Below, one piece after another: positions 1-64,000 of a DNA stretch of 64,000 nt. Numbering within the stretch: position 1 is the stretch's first letter; the number at the start of each line of letters is the position of its first letter. The position numbers were made by a program, and so were the translations under genes. This DNA comes from Mya arenaria (Eukaryota; Mollusca; Bivalvia; Myida; Myidae), in contig NC_069126.1 of NCBI RefSeq assembly GCF_026914265.1, positions 73,152,732 through 73,216,731 on the forward strand. The letters run 5' to 3'. Below the pieces are notes generated by a model, which saw only the letters and a program-made list of their open reading frames with translations, had not been told where the DNA came from and did not search any database.

Positions 1-2952
1 ACCTGGGACTGTCCAAGTACGTCCCTACCTTTGAGGAACAAGACGTTGATCTACAGGTCTTCTTGTCTCTCAACGACAATGATCTCAAGGAAATTGGAAT
101 CAAGTAAGATTTGGTTTAAGGGTGATGGATACATAATTCCTCACCCTAGTCCAAGAACTCAATATGTGCGTATAAAAATCAGAGGTCGAAATTAACACAA
201 GCCTGCAAGCCCTGCACTGGTAAAATGTCTTCCAGACTTGCTCAAATTTTGAATTTTATATAGCAGGGCTTGTTAAAGAATTTGATGCCAAGCGATAGTA
301 TAAGAATTTAGGCTTGTTCTACCAAATGTCTAATTTCAATGACTGTAAAATGCAAGCCGCTATGCATTAAGGTGAATAAAAAGAAGAAATCTGAATGGTT
401 AAAGAGGATGCTAATGTGTCAACTATATTGTCTTACGCCTTTTTTTAAATGAAAAGAAGTATATCTTCTAAACTACAACTGTATACCTTATATAAACTAA
501 AAGCCATAATAATATGTTAACTGAGGTCTTGTCTGTTAGTAATAATCATAAGAAAGATGTTGATTGTTGGAGGTTTTCTAAAGGTATTTTTATTCTTTGC
601 TGTTTAAAATATACATGTAGGTGATACTTATTGGTTAAAAATAGTTATATTAACTGTTGTTTGAAATGTTGAACTCTTCAGATTATTTGGTCCTCGCAAA
701 AAGATGATGAACGCCATTGCGAGGTGGCACGGGAAGGCCAGGATTTCTGTGGGGGAACTTGAGCAGGCATATGCTGATAGATTAGAAGGAGAAATGCAAG
801 AAATGGGTGTGCAGTTGCAAATGGTATGTGTTTTTGTGTTATATTTTTTATTTTTTTAATAAGTATACTCTTACTTTGTTCAACATTTTTTACAACATTG
901 ACACGGCTCTCTGGAAAATGTTGTTTTGAAGAAATGTCATGTGGCTAGTAAATGGAAAAATTGAAACAAGTCATGTGGTTGAAGCTGAAATGCGAGAGAA
1001 GAGGCGCAGCTGCAAATCCGAGGTATTGGATTGTTATTAAGGCAGTTACTGGAGGTGTTGGATTTTGAAATGCATGTATCATTATTGTTTTAGAGGCACT
1101 TACTGGAGGTGTTGAATTTTGAAATGCATGTATCATTACTGTTTTAGAGGCACTTACTGGAGGTGTTGGATTTTGAAATAAATGTATCATTATTGTTTTA
1201 GAGGCACTTACTGGAGGTGTTGGATTTTGAAATACATGTATCATTATTGTTTTAGAGGCACTTACTGGAGGTGTTGGATTTTGAAATGCATGTATCATTA
1301 TTGTTTTAGAGGCACTTACTAGAGGTGTTGGATTTTGAAATTAGAGGCACTTACTGGAGGTGTTGAATTTTTAAGTGCATGTATCATTATTGTTTTAGAG
1401 GCACTTACTGGAGGTGTTGAATTTTGAAATAAATGTATCATTATTGTTTTAGAGGCACTTACTGGAGGTGTTGGATTTTGAAATAAATGTATCATTATTG
1501 TTTTAGAGGCACTTACTGGAGGTGTTGGATTTTGAAATACATGTATCATTATTGTTTTAGAGGCACTTACTGGAGGTGTTGGATTTTGAAATACATGTAT
1601 CATTATTGTTTTAGAGGCACTTACTGGAGGTGTTGGATTTTTAAGTGCATGTATCATTATTGTTTTAGAGGCACTTACTGGAGGTGTTGGATTTTGAAAT
1701 ACATGTATCATTATTGTTTTAGAGGCACTTACTGGAGGTGTTGGATTTTGAAATAAATGTATCATTATTGTTTTAGAGGCACTTACTGGAGGTGTTGGAT
1801 TTTGAAATACATGTTTAAGAGGCGCTTTTGAAGAGTTTCGTAGATTGCCATGGGTGGTCAAGAACATTCGAAAGAAACTGTTTGTAAAAAGAAAACAAAG
1901 AAGTACTTGTCATATGAAAGATAAAATATGTAACATTGATGAATGTTATAATTTACATTTAAAAGAAACCAGCCAAAACCCTTGTGAAATTATGACATAA
2001 TGCTATAGAATGAAGTTGAAGTATTTAATATGAGATGAATTATGGTAAACACTCGCTTCTCACCTAGGCGTCCTAGGTTCAATTCCCGGCCTGGGCGCAT
2101 GTGGGTTTGGTTGGTGGTCACCAAGCCGGACAAGAGGGTTTTCTCCGGTTTCTACAGTTTCCCCCACAACAAAAGACCACACTCTCATGCAACATCATGC
2201 TTATGAGAGTGACTTAGTATAAGGTTAATATAACTTTCTTCACAATTGTTGTAAAACTATTTGTGGTTTTTAGGCTGTTGAGCAGCTAGAGAAATTAAAA
2301 GCGCAGGTGAAACAAGAACAACAACTCCGTAATGTGACAGAGTCTTGCCTGATGGAAGAACGCGGTGCATGGACGCAAGTTCAGAGAATCGTCGTGGATA
2401 CCAGGCAGCAGTGTGAGGACTTTAAAGATGCACTACGCAAACTTATGTAAGTTTTGAAATTTGTTAAGGATAAAAGTTAAGAATTTTATGTATGTGGAGA
2501 TGGGGTTTCAATAGTTTATTAAAATGCAAAAGATATTAACTTTTAAAAATCTTTTTTAACTTTTATTGAAAAAACACACAATTGAAATGAAAATCCTGTG
2601 CACCATTAGTATTTGCTATGAGGCTTATTTTGAAAAAGAACACCTCAGCACAAAAAGTGATAATACCTTGTGTAGTAAAGATACTTCATTATTTTACAAA
2701 TGTATTTTTTACAGGCAATACATAGCAGAACTGAAATCTAGAGTCCCAGTCGAGCTTCAAGGTCATCAAAAGCGACCAGTCAGAGGATCGGGTAAGGACG
2801 AAAAAGGCGTGTTTCCAGCAGAGACAGTGGCACGCAAGGTTGATTACTATATACAAGAGATACAGCTGTTATTGACCAATGTTACGGCTAATACAGACAG
2901 ACTTCTTGGGAGAAACACACACACAGAGTCACCTGAACGAACATATACTTGA
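1..2952 (+). CDS. ANKS3: ANKS3-like protein, C-terminal four exons (5' part outside window)
   Basis: Four spliced segments give one continuous frame: <1-103, 682-823, 2274-2446 and 2715-2952 (TGA at 2950-2952). Introns start GTAAG, GTATG and GTAAG and end in AG, and the codon phases fit at each junction. The visible 217 aa begin inside a SAM domain (motifs [34 protein letters not shown]) and run into a charged, probably coiled-coil tail ([16 protein letters not shown], then [17 protein letters not shown]). From known families, SAM followed at once by LFGPRKKM and this coiled coil is the C terminus of ANKS3, an ankyrin-repeat/SAM adaptor that works with NEK8, ANKS6 and BICC1 in cilium and kidney-type signalling complexes. 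The ankyrin repeats would lie upstream, outside the window. The second intron carries a minisatellite and a SINE. The identity comes from recognised motifs, not from an alignment; another SAM-domain adaptor is the main alternative. Confidence 0.8.
1035..1815. repeat. 54-bp minisatellite in ANKS3-like intron 2
   Basis: About 14 tandem copies of a 54-bp unit with the core TTAGAGGCACTTACTGGAGG, followed by GGATTTTGAAAT and a short spacer. The period is exact: TTACTGG recurs at 1046, 1100 and onward. One short or interrupted unit lies near 1320-1375. Because 54 is a multiple of three and the unit lacks stops in two frames, spurious 90-180 codon reading frames cross it on both strands. It lies wholly within the 824-2273 intron. 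Confidence 0.95.
2046..2225 (+). mobile_element. tRNA-derived SINE, copy 1 (5' truncated)
   Basis: Begins inside a tRNA-like head. The B-box-like GGTTCAATTCC is present but the A box is missing. It continues into a body with CCAAGCCGGACAAGAG, TTTCTCCGG and CCACACTCTCATGC. The same head and body recur at 34204-34385, and the head alone at 18283-18350. It sits in the ANKS3-like intron, sense to the gene. Confidence 0.75.
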
Positions 2953-4170
2953 TGGACATTTATTGTTGAAAAGAAGTCATTTAGGTAATAGTTACTGCAC
3001 ATCTTTGAAGCGCTCATTAATCATTTTAATCAAAAGGGTACTAGGTAACATAACTCAGGGCTCTAAAGTTCAGGATTTATTCTGGAATTGGGATTGAGAG
3101 CTTTTTCTATAGACTATTGCATTGTTGTAAGGTGGTTTTTTATATTTGCATCAAAAACAGTAGAAAGTACCTTGAAATGAATATAAATGACTTTGGAAAA
3201 AGGGGTCTACTTTTCAAGATTGACAATTATCAGCTGTTAGATCCCCTGGAAACTGTTTGTATATGTTTGGACAATGTTCTATAACTGGTGTGCTGTATAG
3301 TGGATAGTGAAAAGCGCTGTAATTTATTTGCACGCTAGCTATGTAATGTATAGATGAAAACAAAGGGAACACTCATTAATGGTACATCTATTACTTTTGG
3401 TGTTATTGGCAGCATTGTCAGCTAAAGCTTTGGAAGGTATTGTTGCTTGGGGAATAAAGGACAGGGTTTTAGGGGAATAGAATGGAGAAGGGGATTTTAA
3501 CAACCCATAGGATATGTATATCTGTCTCTTTTTTTGGGGGGAAAGGGAAAGGGGGATGATGATTTTAGCAGAATAGACAGGTTTTGGAGATTACATGATA
3601 AACATATCTCTCTCTTCGTTTTTTGAGGGATGGGGAAATGAAAGGGGCGTGAGACTTTTAGGGGAATGTAAGGAAGTTAACAAACTACATTATACATTTA
3701 CATAGATCTGTCAGTGTAGATCTGTCAGTGTTTCTTTATTTGTTTGTTAGAGAAATTTTGTTATTGAAATCAATTGAAATTGCCAACCAAATAGTTATCT
3801 TTTTTCCTAAAGACTGAATGTTAATGTAATTTTAAAATAATTTTTACATTTAAGTATTAAGTATGTTAATATAATTTCATCAGAACTCATACTTCCCAAT
3901 GTAAGTTGTATGGTTTTTCATTCACATTTCCCAGTGATTTGCAATCAGCAATGATGTATTACAGATATTTAGCAATATTTTTGCGTTGTATTACATCTTT
4001 TCCATGCCACCATTTGCAATATCTTAAGAAATCCAATGTACTACTTGTAATATGCCAGTTATTTTATCATAAGTCATAAATTTTGTGACCCCATTATATT
4101 GTTATGGTATCATTTGAAGGTGTAATATTTGCAGATTACAGCACAAGAAATAAAGCACTAAAATACATTC
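2953..4170 (+). other. 3' UTR of the ANKS3-like gene
   Basis: No further coding sequence is seen. An AATAAA at 4149-4154 is the best distal polyadenylation signal; an earlier AATAAA at 3453-3458 is an alternative. A short direct repeat (AGATCTGTCAGTGT) lies near 3705-3730. UTR extent is inferred from the signals only. Confidence 0.45.
4149..4154 (+). terminator. Candidate poly(A) signal AATAAA
   Basis: Canonical hexamer about 1.2 kb after the ANKS3-like stop codon, in AT-rich sequence. Position and sequence are the only support. Confidence 0.4.
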
Positions 4171-4889
4171 TACAGTTACTGCTGTTTGTATTTTTGTTAT
4201 TTATTTCATTTGAAATTGAATGTGATTTTAATTTAATATTTTTTTTTAAAATACAAGCATAAAAGACAATTTTCAATAGAGAAACTGTCGCTTTTGGCAA
4301 ATTAGAGCATTTTCTGTGACTTTTAAAATATTATTAGCAATCGAGTTCTTATGTGAACTTTCGATAATGTTATCAGAAAACAAGCATTTTGTTTCCTTCT
4401 CACATGTAATATTTTTATTTGATGTCTGACCTTATTAAACATATAGGAGACCCTTTAAGTGAAAAGTTTATTTCATTACTCTCTTACCAGTATACAAGAT
4501 AATGTTTAGGGATGTAATCTAAATTTTAGCAGAAATTTTGAGTCTTTTTAAATGTTTTTACTACAAAATTAGCAATTTTATTTCTTTTATTTTGAATGTC
4601 ATGGTTTAAAATTGTCATTGTTTTATTGGGGACATTGTTAAGATAATTATTATGCTTATGTGTATGTTAGTAAATTAAACCAGTAATTTTAAATGGAGTA
4701 CTTGGTATCTTTAATTGAAAAAGATTATTGAGGGTATTGTATGTACTGGTTAACCTCCTGTATAGTGCATTTTGTTAGTCCTGTTTATACAATAGCTTCA
4801 AATTGTTTTATAGTTTCAAAGGATCAGATATTTAGGTACAGGGTGATTTCCAGGTCAGGGGTAATATCTGTGTCAGGGTATATATCCGG

Positions 4890-5255
4890 GTTGGGGAATT
4901 ATAAATGTGCTGATATCCTGGTACAGGGTGTGAGAAATATAGATGAGCAGATATCCTGGTTTAGGGTGGGAGAAATATAGATGAGCAGATATCCTGGTTT
5001 AGGGTGGGAGAGATATAGATGAGCAGATATCCTGGTTTAGGGTGGGAGAGATATAGATGATCAGATATCCTGGTTTAGGGTGGGAGACATATAGATGACT
5101 AGATATCCTGGTTTAGGGTGGGAGAGATATAGATGACTAGATATCCTGGTTTAGGGGGGAGAGATATAGATGACCAGATATCCTGGTTTAGGGGGCAGAG
5201 AAACATGTATACATTATTGGATATCCAGGGCCAGGGTTGGAGAAAAATAGATCTG
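4890..5255. repeat. 38-bp minisatellite
   Basis: Tandem copies of a unit with GATATCCTGGTTTAGGG and GAGATATAGATGA. GATATC starts at 4988 and 5026, giving a 38-bp period. The first copies (from about 4820) and the last (to 5255) are diverged and the middle ones nearly identical; about nine or ten units in all. Confidence 0.9.
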
Positions 5256-7381
5256 TCTTTTCATTTTCTTGTAAAGGAATATTTTATTTATCCAAATTAT
5301 TCTGTCATTTATATGTATTGAAATTGAAAATTAATATCTGTAAAATCTTGAACCGTACACATGTGTGGTCAATAATAAATTTTGATCAATTATTTTGTTA
5401 ACAATTGAAAAGGGAAATAATTTAAGGGGAATATATTATGGGAATGCATAATGATTAATGAAAACGTTCATACTGTTGTGAATTACCTTCATTTTTTGCA
5501 TGTATGGTATACAATGCTTACATATTTCGATCTTACTTGTTTGTCTAGTTGTCAGAGTTGACATAGTTGTTATTATGAAGTGTGTTTTATATTGAAAGGT
5601 TATCATTTCTATTCAAAATGTTTGTTATTTCTAAACGCAAAACTTGTTTTTGATAAAAACCTTTTATGCTTGAAATTTATTTTACAACAGTTTTGGAACA
5701 ATTTATTACAATATTTTGTGATAACATTTGCACAATGTTATGAGGAAATTTGATCTCACAGAATGAAACTAACATAAATGATTTGTGGCTCTAGTATCTC
5801 AGCTTTTTATATTAATTTTACTAATATGGTGACACATTTTTTAATTACTAATAGACAGACAGTCAATTAGTAGCACACCTTAATGTACATCCTCAATTAA
5901 CATTTTTTATGTTGTTGTTGTTTTTTTATATCCATTTGCATACATGTACAATTTGTAAACAACTTACAACAGCTTGCATAATGCAACTTCATATTGAATT
6001 AATATTATATAGCATGAATTGTGTGCATATTTCTTTTTCTTTTTTGTAAGATGTACAGTTTGATAAAAAATGGTTGTATGTTTATGTCGCACCAAAGGAT
6101 TTTTTGCTGAAAGTGGTTTTTCTTTGTAGTAAATGAGTTAGTCAGTTACACATATTGACATATTTGTGACGTATGATGTCGGCGAAAATAAGTCATGTGG
6201 AGGCAGACGCATAATTATCAGAAATTGGGATTTATCAAAGTGATTGGATAAATAGTCAACTCATCACAACATGTAGAACTGATGAAGTGATATTTTCTAA
6301 ATAGCTGTGATTGTCCACTTACCAGGAACAATACTTTGAAAAAAAACTCCATAGGAAAGGACTAATTTTTATTGACAACATCACATTCATATGGTTCAAT
6401 TTATACTGAGTGCAACAGCATAATTTTTTCCAAACCAGGATTTCTGACTTTTGGCAAAAAATCACGTGTTGCGACAGTGTTTCTGGTTGTTGAAAATAAT
6501 ATGTAATTTTTCATTTGCAAATAGTCTCGTGTAAAATAGCTGTGATAGATAATATGTATTCCGTCCAATTTGTGTTCAGTGTTCTAACATTTATCATTGT
6601 CTTTATCTAATAATTTATCATTTAGCTGAAAGCATTAACTGTGTTTAAAGGGGCACTCCCAAGCTTGGATCAAGAGCCAGCATTTCCATTTCAAGTAAAG
6701 ATTCACCAATAGTTTAAGCCTATTATAGATTTTCTGGTTTTCCCAAGCTATTCCTCCAGTACAAACAAAATTATACCATTTTAATATACACAGGATAGTT
6801 AGGAAACAATAGAGTCACTGGACTGTTACATGAATTTCAATAGCTCAAAATTCACCTTTTATTTTTACCGGCATGGGAAAACCCAGTTATGTGAATTCTG
6901 GGCTAGATATACATGTATTGATATGTGATAATGAAAGGCATCATTATGATTTGCAAGGGCAAGAAATGTTCCTGTAAATTTATTTTTGTTGAATTACAAA
7001 AGTGTGTACAGTGTTATGGTATGAAACTGTATGAGCAGTTGTGATATACAAGTAAAAAATGATTAAAAAATCAGCAGAAATGCATTAGATTTATTTTATA
7101 TTTGAACAAACTGTCAGAGACGAAATGCTCCTTTTAATAAATGTCTTCAGAATCATGAGAAATGACAGTTGGAATCAAAACTTAAGAAGGACCCATAGGG
7201 ACTTTACATTTTATAATTCTTGATATGACACTTCACAATTTCATGTCAGGATGTTTCATCAAGTGTGAAATGGTGATATTTAAAGCGTGAAGTTTGAAAG
7301 TTGTGATTATTTTAAAGGAAATTTGCGAAATCATAAAATTTGGAGTCATCACAGTTCTTTTGCAAAAAATCCATAGACTAC
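5256..7381. other. AT-rich intergenic sequence, no gene seen
   Basis: No coding exon, RNA gene or strong repeat recognised. Short open frames here have no recognisable domains. Confidence 0.5.
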
Positions 7382-7727
7382 TTAAAGCTGCACTCTCACA
7401 GATTGAACGTTTTGACAACCTTTTTATTTTTTGTCTTGGAATGAACTAATTTTGGCGAAAATCCATGGAAACCAGTTATATTAGACTGCTGACAAAAAAT
7501 TAAATTGCAGATTTTTATATTTAAGTTAAAAAATTGATGTTTTATGCATTTTTCTTAAACCGAAGGTAACGGTTTAAGCCATAAAACATTAATTTTGAAC
7601 GGAAATATTATAATCTATGCTCTGATTTTTTGTCAGCAATCTTATATCATTGGTTTGCAGATATTTACAAAAAGGCAAAAAATAAAAAAGTTGTAAAAAT
7701 GGTATATCTGTGATAGTGCAGCTTTAA
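7382..7727. mobile_element. Foldback MITE family A, copy 1
   Basis: A 346-bp sequence that is an inverted repeat along nearly its whole length. It starts TTAAAGCTGCACTCTCACAG and ends GTGCAGCTTTAA, with the centre near the paired TTAAACC and GGTTTAA. TTAA at both ends fits a TTAA target duplication of the piggyBac/Kolobok type. Related copies lie at 18837-19190, 22022-22374 and, as a 3' end only, 55645-55716. No coding capacity, so non-autonomous. Confidence 0.85.
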
Positions 7728-9070
7728 AATCAATTTATAGAAGAAATGAAATTCACTTGTGTGTTTAGACAATCACCATAGATCAGAATAGTTTGTGGAA
7801 ACACATTTAGAGGTTATAATTTATAAATAGAACAGTGTGTCACATCAAAGAAGTCTCCTATTACTGACAAACGTTACTGCTGATTATGAGTGGCACATTG
7901 TATTGTGTTTAAGAACAATTACAGGATGAACAAATTTATTCACAATACTAGACCACTAGTGTTGATTTTACTTTTTTTTGTTAGCTTCAAGTAATGTATT
8001 GTTTTGAAGACTGGAGTCATCAGTGTTTTTTTCTACATGTTACACAATACCATCTTACATGCCCTAAGCTAACATTTCATGTTTAGTTTCATTATTTGTG
8101 TTGTCAAATTGAAATTGACAAACATGTTAAACATGTGCAATAAAATAAAAGATCTAGAACAAAATGGGTTTATTAGTAACTTACTGTGCCATAGCATACT
8201 ATTTCTGCTTCTATTTTTATGTCCCCTGTGTAAAATGGCAGACGCATAGGGACAATGTTGTCTGATGTTCGAGTTCCATACTTCTAAGTCTGCTCTCTTA
8301 CTAAACATTTTTTAACCTATATTTTCCAAACTTGGTTACAGTGTTTATGGGCATACTATCTCAGCTGAGTTAATTTTACGGTGATAAGCCTTGAATTGTC
8401 CAAGTTTGACCAAATTTATCTTAGTCCTCTCTCTTCCTAACGTTCTTATCCAATTCTTCGCTAATCGGATGACAATGATATACCAATTAGATATAATCAT
8501 TGTCATCCGACTAGTGAAGGACCGTATATCTATTTATATATTCTAGAGTTAAGGCCATTAAATTGTCATAACATGGCTAAATTTACTATTCCATTATTTT
8601 AATTTGAGCATTTCTTCTCCAACACTTACAAAATCATCAAACTATTCGTATACTTAGATGTTAAAATTTGGCCTAATTGATCTTATATTTTCAAATGCCC
8701 AATAATTTCATATCCAATCATTAATAACCCTCCAGATTGCAACATTGCAATTTGAAGTTATTAGCCTCATCATTTTAATATATCACTGCCAGTGTTCTTA
8801 ATAAGAGGTTATGGGTTTATTCCCTGCAAGGAGTACTTTCTTATGGACTCTTAAAAAGGACACCAGTACTGGATTCTGCCCAGATTTTTTTGTCTATTGA
8901 GTGGCTTTTGTGTTAAGTATTTGCAAAATATTTCTAGCACAATACATAACTTTAACCTTTCTTTCGTCTTCAAAAAGACCAAGTTAATAATAACCTGGCG
9001 TTTTTCAAACAAAGGAGTCAAAAGTCTTTTTAAATACATTTAACACTCATCTGAGCAGATACAAACATAT
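7728..9070. other. Intergenic, with a small inverted repeat at 8466-8512
   Basis: No gene seen. At 8466-8512 the 14-base CGGATGACAATGAT and its complement face each other across a short AT spacer, a small hairpin or MITE remnant. Near 8218-8240 a piece (ATGTCCCCTGTGTAAAATGG) may be another repeat end. Confidence 0.45.
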
Positions 9071-10612
9071 AACAAGAGATGTTTGTCGAACATTATGCCC
9101 CCCCTGAGCGCCATGTTGTCAGGATTAAATGGACAATTGAATGAAATATGCATGGACCGAAATGACAGCTGATTTATTGCTGTTTTAAGATTATGACCAT
9201 TAAAGTGTGAGGATAAAGTGTTTTATGACCGTCATGACCTTTGACTCTATGAACTCAAAATCCAGAGTCATCAGCTGGTCACCAGGAATCTAAATGTCAA
9301 GTTTGAGGGCCATGGGTGCAGGCATTGTCAAGTTATCACAAGACAAGTTTTTTTCGTTCAAGGTCACTGTGACCTTGACCTTTGACCTGATGACCCCTTA
9401 AATCATAAGGGGTCACCTACAAGTCAGATGCAACTCCAAGTCAAGCTTGAAGGCCATGGGTTCAGGCATTGTTGAGTTATCACTCAGACAACCTTTTACC
9501 ATTCCAGGTCACTGTGACCTTGACCTTTGGCCAGATGACCCCCAAAAACCATAGGGGTCATCTCCTGGTCAGGCCAATTCTCCAAGTCAAATTTGAGGGC
9601 CATGGGTGCAGGCATTGCTGAGTTATCAGTCGGACAACCTTTTACCATTCAAGGTCACTGTGACCTTGACCTTTGGCCCAATGATCCCCAAAACAATAGG
9701 GGTCATCTACTGGTCAGGCCCAACCTCCAAGTCAAGTTTGAGGGCCATGGGTGCAGGCATTGTTGAGTTATCACATGAACAACCTTTTACCATTAAAGGT
9801 CACTGTGACCTTGACCTTTGACCCATTGAGTCCAAAAAACAATAGGGGTCAGCTACTGGTCAGGCCCAACCTCCAAGTCAAGTTTGAGGGCCATGGGTGC
9901 AGGCATTGTCACGTTATCACTCGGACAACCTTTTACCATTCAAGGTCACTGTGACCTTGACCTTTGGCCTGATGACCCCCAAAAACAATAAGGGTCAACT
10001 ACTGGTCAGGCCCAACCTCCAAGTCAAGTTTGAGGGCCATGGGTGCAGGCATTGTCACGTTATCACTCGGACAACCTTTTACCATTCAAGGTCACTGTGA
10101 CCTTGACCTTTGGCCTGATGACCTCCAAAAACAATAGGGGTCAACTACTTGTCAGGCCCAACCTCCATGTCAAGTTTGAGGGCCATGGGTGCAGGCATTG
10201 TCACGTTATCACTCGGACAACCTTTTACCATTCAAGGTCACTGTGACCTTGACCTTTGGCCTGATGACCCCCAAAAACAATAGGGGTCAGCTACTGGTCA
10301 GGCCCAACCTCCATGTCAAGTTTGAGGGCCATGGGTGCAGGCATTGTTGAGTTATCACTCGGACAAGCTTTAAAATTATTTTACCATTAAAGGTCACTGT
10401 GACCTTGACCTTTGACCCGATGACCCCCAAAATCAATAGGGGTCATCTACTGGTCAGCCCCAACCTTCATGTGAAGTTTGATGACCATACGTCCAGGGAT
10501 TGTTGAGTTATCACTCGGACAAGCTTTGGTCTACCGACGGACGGACCGACCGACATACCGACATGCCTGTGCAAAGCAATATACCCCTCTTCTTCGAAGG
10601 GGGGCATAAAAA
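9071..10612. mobile_element. ATGCCCC-ended repetitive element with 146-bp internal tandem units
   Basis: The left end has ATGCCCCCCC (about 9095) and the right end the inverse GGGGGGCAT (about 10598-10606), preceded by GACGGACGGACCGACCGAC. The interior is about eight tandem units of 145-146 bp carrying GAGGGCCATGGGTGCAGGCA, TCGGACAACCTTTTACCATT, AGGTCACTGTGACCTTGACC and AATAGGGGTCA. The last unit has a ~10-bp insertion. The same end structure (TATGCCCC, GTCCGTCCG, AAGGTCA) recurs at 56331-56470. No transposase frame; the short frames inside repeat with the unit. From general knowledge this looks like a repeat widespread in bivalve genomes. Confidence 0.8.
9361..10415. promoter_or_regulatory. 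Array of eight perfect ERE-like palindromes with an adjoining ERRE/NR5A-type half-site
   Basis: The 15-mer AGGTCACTGTGACCT occurs, unchanged, at 9361, 9506, 9652, 9797, 9943, 10089, 10235 and 10391. It is the inverted repeat AGGTCA-N3-TGACCT, the consensus oestrogen response element, and the GGTCACTGTGACC core is the complement of the classic vitellogenin-type ERE. In every copy TGACCTTGACCTTTG follows, whose complement contains TCAAGGTCA, the extended half-site of ERR and NR5A receptors. The match is seen directly; receptor binding is not shown. Confidence 0.6.
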
Positions 10613-10710
10613 GTGATAAAAAGTCATCATGTTAATAAACAAAGCAAATCAATACATTAACAAAGCCATCACCTTGGAGCAAAAAATGTTACTGTACCAA
10701 GTAACACGCA

Positions 10711-10716
10711 TTTATT
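10711..10716 (-). terminator. Candidate poly(A) signal for CCDC12
   Basis: TTTATT on the plus strand reads AATAAA on the minus strand, about 435 bases past the CCDC12 stop. It is the first clear hexamer found there. Weak, position-based support. Confidence 0.35.
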
Positions 10717-11150
10717 TGCATGTACTTGTACTTAACGTTATTTTTATAAATATATTTATGACCTAAATGATACATAATCCTAGTATTCCACTTTGATAAG
10801 AGTTCCTACGAAACATTTTACCATTTTAGTATGAGCATTTGTAAATGTAACATATTAAATTGGATATAATGGCCCCGTCTGAGACCAATGTTACAATGCA
10901 TAACACTTAAGCTTGCATCATCAAAATTCTTCCAATTAACATTTACCTTTATAATCTTTGAGATGGCCTTTTGTGATTATAACATGCATGTACCACACAA
11001 TAATCTTTCCATTTGGCATAACGTAACTTTATCTCAAAATATATCTTCAACATTGTCTTCCACTGTTTGATAATAATCATGTCACAACATTTTCCCATCA
11101 CGTTCAATTACTAATATAAACTGGTCCTTAATCATCTCCATGTCTGCATT

Positions 11151-14100
11151 TCAATCATTGTCATCATCATCATCATCAGCAGCAGCATTATCTGGATGTG
11201 CTGCTCCTGCATTCACCACCTGTGCTAGATCTTCTCCACTTCTTTTTAATCTCTCCCCTGAAAAAACACACAGTATGTTTTAGGTGAGAGTGGTCCAATG
11301 GTATTGATGTTCACCTCACACCACAGAGCCCCACTCAGACTCAAGAGTGCTTCATATCAGCTTTCAGCTGTCTTCAAAATCAAGCTTAAATAAATGATTA
11401 TGAAAACAAAAAATACAGTTTAAAATGCCAATATGTGAACAGTTCTATTGTGAAGTTAGGTCAGTTACCAAACTCATGTGGCTACATGTACCTATACACA
11501 GACATGTATGGTACTTAAATTTATATACATTTATCAGTGTAAGGATTGTTTGTCTGCACATGTTGAAGTAGTCACAAGAGGGTTAAGAGTCATAACTCTA
11601 TAAGATAAACATACATGTATCAACTCAGCTACTTACAAGTCATACATAAATAGGCAAGACTATTTGGCACGACCATTTTCTAGTCAATTCACGGTATGGA
11701 TAATATTATACAAAATATATGATATCGTTCAATATTGGTCAACTACCTCATTACCTGATGTCTGAAAAGTTCATTATGTGACCAAAATTGAGGATGTTGG
11801 AGCTTTTTTTCACAGCACTTAATAGATGGCATAAATTCATTAAGTGGTCACTATTTTTTTTTATTTTTTTTTTCAAATATCTTATTTTTAAAAAGCATTT
11901 CAGTCTATTTTTAAAATTCTAACTTATATGTGCAAAAATTCCCAATTTGACAGAAATGGCTCATCTGAAATTATAACGCCTACATTGTTAATGTGCAATT
12001 TCCAACTTTATCAGGTATTGCGTCAAAATTGCCAAAAAAAGCCCTCAATTCATCAAATCTTAATACAAGATATAAACTTTATTTTGTAGCATTTACCACA
12101 AACAATCACATTGTATATGATGATGTACAGATTGTGTACAGACCACAAATATAAGACAAAGTGGAACATGAGTTCTTACTAATCAACTCTGCAATTGCTC
12201 GCTGAGTTCTTCGTTCCAGTTTCTCCAGCTTTTTTGCCACATCTCTCTTTAGATCCCAGTCTGGTTTGCGAGGCGCCAGATTCACTAAATCCTGAAATAG
12301 TGTTGCAAAATGAAACAAAACCCCAGATAAATTTCTCTTCCATTCTTCACATAATGTAACCTTTTGTAAGCCTCCTTAGCTGACAATGTACCCATGTAAT
12401 ATTACAGAGGTTGATATTGCACAGCAGCACTAGTCTGTATAATAATGATTGATTTTCCTGGGGATCCGTTCTTAAATATGTGCATCAGCAGGATGCATTA
12501 TCTTAAATGAAAGTTTGCATGAATCTCTGCCGTTTTTTTCTTTCGAACCATTAGTTTTGAAATATGCAAATTCAATAGATGTATTCACACAGTTTTGAAA
12601 ATCCATCACTGCATATAATGGACTATGTCATAAATCACTGCACCTTGCCTAGGGAGTTTATATCATGTGTTCTGCGTTTTGCATTATATTAAATCAAATG
12701 CAAATATAAGACAACTAGATTAAGAGACTGACCACCTAGGGAGTTTAATTGGAGTACATTTGGAATATTAGTACCTGGGTATACATTACAATACACTTTT
12801 ATACAAAGACTTGTGACTGAGATAAATCATTGGTCATACCACTTCCTCCAGGACATCATGTGTTTTGGAAGCCTCCAACTGACTCTTCACTTTGTCAGCA
12901 ACTGTAAAGAAAAGTAACATGTAACACCTCTGATGGTATGTGTTCAAAGTAAACAAGAATTGCGGCCTTTTCCCTGCTCTTCTTTCCTTTCCTTGCCTTT
13001 CATCATAAATTTCTTTCACTGCCTTTAAGTAAGCCTATGCTATTTTGTTGGCCATTAAGTAAGCCTATACTTCATTCCTGGCTTTAAAGAAAGCCACAGC
13101 AGGAATATTCCGTCAATTACCAACCAGGGAAACAGCACATTTAATTATTTACACATTCTTGCATACATGTCTGGACTTTAGTTCTTATATTTCAATTATC
13201 TCAAGAGAAAGGTAACCTTTCCTTAAAAACATAACCTGCCATTGACGAAAAACATATTTCAAATAATTTAAAAGATACAACTATGTACATTTTTTCAGTA
13301 TTAGCAAAATAAATATACAAGAGGCAGCTTAGTGTTGGACTCAGCAAATGTTCCAATGTACATTGATTTAAAATTCTGAACAAAAGGACAGCTAAAACTA
13401 AGAATAAATAGATGAAAAGAGTAACTATTGTAAGTTTGTAACATATCTGATTATCATACCATCCTCTGGCTTCACTGAGGGTAAAGAATTTTCTTTTAAG
13501 CTCTCATCAAGGGGTTTGTAGCTCCTAAACACTGGCCTGAAAAATATCAATAATGTGTGACTGTATGCATGTTAATATGAGTAAAGTTTGTATCTTAAAC
13601 ATTGTCTTATGAAATGGTAACTGTTAAAAGATAACTTCACAATAAATAAATATTTACTTGACTTGACTTCACACCTTAATACAGTATGATACCGGTACCA
13701 ACAAGATACCAACATCTTTCATAGCTAAAGAACTTCAGCCAACAGGTAATATATTACCTTTTGGGACGTGTTCAATGTCTAGTAAACATCAAAAAAATAA
13801 ATATCAACATAAAAAGTTATGGAAGCCAGAATTACATCTTTCATTGTGTTTATTAAATGCTAGTCACTGTTTGATGTCATTTTATCAAAATGTGATGATT
13901 CAGGATGGCATGTTTTCTAACTGTTTTATAATGAAATAAGTCCTCACGCTATATAACTCAAATGTTTATGTTAAAGATGTCTAATGCTTATGTAGTGAAA
14001 AGCTGTTTTAGTTTATCCGAAAACGAAGCTTCCGAATTTATTGTAGTTTTCAATGTGAATCAAAATTTCATTCAAAACACGTATTACCTTGGTAATTTTT

Positions 14101-14227
14101 CTTTCTCTGTATCGGCATCATTCTCCTGTCCATTTTCTGATGCATCCCCTTTGTTCTTATTTTTGAGATTTTTCAATCTTTCCTTTCTTTTTAATGCCGT
14201 TTCCTCCAACGATCCTACGGCAGCCAT
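11151..14227 (-). CDS. CCDC12: CCDC12 / cwf18 spliceosome protein, complete, five exons
   Basis: Minus-strand coding exons, in order: 14088-14227 (ATG at 14227), 13460-13536, 12840-12901, 12180-12291, 11151-11257 (TGA at 11151-11153). All introns are GT-AG and the phases join to 165 codons; human CCDC12 is 166 aa. It starts MAAVGSLEETALKRKERLKN, a basic helix. Middle exons read RPVFRSYKPLDESLKEN and VADKVKSQLEASKTHDVLEE, and exon 4 holds the family signature LAPRKPDWDLKRD at about residues 98-110, followed by a helix ending RRTQRAIAELI. This is the cwf18 family: a nuclear component of activated spliceosomes. The tail is low-complexity (AAADDDDDDND) and coded by GCT and GAT runs. The start has only a short upstream gap to a tRNA gene at 14474, so the promoter must lie in about 250 bp or overlap the tRNA. 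Confidence 0.93.
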
Positions 14228-14473
14228 GTTCGGTGTTCAAGAATTTAATGATTTGTGAAAACAGCAGCCCCGATATATTTTGCATGAAATAGGTGTATCG
14301 CGTTAAAATAAGATATGCATAAGATATAATAACAGACGCCATTGAGTTTATATTACTAATGTGAATGAAATCGAGTTGTAATGATTATTATTTGCATCTC
14401 ACACAACTGCTTCAAATTGCATTTTAAAGCTGTCAGCCTTAAGTACATAATAAGCGAGCATCATTAAATTGAA

Positions 14474-14546
14474 GACCTTGTGGCCTAATGGATAAGGCGT
14501 CGGCCTCCGGAGCCGAAGATTGTGGGTTCGAGTCCCATCAAGGTCG
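14474..14546 (+). tRNA. tRNA-Arg (anticodon CCG)
   Basis: A 73-nt cloverleaf without intron. The acceptor stem GACCTTG pairs with CAAGGTC, followed by discriminator G. A box TGGCCTAATGG, anticodon stem TCGGC/GCCGA with loop CTCCGGA (CCG), and B box GGTTCGAGTCC are all intact. A TTTT run directly follows, as expected for RNA polymerase III termination. The 3' CCA is not encoded, as usual in animals. It lies about 250 bp from the CCDC12 start codon, transcribed away from it. Confidence 0.96.
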
Positions 14547-15002
14547 TTTTTCAACTCAATTTTTTCATGTTTTGTGGAATATGAATAATTCAGTTGTAAA
14601 ATCAGTCCATTCTGAATAACAAAACCCAATATCATTAATGAAATAGCGTACAATTGATTTTTTTTTATTTAACTCGAAAAGTAACCCAGCTCAGCTGTGT
14701 ACGTTAAAAAATAGCATAGGGGTAAAACTCCTCGGATACACCGAACTTTAGGTCCATTAAGGCACCTTTAATTCGGGACTTTTAAGTTGATTTTATCTAT
14801 TGCTGCTGCATCACGGGCAAGTAACGCCATCAAATTTTTAAAACACAAATGGTATACACAAGTAAGGTAAATCCATGCATCACAAATAGAAAGAAAATTC
14901 TATTGGTAAAGTTTCAGTTTAAAGTTGTACATGATAAGACATTAAGTCATTTAAGAAAATTGCTGGACTAGCCTAGTAAAACGTTGTTTTTATTACTTCC
15001 CT
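14547..15002. other. Intergenic, no feature seen
   Basis: After the tRNA terminator T run no coding, RNA or repeat structure is recognised before the minisatellite. Confidence 0.5.
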
Positions 15003-15017
15003 TTAATGTACCATATT

Positions 15018-16190
15018 ATACTGGTACATGAACAATAATTCCGTGAGGTAGGAAGGATCATTAGAAGACCACTGGTACATGAACAGTAGTTGCGTGAGGT
15101 AGGCAGGTGCATCATTAGCAGACCACTGGTACATGAACAATAGTTCCGTGAATACTGGTACATGAACAGTAGTTCCGTGACCACTGGTACATGAACAGTA
15201 GTTCCGTGAAGTAGGCAGGTGCATCATTAGCAGACCACTGGTACATGAACAATAGTTCCGTGACCACTGGTACATGAACAGTAGTTCCGTGAGGTAGGCA
15301 GGTGCATCATTAGCAGACCACTGGTACATTAACAATAGTTCCGTGACCACTGGTACATGAACAGTAGTTCCGTGAGGTAGGCAGGTGCATCATTAGCAGA
15401 CCACTGGTACATGAACAGTAGTTCCGTGACCACTGGTACATGAACAGTAGTTCCGTGACCACTGGTACATGAACAGTAGTTCCGTGACCACTGGTACATG
15501 AACAGTAGTTCCGTGAAGTAGGCAGGTGCATCATTAGCAGACCACTGGTACATGAACAGTAGTTCCGTGACCACTGGTACATGAACAGTAGTTCCGTGAA
15601 GTAGGCAGGTGCATCATTAGCAGACCACTGGTACATGAACAATAGTTCCGTGACCACTGGTACATGAACAGTAGTTCCGTGAAGTAGGCAGGTGCATCAT
15701 TAGCAGACCACTGGTACATGAACAATAGTTCCGTGACCACTGGTACATGAACAATAGTTCCGTGACCACTGGTACATGAACAGTATTTCCGTGAGGTAGG
15801 CATGTGCATCATTAGCAGACCACTGGTACATGAACAATAGTTCCGTGACCACTGGTACATGAACAGTAGTTCCGTGAGGTAGGCAGGTGCATCATTAGCA
15901 GACCACTGGTACATGAACAGTAGTTCCGTGAGGTAGGCAGGTGCATCATTAGCAGACCACTGGTACATGAACAATAGTTCCGTGACCACTGGTACATGAA
16001 CAGTAGTTCCGTGAGGTAGGCAGGTGCATCATTAGCAGACCACTGGTACATGAACAGTAGTTCCGTGAGGTAGGCAGGTGCATCATTAGCAGACCACTGG
16101 TACATGAACAGTAGTTCCGTGAGGTAGGCAGGTGCATCATTAGCAACATGAACAGAAGTTCCGTGAGGTAGGCAGGTGCATCATTAGAAG
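15018..16190. repeat. Composite 29/54-bp minisatellite derived from a LINE reading frame
   Basis: About 28 copies of a 29-bp module A (ACTGGTACATGAACARTAGT, TCCGTGA, two-base link), about 15 of them followed by a 25-bp module B (GTAGGCAGGTGCATCATTAG). A+B makes 54 bp. On the minus strand A+B reads NDAPAYLTELLFMYQWSA in frame. The right flank (16140-16215) runs without a break into a degenerate LINE reading LKLLLFIFKYSSNDAPAYLT, so the repeat unit is a piece of LINE ORF2. The left flank (about 15003-15020) reads MYQYNMVH. The long minus-strand frames here are repeat products, not genes. Confidence 0.92.
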
Positions 16191-16194
16191 AATA

Positions 16195-16995
16195 CTTGAA
16201 GATAAACAGTAGCAATTTCAAATTAGTTCTGGCCTTGATAGGTCACCGATGTAGTTCATATGTAGAGGTTGTTTAGAACTTTTTCCACAGTTTAAGACTA
16301 GTTTTGCACATATATTTTGAATACGTCGCGTTTTGAGTAGATTACAATCTGCTATGCCAAACAGCATATAATTGGAATAATCTAAGTGCGAAATGACAAA
16401 TGAAAGTACAAGGATTTTGTAGCATTTGAAAAAAGAATTTTTCTAGAGAGTTTAGCATTACCTTAGAACACACTGACTGGCCGAACTTTGTCACCAGCTA
16501 TGGCGTTTTCGTTTGTACATCTGCAACATCTATTTAACTGTGCCCTATCCAAACATAATAAATTCTGTTTTTGAGGTGGTCATTTTAAATTTGATTGCTT
16601 TCATTCACCCGTTTATTGTCACTGCACATTTTTCAAGTTCTTTGATCGCGTTTAATTCATTATTAACAGAAGTTGGCCGAAAACGTTTGTTCGCAGTGTG
16701 GTTAACTGCGACTCCATAGACCGATATGGATGATGGGATGACAATTAATAATGTTCCAGCATATGTGAGATAGAGTGTCTCTAACTGCCTTGTGGAACAC
16801 TGCATTCCAATGTACGCGGAAATGAATGTGTTGCGGTGTTGGTACACACACGACAACTGCACTGAGATCAATGAGCGTTTTTACCTCTTGATTCTCATGC
16901 CAATCTGCAGGTCAATTACAAATTTAAGTAAAGCCGTGATAACGTATGTAGGCCGACTGGTTCTTAGAATGAAGATCGTGGTTTTCAACATGACT
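16195..16995 (-). pseudogene. Degenerate non-LTR retrotransposon (LINE) reverse-transcriptase fragment
   Basis: Minus-strand translations, with frameshifts and stops between them, give reverse-transcriptase landmarks in the expected order: HDLHSKNQSAY (about 16948-16980), TLIDLSA, AYIGMQCS, ISVYGVAVNHTANK (about 16700-16725), NNELNAIKELE, SKTEFIMFG (about 16560-16585), LDYSNYMLFGIADCN (about 16360-16395), RRIQNICAKLVLNCGKSS, and LKLLLFIFKYSSNDAP. VYGVAVN sits where the catalytic YADD should be, so both aspartates are lost. The 3' continuation has been expanded into the adjoining minisatellite. Family assignment (jockey/CR1-like) is by motif recognition only. Dead element. Confidence 0.8.
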
Positions 16996-17013
16996 ATAAG
17001 CCTTCTATAAACG

Positions 17014-17054
17014 ACCCCCCCCCCCGCCCCCCCAAAAAAACCCCCCCAAACCCC
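17014..17054. repeat. Poly-C/poly-A tract
   Basis: Two C runs (13 or more, broken once by G, then 7) separated by an A run. Complementary-strand G runs could form a G-quadruplex. It lies at the edge of the LINE fragment. Confidence 0.8.
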
Positions 17055-17576
17055 GTGTATTTGTACACAATCTCTGTTAATTGATCTTAATCTTATTGCC
17101 TTATCAGATCTCCAATCTGAGTATCATGCTGTGCAGTTTTCGATGTTTTATTATAAAAAAAATGGACACTAAATGGCCCTGAGCCAATAAACGAATACAC
17201 AGGAAATTGGCCCCTACTGTGACACCAGTGCAATTAGCAGGAGATGCACAGCAGAGGATTATCATGCCAAACATTCCTTATACTAGGCCTTTAAGTCTGG
17301 ATAATATAGATTTTTCAATCACCTTGGAGAGAAATGATAAGTCACTCACTGGTCTTTAATTACTTAATTCATGTTCAAGATCATCCTTCAAACATACTTA
17401 AAATTTAATGTGTTGACATAGGCAATACGTCCGATTCACACAGTTTTGTGTTTTGTTCACTGATAAGCACTTTAACCGCCAACTCTGTTAGGTATTGACA
17501 TCTTTAGTATCTCGAAAATTCTATGTGGTGTGGTCACTACTGCTATGAGTAGAAAAGGTGTATCCGATATCTTATA

Positions 17577-17735
17577 TGACTCTGTCTATCTGTTAGACCG
17601 ACTGTCTGTCTGTCTGTCCAACTGTCTTTCAAAGAGTCGGTCTATCTGACTGTTTTTCTTTCTTTCTGTCTATCTGTTGTCTGTCTGCCCATCCATCCGT
17701 TCGTACGTCTGTCTGCCTGTATGTCTGTATGGTTG
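17577..17735. repeat. Degenerate (CTGT)n microsatellite
   Basis: Imperfect CTGT/TCTG tetranucleotide repeats, the purest stretch near 17600-17620, drifting into TTTC and CCAT variants. Confidence 0.85.
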
Positions 17736-17809
17736 TTTTATGAATATTTTAATTATGCAGATCTTGTTTAGGAACTTGAAAAGTGCAAAATTGGGTTACT
17801 AGATCCAAA

Positions 17810-18282
17810 AATTAGGACATTTCTATTTACGTTTTTCAGCGCTGACTTCAGTAGTAAAAATAAATTACATCCCTGTGCCGTGGGACTCATTATTGAATCT
17901 CCGAACATGTGTTTCTGTTTGTCTTTATGTTATGTATATATACGCTGATGAATAAGATATGTTTGAAATATCATCAGTCGAATCAGATTGCAATGACATT
18001 CATGGCCAAGAAGGTCGGTCAAATATAGATAATTTATTATCACAAATGATTTGCATACACTTTAGCAGCAAAGGTAAATCGATCCACCTCAAAGCCAAAT
18101 ATGTAGATGACTACGTCCTGACTTTGGTTTGATATTCTGATTTCCCAACCGGATCTACAGCAGGGCGTAAAGTGCACCCATTCAGTAGAATGCTTACTTC
18201 CGGTGGCCGTCAGGAATCCCAAAATCCGACCCTATTTGAAACGGCGGGAGATAGGTCACTACCAAGGTGGCAATCAACATCT
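17810..18282 (+). repeat. Dispersed repeat R1, copy 1
   Basis: About 470 bp clearly related to 33800-34203 in the same orientation. Shared landmarks include CTTCAGTAGTAAAAATAAAT, CAAGAAGGTCGGTCAAA, AGTAGAATGCTTACTTCC and CGGCGGGAGAT. This copy has an extra ~70 bp near 17905-17975. A SINE head follows directly. Non-coding. Confidence 0.85.
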
Positions 18283-18350
18283 CATCATTGGCGCAGTGGT
18301 TAGAGCATTCGTTTCTCACTTAGGCGACCCAGGTTCGATTCCCGAATATG
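18283..18350 (+). mobile_element. tRNA-derived SINE, copy 2 (head only)
   Basis: Contains GCGCAGTGGTTAGAGC (A-box region) and GGTTCGATTCC (B box), then stops; no SINE body follows. It is attached to repeat R1 just as at 34.2 kb. Confidence 0.7.
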
Positions 18351-18836
18351 AAAATCAACATTTTAAATAGGAAGTAAACCCCAAGACAGTCATCTGTCCT
18401 TTAACTTTAAAGGGCCTTAAATACACAAAGCTAACTTAAATATGCAGCATTTCCAAAATTGGATGAAATTTATTATCATTCATAATCAAATTCTTCTGAA
18501 ACCTTCTTTAACTGACAAAGTCACTAATGACTAGTCTACAGCGTTAATAATTAACCAGTTTATGTGTTACAGGTAATTAAGTTGAATTTGCTAACCCTAA
18601 CTGGAGAACCTGTTCGTGTTGTACAGCATGAAAAGGTAACAGGAGGAATATCTGGGCACTTTCAAGACTGTCTTAGTCTTATGATATATATTTTACCAAA
18701 AAGTTACAAGAATATTAACTAGATAGCTACATGTATATAATTATCGCAGTTATTAAGTGGTTAACACGAAACCAAGCGATCGTTATCAGGTTTTACGGCA
18801 GAAATATATCAGTATATCACCATTGAAAAAAGACAT

Positions 18837-19190
18837 TTAAAGAGCTGCACTCTCACAGATATACCATTATTACAACCCTTTTTTATTTTTTTTGTCTTGG
18901 AAAGAGCAAATTTTTGCATAAATATCTGCAAACCAAGGATATAAGATTGCTGACAAAAAATCAGATCGTAGATTTTCATATTTCCGTTCGAAACTTAATG
19001 TTGTTACTAACGGTTTAAGAAAAATGCATAAAACATCCATTTTTGAACTTGAATATAAAATCTGCGATCTAATTTTTTGTCAGCAGTCTTATTTAAATTG
19101 TTTCCATAGATTTTTCCAAAAATTGGCTTGTTCCAAGACAAAAAATAAGAAAGTTGTCAAAACGTTCAATCTGTGAGAGTGCAGCTTTAA
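18837..19190. mobile_element. Foldback MITE family A, copy 2
   Basis: A 354-bp inverted repeat. Left end TTAAAGAGCTGCACTCTCAC; right end CTGTGAGAGTGCAGCTTTAA. Internal landmarks TTGTCTTGGAA, CTGACAAAAAATCAGATCG and the complementary TTTTTTGTCAGCAG match copies 1 and 3. Confidence 0.87.
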
Positions 19191-19902
19191 AGGGGTTGTA
19201 CTCCGTATAATAAAATAGCGAAAAAAAAGAAAATTGTCGAAAACTGACATAAACTTGGCATCGATGTGTACAATGCATTTGAAACGTTCTAACTGAAGTA
19301 CCATATAGTTTACAATACATTTAAGTTTAGCAGTTATTTCGTATTTTCCATTAAAATGATTACTGGGTATGTCTACCAGGTAGAATTCATTCCTTATGCG
19401 TGATTGGCTAGTCGGTGTTATCACGTGATATTACCGATGTAGGTGTATAATTTAATTATATCACCCAATTTTGTAACCAGTAAATGAAATTAATCCACTA
19501 TTTTCCATTATTTTATTGAATATCTTTCTTACTGGAAAAAATATACCATCAAATGTGAAAATCTTTTTGGATCAAAATCTGATAGAATCTTCTTTCATGA
19601 AATTTCGTCAACTCCTTACTTCCCCAAAACATGTTACAAAGAATGTATGTTTTACTCCCGAAAAGAATCGTTCCTCAAAACAAAATAAAACATGAACTTT
19701 TGAAACATTTTAATTTTTGGCCTTCCCCACCGACTTTTGCACTGTCGAAGGCCATTAACAGAAATGCTTGATTTATACATTTACCTAGGATACTTATAAT
19801 GCTTACGTTTTTTGATGACATTAGTTCGATAAAATTGTACATTCTTAGCTTACTAATATAATATGATTTAAAAAATAATAATATCAGAGGTTGTTATTAT
19901 AT
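19191..19902. other. Intergenic, no gene seen
   Basis: AT-rich. The open frames on the minus strand overlap the MITE end and its flank and carry no domain. Nothing further recognised. Confidence 0.5.
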
Positions 19903-20044
19903 AAATATCATATGGCAGCATGCGTGACATTGATATTGTCAACCCGAGTACAGTATGTCACCCGAGGCGTTGGCCAAGGGTGACATTCTGTTTCGAGGGT
20001 TGACAATATCAATGTCACACATGCTGCCATCCAGTATGATATTT
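19903..20044. mobile_element. Hairpin-forming foldback element
   Basis: Arms 19914-19945 and 19997-20028 are 32-bp inverted repeats with one mismatch (left GGCAGCATGCGTGACATTGA, right its complement). Outer AATATCATA and TATGATATT extend the pairing, and the loop holds a nested TGTCACCC/GGGTGACA. Probably a small MITE. Confidence 0.75.
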
Positions 20045-20670
20045 ATTTTTTATTATACCGAACAAAATTAAGTGATTAAAATAGTTTTAAAATGTATTTA
20101 ATCAAACAAGTTTAACAAGGTAAACAAAATATAACATGATTAAATAAATATATCCAGAACAAAATTCAACCTTGAATTATGCTAAAATTCCTTCTAAAAC
20201 TGTTGTCTGATGTTTTTGTGTACACATTAAATAGTGACGTCACTAATGTATGTGTATAAGGGAGGCAATCACGTATGATTTAGCTATTGAAGCAGTTATT
20301 TGGCCTTAAATGACATTTAAAATGTCACTGCGGTCACATGACCAGACAGTAAATTTTGGCTTGGTCACGTGCCAAAAATGTGTTGCAAATGTTTCTGTCA
20401 GTCAAAATATCTCTGTTTCGGGTAATGGGATTTTACCATTGTAGACAAAAGTGAGGTATAATAAATACTGGATATATTGTGATAAAATGATGTTCGTCTT
20501 CTAAATCATTAGATTTACAAACAAAACAATACAATAACGTTGAGCTCTATCTATTCTATTTCGGCCATATGCTTATAACAAATAATGGTTTTAAATATAA
20601 TTACATAATAAGTTTCTATAATAATGAAAGGTTTATGTAATGACAATCTTAGCTTAGACAAAGACATACT

Positions 20671-20679
20671 TAGTTTCGT
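20671..20679 (+). repeat. Left 9-bp target-site duplication of the giant element
   Basis: TAGTTTCGT, identical to 32443-32451 at the far end, directly abutting the terminal inverted repeat. Confidence 0.85.
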
Positions 20680-20754
20680 ATGTGCGTGAAGTTAGCACCG
20701 TAGCACCGTATCCCCATATCACCGCGGTGATGCGGTGCTAGCACCGTATCACCA
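20680..20754 (+). repeat. Left terminal inverted repeat of the giant element
   Basis: Starts ATGTGCGTGAAGTTAGCACC. It includes two perfect 14-bp palindromes, ATCACCGCGGTGAT and CGGTGCTAGCACCG. It differs from the complement of the right copy at only two positions (34 and 72). Confidence 0.9.
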
Positions 20755-20798
20755 TCAAAATCTATACAATAAGAGGACATGCAATATTCTCGAAGAAA

Positions 20799-20934
20799 CA
20801 TGTAAGGCTCGTTCTCGCAGAAACGAGCAAGGGGACCATAGGGGCCTATGTCACTGTGTAGCCGAGACCTGGCCCTAGGTGATGGCACATGTGAATACCC
20901 TAGGATTTTAGGCAGGCTATGCGGGATAGGGACA
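20799..20934 (-). repeat. Inverted satellite segment, copy 1
   Basis: Minus-strand match to the main satellite (complement reads GTCCCTATCCCGCATAGCCT, then CCTAAAATCCTAGG). It is identical over 136 bp to 21158-21293. Confidence 0.85.
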
Positions 20935-21157
20935 TGAACTCGATCCCCCATGCCAATTTGGCCCATATTCAGACACTGTTATGGTGCGGATGCCTTAAAA
21001 ACGAGCAAGGGGACCAATGGCACTGTATCCAAGGGTTACCTGGCGGTGTGATACATTCGGGGAAACTGTTAATACTACGAGGATTTTAGTCTGGCCCCGT
21101 CCTTAGCCCAACATTGTGCGTATATGGGCAATATAAGCCCTACTGACCCCTACCATA

Positions 21158-21293
21158 CATGTAAGGCTCGTTCTCGCAGAAACGAGCAAGGGGACCATAG
21201 GGGCCTATGTCACTGTGTAGCCGAGACCTGGCCCTAGGTGATGGCACATGTGAATACCCTAGGATTTTAGGCAGGCTATGCGGGATAGGGACA
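21158..21293 (-). repeat. Inverted satellite segment, copy 2
   Basis: 136 bp apparently identical to 20799-20934, 359 bp further on, in the same inverted orientation. A more diverged inverted piece lies between them near 21001-21120. Confidence 0.85.
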
Positions 21294-21560
21294 AACTGAC
21301 CCAAAATTTTTACCTCGGGGACATAACGATAAGTGTAGGGATGAACTATGCCACGAGGCTTACTTTATGGTCAATTTTATTTCGCTGGAGCTGTTGTACT
21401 GAATAGCCGAAATAGAGCTCGAAAATGGATCTTTGCTGCTGCAAAAGCCATTTTTGGGACGAACTGACCCGATTATTCGACTAAGAGGTCCTTAACAGAA
21501 AGTGTAATGATAACTAGGTTCAGGGCCTATAATGTGAACTATAGATAATAATAATACTCT

Positions 21561-21890
21561 TTCATGGCTCATGTTCTAGGCATTGACACGTTTGCTTAAA
21601 ATTATCATGGCTATTGCCACTATGCTAGAGTTGTCGGCATATGGAATCTCTTCAACCTCAAATATACCATTGTATTCGGAAAAGTCTGGTTTGAGCACAT
21701 TAACATGTGAGCATTGCCTTATACCTCAATATGCTGTGATGGCTCATGTTTGAGGCATTCACGAGTTAATGTTCAATTAACATGAATATTGCCAGAGTGG
21801 TAGGAATTTGGAATCACTTCAACCTCACATAGGCCATTGATCTGGGGAAACTCTGGTCTGAGCATAATGAACGAACACATGAATATACAT
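21561..21890 (+). repeat. ~180-bp tandem duplication inside the giant element
   Basis: ATGGCTCATGTTCTAGGCAT, then GGAATCTCTTCAACCTCA, recurs diverged as ATGGCTCATGTTTGAGGCAT and GGAATCACTTCAACCTCA. Both halves end in a shared CTCTGGT/GTCTGGT-TGAGCA box. Confidence 0.75.
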
Positions 21891-22021
21891 CGCTAAGGTG
21901 TTTGAGCACACAACATGAAAATCCCGTGTCAATAGAAAAAAACGTTATTTTGGTAAATGAAATGTAAATTATTGAGAACACTGCGTTGGAGATTGATTAA
22001 CACCGGGTTGCAGACATCAGG

Positions 22022-22374
22022 TTTAAAGCTGCCCTCTCACAGATTTACCGTTTTTCCATTTTTAAAAAAAAAAAATTGTCTTGGAATTGGAAAATATTGC
22101 GTAAATATCTGCTTACCAGTGATTAAAGACTGCTGACAAAAAATCAGATCGCAGATCTTCATATTTCCATTCCAAATTTAATGTTTTATGGCTTAAACCG
22201 TTACTAAGAGAAATGCATAAAACATCAATTTTGGGACGGAAATATGTAAAGCTGCGATCTGATCTTTAGTCAGCAGTTTTTTACCATTAGTTTGCAGATA
22301 TTTACGCAAAAAAATTCTCGTTCCAAGACAAAAAAAGGTGTCAAAACGTTCAATCTGTGAGAGTACAGCTTTAA
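22022..22374. mobile_element. Foldback MITE family A, copy 3 (inside the giant element)
   Basis: A 353-bp inverted repeat. Left TTAAAGCTGCCCTCTCACAG; right CTGTGAGAGTACAGCTTTAA; internal CTGACAAAAAATCAGATCGC. It lies in the non-satellite left part of the element. Confidence 0.85.
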
Positions 22375-23370
22375 AGCTTAGCTTCAGATTTGAAAGGTAG
22401 GGTGTTTCTAGCACAGTTTCGAATTTAAATTGGCCCTATATAAGAAACAGTCGCAACATAGTACCTGTTTAACAAAAACAATAGCTTTATATTTTTTAGA
22501 GACAGATATTGCCGAAATTTACCTTCAATGCCTTATAGATAGAAATTTGGGATCCCCGATTCGCATCTTACGATGAACAATCGAATGATGACTAAACGAT
22601 TGACTGCTACCGAATATCCGTATTAACGGAGGGTACACAGGGGTAGCATTTTGGATGGTATAAGAGGTGCAGGAGAGAAAACAGTGATTACTTACAGGGG
22701 AAAAGAGGGCTTTTCGTTTAGCAGTGTTGTTGAGTATCCAATATGTTTACTTTTAGATAAAGATAAGTAGCATTATCTTTATGTTTAGGTCTATAAACGT
22801 ATGCTACATATATACAATATATTTCTTGAATGAATTATATTTAAAAATATGGTAACATTTTGTAAACTTATGAATATGTTAGTATCCTTTCCTGAATGTG
22901 GCCATTTGAAGCGGTAATTTATCAAAGCCTGTCATTAATAAGCATACATCAAGTACATAAATATGCATTAATCACAAATCAGCATTGCTCTCCGGGATAC
23001 GACATTATGTAACGGCAAACATCTTCACCGTATTCCGGGATAGTTCCAAGCCTCTGTCCTGTGTATGTATTACAAAATGCACAGTTTTAGAATTATTTTA
23101 GCCGCGCATTTGTTTAGGTGTTAACATATTTTCGGCTAACATGGAAGACGTCACATTCCCAATGTGACGCCATAAAATTAACGTTTTATGTCCATATAAA
23201 TAAACAAATATTACATCAAAGTGCACAGTTCAAGGCTGAATTTAGACATAGCGATATTATAGCGTAAGAACCCTCCAATCTCCTAATTTATTTCTGCCGC
23301 ATATACTATGCTTCAAGGGGAAGACGGATCAAGACTAAGTTGTGATCCCTAGGAAATATCAAATCGTATT

Positions 23371-24326
23371 AAAGTGCACTGTTGTTTACGGCCATCACAC
23401 AATAAGGTGTAGACATCGTAATAACCCTAAATACAAATAAAAGCCGGACCTATTTATTTATTAAATTGCCTATGACAGGCACATTTATATACACACATTA
23501 AACACGCATTAAGAACCAAATGTATGTCCCTATCTCGAATAGCCTTTCGAAAAAGTTATTCACATAAGGCCTCACCAAGGGCCAGGTCTCAGTTACACTG
23601 TGATATTGGTCGATATGGTACCCTTGGTCGTTGTAAGGATTCCGCAACATAAACGGTAAGTATGTGGGTCAGGTAGGTGTTGGGAGCTTATTTCATGTCC
23701 CTATCCCGCATTATCACCCTAAAATCCTAAGTGATTCACATACAGAATGTGTAAGGAAGCATTACTGAAAGGATTTCTTAAATGAAATGAAGTATTTTTT
23801 TAACGATTCTTGAATGAAATAATGAACTATTGGTGTAAATATAAGGAATTAAATGCGGGGTTGATATCATTATCGGGGTATGAACGCAATCGGGCTTGTC
23901 AAAGTATGTGGAGTCCGAACCCTGCAATTCATTCCTTAAGTAAATACTAAAGTGCACTGTCGTTTACGGCCATCACACAATTAGGTGTTAACACCGTAGT
24001 AACTCTAAATACAAATAAAAGCTGGACCTATTTATTTATTTAATTGCCTATGACAGGCACTTTTATATACACACATTAAACACGCATTAAGAAATAAATG
24101 TATGTCCCAATCTCGAATAGTCTTTCGAAAATCCGAAGTTATTCACATAAGGCCTCACCAAGGGCCAGGTCTCAGTTACACTGTGATATTGGTCGATATG
24201 GTACCCTTGTTCGTTGTAAGGATTCCGCAACATAAACGGTAAGTATGTGGGTCAGGTAGGTGTTGGGAGCTTATTTCATGTCCCTATCCCGCATTATCAC
24301 CCTACAAGTCTAAGTGATTCACATAT
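23371..24326 (+). repeat. Two ~375-bp direct repeats at the start of the satellite array
   Basis: 23371-23742 and 23949-24326 share AAAGTGCACTG, TTTACGGCCATCACACAA, ACAAATAAAAGC, CCTCACCAAGGGCCAGGTCT and GTGGGTCAGGTAGGTGTTGG at high identity, with ~205 bp of unique sequence between. Their second halves are satellite monomers. Confidence 0.88.
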
Positions 24327-27300
24327 GCCATAAACTTAAACCAGTCTCGGCTATACAGTGGCAATGGTTCGCTTGCTTGTTTTAAGGTTATCGCACCATA
24401 ACAGTTGTATATTGGATATTAGGTATTGGGAGTCTTACCATGTCCTATCCTGCATAACTTGCCTAAAATCCTAGGTTATTCAAATATATGCCATCATTTG
24501 GTGCAAGGTCTCGGCTGAACAGTGACATATGTCCATATTGTCGCAGTGCACGTTTTAATGTTTCCACACAATAACAAACAATAACGCTGCAAGAACATCG
24601 TGTAAATTACTAATATGCATAATGGGCATATTTTATGTCCCTATCCCAGATAGCATAGGATATTTTCATGTTTCAACACCGAGTATGGCCAGGTCTCGGC
24701 TAAACGGTGACATAGGTCGCTATGGTCTCCTTTCTCGTTTAAAGGTTTCCGCACCATAACATGTTAGTAATGCCAGGTAGGCATTGGAAGAATTTTTCAT
24801 GTCCCTATCTAGCCTAGCATAACTTGCCTAGGTTGATCCATATACCATCACTTCAAGCCAAATATTGGCTACAAAGTGTCATAGGTTACTACTCATTGTA
24901 ATGTTATCGCACCATAAAAGTTGTATATTGGCTAAATAGTACTTTGGATTCTTTTGAATGCCTCTTCCCCGCAAAATCTGCCTTAAATCCTAACTAATTC
25001 ACATATGGAATCATCTGGGGTAAAGTCTCGGCTACACAGTGACTAAGGTCGCTATGATCTCTTTGAGTGTTGTAAGGTTTCCGCACCATAACAATGCCAG
25101 AATATAAATAACTAAATATCCATTAGGAGCAAATTTCATGTCCCTATCCCGCATAGCCTGCATAAATTCCTATGATATTCATATGTTTACTCACCGTGTA
25201 TGGCCAGGTCGCGATTTGGGTGGCTATGGTATATGTGTTCGTGTTCATGTTTTCGCTGTTTGTTATTAATGCAATGAAGGCATTTGGAGCTTATTTCATG
25301 CCCCTTTCCCTCGAAGCCTGGGTAATTCTTGGTAATTCAGCGATGTTATCACTTAAAGCGAGGTCTGGGCTACAAAGTGCCATAGGTCCCTTCGTGCGCT
25401 TGCTCGTGTTAAGGGTTTCGCACCGTTTTAGTTGTATATTGGGTAAATAGGAATTGGGAGTCATTTTCATTTCCCTATCCCGCATAACCTGCCTATATAT
25501 TTACATAAACCATCATCTGGGAAAGGTCAAGTCTACTTAGTAACGTAAGTCACTATGTCCCCTTACTCGTTTTAAGGTTTCCGCGCAATGCCAGATTATG
25601 AGGGAAATAGACATTGGTAGCCTTTCCATGTCCCTTTCCTGCATAGCCTGCCTAGGACTAGGTCTTAGCTACACGCTGACATAGGTCGTTATGGTCCACT
25701 TGCTCGTTGTAATGTTTCCGCACCATAACTTGTAATGAATATGTGGCAAATAGGCATTGGGAGCATTTTCCATGTCTCTATCTCGCATAGCATGCCTACA
25801 ATACGAGGTTATTCATATGAAGTATCACATAGGACAATATCTCGTCTATAAGGTGACATAGGTTGCTATGGTCCCGTTTGTCGTTTTAAGGTTTCTGAAC
25901 CATAACATGTAACGAATATGTGTCAAATAGACATTGGGAGCCTTTTCCATGTCCCCATCACACATAGCCTGCCTAAAATCCTGTTATATCACCTAAGACT
26001 AGGTTTCGGCTAAACGATGACATAGGTCGCTTTGGTCCCGTTTCTCGTTTGTTTTAAGTTTTCTGCACCATAATATGTAATGAATATAGGACAAAAGCCA
26101 TTGGGAGCATTTTTCTAGTCCCCAACTCGCATAGCATGCCTAATATCCTAGGTTATTCATATGCACTATGACCTAGGACTAGGTCTCGACTACATTATGG
26201 CATAGGTCGATATGGTACCCTTGATCGTTTTATTTTTTCCGCGCCATAACCAGTTAATGACTATGCCGTAAATAGGAATATGGAGCCCTTTCCATGTCCC
26301 TATCACGCATAGTCTGTCTAAAATAATAGGTTACTCATATATTCTATCACCTACGACTAGGTCTCGTCTATAAGGTGAAATAGGTCGATATGGTCCCGTT
26401 TCTCGTTTTAAGGTTTCTGCACCATAGCATATAATGAATATGAGTCAAATAGGCATTGGGAGCCTTTTCCACGTCACCATCCCACATAGCCTGCCTAAAA
26501 TCCTAGGTTATTCATAACTAAGATTAGGTTTTTTGCTAAACAATGACATAGGTCGCTTTGGTCCCGTTTCTTGTTTTAAGTTTTCTGCATCATAACATGT
26601 AATGAATATGAAGCAAATGAGCATTGGGACCCTTTTTCCATGTCCCCATATCGCATAGCCTGCCTAAAATCCTAGGTAATTTAAATGCATTATCACCTAG
26701 GACTAGATCTAAGATACACGCTGACATAGGTCGGTATGGTATCCTTGTCTGTTTCAAGGTTTCTGCACCATAACCTTTAATGAGTATGAGGTAAAATAGG
26801 CATTGTGAGCATTTTCCATGTCCCAATCTCGCATAGCCTGCCTAAAATCCTGGGTAATTCATATGTATTAACATATAGGATTAGGTCTAAGCAACGAGCT
26901 GACATCAGTCGCTGTGGTCCCCTGGCTCGTTTTAAGGTTTCAGCACCATAACCTTTAATGAATATGAGGTAAAAATAGGCATAGGGAGCCTTTTCCATGT
27001 CTCTATCTCGCACAATCTGCCTAAAATCCTAGATAATTCATAAATACTATCACCTAGGACTAGGTCTAAGATACAAGCTGACATAGGTCGCTATGGTCCC
27101 CTTGCTCGTTTTAAGGTTTCTGCACCATAACATGTAATAAACATTAGGCAAATTGAAAATGGGAGCCTTTTCCATGTCCCTATCTTGCATAGCCTGCCTA
27201 AAATCCTAGGTAATTAATATATACTATCACCTAGGACTAGGTCTACGCAAAGAACTGTCAAAGGGCGCTATGGTCCACTTGCTCGTTTTAAGTTTTTTTC

Positions 27301-30300
27301 ACCATAACATTTAATGAATATGAGGCAAATAGGCATAAGGGGCCATTTTCCATGTCCCTATATCACATAGCCTGCTTAAAATTATAGGTAATTCATATGT
27401 ACTATCACCTAGGACTAGGTCTAATCAACAAGCTGACAAAGGTCGCTTTGGTCCCCTAGCTCGTTTTGAGGTTTTTGCACAATAACATTTAATGAATTTG
27501 GCATTGAGAGCATTGACCATGTCCCTATCACGCATAGCCTGCCGAAAATATTACGTTATTGATATGTACTATCATCTAGGACTCGGTCTCTGCTACATGG
27601 TGACATAGGTCGCTATTGTCCCCTTGCTTGTTTTATGGTTTCTGCACCAAAACATGTATAGAATATGAATCAAATATACATTGGGAGCCTTTTCCATGAC
27701 CCTATCTCGCATAGCATACCTAAAATCCTAGGTTATTCATATGTACTATCATCTAGGACTAGGTCTCGGCAGCATGATGACAAAGGGCTATATGATCCCC
27801 ATGCTCTTTTAAGGTTTCCGCACCATAACATGCAATGAATATGAGACAAATAGGCATTGTGAGCATTTTCCATGTCCCTATCTCGCATAGTCTGCCTAAA
27901 ATCTTAAATATTCATATGTACTATCACCTAGGACTATGTTTAAGATACACGCTGACATAGGTCGGTATGGTCTCCTTGCTCGTTTGAAGGTTTTTGCACC
28001 ATAACATTTAATGAATATGAGGTAAAAATAGGCATTGGGAGCCTTTATCATGTCCTTATCTCGCATAACCTGCCTAAAATCCTAGGTAGTTCATATGTAC
28101 TTTCACCTAGGATAAGGTCTATACTACACGCTGATATAGGTCGCTGTGGTCCCCTTGCTGGTTTTAAGGTTTCTGCACCATAACATGTAATGAATATGAG
28201 GCAAATAGGGATTGGGACCCTTTTCCTTGTCCCTATCTCGCATAGTCTGCCTTAAATCCTAGGTAATTCATATGTACTATCACCTAGGACTAGGTCTCGG
28301 CTACACGCTGACATAGGCCGCTATGGCCCCCTTGCTTGTTTTAAGGTTAAAGCATCATAACATGTAATAATATGAGGCAAATAGGGATTTGGAGCCTTTT
28401 CCATGTCCCTATCTCGCATAGCCTGCCTAAAATCCTGGTAATACATATATACTATCACATAGGACTAGGTTTAATCCACGAGCTGACATAGGTCACTATT
28501 GTCCTCTTGCTCGTTTTAAGGTTTCTGCACCGTAACATTAAATGAATATGAGTTAAAAATAGGCATTTGGGGCCTTTTCCATATCACTTTCTCGCACAAT
28601 CTGCCTTAAATCCTATGTAATTCATATGTACTATCACCTAAGATTAGGTTTAAGCAACGACCTGCCATAGGTCGCTATGGTCCCTTTGCTCGTCTTAAGG
28701 TTTTTGCACCATAACATGTAATGAATATGAGGAAAATAGGCATTGGGAGCCTTTTCCATGTTGTCCCTATCACCCATAGTCCACCTAAAATCCTAGGTAA
28801 TTAATATGTACTATCACCTAGGTCTTGGTCTAAGCTACACGCTGACATAGTGCGGTATGGTCCCCTTGCTCGTTTGAAGGTTTTTGCACAATAACATGTA
28901 ATGAATATTAGGACAATGGACCTTGAGAGCATTATCCATGTCCCTATCTCGCATAGCCTGCCTAAAATCCTAGATAATTCATATGTACTATCATCTAGTA
29001 CTAGGTCTGTCCTACATGGTGACATAGGTCGCTTTGGTCACCTTGCTCGTTATCAGGTTTCCGCACCAAAACATGTATATAATATGAATCAGACATGCAT
29101 TGGGAGCCTTTTCCATGTCCCTATCTCGCATAGCATGCCTAAAATCCTAGGTTATTCATATGTACTATTACCTAGTACTAGGTCTCGGCTACATGATGAC
29201 AAAGGTCGATATGGTCCCGATGCTCGTTTTAAGGTTTCCGCACCATAACATGTATTGAATATTAGACAATTATACATTGGGAGCCTTTTCCATGTCCCTA
29301 TCTCGTACAATCTGCCTAAAATCCTAGGTATTCCATATGTACTATCACCTAGGACTAGGTCTAAGCAACAAACTCTCATAGGTCTCTATGGTCCCCTTGC
29401 TCGTTTTAAGTTTTCTTCACCATAACATGTAATGAAAATAAGGCAAATAGGCTTTGTGAGCATTTTCCATGTCCCTATATCGCATAGCCTGCCTACAATT
29501 CTAGATAATTCATATGTTCTATCATCTAGCACTAGGACTGAGCAACGAGCTGACATAGGTCGCTTTGGTCCCCTTGCTCGTTTTAAGGTTTTTGCACCAT
29601 AGCATGTAATGAATATGAGGCAAATATGCATTGGTAGCCTTTATCATGTACCTATCACTCATAGCCTACCTAAAATCCTAGGTAATTCATATGTACTATC
29701 ACCTAGGACTAGGTGTAAGCTACACGCTGACATAGGGCGCTATGGTCCCCTTGCTCGCTTGAACGTTTCAGCACCATAACATGTAATGACTATGAGGCAA
29801 ATATACACTGGGAGCCTTTTCAATGTCCCTATCTCGCATAGCCTGCCTAAAATCATACGTTATTAATATGTACTATCACCTAGGACTAGGTCTCTGCTAC
29901 ATGGTGGCTTAGGTCGCTTTGGTCCCGTTTCTCGTTTTAAGGTTTCTGCACCATAACATGTAATTAATACGAGGCAAATAGGCATTGAGAGCCTTTTTCA
30001 TATACGTATCTCGCATAGCGTGCCTAAAATCCTATGTTATTCATATGTACTATCACCTAGGACTTGGTCTCGGCTACATGGTGACACATGTCGCTGTGGT
30101 CCCCTTGCTCGTTTTAATGTTTTCGTGCCATAACAAGTTTATGGCAATGCGGCAAATATATATTGGGGGTCTATTCCATGTTTCTCTACCGCAAAGCCTG
30201 CCTTAAATCCTAGGAATTTCATATGTTCAATCACCTAAAACTAGGTCTCGGCTAAACGATGAAATACGTTTCTCTGGTCCCGTTTCTCGTTTTAAATTTT

Positions 30301-32330
30301 CTGCACCATAACATGTAATGAATATGAGACAAATAGGGATTGGGAGCCTTTTCCATGTTCCTATCTCGTATAGCCTGCCTATAATCCTAGGTAATTCATA
30401 TGTACTTTCACCTAGGACTAGATCTAAGTCACACACTGACATAGTTCGCTATGGTCCCCTTGCTCGTTTTAAGGTTAATGCACCATAACATGTAATAATA
30501 AGAGGCAAATATGTATTGAGAGCCTTTTCCATGTCCCTTAATCGCATAGCCTGCCTAAAACCCTAGGTAATTCATATGTACTATCACCTAGGACTTGGTC
30601 TAAGCAACGAACTGACAAAGGTCGCTATGGTGACGTATGGTCCCCTTAATTATTTTAAGGTTTCTGCACCATACCATGTAATAAATGTGAGGCAAATTGG
30701 CATTGGGAGCATTTTTTATGTCCCTATCTCACATAGCCTGCCTAAAATCCTAGGTAATTCATATGTACTATCATCTAGGACTACGTTCAAGCAACGAGCT
30801 GACATAGGTCGCTATTGTCCCCTTGCTCGTTCTTAGGTTTCTGCGCCATAACATTTAATGAATATCAGGTAAAAATAGGCATTTGGAGCCTTTTCCATGT
30901 CACTTTCTGTCACAATCTGCCTAAAATCCTAGGTAATTCATATGTACTATCACCTAGGAATAGGTCTAAGCAACGAACTGGCATAGGTCGCTATGGTCCC
31001 CTTGCTCGTTTTAAGGTTTCTTCACCATAACATGTAATGAATATGAGGCAAATAGGCATAAGGGGCCTTTCCCATGTCCCTATATTGCATAGCCTGCCTA
31101 AAATCCTAGATAATTCATATGTACTACCACCTAGAAAAAGATCTAAGCAACAAGCTGACATAGGTCGCTTTGGTCCCCTTGCTCGTTTTAAGGTGTTTGC
31201 ACAATAACATGTAATGAATATGAGGGAAATAGCCATTGGGAGATTTTTCCATGCCCCTATCACTCATAGCCTACCTAAAATCCTAGGTAATTCATATGTA
31301 CTATCACCTAGGACTAGGTCTAAGATTCACACTGATATAGGGCGCTATGGTCCCCTTGCTTGTTTGAAGGTTTTTGCACCATAACATGTAATGGATATGA
31401 GGAAAATATACATTGGGAGCCTTTTCTAAGTCCCTATCTCGCATAGCCTGCATAAAATCCTAGGTTAGTCATATGTACTATCACCTAGGACTAGGTCTCT
31501 GCTACATGGTGACAAAGGTCGCTTTGGTCCCGTTTATCGTTTTATGGTTTTTGCACCATAACATGTCATTTATAAGAGGCAAATAGGCATGGGAGCCTTT
31601 TCCATGTACGTATCTCGCATAGCCTGCTTAAAATCCTAGGTTATTCATATGTACTATCAACTAGGACTAGGTCTCGGCTACATGGTGACATATGTCGATA
31701 TGGTCCCCTTGCTTGTTTTAAAGTGTCCGTGCCATAACCAGTTAATGAATATGCGGCAAATAGACATTGGGGGTCTATTCTATGTTCCTCTACCGCAAAG
31801 CCTGTCTAAAATCCTAGGTTATTCACAAATACTATTACCTAGGCCCAGTCCTCGGCTACACGATGACATAGGTCGTTATGGTCTCCATGCTCATTTTGAG
31901 GTTTCCGCACCATAGTTATACAATTTTATGCGATAAATAGTCATTTGGAACCTATGTCATCTCCTTATTACGCCTATTCAGCCTGAAATCCTAGGAAATT
32001 AACATGTTCTATCACCCATGGCCATGTTTTGGCTACACGGTGACATTGATCGCTATGGTCCCATCGCTGATTTTAAGGTTTCCCCTGTATATGAGTTACT
32101 GACTATGTGGTTAATTGAGTAACACAAAAAATAACACGTATACTTTACTTATAATTATAAACCAACGTTTCGGCGTGTTTTTTTACTGACTATGTGGCAA
32201 ATAGCCATTATGTGCCTATATTCAAATACGGCATTGCCGGCCTAAAATCCTAGGTTATTCACATGCAACTTTTACCTATGGTTAGGTCTTGCCCCCACAG
32301 TGTTATAGGTGTCATATCAAGGAATAAGAG
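23520..32330 (+). repeat. ~177-bp satellite array, about 50 diverged monomers
   Basis: Each monomer has, in order, ATGTCCCTATCTCGCATAGC, CTGCCTAAAATCCTAGG, TTCATATGTACTATCACCTA, GGTCTAAGC or GGTCTCGGC, CTGACATAGGTCGCTATGGT, CCCCTTGCTCGTTTTAAGG, TTCTGCACCATAACATGTAA and AGGCATTGGGAGCC. Spacing is about 170-180 bp (for example 27172 to 27350). Monomers at the left and far right are more diverged and the middle more uniform. The palindrome CCTAGG recurs in most monomers. All short reading frames here are repeat products. Confidence 0.93.
32096..32197. mobile_element. 72-bp insertion with 15-bp direct repeats in a satellite monomer
   Basis: TTACTGACTATGTGG at 32096-32110 is repeated at 32183-32197, bracketing 72 bp (32111-32182) that is foreign to the satellite and includes ACCAACGTTTCGGCGTG. 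A 15-bp exact flanking repeat looks like a target-site duplication of a tiny, probably retrotransposed fragment. Confidence 0.6.
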
Positions 32331-32367
32331 ACTCTTAATACTACTAGTATACTGATCTGACAATATA

Positions 32368-32442
32368 TGGAGATACGGTGCTAGCACCGCATCACCGCGG
32401 TGATATGGTGATACGGTGCTACGGTGCTAACTTCACGCACAT
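32368..32442 (-). repeat. Right terminal inverted repeat of the giant element
   Basis: The complement starts ATGTGCGTGAAGTTAGCACC and continues through both 14-bp palindromes; 73 of 75 positions match the left end. Confidence 0.9.
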
Positions 32443-32451
32443 TAGTTTCGT
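32443..32451 (+). repeat. Right 9-bp target-site duplication of the giant element
   Basis: TAGTTTCGT, identical to 20671-20679. Confidence 0.85.
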
Positions 32452-32454
32452 TGG

Positions 32455-33148
32455 TAAAACATCTAGATAAAGTTCTATTTCAAAATGTTCCTTAATGAGG
32501 ATAGAGTATTACGATTGCTTATCCCTTCATACCGTACGTGGTATGATACCTTAACATCTCAACCAAGAATGGAATACTATTATTGTAGATTCAAACAAGA
32601 ATTTTTATTTGAAGAATATTTAACATGTGTCATAAATGATAAATTCCGAAAAGAATAATCAAGATTTAGACTATCATCTCATTGAATGGAAAAAGAGACT
32701 GGGCGAAATACTAATACTAACAGAGAAAACAGAAAAGATAAACTTTGTTCACATGACACTGTGGAGTCTGAATATCATTTTTTACTTTGTTGTACAGCCT
32801 ATTCAGATCTTAGAAAAAATATCATATTAATTTAATTGGCCAAATATGGCTATATTTAAATATTTGATGTCAGTAAAGAGGGATTTATTTTCACAAAACT
32901 TTAAAAGCTAAGTCTGTATATAGTGCTATGAAATTAAGACAAGAAATGCCAGACGTTTAGCTGCTTCTATTGGTTATATTTTCATATATATTATTAGGAT
33001 ACTGCTTTTGTAAATAGATATGTTATGTCATCACATAATTGCTTATCATTATACCATCGTATCTTGGCCATATTAAAATAGATAGTTTGTAAATGACCAA
33101 AGGCAAACATGCCGATTCGCCAATAAACTCTTGAAACCCTTGAAACCA
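32455..33148 (+). pseudogene. LINE ORF2 C-terminal fragment with 3' end
   Basis: A plus-strand frame with two in-frame stops reads FKMFLNEDRVLRLL, TWYDTLTSQPRMEYYYCRF, KQEFLFEEYLTC, SRFRLSSH and VESEYHFLLCCTAYSDLRK. This is the typical post-RT region of mollusc LINEs (a C-rich zinc-finger-like VESEYHFLL..C segment). It is followed by a 3' UTR with AATAAA (about 33123) and a tail of CTTGAAACC repeats ending near 33148. It begins directly beside the target duplication of the giant element. Inactive. Confidence 0.75.
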
Positions 33149-33370
33149 TGATTGCTTGAAAACATCTAACATTCTATCCTTAAACAGAACATAACAGAAC
33201 ACTATATTCTTAAACATAATATTGAAGTTTTTCAAATTATCTGAGTTTGTAATTAACCACACGTATCAGAGACCATACTTATTTAACAGAGATTTTACCT
33301 TATTGTCCCAGTTGTTACGAGAATCAAGAACTTCATTAGCAACTTTCAAATTGAAGTATAAATATTATTT
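33149..33370 (-). pseudogene. LINE connection-region fragment, opposite strand
   Basis: Minus strand reads NEVLDSRNNWDNKVKSLLNK, YGL (stop) YVWLITNSDNLK and FKDRMLDVFKQSW, the part of a LINE ORF2 just before the segment coded by the plus-strand fragment next door. The two abut at about 33148 tail to tail, so this is either a second copy or a rearranged insertion. Confidence 0.65.
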
Positions 33371-33799
33371 TTTATATGAATAATTTCAGTGAAGACTTCA
33401 AATCTGACTTAACATATTAATGATTAAAACATTATATTTATTAAGTTACATATCACTTCTTGTTAAAGAAACGCCATTATGGGTGTCTGTCGGAAAAGGT
33501 TTGGAATCTAGAATGATGCTTGTATTTAACATTTTTCATTATTCATTACATAATTAGTATTGTTTCATATGTCTTTATATTGAATATTATTAATTTGAAG
33601 GGATTTTTCATACCTTCATATGCAAACATCCGGCAAATGAAGCCATCTGTAATTATTAATAGTATTATGTAATTATATCTAAAACCATTATTTATAATAA
33701 GCATATTTAGAGCAAGATATACTCTCACTAGTTTATTATGTATTCTTCCAAGTACACTTTATATGGAAGCACAAGGAGAGAATCACGTAAGATATGGCC

Positions 33800-34203
33800 C
33801 GAATTAGTACTTTTTATATTAACGTAATTCAGCGCTAACTTCAGTAGTAAAAATAAATTACATCCCTGTGGGATTTATTATCGAATTTCCGTAGAATAAG
33901 ATTGCAATGGCATTCATTACCAAGAAGGTCGGTCAAACATAAATAATTTATCATATCAAATAATTAGCATACACTTGAGCAGCAAAGGTTAATCGATTCA
34001 TCTCAGGGTCAAACATATAGGTGACTCCGTACTGACTTAAGTTTGGTAAGCTGATTTCACTGGCCTACAGGATCTACAGAGGGCGGAAGGGGCATCCATC
34101 CAGTAGAATGCTTACTTCCAGTAGCTATCTGGAGCCTCAAAATCGACCTATTTACAACGGCGGGAGATCAGTCAAGGTGGCTACCGATAGCTCATCATAG
34201 AAT
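33800..34203 (+). repeat. Dispersed repeat R1, copy 2
   Basis: Same orientation and order of landmarks as 17810-18282 (CTTCAGTAGTAAAAATAAAT, CAAGAAGGTCGGTCAAA, AGTAGAATGCTTACTTCC, CGGCGGGAGAT), again directly followed by a SINE head. The two copies lie 16 kb apart, on either side of the giant element. Confidence 0.85.
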
Positions 34204-34385
34204 GTCCGGTAAGCGCAGTTGTTTGAGCATTCGCTTCTCACCTAGGCGACCCGGGCTCGATTCTCGGCCTGGTCGCATGTGCGTATGATTTGTGGTCGCC
34301 AAGCCGGACAAGAGGATTTCCTCCTGGTACTCCTGTTCCCACACAACATAATACCATACTCTGTCGAATAACATTATAACAAAGT
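34204..34385 (+). mobile_element. tRNA-derived SINE, copy 3
   Basis: Head with GCGCAGTTGTTTGAGC and the B-box variant GGCTCGATTCT, then the body CGCCAAGCCGGACAAGAG, TCCTGGTACTCCTGTTCCC and ATACCATACTCTGTCG shared with copy 1. Diverged from a functional tRNA. Confidence 0.75.
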
Positions 34386-34930
34386 GTACATATATACTAT
34401 GTATTAACATTAATTTGATGTATTTTTCGGAAATGTGACAGCCGGATGTATTTTTCACTTATTTTTTCCCAAGAAATGAACATTTTTTAAAGCAAAACAC
34501 ACAAGTACATGGCTTCTGCATTAGGATGTGGTTTGTGTTTTAGAATTCATATTTAAAAATACTCAATATCTCTAAGGAAAATAAAGAACGAGCGAGGGAT
34601 GTGTGTCAATGTAAATAGTATGGTTTAACGAAATTGTCACACTTTCCTGATATTACTACATACAAACAACTTGCCCCAGTAGGTTTATCTTGCACTTACT
34701 TGTTTCACATTGGATAGCTTCTCAAACATGAAGAATATTCATCGTATGTTAATAATAATTAAGGCTACTATTAAAATAGTCCGATTTCACGCACTGAACC
34801 GTGAAGGTACTTTTGTATTTATACAACCGTTCAACCGAATGCGTAATTGCTTATTTCAATCATTGCTCATAATGGTAAAGGTAAAATTACAATGCAGAAG
34901 GTGTTATTGCCGTGACTTCTAATCATATAT
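34386..34930. other. Intergenic, no gene seen
   Basis: AT-rich, with no recognised repeat or coding region. A short plus-strand open frame near 34710-34922 has no domain. Confidence 0.45.
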
Positions 34931-35236
34931 TCGGAACTCATCGGCTATTTTTATCGAAAACAACCTCGGATGTATAAGGACGCTTTACAATGTCAGAAAT
35001 CGTTAAACTTTACGTCCACTGCAAGTAGATCGCGTAGTAATTTAATTTAGCAGTTAAACTTAATGACTTAATTCTTGGGAATCTTAATTATGTTTGCGAT
35101 AATACACGTTACTGACAATCAATTTAAACTTAGATTAATAAATACAATTTAATTAATATTATAATTCAAAAAATTTCGAACTACTTCTACTGATGTACCG
35201 GCATACATCCGAGGTTGTTTTCACTTTTTATGTCCT
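34931..35236 (+). mobile_element. MITE family B, copy 1
   Basis: About 306 bp with inverted ends: left TCGAAAACAACCTCGGATGT, right ACATCCGAGGTTGTTTTCAC. The interior shares ACAATGTCAGAAATC and AGATCGCGTAGT with copy 2 at 43662-43950 and, inverted, CTGCAAGTAGA-CGCGTAGTAA with copy 3 at 52591-52860. Non-coding. Confidence 0.8.
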
Positions 35237-35862
35237 AATTTCAATACCGGAAGCACGCCGGAGATAGCATATTTTACTAAGTGTTTTTAAACGTCTATTT
35301 AGTGTGTGATAAAAAAATCAATTTCATGTACAATTTGTTTTTAAATACTGTATCTGTTTTAGTTTGTTTATTTATTTGTTTCATAAACACCAATACAAGT
35401 TATATTAACGGGGGATGTTCCTTTTAACCTTTTAAATACTAACACTTTCCAATTACGTTTCTTCATTTAATGTCCCATTTTCAAAAACAAAATAAATAAA
35501 TAGATCTTTTATTTAAATTTCAGATGGCGATTTACCATTGTTACACCCAGAGCTTCGACGCGTGCTTGCAACTGAATTTTGAAGCCTTTTGTTTCTGATC
35601 TTTTGTTTCATCGTTTTATTTCTATACTTAATTTATTATTTTTAACATTCTTACCTTTCATGCTATCCACATTTTTCAAATTTTGGTTTAAATTATACTT
35701 CGAAACTATCGCTATAATAGTCCTTTAAGGGAAGTTATCATGGTCATGGTATTAGAACAATGGGACGATTGCCCAGAACTTAGTTAAAGTTAACAACATG
35801 ATTAACGACAACGTTTTTCTCTGATATTGACATAAGAAGTAAATTTGGATGGTTTTAAGGGT

Positions 35863-35880
35863 GCCCCCCCCCCCTCCCCC
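35863..35880. repeat. Poly-C tract
   Basis: Thirteen or so C, a T, then five C. No other structure nearby until the hairpin at 35916. Confidence 0.7.
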
Positions 35881-35915
35881 TGAATCAACTAGTGGCATAT
35901 AATAAAAAAAAACTC

Positions 35916-36021
35916 GTAACTAATTTGCACATTACTAATTGCATTATACCTCTTATATTTCTTGATTACAAATATAAAAGGTACAATGCAATTAGTAATA
36001 TGTAATGTGCAAACTAGTTAC
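35916..36021. mobile_element. Hairpin element (106-bp inverted repeat)
   Basis: GTAACTAATTTGCACATTAC at the left faces GTAATGTGCAAACTAGTTAC at the right; inner arms TACTAATTGCATTATACC and GGTACAATGCAATTAGTA also pair, leaving a loop of about 10 bases. A small foldback MITE is most likely. A hairpin RNA precursor cannot be excluded. Confidence 0.7.
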
Positions 36022-36904
36022 AACGCAACGTTACAGAGTTTCCTGGACTGGTACCCTACGTTACTTTTTGGAGAAAAGAGAACAAGGGTACCTGTCTAGA
36101 GCTTCCATGCTTATTTGTGGACGTTATAACTTCTAATGGAGATATTGCCATTTAATTATCTCTCGTCCATAATTCATGATCTGGCTTCCGAAGGTGTCAA
36201 ATCATCTCGCAACTCGAACAGTCGGGTTCGTCTGATGTATATGGCTATCTTTACATTCATGGATTTTGATTTACGTAACAAAATAAATGTTAGTTTCAAT
36301 TACCATCAGCTGTTTGTGATGTTTGAATGACATTCATGATGTTTGAGACATTTAATTAATGCTGAAGCAGACGATAATGTTAGCTCACAGACTCCGTAAA
36401 GCGAGTTGTTGGTTGTAAAATGATAATGTCTTGAACGGGGGTATTGTCTGAAGAATTTCGCCATTCGAGTCGGAGATGTAATATAACGATGAACAAGAAA
36501 TGTCTTAAAACAGATAAACGGCGATTATTTTGTAAACAAGGTCATGAAGACTGTCTGAGAAAGCAGTGTGAATTTAATTTTTTCATATTGTCTGATTTAA
36601 ATATCAAAAGCGATTTAAGCGTTTCTGAGGTCGTTTTTACACAATTTTTGTACTCAATGATATAAATGCTAGAGTTATGTTTTATTTGCTAAACATGTGC
36701 GTAATTATTCTGAGAAGGTTTGTGCCAAGTTTCATTTAAAAAGTTGCTTTAAAAATGTCTTACTGTAGTGTCAGGTAAAAATAATAGTTAGATCAGCATG
36801 CTATTCAATAATAATGAGATAAACAATACATGAGGGGTGTGTTCTTGTGTTATATATAGTTTCAAAAAATACTTTAAAACCGATTAAGTGTGTGTATGTA
36901 AACT
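36022..36904. other. Intergenic, no gene seen
   Basis: Two plus-strand open frames of about 65-73 codons (36136-36330, 36444-36665) have no recognisable domain, upstream context or splice support. Nothing else is recognised. Confidence 0.45.
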
Positions 36905-37190
36905 AATTTATGCTCACACTCGGGCATTTAGGCCCATTCGGCGAGTGGTCCGATAAGAATGGTCATTTAATGTTATTGGAGCATAGTGCACAGACAGAAT
37001 GTGACTATGGCAAGAGCTACCCTGGTTCTTTAACGCGCACCAGTGTATTACAATATTACGCAAGACCCCCATTTAACGTTCCTCCCGGAAGGCGATAAGT
37101 ATATTTTTATAGCTGTACGGCGGGGAATCGAACCATCGACCACCGGATTGACAGTCAAGTGTGTAACCACTAGACCACGGATCCGCCACA
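36905..37190 (-). mobile_element. tRNA-derived SINE, second family, minus strand
   Basis: The complement of 37117-37187 is a tRNA-like head: GGCGGATCCGTGGTCTAGTGG, then GGTTACAC, TTGACTGTCAA and GGTTCGATTCCCCGCC. Acceptor ends (GGCGG/CCGCC) and a B box are present but the anticodon stem does not pair, so it is not a working tRNA. The body (37116 down to about 36905) has conserved-looking GGGGGTCTTGCG and GCGCGTTAAAGAACCAGGGT. Such heads plus a conserved central domain are typical of invertebrate SINEs. Confidence 0.6.
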
Positions 37191-39098
37191 AGACAATAGT
37201 TTAAAGGGACGCGTTCCCGTTTATAGGGTCGTACAGCGAAATCCCATTTTATTAATGAAAAAGTACCCGAATTTCAAATAAGAGCTATATTGTTAATATT
37301 TTTTTAAATAAGACAGAAATGCTCTATTTTGCCGAAAAGTGTTCTAAACGCTATCGAAGATTTATTAGTTAGGGTTGGACACCTTTTCTGTAAAAGGGGT
37401 AAGGGCCAGTTATTACTTGATTTTATTCAATAAAAGTAAGTAAAATAACTCAGTTTCAATCACGATGCAAACATAAGATCTTTGAACGATTCTTTCTAAT
37501 GACAACAAGCTAGTTTAAAACATATTTCTGTCCAAAGTGATATTTCTTTCTCTACCCTATGCATGCGTACAATGTGGCCAAATTTAGATGGAATTCGTGA
37601 TAAGGTATCTATATTATACAGAATGATTGATGGGAAAATGTTCGAAGTAATTACTCAATAATGTGAGCGTATATTATAGTAATGCTATCCCAAACGATCG
37701 ATTCTATATAGATACCATTTTAAGCTATATGATATTCCACACAGGCGATATAGATGCCATGAACACCTTATCTGTGAAACTATCTTTTTTTGCTCCTGTC
37801 AAAACTAGGGAGAAAAGTGTTTCTGTTACCACGGCATCGTTGTTTTGTTTGTTTTCGGTATTGATTAAGCATTTGCCTCCATTATTAGAAAGCAAGCAAG
37901 ACTGCAATAGAAAGCATCATTGCTAAAGTCGATTCGTGTGCCATCTACAGAAAGATATGAAGACACCACGAAGGTGAATCCATCGGGTGAGAACAGATTT
38001 TCCATTAATTGGAGGAACGGAACAATTGTAGTTATTAAGAGCTATGGCCATGTGCTGTCTCTGGTTAGGCGTCTACCATATATAACGGAGCGAAGGCGGC
38101 TGGAAGTTTCACACAGTGTAGTGATTAGATGTAAGATGCAGTGAAACAGACAGGTTGGTTTATATGAATTTATTTATTATACCTTCAACGTTATGGAAGA
38201 TGTTTCTTTTTTATTTTCATAGTGCCGCTGCTTTAACCAATATATGTTGCATATACTAAAACTTAAAAACTTTTAGAAACGTTATTAAAACAAGTCTTGC
38301 ATGCTATACAGGATACATAAGCAGATTAAATGAGCTAAGGAAAACGGCTTACTTGTGATAAAAAAAATATACATACTTTAATTTAGTTTAAAACAATTTA
38401 GTAGCGTTATTGAAAGAGATTCGGTTAAACTTTTTAAGTTGGATGTATTTTGGAATGCATAATTTTAACACTAATGAACTTCTTTTTAAATTACTTTAGC
38501 TCACTGTTAATTTGTAATAGTATATATGTACAATGAACTTATTACAGTAATAATAAAATGAAAAAGGCATAGAACAGCATATAGAACAGGTTTAGAATTG
38601 CGATTATCATCATGGACATGTACAAACCTCAAATATGAGCATTTAATTTGTACCAAGAAGTAAACATAGTATGGTATTCAAAAGAAGGGCAATGCGTTAT
38701 TTTAACATTCCAGAGAAATACTTACAAGTGCTCTTACCGGACTTGAGTTATTCTGAATGATCGTCTTCTCAGCAGCTGTTGATTTTAATGTGCCACCGAA
38801 ATCAACTTCACAGTATCAATGACTCTCCCAAATCAGTAGTCATATATATCCTGCTGTGTTAAATCTTCTTGTCGAGATGTATTTAATTTCCGTTAAGTCT
38901 TCGTACGTTGCCACGTGCTTGTAAAAACTTTGTTGATAAATGTAAGGACGCGTGTGAGGTTGGTTCCCATAATTTAGTTGAGCCCCGAGTGAACTCACGT
39001 TGTCAAGCGGCAGACCATTCTATGAGGGGACACAAACATCAACTAATAGAGATATTTCGGTGCAGGTTTATGAGTGTGTCTGTGTTTCTTGTACGCTC
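37191..39098. other. Intergenic, no gene seen
   Basis: No exon or repeat family is recognised. Open frames on both strands near 37663-38144 overlap each other and carry no domain. Confidence 0.45.
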
Positions 39099-39160
39099 TG
39101 TGTGTGTGTGTGCGCGCGCGCGTGTGTGTGTGTGCGCGCGCGCGCGTGTGTGCGTGTGTG
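39099..39160. repeat. Alternating (TG)n(CG)n tract, 62 bp
   Basis: Unbroken pyrimidine-purine alternation: TG runs, a CG block, TG runs, a longer CG block (about six CG), TG with one CG, TG. Such sequence is strongly Z-DNA-prone and locally CpG-dense in an AT-rich region. Confidence 0.92.
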
Positions 39161-39792
39161 TTTCCTGTAGTTTCCATTGTACTATTGTTAATGCAAGCAA
39201 ATAGCCCTACATAAAAATACATGACTTCAATCAATGCTTCATCCAGAATTTTAAACTAAACGAATAAACACTTACGAGCAAAATCAAAGCACTGAAATTG
39301 CTTTAGGATGGTACTGGTGGTAGTTTAAAAGCAGTCATCTTCTAGTATTGCAACAAAAGTTTGTTAAAATGTTGTAACATACACTCTTAATGAGCAAGAG
39401 CAACACCGAGAATAACAACGGTTAAGGGAATAGTTTAATGTAGGTGAATGGCCTTACTAATTAACATATAGGTATTGTGACTGTCTATGTTTACCAAGTG
39501 ACAGTTTGTATCTTTAATGATTTTCAAGTTGCACGACAATTAACACAGTGCTTGAATAAACCATACAAAAAAAAAAGAAATTATTGGTCACCATTGAAAA
39601 AAAGATATATTTTGAGTAACATCATGATTTTACATGATGAAGTAAAACAGCAAAATTAGGTGTGCACCGACTTATGTACAAGAATGGGAATATAAAAGCA
39701 GCCACAGACCGCCATATCCCCAATCAAATTAAGATCAGTATCAACTTTGCTTTCTGGCAAAGGATAATATTGAAAATTAAAAAGTGCATGAC

Positions 39793-40030
39793 CCAAAATA
39801 TACTGCATCCAAAGTTACGGTTCTTGTGAACTAGACTTATCCTTAATGAGATCTATCTTTATATGAAGTTTGAAGTCAATACCTCAAAGTTATGCTCCGG
39901 ACAAAAATATGTATTTAGATTAACAAAGGGCAATAACTAAAATACTGCCCCAGAGTTATGGTTCCTGTGTACTGCGCTTCTCCTTAATGAAATATATCTG
40001 TATATGATGTTTATAGTCCATACCTTACAG
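39793..40030 (+). repeat. Dispersed repeat with two ~100-bp tandem copies
   Basis: 39793-39894 and 39937-40030 share AGTTAYGGTTC, GTG-ACT, TCCTTAATGA, ATCT-TATATGA and a TC(A)ATACC box. From general knowledge it resembles a repeat common in bivalve introns and intergenic DNA (phrases such as GGGCAATAACT and AGTTATGCTCCGGACAA). Confidence 0.6.
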
Positions 40031-40510
40031 ACTTTCCAATTTATACAGAGAAAAAAAAATGTTTCGAGCAGGAATAAAGACAATAGAACGAATATAATTA
40101 TGGGATATGAATTTATGTGGAATTATCAATCATATTAAATGCAGTTCATAAAAAAGAATCATGGGGTGTAAAATTAGTGAAATAATCTGTTACAATTAAC
40201 GACATATTGGTAAATATGTAAATATATATGTAAAATGGAGAAGAAGATGAACTTTAAACAAAATACATATTATGAATAGTAAGTTGTTCCTTTATGGTTT
40301 ATGAAGACAATGTTGCCAACAGTTGTGATTGATGCAACGTTGATTGATCCATACTCCTTACCAACAATAAACCACACCTGTGTCAGGTCACTGTCTATAC
40401 ACGAACATAGTATATGGATAGGTATATCTGTTTAATGTTGTAAAATAAATAAACTTTGATATAAATAATTTACACACTTTATGAATAATGCACATAATTT
40501 GATAATAAGA

Positions 40511-40682
40511 ATGTACTGAATGTGGAATTGTTTTGCTCGTTCAATGAAAAGTAAAAGTGAAATGCTCCCAGTTATAAATGTGAACAAGAGGGCGGTGGAG
40601 TGGAATTGTTTTGCTCGTTCATTGAAAAGTAAAAGTTTAAATGCTCCCAGTAATAAATGTGAACCAGAGGGCCGTGGAGTGG
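40511..40682 (+). repeat. Two-copy ~90-bp tandem duplication
   Basis: GGAATTGTTTTGCTCGTTCA, GAAAAGTAAAAGT, AAATGCTCCCAGT, ATAAATGTGAAC and AGAGGGC-GTGGAGTGG occur twice in direct order, with few differences. Confidence 0.88.
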
Positions 40683-41486
40683 GTGGCAAAGTTTGTCTTA
40701 GTCAAGTCGTTTGAAATGAAGTGATGTTGAAAATAGCATATAATGGCACTCAGTGAGAGGTGATGCAAACAATGGCGATTTGAACATGTATTATACATTT
40801 GTAAGGCACTTTGATTGCACTAATAATAATAATGTTCACACAACGAGTAAAAATACAAACTCAATCTTAAAATCACATTATAATTAAAAAACTTAATATC
40901 ACCATAGAATTAGAAAAAAAACAACATGTGGACCCAACACGGTAAGATACAAAAGATAAAAGTACATTTTTATTTAGACATTGACGTGGCAAGATGGAAA
41001 TGGATCTTTTGCACTACAATATTTATTGCTTTAACATGTTCAAAAAGGTTACTAGTTGAATGGAATAAGTAGTAAAAAGTATTCGGAAACCTTAAGCTTG
41101 TTTTAGATTATGGGAGGTGCTGCACCCTGTCTTTTTTTTTTTGAAAACACCTTTCTACCCTCATGGAGACTGGAATGTGCACCCTCCTGCCTACACAGAG
41201 TTAATTGCTAAAGATAATAAAATATGTGTTTGGTTTTGATTTAAATTTGAAATATAACTATGAGTTCAAACAAACTTTACGTATTTGGTAGTTGAAACCT
41301 TATATTACTTCAATTTTCTAACATTTTCTATGAAATTCATAATGCCTCAATTATTCACTGCCCGATAGAATGTGCGTTTTTTTTGTCTATCTGCACCCTG
41401 TCTCTTTTTCTGTACCACCCTGTCGTTTTTAAAACCTGGCTAAAACCTTACCTAATTATTGTATGTGGCAGATGTGGTAAGCACGA

Positions 41487-41931
41487 GGTAAACATGTTCA
41501 CATCAGAGTTTTTTTTGCAGAAATTGTGTTACAAGTACTTTGTAGAATTGGTGCCAGTCAGATCTGGCAATATTTGTCACTTTTGATGCCTTGCATTCAG
41601 ATTGGATTCGTAAACTGCCATCTGCTGTCAATTATTCTTTAAACTCTGGGTAACGAGGTTGTTCATGAGTTCAGTTGCAATTGTGACCATGGTGGCTAGT
41701 TATTGTGTGGTGCATGCGGTAAACATATTCACATCAGAGCTTTTTTGCAGGAATTGTTTTAAAAAGCGCTTTGAAGAATTGTTGTCAGTCAGAATCTGAC
41801 AATATTTGTCACTTTGGATGCGAAGCGTTTAATTTTGATGCATACACTGTCATATCTACTGTCAGCTGTTTACTTCTTTAATGTCTGGGCAACAAGATTG
41901 TAGGAGTTCAGTTGCAACTGTGACCATGGTG
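41487..41931. repeat. Two-copy ~230-bp direct duplication with possible coding remnants
   Basis: 41487-41693 and 41718-41931 share GGTAAACAT-TTCACATCAGA, TTTTTTGCAG, GTCAGTCAGA, CTGACAATATTTGTCACTTT, TACTGTCAGCTG-TT and AGTTCAGTTGCAA-TGTGACCATGGTG. On the minus strand the last part reads MVTVATELLQSCCPDIKE in one copy and MVTIATELMNNLVTQSLKN in the other, so an exon-bearing segment may have been duplicated. The second copy lacks the GTAAAC that could be the splice donor of the first. Confidence 0.6.
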
Positions 41932-42018
41932 TCATCTGCGAGAAGAAACTCAGCAATTCTCTCATCTAACAGACTATTTCCTACCACTACAGTCACATTA
42001 GTGGGAGGAGCTTCCATT
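41875..42018 (-). CDS. Uncharacterised exon-like segment
   Basis: Minus strand from ATG at about 42015 reads MEAPPTNVTVVVGNSLLDER, then IAEFLLADDTMVTVATELL and QSCCPDIKE, followed by GTAAAC, a plausible donor. The codon use and lack of stops look coding-like and its 3' part is duplicated at about 41630-41693. No family recognised. It could be an exon of the same gene as 42420-42652, or a relic of a repeated gene. Confidence 0.35.
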
Positions 42019-42419
42019 TTCTTTAAATATGAATATATACAAACTTTTTAATGCAGACCATGACAAGTTAATAAATGCATTTCATTTGCCTGCCAAGTAC
42101 TAGTTATTTTATAATAGATATGTAGATATACAGTAAAAGAGAACATAACAAGGCATATCCGACTTGTGTATGTTATCTGGCAATGTGTTTAACACGTTCT
42201 AAAAGGAGATATATTTTTATGTTGTTTTCTAGTTAATTATGGATTCAGTTACAGTTAGTTCAAATATATATGTCAGAGGTGAACATGAAATAATGAATAG
42301 CAATTAAATCTGTACATAGCGTTATTATTTTGCCACAGAGGAAAACAACTAATGAATAACTAAACGGCATACATATTGAAATTGGTAACATTGAACATAT
42401 ACAGGAGGAAAAATAGTGT

Positions 42420-42652
42420 GGCAGAATGTAACTGATAAAACAATCCCTGCATTTTTTAGTTGGACGTGGTGGCGAGGGACTCCCTCCTTGAGTGTGGGTG
42501 ACGTCTGTGATTGTCACAAAATCACCTGGTCTGGCATCGGACTGGACCGCAACATGCCATAATTTGATTTTGGCTTTCTGCTTGTCCACTTCGGAGGTAA
42601 TGACCACTACGTCAATCTCTTTGTAACATACCTTGACGGTACAAGCAGGTGA
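42420..42652 (-). CDS. Uncharacterised exon, possibly OB-fold-like
   Basis: After a good acceptor (pyrimidine stretch, CTATCTAG ending at 42653), the minus strand reads SPACTVKVCYKEIDVVVITS, EVDKQKAKIKLWHVAVQSDA and RPGDFVTITDVTHTQ, then a less convincing GGSPSPPRPTKKCR. The pattern of beta strands around KIKLW and a GDFVTI turn resembles OB-fold domains of lineage-expanded mollusc proteins; that is an inference. The 3' boundary is unclear: CCAG|GTGATT at about 42524 is one possible donor. No start codon or partner exons can be fixed. Confidence 0.4.
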
Positions 42653-43661
42653 CTAGATAGGAAATTATATTTTGAACATGGTGATTATTTACTTCACATA
42701 TTGTGTACAGACATACAAGGTAGTTCGCCATTTACATGCTATTATACAATCAATCTGAATGTAGGGTTTTGCTGCAATACTGTTTCTTAACAAAACATAT
42801 TTAAGATGTCAAAATTTTATACCATGACTTTTCTTTGACAGTAACATGAAAAAGACAACAGTGTGTCACTGTGAACAGTTGTTACTGTTATGATTAATTT
42901 CCTTGATAGTAAAACTGTGACAACAGTCAATATTTGACAGTCTTACTCAAATACTACAATGCAAGTAAATACACACGGACAGGCTACACATCTCATATAA
43001 ACACAAACTAATTTGCAATTAAATGACAATATCGATACTCACTTAACGCTTAGACGTTTCGTCTGTGTTAAGCTTTGAAAATTGCGATGAAAACGGTTGA
43101 AAGTAAAACATTTTCCAGAATGACCAACAGTGTGATTACTACTGAATCATACAGCATTATCCTACCTAATAATATGTCGAGTACGAAATTGAGTGACATT
43201 ATTTGATAAATAGAATTGATTAAACGTAGCATATACAACTCGTGTATCTAATCAACGCGATGAAAGAATAAATTACAAACTAATTTCGTTCGAAAATTCT
43301 AGTGTGAACACTCACCGAAGCTTGCCGGAGATGGTCGGGTAATTACGATTGAAAGTGTGTATATTCATACATTGTTCAGATGAGATCCATCTGAACTTGA
43401 TAAAAATATTGTAAAAGTTGATACGATTTCATTTCAAACACTCACAAACAACATGAACTCGATATTCTCTCAAAAATGTAATAAAATTCAGATATCTTGA
43501 TTCGCGTAGTAAGAACTTCTCTGCGTTGTCTAGTTGTGCATTACACTTGAACACTGGTTCCTGAACGCTTCTGTTTCAGCTTTAAAGCATCAAATGATGC
43601 AAGCCTTTCGAAAATTAGCATGGTACCCATGAACGGTAGCAGTATCGTCCGAAAACGGCAA

Positions 43662-43950
43662 TCGAAACTCTGCGGCCATTTTCCATCGAAAAACGACCTC
43701 GGATTTATATGGACGGTTTACAATGTCAGAAATCTTTACATGTATCGACGCTCCAAGAAGATCGCGTAGTGATTTTAATATACCACTTTGGAACCTTAAT
43801 TAAACCTGCAATAAAGCACTTTACTGGCAACCAATATTTGAACTTAGTAATGCAAATTTCACTTTAAAACCCTACAATTGATGAGTACTATTATTTAAAT
43901 TTTACTACTTCTACTGATGTACCTGCATGCATCAAAGGTTGATTTCATTT
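43662..43950 (+). mobile_element. MITE family B, copy 2
   Basis: Left end GGCCATTTTCCATCGAAAAA followed by CGACCTCGGATTTAT; right end GATGTACCTGCATGCATC, then AAAGGTTGATTTC. Interior ACAATGTCAGAAATC and AGATCGCGTAGTGATTTTAAT match copy 1. More diverged than copy 1. Confidence 0.75.
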
Positions 43951-46539
43951 CATTTGAAAATGACCGAATGTTCCGAATGTTAATACGTAGTCACTAGTAT
44001 TTAAAGTCTTCTTAGAACAGAAAAACCAGTGGTAACAATTGACTGGTGCATTAATGTGAGAGTATATTCAATATATTGTTTTATGTCCGTAACCGTTTTT
44101 CTATGAAATTATTCTGTGTTCTGGTACGCCGTTCAAAATGAGTTATTTTCTTCAATTTACAAACGTTTTTTTTCAATATCGCAAATGAATATTATCCGCC
44201 ATGATATTTAGAATGAACACGTCCATATTGCATCAGTTAAGTTGGTTACATGCCAACCTGGACCAGACCACCGAATTAAATACATGAATAAAATGAGAGC
44301 ATAATCACTTAAATCATTTAGTTTTTAAACCGATGTTGTTGTTTCTTTTATCAGCAGCCTGTCCCTATGTATGTGAGATAGGAATTAAATATATTTCTTA
44401 CGAACGATGATCAAATTGAGGGTGCTGTGCAGGGGCAGATCTATGAGTTGACGTTAGAGGGGCGTACTGTAGAGGACCATCTTGGAAGAAAACATTGGCT
44501 TAATTGAGTAAAAAAATGGTTGGGGCCAGGTATAGGTCCGTTATTTATATTATTCAAACCGATTATTTACATCGTTTTTTATCGCAATAAGTCCAATAGT
44601 GCATATCACCCAGGCTATGTAACATGGATTTATTACAATTCATATACGGTAGTTAACTTCCTTTTCTACGTGTTAACTTTTGTAACGGTCCTCACTGAGT
44701 ACCACACACAATGCACTTGAATATAAAATGAAGCATCCTCGTTCATTTCCATGATGCACTAACAGATAGGAGGTTAATAATGCCTCCAATATTGTGTCGA
44801 TATAATACACAAGAGGGTCCTGTTATATGTTGAATGATCTGATATTTGGCTTCAAGGTCCAATAAAACTGACATCTCTTGTTCACATACGTTAAACATTT
44901 TACTCAGGAGATGGCATGAAACTACACTACGGTTTACACTGAAGCTGACTTGCTGCGTATTAATAGAACGTAGGCTCTTAGCAGACTCGTGTATCCAGTG
45001 TTGATAAATGAGTTTATAAACACACGAGTGTTGTTTTCTGTACATAGTCCTACCTCTGTGTTGTTGTGTGGAGATTAAAGGATGGGATTTATCAGTATTA
45101 CTTATTAATGATGTGAATTATCTTTACACAGAAACAATGGTATGCTAAATCAACTTCAGTAACGTGCTCTTCCCGGACATGAGTTAATTTACTATTTACG
45201 ATTTGCCACAAACAGGAATATAATTGGACATATCAACGGTTTAAAGAGAGGAAATTGCTCCAATTTACTGGCATTCTATTTCCAAGGTGAATATAGCCTC
45301 TATTTGTATTTGTATCTGGAGGGAAACCGAACTTAATATGCTGTTAATATGAACCACTGCGTATGTTAAAGTGTGTTATAAACTTTTTGTCTTTGGCTTT
45401 AAAAAAGTACTGGATAAACGAAATACTTATCACTTATTACGTGAGTAATTTCTTTTGAAAGTCATCCCTCAGTTGTAAGGACTATTTATGTACTGAACAC
45501 CTTCTAGAAAATAAGCACTAGCGGTTTTAAAAGGGGGCTGACCCGACGCCCTCCACCCGCCCTTTTATTTTTTTTCCAAATTTTACTATTAACCTCGCAA
45601 TTTCAGGCTCAGCAAACAGAATTATTGAAAATTTCAAAATATCTATACAGTAATCATATGACTATTTCTGAATTGTAACAAAAATGTAACATTGTAACAA
45701 TGACTTTGATACTTTAACAGAGAGGGCACATTTTACTATATGTTCTCTAGTCTCAGCAATTTTATAACAAGATTGATTACAGACACAAACTCATTCTCAA
45801 AACGTATTTGAATTTAAACCCAGATCCGTAATGCGCTCCTTGTAAGCTTAGCCTGCAATTGTTTGCACTTCATGTACTTAAGTCGTATTTATTTTCAAGC
45901 AAGCTAGTGTTCGCACTTATAATATAAAATAAACGATATGAGCCAAAGTACAAATAAACTTTGCATCTAAATATGAAACACAGAAATGTTTATTACACTT
46001 TCATCAAAGTTATATTGAGAACCAACGTTGACGCTTTTCCGGTAGCCGGATATTGTCGATGTGCGGGTCAACGAGAATGATTGTGTCTGCACTTGTAATT
46101 AACTTCAAACAATGTTCTCTCGTATGGGTAAGCGGATACGGTGAAAGTGGCGTTCCCCCAATCATTTCAATGAAACTTTCAGTTTAAACACTTTTTTTGC
46201 AGTTTTAGCGCATGACAATTGGCTAATTGACTTAAAAAACAACATTATTTGTCGAAAATTATGAAAATGGGGGAATATCTTTATCTTTTATGTCAATACC
46301 CGATAAGCAAAATGAATTGAATATACTTGAAAGCACTATTTCAGACTAAAATGCCAAAATGTTAACCCCCTTTAACACATTGACTTGAACGGGTCTTACC
46401 CAAAGGCGGAGGTAAATATCAGTTACATTTAGACCTTACTACAAATATTTTGTCTCTTACACAACAAAGTCTTGTAGATGTGACCCAAATAGGAGGAACA
46501 GTCAGTCATGGTCATAAGGCCTAAAATACATTTCGTTTG
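43951..46539. other. Intergenic, no gene seen
   Basis: A minus-strand frame at 44743-45045 is the longest but shows no domain. A GC-richer patch at 45535-45565 and assorted AT-rich sequence hold nothing recognised. Confidence 0.45.
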
Positions 46540-46777
46540 GGTTACCCGACCCTACCTATGAAAAAGGCGCCGACCCTACCGTTTTTATAGTCAGTTGGTA
46601 AAAAAATGAAAACTAAATCTTTTTTTAAGTATATTAGTAAAAACATTGAACGCTTTATTCTCCAATGATGAAAATTACGTTTCTATATAAAGCCTAATAA
46701 AAAAATAAATAAATAAAAAGCCTACCTACCCTCCCTATTTTTGAAAAGGATAAAACCCTAACCAAACCATTTTTTTG
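46540..46777 (+). repeat. Left inverted arm bracketing the 25-bp minisatellite
   Basis: Contains GACCCTACCTATGAA, GGCGCCGACCCTACCG, TTTATAGTCAG, AAGCCTAATAA and GGATAAAACCCTAACCAAAC. The complement of 51679-51855 has the same blocks in the same order. A partial third copy is at 54945-55020. Confidence 0.85.
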
Positions 46778-46813
46778 CCTAGCCTTACTCTATCCTCAGG
46801 AATTGACTTGTAA

Positions 46814-49800
46814 CGGTACATGTGTAATTAGGGGGAACGGTACATGTGTAACTGGCGGGGAACGGTACATGTGTAACTAGCGGGGAACGGTACATGTGTA
46901 ACTAGCGGGGAACGGTACATGTGTAACTAGCGGGGAACGGTACATGTGTAACTAGCGGGGAACGGTACATGTGTAACTGGCGGGGAACGGTACATGTGTA
47001 ACTGGCGGGGAACGGTACATGTGTAACTGGCGGGGAACGTTACATGTGTAACTGGCGGGGAACGGTACATGTGTAACTGGCGGGGAACGGTACATGTGTA
47101 ACTGGCGGGGAACGGTACATGTGTAACTGGCGGGGAACGGTACATGTGTAACTGGCGGGGAACGGTACATGTGTAACTGGCGGGGAACGGTACATGTGTA
47201 ACTGGCGGGGAACGGTACATGTGTAACTGGCGGGGAACGGTACATGTGTAACTGGCGGGGAACGGTACATGTGTAACTGGCGGGGAACGTTACATGTGTA
47301 ACTGGCGGGGAACGTTACATGTGTAACTAACGGGGAACGTTACATGTGTAACTACCGGGGAACGGTACATGTATAACTACCGGGGAATGGTACATGTGTA
47401 ACTGGCGGGGAACGGTACATGTGTAACTGGCGGGGAACGGTACATGTGTAACTGGCGGGGAACGGTACATGTGTAACTGGCGGGGAACGGTACATGTGTA
47501 ACTGGCGGGGAACGGTACATGTGTAACTGGCGGGGAACGGTACATGTGTAACTGGCGGGGAACGGTACATGTGTAACTGGCGGGGAACGGTACATGTGTA
47601 ACTACCGGGGAACGGTACATGTATAACTACCGGGGAATGGTACATGTGTAACTAGCGGGGAACGGTACATGTGTAACTGGCGGGGAACGGTACATGTGTA
47701 ACTAGCGGGGAACGGTACATGTGTAACTGGCGGGGAACGGTACATGTGTAACTGGCGGGGAACGGTACATGTGTAACTGGCGGGGAACGGTACATGTGTA
47801 ACTAGCGGGGAACGGTACATGTGTAACTAGCGGGGAACGGTACATGTGTAACTGGCGGGGAACGGTACATGTGTAACTAGCGGGGAACGGTACATGTGTA
47901 ACTAGCGGGGAATGGTACATGTGTAACTGGCAGGGAACGGTACATGTGTAACTAGCGGGGAACGGTACATGTGTAACTAGCGGGGAACGGTACATGTGTA
48001 ACTAGCGGGGAACGGTACATGTGTAACTAGCGGGGAACGGTACATGTGTAACTGGCGGGGAATGGTACATGTGTAACTGGCGGGGAACGGTACATGTGTA
48101 ACTAGCGGGGAACGGTACATGTGTAACTAGCGGGGAATGGTACATGTGTAACTAGCGGGGAATGGTACATGTGTAACTAGCGGGGAATGGTACATGTGTA
48201 ACTAGCGGGGAATGGTACATGTGTAACTAGCGGGGAATGGTACATGTGTAACTAGCGAGGAACGGTACATGTGTAACTAGCGGGGAAAGGTACATGTGTA
48301 ACTAGCGGGGAATGGAACATGTGTAACTAGCGGGGAATGGTACATGTGTAACTAGCGGGGAACGGTACATGTGTAACTAGTGGGGAACGGTACATGTGTA
48401 ACTGGCGGGGAATGGTACATGTGCAACTAGCGGGGAAGGGTACATGTGTAACGGTACATGTGTAACTAACGGGGAACGTTACATGTGTAACTAACGGGGA
48501 ACGGTACATGTGTAACTACCGGGGAACGTTACATGTGTAACTACCGGGGAACGGTACATGTGTAACTAGCGGGGAATGGTACATGTGTAACTAGCGGGGA
48601 ACGGTACATGTGTAACTAGCGGGGAATGGTACATGTGTAACTAGCGGGGAACGGTACATGTGTAACTAGCGGGGAATGGTACATGTGTAACTAGCGGGGA
48701 ATGGTACATGTGTAACTAGCGGGGAACGGTACATGTGTAACTAACGGGGAACGGTACATGTGTAACTAACGGGGAACGTTACATGTGTAACTACCGGGGA
48801 ACGGTACATGTGTAACTAGCGGGGAATGGTACATGTGTAACTAGCGGGGAACGGTACATGTGTAACTAGCGGGGATCGGTGCATGTGTAACTAGCGGGGA
48901 ACGGTACATGTGTAACTAGCGGGGAATAGTACATGTGTAACTAGCGGGGAGCGATGCATGTGTAACTAGCGGGGAATGGTACATGTGTAACTAGCGGGGA
49001 ACGGTACATGTGTAACTAGCGGGGAATGGTACATGTGTAACTATCGGTGAATGGTTCATGTGTAACTAGCGGGGAACGGTACATGTGTAACTAGGGGGGA
49101 ACGGTACATGTGCAACTAGCGGGGAACGGTACATGTGTAACTATCGGGGAATGGTTCATGTGTAACTAGCGGGGAACGGTACATGTGTAACTATCGGGGA
49201 ACGGTACATGTGTAACTAGCGGGGAACGGAACATGTGTAAATAGCGGGCAACGGTACATGTGTAACTAGCGGGGAACGGTACATGTGTAACTAGCGGTGA
49301 ACGGTACATGTGCAACTCGTGGGGAACGGTACAGGTGCAACTAGCGGGGAATGGTACATGTGTAAATAGCGGGGAACGGTACATGTGTAAATAGCGGGGA
49401 ACGGTACAGGTGCAACTAGCGGGGAACGGTACATGTGTAAAAAGCGGGGAACGGTACAGGTGCAACTAGCGGGGAACGGTACATGTGTAAATAGCGGGGA
49501 ACGGTACAGGTGCAACTAGCGGGGAACGGTACAGGTGCAACTAGCGGGGAACGGTACATGTGTAAATAGCGAGGAACGGTACATGTGTTACTAGCGGGGA
49601 ATGGTACATGTGTTACTAGCGGGGAACGGTACATGTGTAACTAGCGGGGAACGATACATGTGTAACTAGCGGGGAATGGTACATGTGTTACTAGCGGGGA
49701 ACGGTACATGTGTAACTAACGGGGAATGGTACATGTGTAGCTATCGTGGAACGGTACATGTGTAACTAGCGGGGAATGGTACATGTGTAACTAGCGGGGA

Positions 49801-51397
49801 ATGGTACATGTGTAACTAGCGGGGAATGGTACATGTGTAACTAGCGGGGAATGGTACATGTGTAACTAGCGGGGAATGGTACATGTGTAACTAGCGGGGA
49901 ATGGTACATGTGTAACTAGCGGGGAATGGTACATGTGCAACTAGCGGGGAACGGTACATGTGTAACAAGCGGGGAATGGTACATGTGCAACTAGTGGGGA
50001 ATGGTACATGTGCAACTAGCGGGGAACGGTGCATGTGTAACAAGCGGGGAATGGTACATGTGTAACTAGTGGGGAATGGTACATGTGCAACTAGCGGGGA
50101 ACGGTACATGTGTAACTAGCGGGGAATGGTACATGTGTAACTAGCGGGGAATGGTACATGTGTAACTAGCGGGGAACGGTACATGTGTAACTAGCGGGGA
50201 ATGGTACATGTGTAACTAGCGGGGAATGGTACATGTGTAACTAGCGGGGAATGGTACATGTGTAACTAGCGGGGAATGGTACATGTGTAACTAGCGGGGA
50301 ACGGTACATGTGTAACTAGCGGGGAATGGTACATGTGTAACTAGCGGGGAACGGTTCAGGTGTAACTTTCGATAAATGGTACATGTGTCACTAGCGGGGA
50401 ACGGTACACGTGAAATTAGCGATGAACGGTACATGTGAAGCTAGCGGGGGAACGGTGTGTGTGTAACTAGCGGGGAACGGTAAATGTGTAACTAGCAGGG
50501 ATCGGTTAATGTGTAGCTAGCGGGGAACGATCCATGTTTAACTAGCGGGAACCGTACATTGTTATCTGGCGGGGAACGGTACGTGCATAACTAGCGGGGA
50601 ACGGTACATGTGCAACTAGCGGGGAACGGTACATGTGTAACTAGCGGGGAATGGTACATGTGTAACTAGCGGGGAATGGTACATGTGTAACTAGCGGGGA
50701 ACGGTACATGTGTAACTAGCGGGGAACGGTACATGTGTAGCTAGCGGGGAACGGTACATGTGTAGCTATCGAGAAACTGTACATGTGTAGCTAGCAAACA
50801 ACGGTACATGTGTAACTAGCGGGGAAAGGTACATGTGTAGCTAGCGGGGAACGGTATATGTGTAGCTAGCAAGCAACGGTACATGTGTAGCTAGCGGTGA
50901 ACGGTACATGTGTAGCTAGCAAGCAACAGTACATGTGTAGCTAGCGGGGAACGGTACATGTGTAGCTAGCGGGGAACGGTACATGTGTAGCTAGCAAGCA
51001 ACGGTACATGTGTAGCTAGCGGGGAACGGTACATGCGTAACTAGCGGGGAACGGTACATGTGTTACTAGCGGGGAACGGTACATGTGTTACTAATGGGGA
51101 ACGGTAACTGCGTAACTAGCGGGGAACGGTACATGTGTAGCTAGTGGGGAATGGTACATGTGTTACTAGCGGGGAACGGTACATGTGTAACTAGCGGGGA
51201 ACGGTATATGCGTAACTAGCGGGGAACAGTACATGTGTAACTAGCGGGGAACGGTATATGTGTAGCTAGCGGGGAACGGTATATGTGTAGCTAGCGGCTA
51301 ACGGTACATGTGTTACTAGCGGGGAACGGTACATGTGTCACTAATGGGGAACGGTACATGCGTAACTAGCGGGGAACGGTACATGTGTAACTAGCGG
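46814..51397. repeat. 25-bp minisatellite array, about 183 copies (4.6 kb)
   Basis: Unit GGTACATGTGTAACTAGCGG plus GGAAC. Variant blocks are clustered: CTGGCG units dominate 46970-47590, CTAGCG with AATGG alternatives the middle, AAATAGC and CAGGTGC variants near 49300-49560, and TAGCTAGCAAGC variants near 50760-51010. A degenerate patch lies at 50360-50580. The minus strand is open in all frames because three units (75 bases) encode one 25-residue peptide without stops. No evidence that it is a gene. Confidence 0.97.
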
Positions 51398-51678
51398 CAA
51401 GCTACTTTTCTTTCTGATCGGTCAATACTTAAATAATGAAATGCTTTTTAACCAAGAATATGAGATTTCCGTCAATACTCATTGTCTTAGCGATTGCTGC
51501 AAACGATAATTCGATAATCCTGTAAAACAGTTGGTTTTAGAAGACGGAATTGACTTTAGACAGAACAATGCCAAGAGAACCATTGGTATTGTTTAGATTA
51601 TGTTATGACCGCAAAACGCAATAGAGGAAGAGAAACCAGCAACCACAGTTATTTTCAAACAATTTGTTTTTAAGATAA

Positions 51679-51855
51679 GGCCAAATAAAGGTTTGGTTAG
51701 GGTTACATCCTTTTTAAAAACAGGTAGGAAGGGTAGTTTTTAAAAATAATAATATTAGGCTTAATATTATTTTTTCTTAAACAGCTGACTATAAAACGGT
51801 ATGGTCGGCGCCTACTTCATAGGTAGGGTCGATTAATCCGAACCAATTTTTTTCA
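51679..51855 (-). repeat. Right inverted arm bracketing the 25-bp minisatellite
   Basis: Inverted relative of 46540-46777: GGTTTGGTTAGGGTTACATCC, AGGCTTAATATT, CTGACTATAAAACGGT, GGTCGGCGCCTAC and TTCATAGGTAGGGTCG. Slightly shorter than the left arm. Confidence 0.85.
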
Positions 51856-52590
51856 AGTTAATTCAAATAACTTATACTACTAGTAAAATTTAAATACCTA
51901 GAAAAAATATAAAGAAAAATGTCTAAAAATTTACAAAATATCTTCACTAAGCCGCCTGGTTTGTGAATATCAACAGAATAAAATCAACTAAAAATCTTAA
52001 ACGTACGTTTAGAGCCCTTTATAAGTCCATCCATGCCACAACAATTTTAGAAGGACCGATAGGTTGAAATGTTATCCTAACAGAATAATCTAATCAAATC
52101 CAACATTTTAGAAGTATTCTAGCAATGGTGAAACTGTTAAAGACAATTGTATCAAGACACAAGATCAGAGAAGTCTGCTCTTATATACCTGAAGAGTATG
52201 TTCTAGGACGGACTAAAAAATCCTCAAGAACTTTTTCTCAAATTATATAATTAAATAAAAAGAGCTTTCTAGAACATTCTGTACTAATCCCGATATATAT
52301 TTTCTTTCAATATCATAGGGGAAAAACATGAATATTTTAATGAATCTAGGTCAGCAATAATCAAAATAGATTAATAAAGTACTGATTTTTGAATATGATT
52401 ATTCCTTAATCTGCAATACAAGAATATAAAACAACATCACGATCTCGAGACTTATCCTAATACCACTGTATCATTAATAAGGGTTTACGTGACTGATTAT
52501 TTTAAATCCTCTGTTTTAATAAAAACAACTCTTGTTATGAATACTCAATGATACTATTTGAGCACTTCCATTTTTATGCAGAAATTTCAT
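51856..52590. other. Intergenic, no gene seen
   Basis: AT-rich. No recognised coding or repeat structure. Confidence 0.45.
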
Positions 52591-52860
52591 TCGGAACCTC
52601 TCGGCCATTTTCCATCGAAACCAACTTCGGATGTATGCCGGTACTTCCGTAGAATTAGTTTGTACAATTTTAAATAATAACTTTATTAATTATAGTCTTT
52701 TAACGTGTATTTGACATTACTAAGATTAAACTGATTGACACTGTTGAAGTGTATTATTGCATAAATAATTAATATTTCCAGAAGTATAAATGCATAATGT
52801 TTAACTGCTAAATTTAAATTACTACGCGCTCTACTTGCAGCCTAGTTCACGGTTTTCCTA
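52591..52860 (-). mobile_element. MITE family B, copy 3 (3' truncated)
   Basis: Starts TCGGAACCTCTCGGCCATTT, then CCAACTTCGGATGTATGCCGGTAC. Its far end, GTTTAACTGCTAAATTTAAA followed by TTACTACGCGCTCTACTTGCAG, is the complement of the left interior of copy 1. The second inverted end is missing. Confidence 0.7.
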
Positions 52861-53251
52861 AGCGGACAAAACAGTTCTATAAAACTGTAAGTAATTAATC
52901 ACAATTCTACTTAGTCTGATTTCTCAGTTATTGCAGATATAAGAGTTCCCAGTAAAGCTGTTGATGTCAGTTTAAACAGTGGATAGGGTTAACACTTGAG
53001 GAAAAAAATAATCGTTATCTACGACAAGTCGTATCTAATTACATTATTTGATCCTGTGCAATTGGCAGATTCTATTGTGATGCCAGTGATATTTAGTTTA
53101 CTGTATTGTGAAAGGATTAATCAATAAAATAGCAGACCTGAGATAATTCGAGAAAATGTACAGAATTAGCTTTTGTCCCGTTATGAATCTTATATTTCCA
53201 TTTCTTTCATGCTTTACGATGAAATATGGGGGTTTAACAGTGAAATAACAA

Positions 53252-53282
53252 CAGTGAAAATATCAATTTGATATTTTCACTG
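53252..53282. repeat. Perfect 31-bp palindrome
   Basis: CAGTGAAAATATCAA, one central T, then the exact complement TTGATATTTTCACTG. A further GTGAAAATATCAA follows 10 bp later. Confidence 0.85.
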
Positions 53283-53429
53283 CAAAATAAGGAGTGAAAA
53301 TATCAACTTTCAGAACTACTTTTAAATTCCTTTGTTGTAACATGTACTTGCCTTGATCAAAACAGAACACTGGACTTCAGTAAATTATGTAAAAAAATAA
53401 AGAAATGTTTTATAAATTTAAATAAATAT

Positions 53430-54395
53430 ATAATTGGAAATTAACAACTTACCGTTTATTACCGGTTATCCCGTTTATCAAACATTTTACTTATCTTTGA
53501 AGCTGAATGTTCGAACATTTGCTTTCATACCTAATAAATTACAGTCAAGAACAACTGTTCGAACATAAATAAAATTTTATATCATCGTTCAAATGTATTT
53601 TGAACTGTTAACCGTTGTAGTACGTAAATGAGCTTCCTGGAGAATTCACACAACAATTTACAGATAGATCCGATATTTTTTACCCCACCCACACCTCAAA
53701 ATGTGTCAACAAACTAGCGTGGCATTTAAAACAAACATTTTAAAGCGAAACAGACTGGTCTCTGACAGTAAGATGACTGAATATTAACTTACTATAAAAA
53801 CACGCGTACAAGCTGTCTTAAACTAAGAAGAATGGTTAAAATCCAATGAGTATCCACATTTGTTTTGCTAACACATTTGACCTTCCAAAGTTTCATTCTT
53901 TAAATAGCGGCGTAGTAAATTGGTTATGTATTCATGCCCATCTTAAAATAAAAAGTGTTTTCATTAGTATTTGGAAATATGTGCACTAATAATACTTCAT
54001 TGTTTGCTGTTCATAAAGCTTTGCAATAAAAAACGAGCGAATATTAAGCTATAAGAATGAATAGCAGAGAACTATTTATCATCAAACCGAAAGTAGAAAA
54101 GTTGACAGCTATACTTATGCATGAGGGGCGCCCCACGGGTAGCGGCGTAAAGCCCACTCTTTTCAAAAAAGGGGGTTATTCAGAAATAAATAAAAAAAAC
54201 ATAAAACTCCGAAAATAGCATAAAAGAAACAGAAAATTTGTTTATTTCAGTGTAAGATCGTATTAAATTTCACTCGTGATCATAAAAAAACTACATTTTC
54301 ACTCGTGGCTTCGCCACTCGTGAAAATATGTTTTTCTATGACACTCGTGAAATAAAATACGATCTTACACTGAAATAAACAAATATCCTCTATTT
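53430..54395 (+). repeat. Dispersed repeat R2, long copy
   Basis: The left part (53430-53613: AACTTACCGTTTATTA, CCCGTTTATCAAAC, GCTGAATGTTCGAACA, TTGCTTTCATACC) and right part (about 54313-54395: GCCACTCGTG, TACGATCTTACACTGAAATA, AACAAATATCCTCTAT) both match, in the same relative order, the complement of 61968-62300. About 700 bp between them is absent from the shorter copy. Non-coding; family unknown. Confidence 0.75.
54237..54383. repeat. Hairpin with unflipped CACTCGTG boxes
   Basis: TTTGTTTATTTCAGTGTAAG then ATCGTATT at the left pairs with its complement at the right end. Within the arms, however, the four CACTCGTG boxes all point the same way and so do not follow the inverted symmetry. 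Confidence 0.7.
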
Positions 54396-54944
54396 ATTAC
54401 AAGTGTATAGGTAAATCACTAAAATAATAAGTAAGAATCCTGCATTTTTTATCACAATGTATTCAGCATGAGGCCTTAAAGGAGCAAGATACCAGGTGAT
54501 ACAACGCAAGGAAAAATATAAATAGTAGAAAAATTACATAAAATTGATACCATTGTGTACAACACATTGAATCATACTTACCGATGTATCACATCACTTA
54601 CGAAATATTTATGTTTCGCAGTTCTTGTGTATTTTTCAAATTCGAAATTTACTTGGTCTGATTCTCAGGTAAGTCCCAGTAAATTTAAAAATAGCGTCAG
54701 TATATTTATCTGTACTCACCACGTGACTTTCACATGCTTAATATACACACTATAGGCTTAGTTTACGCGCTATCTTTTAAACGGGTAAACTCGGCTAAGA
54801 CAACAACAAAATATTATTTTAATAATGTAAACTCATGTATTATCGGCATTATACTAGTTAAAATTGACAATTCTAAGCTTGGCTGAGGACAAACTGTTTT
54901 TGCCGCTTTTGGGAACATCTGGTGTCTGGTCCCTTTAAAAAAAC

Positions 54945-55020
54945 TTCTGGTTCAGGTTTCCTACGAAGTATGCGCGGACCCTACCGATTTTATAGTCCGT
55001 TGGTAAAAAAAATATATATG
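54945..55020 (+). repeat. Partial third copy of the minisatellite-bracketing repeat
   Basis: GGTTCAGGTT, CCTACGAAG, GCGCGGACCCTACCG, TTTTATAGTCCGTTGGTAAA matches the outer half of the left arm at 46540-46610. Confidence 0.7.
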
Positions 55021-55644
55021 CGTTCGAATAGGTTGTTTAAAAAGTTTTTTACTGATAAATACCTATTTTTGGACATGATGTAATCTGACCACACAATTAT
55101 TGTTTTAGGCAGAAGTTATTGGACATTGCTGAAGATTAATATTATAATTCAAGTTAAGACGTTGCTTGTAATATTGAATAAAACGAATCCTGGGCCATTA
55201 ATGTTATATAAATATTGACTGCCTTGAGGATGACAGTGCAAATTGTCAACCTGAGGTTAACACTGTCGACCTTGGCGAAGTTTTATTACACCGTAGAAAT
55301 GGTAACATTGACGTCAGAGTTTTACGATGATGCAGAGGGTGATAATGCGGGGTGATAGTCGAACATAATGCCCTAGCGTTTTTACAATATGTTCTACAGT
55401 AGTAAGGTATAATAACGGTAAAAAGTTAATCAGGACGTATAGAGTAACGCATATATTTTTGCAGGTTTTGTTTGTACAACACTAATTTGCTCTACACGAA
55501 GTAACAAGACTAAGAAAATCGACCAAATCTATTTTTTGCTTTGACCCGGCCCATTTTTTCCTCTCATTTTTTTGCTAGCAGATAGTTATATTCCATGAAT
55601 TCTAACCGTTATTTCCCCTCCTTTCAATAATAATGATAATAATA

Positions 55645-55716
55645 AATTGGCTCATTTCAAGATAAAACAATAAAAAAAGTTGTCAAAATGTTAAATCTGT
55701 GAGAGTACAGCTTTAA
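55645..55716. mobile_element. Foldback MITE family A, copy 4 (right end only)
   Basis: AATTGGCTCATTTCAAGATAA then GTTGTCAAAATGTTAAATCT and GTGAGAGTACAGCTTTAA match the terminal ~70 bp of copies 2 and 3. The rest is missing. Confidence 0.75.
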
Positions 55717-57122
55717 AATATCCCTACTAGGAAACTAACAACAATGTGCGCTTAAGGAATCTGATTCTTCTTGTAAATTAGGTACATTAAACGGTAATAG
55801 GACGGTTCTCAATAATCAGACATTTCAAGCTAAAATGCCCAAAAGACACCATTTCAGCTGAAATAGAAGTTACGGTGATTTAACATTGTTAATAGAACAT
55901 CACGATTTTTTTCGACACACCAAGTGGAGCTGAAACGAAGCAAGAATATTGTAATGGCATCGAAAAAAGTGAAAATGAAGATTATTCCTAGAAAAAAAAA
56001 TCCATCAATAAGTAGATTTGATTTACTCGACTTCTCAACTCAAACTATTATTTTTGGTTCAAATTTCCTGGTCGAAATGGCGCTGCAATAACATGACAGT
56101 GGAACGTTTTTGTATCAGATACAAAATATCATTCAATTAACAATCACCCTTAACATATTGTGAGGACGTGTATGCTATCGGTTTTAACCAGCGAATGTGT
56201 CATTCAACGACTGCCAGCAATATTTTTTTTGTTATTTTTATGATTTAGTTACCATCAAATAGCTCTTAAATAGCTCTTAATAACTTTGAAAAGCGTTAGT
56301 TTCTAATACAATTAATATGAACTACGTTTTTATGCCCCAGAAGAAGGGTAAATTACGATCGCATCGTCCGTCCGGCCATCCGTCCGTCCGTTTCATGACC
56401 AGTCTGTAACTTTGTTATGCAAAGTCATGCCCCCACGTTCAAGGTCACGATCAAATTTACAGGTTTATCATTATCAAATCCTGCTTTTATGCGTTAACAG
56501 TATGGTTGGTCGTGTCCCGGTTGTATCTTTGTCATGCACAGAAGGATCTTAAAATAAATTGGAACATGTGTTTGGTGCATAAAGACGACGTGTCGCGTGC
56601 AAGACCCACGTCCCTACCTCAAAGTTGATAACTTAGAGTGTATGCTGCATATATGAACATAGAGTATAGTTAGTTTTGAAGCTTCAAGGTAAATACATCA
56701 CAGATACCGTAAAATTAGATTTAACAAATCAACGCATATTTTACGCCATTTTCTTTTTCCTGGTCCTTCGGGTCTTTCTTATTAGTATGCGTATGAACGT
56801 GTGAGAAGCATATACTTTATTGCTAAATAAAGAGCACTATTTGTTTTCTCTAAATATTCAAAATTTACGAAATAATTTGAAGTTCTGCATATTAACGTTG
56901 ATCCCAATGGTATCGATCAAGCTATTTCTAGAAACTGATCTGCTAGGCGGACCTACGATTGTTGATATTTGAATTAATTATCCATCTTGCTCAAAAAGAA
57001 TGGAATAGTCGAAAGGGTATCGACAACATACCTTTGTATAACAGAATAGCTTTCTTTATGTAAAATACAGGGCTCATGTAAATTTATTAAATCGGATTAC
57101 CATTTTATATATTTTCTTTCAG
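55717..57122. other. Intergenic, with an ATGCCCC-element end at 56331-56470
   Basis: No gene seen. 56331-56470 carries TATGCCCCAGAAGAAGGG, GTCCGTCCGGCCATCCGTCC and CAAGGTCACGATCAAA, one terminus of the element family found complete at 9071-10612. The internal ERE here is reduced to one half-site. Confidence 0.6.
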
Positions 57123-57741
57123 GACCATTGGAGAAGAAGACCTACTTGCCAAGCCAAATCAAACGCGTGTAGCAGGAAAATTGGAAATGAATATAAAATC
57201 ACATTATCGGACACATTATCGAACGTCGGATGGCTAAATGACCTTAAAGTTTCCCTGATATTAAAGGCTGCTCTATAGTCACATACGTTGAAAATATACA
57301 TCAGAACAGAAATATCTGAATCAACCTTCAATGAGAGGTTTTTGCAAATGACAACAAGCTAGAGTAATTGAGACACTCTAGATTAGAATACCATATAGGC
57401 AGACTCACAGTTTGAAATTACGCTTCTTTAAAGTACTGATTGTGTTCAAGATAGTAGAGAAAAAAAATACAGACAATGTCTTTGTCTGAAATAATGGAAA
57501 CTAGGAAAACAAGACCACTGTAACCTTTTCGGACGAATTATTGGTTGGAACGAGCCTTTGACAGGAGCGTGTTAATTTGGAGACAAAATGGATGGCGTTT
57601 TAGACATAATTGTAAAAAGTAGTTTGCAATTGTGTTACTGACATTTGTTTCACTTCATTCGGATGTTTTCTGTGCCGGGGGAAAATGGGACTTCTAATTT
57701 GAATATATTGGATATTTCTAACGCCTTTGTCTTGGTTTAAA
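57123..57741 (+). other. Probable 5' UTR exon of the glycosyltransferase gene
   Basis: A pyrimidine-rich acceptor (TATATTTTCTTTCAG, ending at 57122) precedes 620 bp with no intron signal before the start codon. An upstream non-coding exon would be typical, but nothing else confirms it. Confidence 0.35.
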
Positions 57742-59079
57742 ATGAATCAAGGAAGTCAAACAAAACCTGGGCATTGCCCTTTCAAAATATCCAGCCGAAT
57801 CATACTTGGTTCATTTTTGACTTTGCTCTTTTTTGTACTTTTAAATCTGTTAACATCCACATCGAAAATTGCCTTAGGTGTTGATATGTCAATCAACATG
57901 AAGTCAGATGTAATAAGTGCTTTTAATGAAGCGTTAAGTGCCGTTCATAATAACTCTGGTACTATCAGAGGGAATTTGACTTTAAAGTCATTCAATTCTA
58001 AGGAAGAAGCAGAAAATGATTACAAAAACTGGATGGAGGGGCATAGTATTCGCAAAGATCTCGAGTCGGAGCTTGAAACCGATCGAACTCCAGATGGTCG
58101 TATTAAGTTAAACATTCCTGAGAAAGGAGTCGCTGTAGTTTCAACAACTATTGGCTTTAACTACCAAAATGCTCAAATAGATATACTAGGCAACGCTGTG
58201 AATTCGACTGAGAATTCTAGAAAATCAAGTTGTGACAATTGTTTTAAACACAACTTTAATTATGTGATACAAAACAAGCATATATGTGATGATACCGGGG
58301 ATAAACAAGCAGTTGAACTGCTAATTCTTATTCTGACTTCACACAAAAATGGAAATGCAAGAAATGCCTTACGGACAACTTGGTTGTCGGTTACAAAAAA
58401 CAATACAGCGAACATACGGCACGCGTTTTTACTTGGAGAAGTGCATGAACCTATGATTAAAGAACGTGTTAATAAGGAAAATGAAAGGTATCGCGATATT
58501 ATCAAAGAAGATTTTATTGATGTTTATCAAAACCTCACCTACAAGACCATAATGGGCTTCAAGTGGGCATCAACTATGTGTCCAAATGCGCAGTTTGTTA
58601 TGAAAATAGACGACGACATGTGGTTGAATGTCCCCAATATAATGAATTTTTTGTCAAATTCCTCCATGAAAACACTTCTCCAAAACACCGTCACAGGTAT
58701 GTGCTCGAGTAAAGCTCAGCCAATCAGAAGCAAGAACTCCAAATGGTATGCGTCTTTAATCAGCTACCCGGAGAAGTTCTATCCGGGGTTTTGCTCAGGA
58801 ACCGGTTATTTAACAAGCATGAATGTTGCAAAAGAATTATACCGAATATCACCAAATGTGCCCTTCTTTCATCTGGAGGATATATATATATCACTGTGTA
58901 TCAAGAAATTGGGATTTAAATTGAAAAGATCACCTGGGTTCAACGCGAATAGGCCTAAACTGGACCCATGTCTTTATAAAGGATCAACGCTGATAACTGC
59001 TCACCAGTTGTCCCCAACAATGTTAAAGCTGATATGGAATAAGCCATGTCGGATTTCAGAAAGACCAAATATGAAATAA
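57742..59079 (+). CDS. Beta-1,3-galactosyltransferase-like glycosyltransferase (GT31), single exon
   Basis: 445 aa from ATG at 57742 (A at -3) to TAA. A short basic N-terminal tail (1-19) is followed by one hydrophobic segment at about 20-37, giving a type II Golgi membrane protein. A stem to about 185 is rich in charge and sequons, then the GT31 catalytic domain: ELLILILTSHKNGNARNALR with TTW (R207-W214), FLLG (229-232), EDFIDVYQNLTYKTIMGFKW (256-275), the metal/UDP-sugar site KIDDDMW (D290-D292), FYPGFCSGTGYLTS (346-359), and EDIYISLCIKKLG (379-391). N-glycosylation sequons at about N70, N78, N154, N220, N264 and N306. These motifs define the family that transfers galactose or N-acetylhexosamine in beta-1,3 linkage. 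Acceptor and sugar cannot be told from sequence. Single-exon structure is common in this family. An in-frame TTG lies 15 bases upstream but is unlikely to be used. Confidence 0.9.
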   Translation: MNQGSQTKPGHCPFKISSRIILGSFLTLLFFVLLNLLTSTSKIALGVDMSINMKSDVISAFNEALSAVHNNSGTIRGNLTLKSFNSKEEAENDYKNWMEGHSIRKDLESELETDRTPDGRIKLNIPEKGVAVVSTTIGFNYQNAQIDILGNAVNSTENSRKSSCDNCFKHNFNYVIQNKHICDDTGDKQAVELLILILTSHKNGNARNALRTTWLSVTKNNTANIRHAFLLGEVHEPMIKERVNKENERYRDIIKEDFIDVYQNLTYKTIMGFKWASTMCPNAQFVMKIDDDMWLNVPNIMNFLSNSSMKTLLQNTVTGMCSSKAQPIRSKNSKWYASLISYPEKFYPGFCSGTGYLTSMNVAKELYRISPNVPFFHLEDIYISLCIKKLGFKLKRSPGFNANRPKLDPCLYKGSTLITAHQLSPTMLKLIWNKPCRISERPNMK

Positions 59080-60231
59080 CCCATTTATTTCTAATACAAT
59101 AGTTTGTTTCGGGTATCCTGGAACTACCAATTTCTCACAAATATTCAATGTTTTGTGTTTTAACTGGTGAATACACAAAACTATTAATGATTATTTAGGC
59201 TGATGGCTTTAAATGTGATTGTTATGTATGCATCCCCAGCGTATTGTCAGTATTAAGACATATGCTTTTAGAAAGTTCAAAGACTTTAGAATAACGGTCT
59301 TAAGCAAATGTCTCAAATTGACCTCCCTTTAAAGTTTGAATATGTTAACCTGCATAAAAATCAGGAATAATGTGTCAATTCTATGACAAATTTCAAATAT
59401 TGTAGACATTATTGTAGCATTACTCTACCATGGCCAGTCAATTATGGAAAGGTGGATGAATATTTTAAAATGAAACGTACGCTCTTAATTATCTTGCCTT
59501 TATTACAGATGTTAAAGTAATAAGTTTCGTATGAGCCACCTGTGTCACATAGCTATATTTTCTTATGAAAATTGAAAAATCCTATATTAAAACCGATACT
59601 TTTTATATTGCCGGTCTTTTTAAATGATCTCTTCTACAAGCATCTTCTCAATTATTGTTGTTGATGATTTTAAACAAGGTCAAATAGGTAGCTCGGCGTG
59701 ATAGATATATTCACCTAATACAGCCTGAATACATAGAATATGAATATGAAGCACTATTTGAGACAAAAGCAGTAGTATCGAGGTGCACCTCTACCTTTAC
59801 AGATGCCGGTCTCATTGAAGATTTGCACCACTACTTTTTTACCTTTTAATACAGGTGCAGGTTCAATTATGGGTCTAATTCTATTGGTGAATTATCGATG
59901 GTAATGGATTAATCGTAGCCACGGGCTAAGAAATAATGATCGGCGACGATGTTTTGCCAGTTGGTTGCCGTGAACTCTAAGGCCGATTCTTCGTTATTTA
60001 TTTTCTCGTTCATTTTATTTTCTATTTCCGCTCAAAAATATTACAATCTATAGCCAAATTCCTATGTTATTAGAATGCAATTATCAAATTCAGTCAATAA
60101 CATTTCAGTCAACTCGTCAGATGTTTCACTTCTGTATTTGATTTGATTTTATTAAGCCATACTATAAGTGTGGTTTTATTAACCACGCGAAATGACACAA
60201 AGTGTGTTCTTTTTAATTTTCAGATAAATTG
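59080..60231. other. 3' flank of the glycosyltransferase gene, no further gene seen
   Basis: No AATAAA is found close downstream; ATTAAA at 59586-59591 is the nearest candidate poly(A) signal. Otherwise AT-rich sequence without recognised features. Confidence 0.4.
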
Positions 60232-60473
60232 TCAGATAAGTCGGTAATGAAAATATAGACGACCGCCAAAGACTACCTATTTGTCCGAACAATTTTATTT
60301 TCCACATGTCAAGCCTTTTTAAAACATTATCGAAATATCCGATTAATGAGTCGGTCTGGCTGTCGGATTAGTCGGTAATGAAAATAATCAAATATAGACG
60401 ATCGCCCAAGACTACCTATTTGTCCGAATATTTTTATTTTCCACATGTTAAGCATGTTTAAAACTTTATCGAT
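60232..60473 (+). repeat. Two-copy ~105-130-bp tandem duplication
   Basis: AGTCGGTAATGAAAAT, ATATAGACGA-CGCC, AAGACTACCTATTTGTCCGA and TTTTATTTTCCACATGT occur twice, 131 bp apart; the second copy has a short insertion (AATCAA). Confidence 0.85.
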
Positions 60474-60844
60474 CAAGCTTTTTTGATGCCTGTGTGATCT
60501 GTTTGTGGACTTTGTATTTGGGTATGTGGTGTTTATACATTTGTGTGTTTAGGTCTCTCTCGTTTGGGCTTTTGCCTTGTGCCTCTGAACAGGGGTTTAC
60601 CTACTACTGTGCTTGTCCATGTATGTGTATTGAAGCTGATTCAGACCTGGTATATCTCTTATAGTTTGTTTTTAAATCGAATTTGTTCGGAAGATATTCC
60701 CTCATATGACAATCATTAAATGAAATAGAGTCATTTGCATATTTCACGGGAGTATTGATGGCTTGGTATTAGAATAAAACGGAATATGAATTTAACGTGC
60801 TTGTTGTAATGTCATCGAATAAAGAATATATGTCAGTATGTTAG

Positions 60845-61060
60845 ACAGTTTGTCAGCTCTTAAACCATCGTTGCTATGCGAACGCATTAACCATTTATAT
60901 ATAAATCCTCGAATGCAGAATAAATGATTATGTTGAACAATTGTAAACTCTCAAAACCATCGATGCCTATACGTTTATATTAGTTTCAATAGAAAACTTT
61001 TGTCCACTCTCAAAACCATCGTTGCATAAACTTTAATATTAGTTTCCATCAGAAAAATAT
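60845..61060 (+). repeat. Three-fold diverged repeat
   Basis: CTCTTAAACCATCGTTGC, CTCTCAAAACCATCGATGC and CTCTCAAAACCATCGTTGC at about 60856, 60949 and 61009, the last two followed by TTATATTAGTTTC-AT or TAATATTAGTTTCCAT. Confidence 0.7.
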
Positions 61061-61967
61061 TTTTCCAGTCGTTTTCTTGCGTCGTCACAACTTGCTTAAC
61101 CAAACATCTCGTGCATTAACCTGTTTCCAGACTATTGAAAGCAAAAACCACCTTTAAACCAGACAGACTGCAACCTAGAAAATTGGCATACAGCATCAGC
61201 ATCATGATCTCATGTCTCTACTAAGCTTTTTCATATATTGGTCTTAGACTGAAGGTAGGCTCCGTCATGAATCTTGTGATGTTTTTCTATTCATACTTAT
61301 TGGGGTCACTTACTCATAATCTGTTCGAGAGAGCCATTCAATCCATGACGTTAAACTTATCAGAATTCCTCAGCATTGTCTCTGGCTTGTTGTGGATGCT
61401 ATTGTACATAGAAAATCTGTTGCGATTTACTAAATATAAAGCAACGCCTCGGTAACTAATATCGATGTCTTTGGGCACATATTGACAGTGTCGTAAATGT
61501 TAATCAAAGAGTTTGACCTTTAAAATGACTTCATTCGTATTGATTAGTTATCTTGTTTCAAATGCACTGGCTTGAAAACTGCCTGTAACTTAATGAAGTA
61601 CTGGACAATATGTGTATAGTAATCATAACAAATTTCATATCGGGCATTCACAAAAACTTTCACATTTTAAAAGCCGTAGCTATTCCTAGCTAAGATATTT
61701 TCACGGTATTTGTTTGTTTCATAATGTAAGGATGCATAAGTTCTATATTTCTGCTATATGATTTCACAAACCTGATAAATGTTAATCCGTCTGAAATTGT
61801 TTTTGTCACTAGCAAGTCCTGGTCTAATTCTAATTCAAATATACTAGATTACATGCTTCAACAATACCCATCGCTTCAAAAAATCTCCAAGAAAATTAAA
61901 AGCATTTATATATTTTGTATTTTTTTACTCTATTTTCATTGTATTTCCTTCTTTAATGTATAAAGAT
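61061..61967. other. Intergenic, no gene seen
   Basis: A 62-codon plus-strand frame at 61267-61455 is hydrophobic but lacks support. No repeat recognised. Confidence 0.4.
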
Positions 61968-62300
61968 ATAGAGGATATTTGTTTATTTCAGTGTAAGATC
62001 GTATTTTATTTCACGAGTGTCATAATAAAACATTTTTACACGAGTGGCGATTGTTGTGTCCATTTTTCTGGGAAGTTCGAATTACGAATTACAACGACAA
62101 ACAGTTCAAACTATATTTGAACGATGACCTAATATTCTATTTATTTTCGAACAATTGGTTTAGTCTTTTATCTGTTTGGTATGAAAGCAACTGTTCGAAC
62201 ATTCAGCCACAAAGATCAAGAAAAGGTTTGATAAACGGGATTACCATTTGTCTAATAAACGGTAAGTTGTTTATTTCCAAATATATCGTTATTTAAACTA
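61968..62300 (-). repeat. Dispersed repeat R2, short (internally deleted) copy
   Basis: Complement matches both ends of 53430-54395 but lacks about 700 bp between them. The palindrome arm here has CACGAGTG boxes, the orientation expected of a true inverted repeat. Confidence 0.75.
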
Positions 62301-62589
62301 ATGTTAAGGCGAGCTAAGTCAGATGGTTGTCTTTGAATGAATGACTTGATCGTACCTCGTTAGAGCTAGCACTGTTGCTTCGGCTTTATTCATTCTTTTA
62401 CAGGTGGTGTTTGTATCTGGTCATTGAGTACTTATTTAATAATTTATCCCTATATATTTTTGTGTTTTACTTTATTCTACGTTGTTTTCAGGTTGATGCC
62501 TGCTCTGGTGAAGCATATATTTTTTTTAGAAATTATGGACAAAGTGTTGGGATAAGTACGAGTTTATGGCTTGGTTTATGCCCCCGGGG

Positions 62590-64000
62590 AGACTCCGGGT
62601 TCCCATGAAATCTTGTTTCACTGAGCGTTCCAAACTCACTGTAGACTCGGGTTCCAGTGAACCCTTGTTTCTCTGACCATGCCCAGACCCCGGTGACTCG
62701 GGTTCCAAAGCAATATTGTTTAACTGACCGTTCCAAGCTCCCGGTAGACTCGGGTTCCAATGAACCCTTCTTTCACTGAGTGTTCCAAGCTCCCGGAGGT
62801 CTCGGATTCCAATGAAGCCTTATTTCACTGACCGCTCCAAGCTCCCGGAGGTCTCGGATTCAAATGAAGCCTTGTTTCACTGACCGCTCCAAGCTCCCGG
62901 TAGTCTCGGATTCCAATGAACCCTTGTTTCACTCAGCGCTCCAAGCTCCCGGTAGTCTCGGATTCCAATGAACCCTTGTTTCACTCAGCGCTCCAAGCTC
63001 CCGGAGGTCTCGGATTCCAATAAACCCTTGTTTCACTGACCATTCCAAGATGCCGGTAGTCTCGGATTACATTGAACCCTTGTTTTACTGACAGCTCCAA
63101 GCTCCCGGTAGTCTCGGATTCCAATGAACCCTTGTTTCACTCAGCGCTCCAAGCTCCCGGTAGTCTCGGATTCCAATGAACCCTTGTTTCACTGACCATT
63201 CCAAGATGCCGGTAGTCACGGATTACAATGAACCCTTGTTTTACTGACAGCTCCAAGCTGCCGGTAGTCTCGGATTCCAATGAACACTTGTTTTACTGAC
63301 CGTTCCAAGCTCCCAGTAGACATGGGTTCCGGTGAATCATTTTTTCTCTGACCATGCCAAGGCCCCGGTGACTCGGGTCCAGTGAAATCTTGTTTCACTG
63401 ACCGTTCCAAGCTCCCGGTAGACTCGGGTTCCAGTGAACCCTTGTTTTACTGACTGTTCTAAGCTCCAGGTTGACTCGGGTTCAAGTGAACTCTTGTTTT
63501 ACTGACCGTTCCAAGCTCCAGGTAGACTCGGGTTTCAGTGAAACCTTGGATTACTGACTGTTCTAAGCTCCAGGTAGACTCGGGTTCCAGTGAACTCTTG
63601 TTTTACTGACCGTTCTAAGCTCCAGGTAGACTCGGGTTCCAGTGAACCCTTGGATTACTGACAGTTCCAAGCTCCAGGTAGACTCGGGTTCCAGTGAAAT
63701 CTTGTTTTACTGACTGTTCCAAGCTCCAGGTAGACTCGGGTTCCAATGAACTCTTGTTTTACTGACCGTTCTTAGCTCCAGGTAGACTCGGGTTCCAATG
63801 AACCCTTGGATGACTGACCGTTCTAAGCTCCAGGTAGACTCGGGTTCCAGTGAACCCTTGCTTTATTGACTGTTTTAAGCTCCATGTAGACACGGGTTCC
63901 AGTGAACTCTTGTTTCACTGACCGTTCCAAGCTCCAGGTAGACTCGGGTTCCAGTGAACTCTTGTTTTACTGACCGTTCTAAGCTCCAGGTAGACTCGGG
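62590..64000 (+). repeat. 52-bp minisatellite array running off the window
   Basis: About 27 units of CCAAGCTCCAGGTAGACTCG, GGTTCCAGTGAAC, TCTTGTTTTACTGACCGTT. The left third is rich in CCCGG(T/A)G(G/T)TCTCGGATTCC variants, the right half in CCAGGTAGACTCGGG. A three-unit block is repeated with a 156-bp offset (63041 and 63197). The right end is beyond the window. Confidence 0.95.

Follow-up and report, generated by a model that had tools for sequence, protein, structure and literature searches.

Rehavkus-1_TC of Tribolium castaneum is described as a 9.5-kb DNA transposon with the 164-bp satellite TCsat23 in its inverted termini (PMC10218199), and Rehavkus elements in general are reported to have 9-bp target site duplications (TSDs) and terminal inverted repeats (TIRs) of 26-400 bp (PMC6446971). 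The transposase that defines them combines a PHD finger with a Rehavkus-type DDE domain. Tetris of Drosophila virilis is presented as a non-autonomous foldback element with ~220-bp repeats in its inverted arms and TSDs of 8-10 bp, and its TIR-220 arrays, of up to 66 copies, are said to have arisen inside the element; in the three structurally complete, TSD-flanked copies no TIR exceeds 1,735 bp, and its authors propose that transposition may have been disrupted where arrays were larger (PMC4079207). Tm1 of root-knot nematodes, placed in the Mutator/Foldback family, is described as having composite terminal repeats with tandem repeats, non-autonomous members and mostly 9-bp TSDs, in 45 of the 53 elements with duplications of 8-10 bp (PMC3169594). 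For the bivalve Helentrons, the authors cite an inverse relation between repeat number and mobility (PMC7492417). In the transmissible cancer of Mya arenaria, DNA transposons are reported to be enriched among amplified elements, 8 of 45 (PMC10663159).

The window analyzed here is a 64-kb stretch of Mya arenaria DNA, and it holds an element of 11,763 bp (20680-32442) whose inverted ends, 75 bp each, match at 73 of 75 positions (Table 1). We consider it very likely that this is a non-autonomous foldback-type DNA transposon with arms made of one satellite in opposite orientations, that transposition carried ordered blocks of its R-arm monomers, and that a Mutator/Rehavkus-class transposase would probably serve it in trans. 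The inverted ends and the identical 9-bp flanks named in the original prediction were both seen again in the sequence, and its proposal that the stretch moved as one unit agrees with the TSD and with paralogous empty sites. The window copy has no transposase frame, as had also been proposed; stop-to-stop frames reach at most 117 aa, the longest falling within the satellite. Satellite sequence, counted as monomer profile plus 359-bp unit, makes up 0.76 of the window element, and the profile, which was built from the right array, gave 50 hits on the plus strand and 2 on the minus strand. All monomer hits of the window fall within 20858-32291, with none outside the element, and both arrays start within about 80 bp of the adjoining TIR. 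The predicted satellite share of ~75% and the ~50 monomers thus stood, with the refinement that the array is divided: the two left hits are inverted relative to the right array and part of a separate 359-bp repeat.

Table 1. Features of the window element and of the site in which it lies (window positions).
Feature	Position	Strand	Basis or remark
Left target site duplication, TAGTTTCGT	20671..20679	+	Uninterrupted counterpart at paralogous empty sites
Left terminal inverted repeat, 75 bp, L type, continues TCAAAATC	20680..20754	+	
Left arm, 359-bp repeat unit, ~1.4 copies, 177-bp monomer inside in antisense	20798..21293	+	
Non-coding core, 95-97% identity to the six other elements holding the core	21316..23498		
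Nested MITE-like insert in core, TTAA-flanked, also in the other cores compared	22027..22370		Sequence reading, inverted matches
Right arm, ~50 tandem monomers of ~177 bp, mean within-array identity 0.73	23499..32291	+	
Right terminal inverted repeat, 75 bp, R type, continues TATATTGTCA	32368..32442	-	
Right target site duplication, TAGTTTCGT	32443..32451	+	
Dispersed host repeat split by the insertion, left piece	20631..20679	+	Continues 32452-32533

Several other features share the window. The MITE-like repeat, with TTAAAGCTGCNCTCTCACAGATT ends, was recognized by inverted matches at 7382-7648, 18938-19190 and 22023-22374, the last being the copy nested in the core. A 25-bp G-rich tandem repeat occupies 4.6 kb at 46812-51397 (reported as 92 copies, period 50), and further tandem arrays lie at 1030-1814 (period 54), 9296-10527 (period 146), 15020-16212 (period 54-307) and 62590-64000 (period 52 bp). 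Pfam was run on two window frames; the 450-aa frame at 57727-59079 matches Galactosyl_T (PF01762, E 1e-51) and likely belongs to a galactosyltransferase gene. A putative tRNA-Arg (ccg) was called by ARAGORN at 14474-14546, either a gene or a tRNA-derived repeat.

The eleven complete elements that were read are 1.0-21.0 kb long with satellite shares of 0.68-0.96 each. They contain 0 to 19 full-length 359-bp units, the copy with none being one with two R ends, and an incompletely fetched copy (L016) has at least 27. Every 359-bp unit has one antisense copy of the monomer inside it. The R arms of the complete elements hold 3 to 71 monomer hits, so that variation in monomer number, one of the checks proposed beforehand, was found. 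Monomer hits in both orientations, and with them the long composite inverted arms of tandem repeats by which foldback elements are recognized, are present in 10 of the 11; since the arms are unequal in length and in repeat type, the inverted match between them is partial. The window copy, with its 75-bp TIRs and adjoining arrays, also has the Rehavkus arrangement of a 26-400 bp TIR next to a satellite or minisatellite array. C9:33010470 and the C4 copies have L-type ends on both sides, with the right-hand 359-bp array in inverted orientation; C9:33010470 lacks a TSD, and that of the C4 copies is 8 bp long. Another copy, of 2.1 kb, is bounded by two R-type ends and flanked by an exact 9-bp TSD. 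These double-L and double-R copies indicate that the arms are exchangeable and the ends still usable. The satellite is not incidental cargo, and here the original prediction does not hold: it makes up the inverted arms in each of the 11 complete members. One arm is an array of 359-bp units and the opposite arm a ~177-bp array, and a single kind of monomer underlies both, in opposing orientations. A derivation of the monomer from the TIR is not claimed; on one strand, 182 of 300 shuffles aligned as well, and on the other the alignment covered only 13 columns, with 5 of 300 shuffles as good.

The host assembly (1.216 Gb, 18 contigs) was searched for the end, and its first 33 bp, with up to three mismatches, occur 219 times (114 on the plus and 105 on the minus strand; reversed control 0). 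The end is thus not confined to the window, which a search proposed with the original prediction was to establish. R-type ends number 53 in the genome (23-mer, up to two mismatches; control 0). Among the 100 places listed of the 219, 28 neighboring convergent end pairs were recognized, 1.0-38.4 kb apart, and these were joined by seven further pairings (alternatives and previously known pairs) into a set of 35 for TSD analysis. Inverted end pairs with 9-bp duplications do occur elsewhere, as had been anticipated: 16 of the 35 pairings have an exact 9-bp TSD, the Rehavkus length, two an exact 10-bp and three an exact 8-bp TSD, one has a TSD with one mismatch and 13 have none, so that 21 of the 35 have an exact duplication in the 8-10 bp range of foldback elements. 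For the 28 neighboring pairs alone, the figures are 15 exact 9-bp, two 10-bp, one 8-bp, one with one mismatch and nine without a TSD. Two of the 8-bp cases are the near-identical C4 copies, and the third lies within a run of A. The 16 9-mers are 73% A+T and have no clear motif. Some of the 13 pairings that lack a TSD either combine the ends alternatively or come from duplicated regions that are nearly identical; the remainder are not accounted for in this way.

Empty sites were sought with joined flanks containing a single copy of the target, and paralogous uninterrupted sites were found for all four insertions searched, in line with the check proposed earlier. For the window site, 38 of the 40 scored matches are non-self and cross the junction at 79-87%. 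All eight matches that were aligned read through, with the target as TAGTTTCTT in seven and TAGTGTCTA in the eighth. Given this many uninterrupted relatives, the insertion site belongs to a dispersed repeat whose length is ~130 bp or more. The 14.5-kb element at C2:12120103 has seven full-length empty-site matches at 97-99%, two of which were aligned. The weakest of the four cases is the 21.0-kb element at C2:49706457, with matches at 84-98% and only 12 bp across the junction; in many of its relatives the remaining sequence resumes ~0.2-0.3 kb further on. The fourth, C2:30519489-30569713 (L040, L041, L042), is a 50.2-kb unit whose outer ends are flanked by exact 9-bp copies of ACTTGTATG, and its single full-length empty-site match (L103; C2:32217331-32217530, 198/200) has ACTTGTATG once. 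This relative shares its contig with the insertion and could represent either the other haplotype or a segmental copy.

The empty sites, together with the different flanks that accompany exact 9-bp duplications at 16 pairings, make it very improbable that segmental duplication or assembly error, in place of transposition, accounts for the spread of the copies, although processes of that kind have left traces. The elements at C4:25840894 and C4:25957386 are 99.5% alike over the whole element and have the same flanks, and we read them as one insertion event. L006 and L007 (C10, C9) are 100% identical over 3 kb, as are L045 and L049 (C2, 1.2 Mb apart) over 1.5 kb, with differing right ends; such identity at distant loci suggests that false duplications or mis-joins may be present in the assembly. 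Among L001-L004, L008 and L026-L028 there are also left-half copies of the element that share one flank; those on C16 are separated by 0.14-0.34 Mb and those on C8 by 38.6 kb. Array lengths are given as assembled and depend on the accuracy of the assembly.

L026-L028 resemble the element over its first 2268 bp alone; beyond this stretch they consist of other DNA, in which an RT-like frame and cysteine-rich frames were recognized by eye. In L026 and L027, the frames that follow the left part of the element are cysteine-rich and exon-like and appear VWC- and ShK-like by eye.

The 50.2-kb unit consists, in order, of an inner complete set of R and L ends, ~32 kb of sequence, and a second L arm with its L end. 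The ~32 kb contain no monomer or 359-bp match among the matches listed, and their first 1.5 kb have no match to the element. If the unit entered as one piece, it represents a composite macrotransposition. We suggest tentatively, and hold it to be possible but doubtful, that the ends can act across very long spans and mobilize any DNA enclosed by them, in which case the family would spread host DNA as well as long arrays.

Evidence that arrays were delivered by transposition comes from the order of monomers in the R arm. Within one array, monomers are alike at 0.68-0.80 on average (0.73 in the window), a divergence that renders most of them individually recognizable. When R arms of elements at different sites are compared, monomers in register are 0.95-0.99 identical, versus 0.71-0.76 against all. 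Order was compared through reciprocal-best monomers at an identity of at least 0.93 in all 28 pairs of eight of the eleven elements, leaving out one near-duplicate and two elements with no more than 8 monomers. At least nine reciprocal-best monomers are common to 24 of the 28 pairs (maximum 39), and in these the order is fully conserved in 21 and one step out of order in three. The other four pairs share 0 or 1: three involve the C9 and C4 copies, in which the right end is replaced by an L arm, and the fourth involves C2:49706457, which has differing right-hand monomers. The window copy and C2:12120103, both with a TSD, share 34 monomers in order, the best matches of the latter being window monomers 0-29 and then, at the right end, 36-44. 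Six of the eight compared elements have their own exact TSD, a seventh has one at its outer end and C9:33010470 has none; R arms of TSD-bearing copies have as many as 66 monomer hits, spread over 11.6 kb. Diverged as the monomers are, their order serves as a fingerprint, and ordered blocks dozens of monomers long recur in copies with their own TSDs and, where tested, empty sites.

Such colinearity at different sites argues that the monomers travelled in ordered blocks, 30 or more at a time, and we infer that transposition delivered the long arrays and that the copies differ by blocks since lost or repeated. The seeding of satellite arrays at new sites, which the original prediction had put forward, is supported by these R-arm blocks at independent insertions. 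It is very improbable that a short element was inserted each time and the arrays grew afterwards in place, without long arrays having been delivered. Growth of this kind would agree with the wide variation in monomer number between elements and largely fits the L arm, where the identity of units within an element is highest in most cases, but it is contradicted for the R arm, since independent growth would not reproduce the same order of diverged monomers, at 0.95-0.99 identity, at sites with different TSDs. For the L arm, ten elements with two or more 359-bp units (2 to 27) were compared, and in 7 of these the units were on average more alike within the element than between it and each of the others; the two means were tied for C9, and the within-element value was slightly lower for the two C4 near-duplicates (0.96-1.00 within, 0.95-0.997 between, over all ten). 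This fits local homogenization of the L arm in most copies. Because the R arm keeps its order and the L arm is mostly homogenized, delivery and post-insertion growth can be separated in the same copies. Under the favored reading, in which transposition carried R-arm monomer blocks to new sites, the L-arm arrays would grow or shrink through unequal exchange within each inserted copy, and the R-arm arrays would mainly lose or repeat blocks.

Outside these elements the satellite appears to be scarce in the part of the genome surveyed. A monomer 22-mer, with up to two mismatches, has 2021 matches in the genome (control 0). The same 22-mer catches 212 monomers in the eleven elements, where the profile has 426 hits, and this capture rate gives a rough estimate of 4,000 monomers, or 0.7 Mb, for the genome. 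Of the first 100 exact matches listed of the 2021 (C1 and part of C2), 87 are inside paired elements, 11 are clustered within 13 kb of a further end and 2 are elsewhere, one of which adjoins two 359-bp units. Among these 100 matches in the assembled sequence, no free satellite array independent of transposon ends was found, and with 98 of them in or beside elements a classical free satellite array was rejected as a description.

As to the transposase, a genome search with the MULE profile PF10551, in which 150 of 153 candidates were scored, gave 54 matches. None of the 54 lies within 50 kb of a family end, judged against 137 of the 219 end positions, and the nearest is 277 kb away; the autonomous relative with the same ends that had been proposed was not found in this comparison. 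FLYWCH has 43 matches, some adjoining MULE matches (C3, C12, C2), and FLYWCH beside a MULE transposase is described as a Phantom-type feature (PMC3169594). One MULE plus FLYWCH locus (L102) was rejected as a partner, since its inverted ends consist of a ~31-bp tandem repeat and bear no sequence relationship to the family ends. In L102, inverted arrays of a ~31-bp C-rich repeat (423-535 and 3154-3264) frame the MULE locus, which represents another foldback-like element in the genome. The exact first 20 bp of the terminus precede a non-G base at only 3 places in the genome, two of them near known ends, so that no cousin family with the exact terminus is apparent.

The Mutator-type label suggested in the original prediction is accordingly based on TSD length and anatomy; a MULE transposase between matching ends was not found near the 137 end positions compared. 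We conclude from TSD size and arm structure that the family probably belongs to the Mutator/Rehavkus class. The 75-bp ends would then probably be cut and pasted in trans by a transposase of this class, which would make a 9-bp staggered cut in the target; the MULE transposases of the genome (54 matches) could act in this way, and the repeats might, as a purely hypothetical step, help the transposase bind. The same element could instead be mobilized by a transposase outside Mutator/Rehavkus, for example of the P or Merlin class. Foldback structures are reported to have arisen in several superfamilies, Galileo having a P-type transposase (PMC3169594), and no MULE partner with the family ends was found, but TSDs mostly of 9 bp, with some of 8 and 10, are in the range of Mutator-class foldbacks and, at 9 bp, of Rehavkus, and we regard this alternative as somewhat unlikely.

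Among mobile carriers of 140-180 bp satellite-like repeats, the bivalve Helentrons HINE and Pearl resemble the clam family (PMC7492417), and the bivalve host and the average repeat length typical of such elements would suit a non-autonomous Helentron. As described in that source, HINE and Pearl differ in having no TSD, other ends, and mostly up to 5 monomers, at most 29 in oyster; with 75-bp TIRs and 8-10 bp TSDs present here, it is extremely unlikely that the clam element is of their type. The tandem repeat-containing MITEs described from Donax trunculus are also clam elements with tandem repeats inside. Tm1 differs in its ~14-bp repeats, its length of 1-3 kb and, by the published description, its known autonomous Phantom-type member (PMC3169594). 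How satellite DNA arrives at new scattered sites is an open question, and the family described here shows a direct route for its spread. Two studies, as far as their cited statements go, expect long arrays to hinder mobility (PMC7492417, PMC4079207), and the clam family speaks against a strict limit. Titles and abstract openings in the open-licence literature gave no TIR element moving arrays of such length, a result that does not prove that none exists.

The arrays of Rehavkus-1_TC are reported to be mostly of five and eight monomers (PMC10218199), as against up to 66 hits over 11.6 kb in a TSD-flanked clam arm, and the clam family also differs in its unequal arms and in having no transposase inside. 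Compared with Tetris as published, the TSD-flanked clam copies share long arrays in the same order. The best reading of the family is that of a giant non-autonomous foldback element with an anatomy that, going by published descriptions, appears closest to those of Rehavkus-1_TC and Tetris; its mobile arms are longer than in the published examples found, and we read it as the same kind of element at a larger scale.
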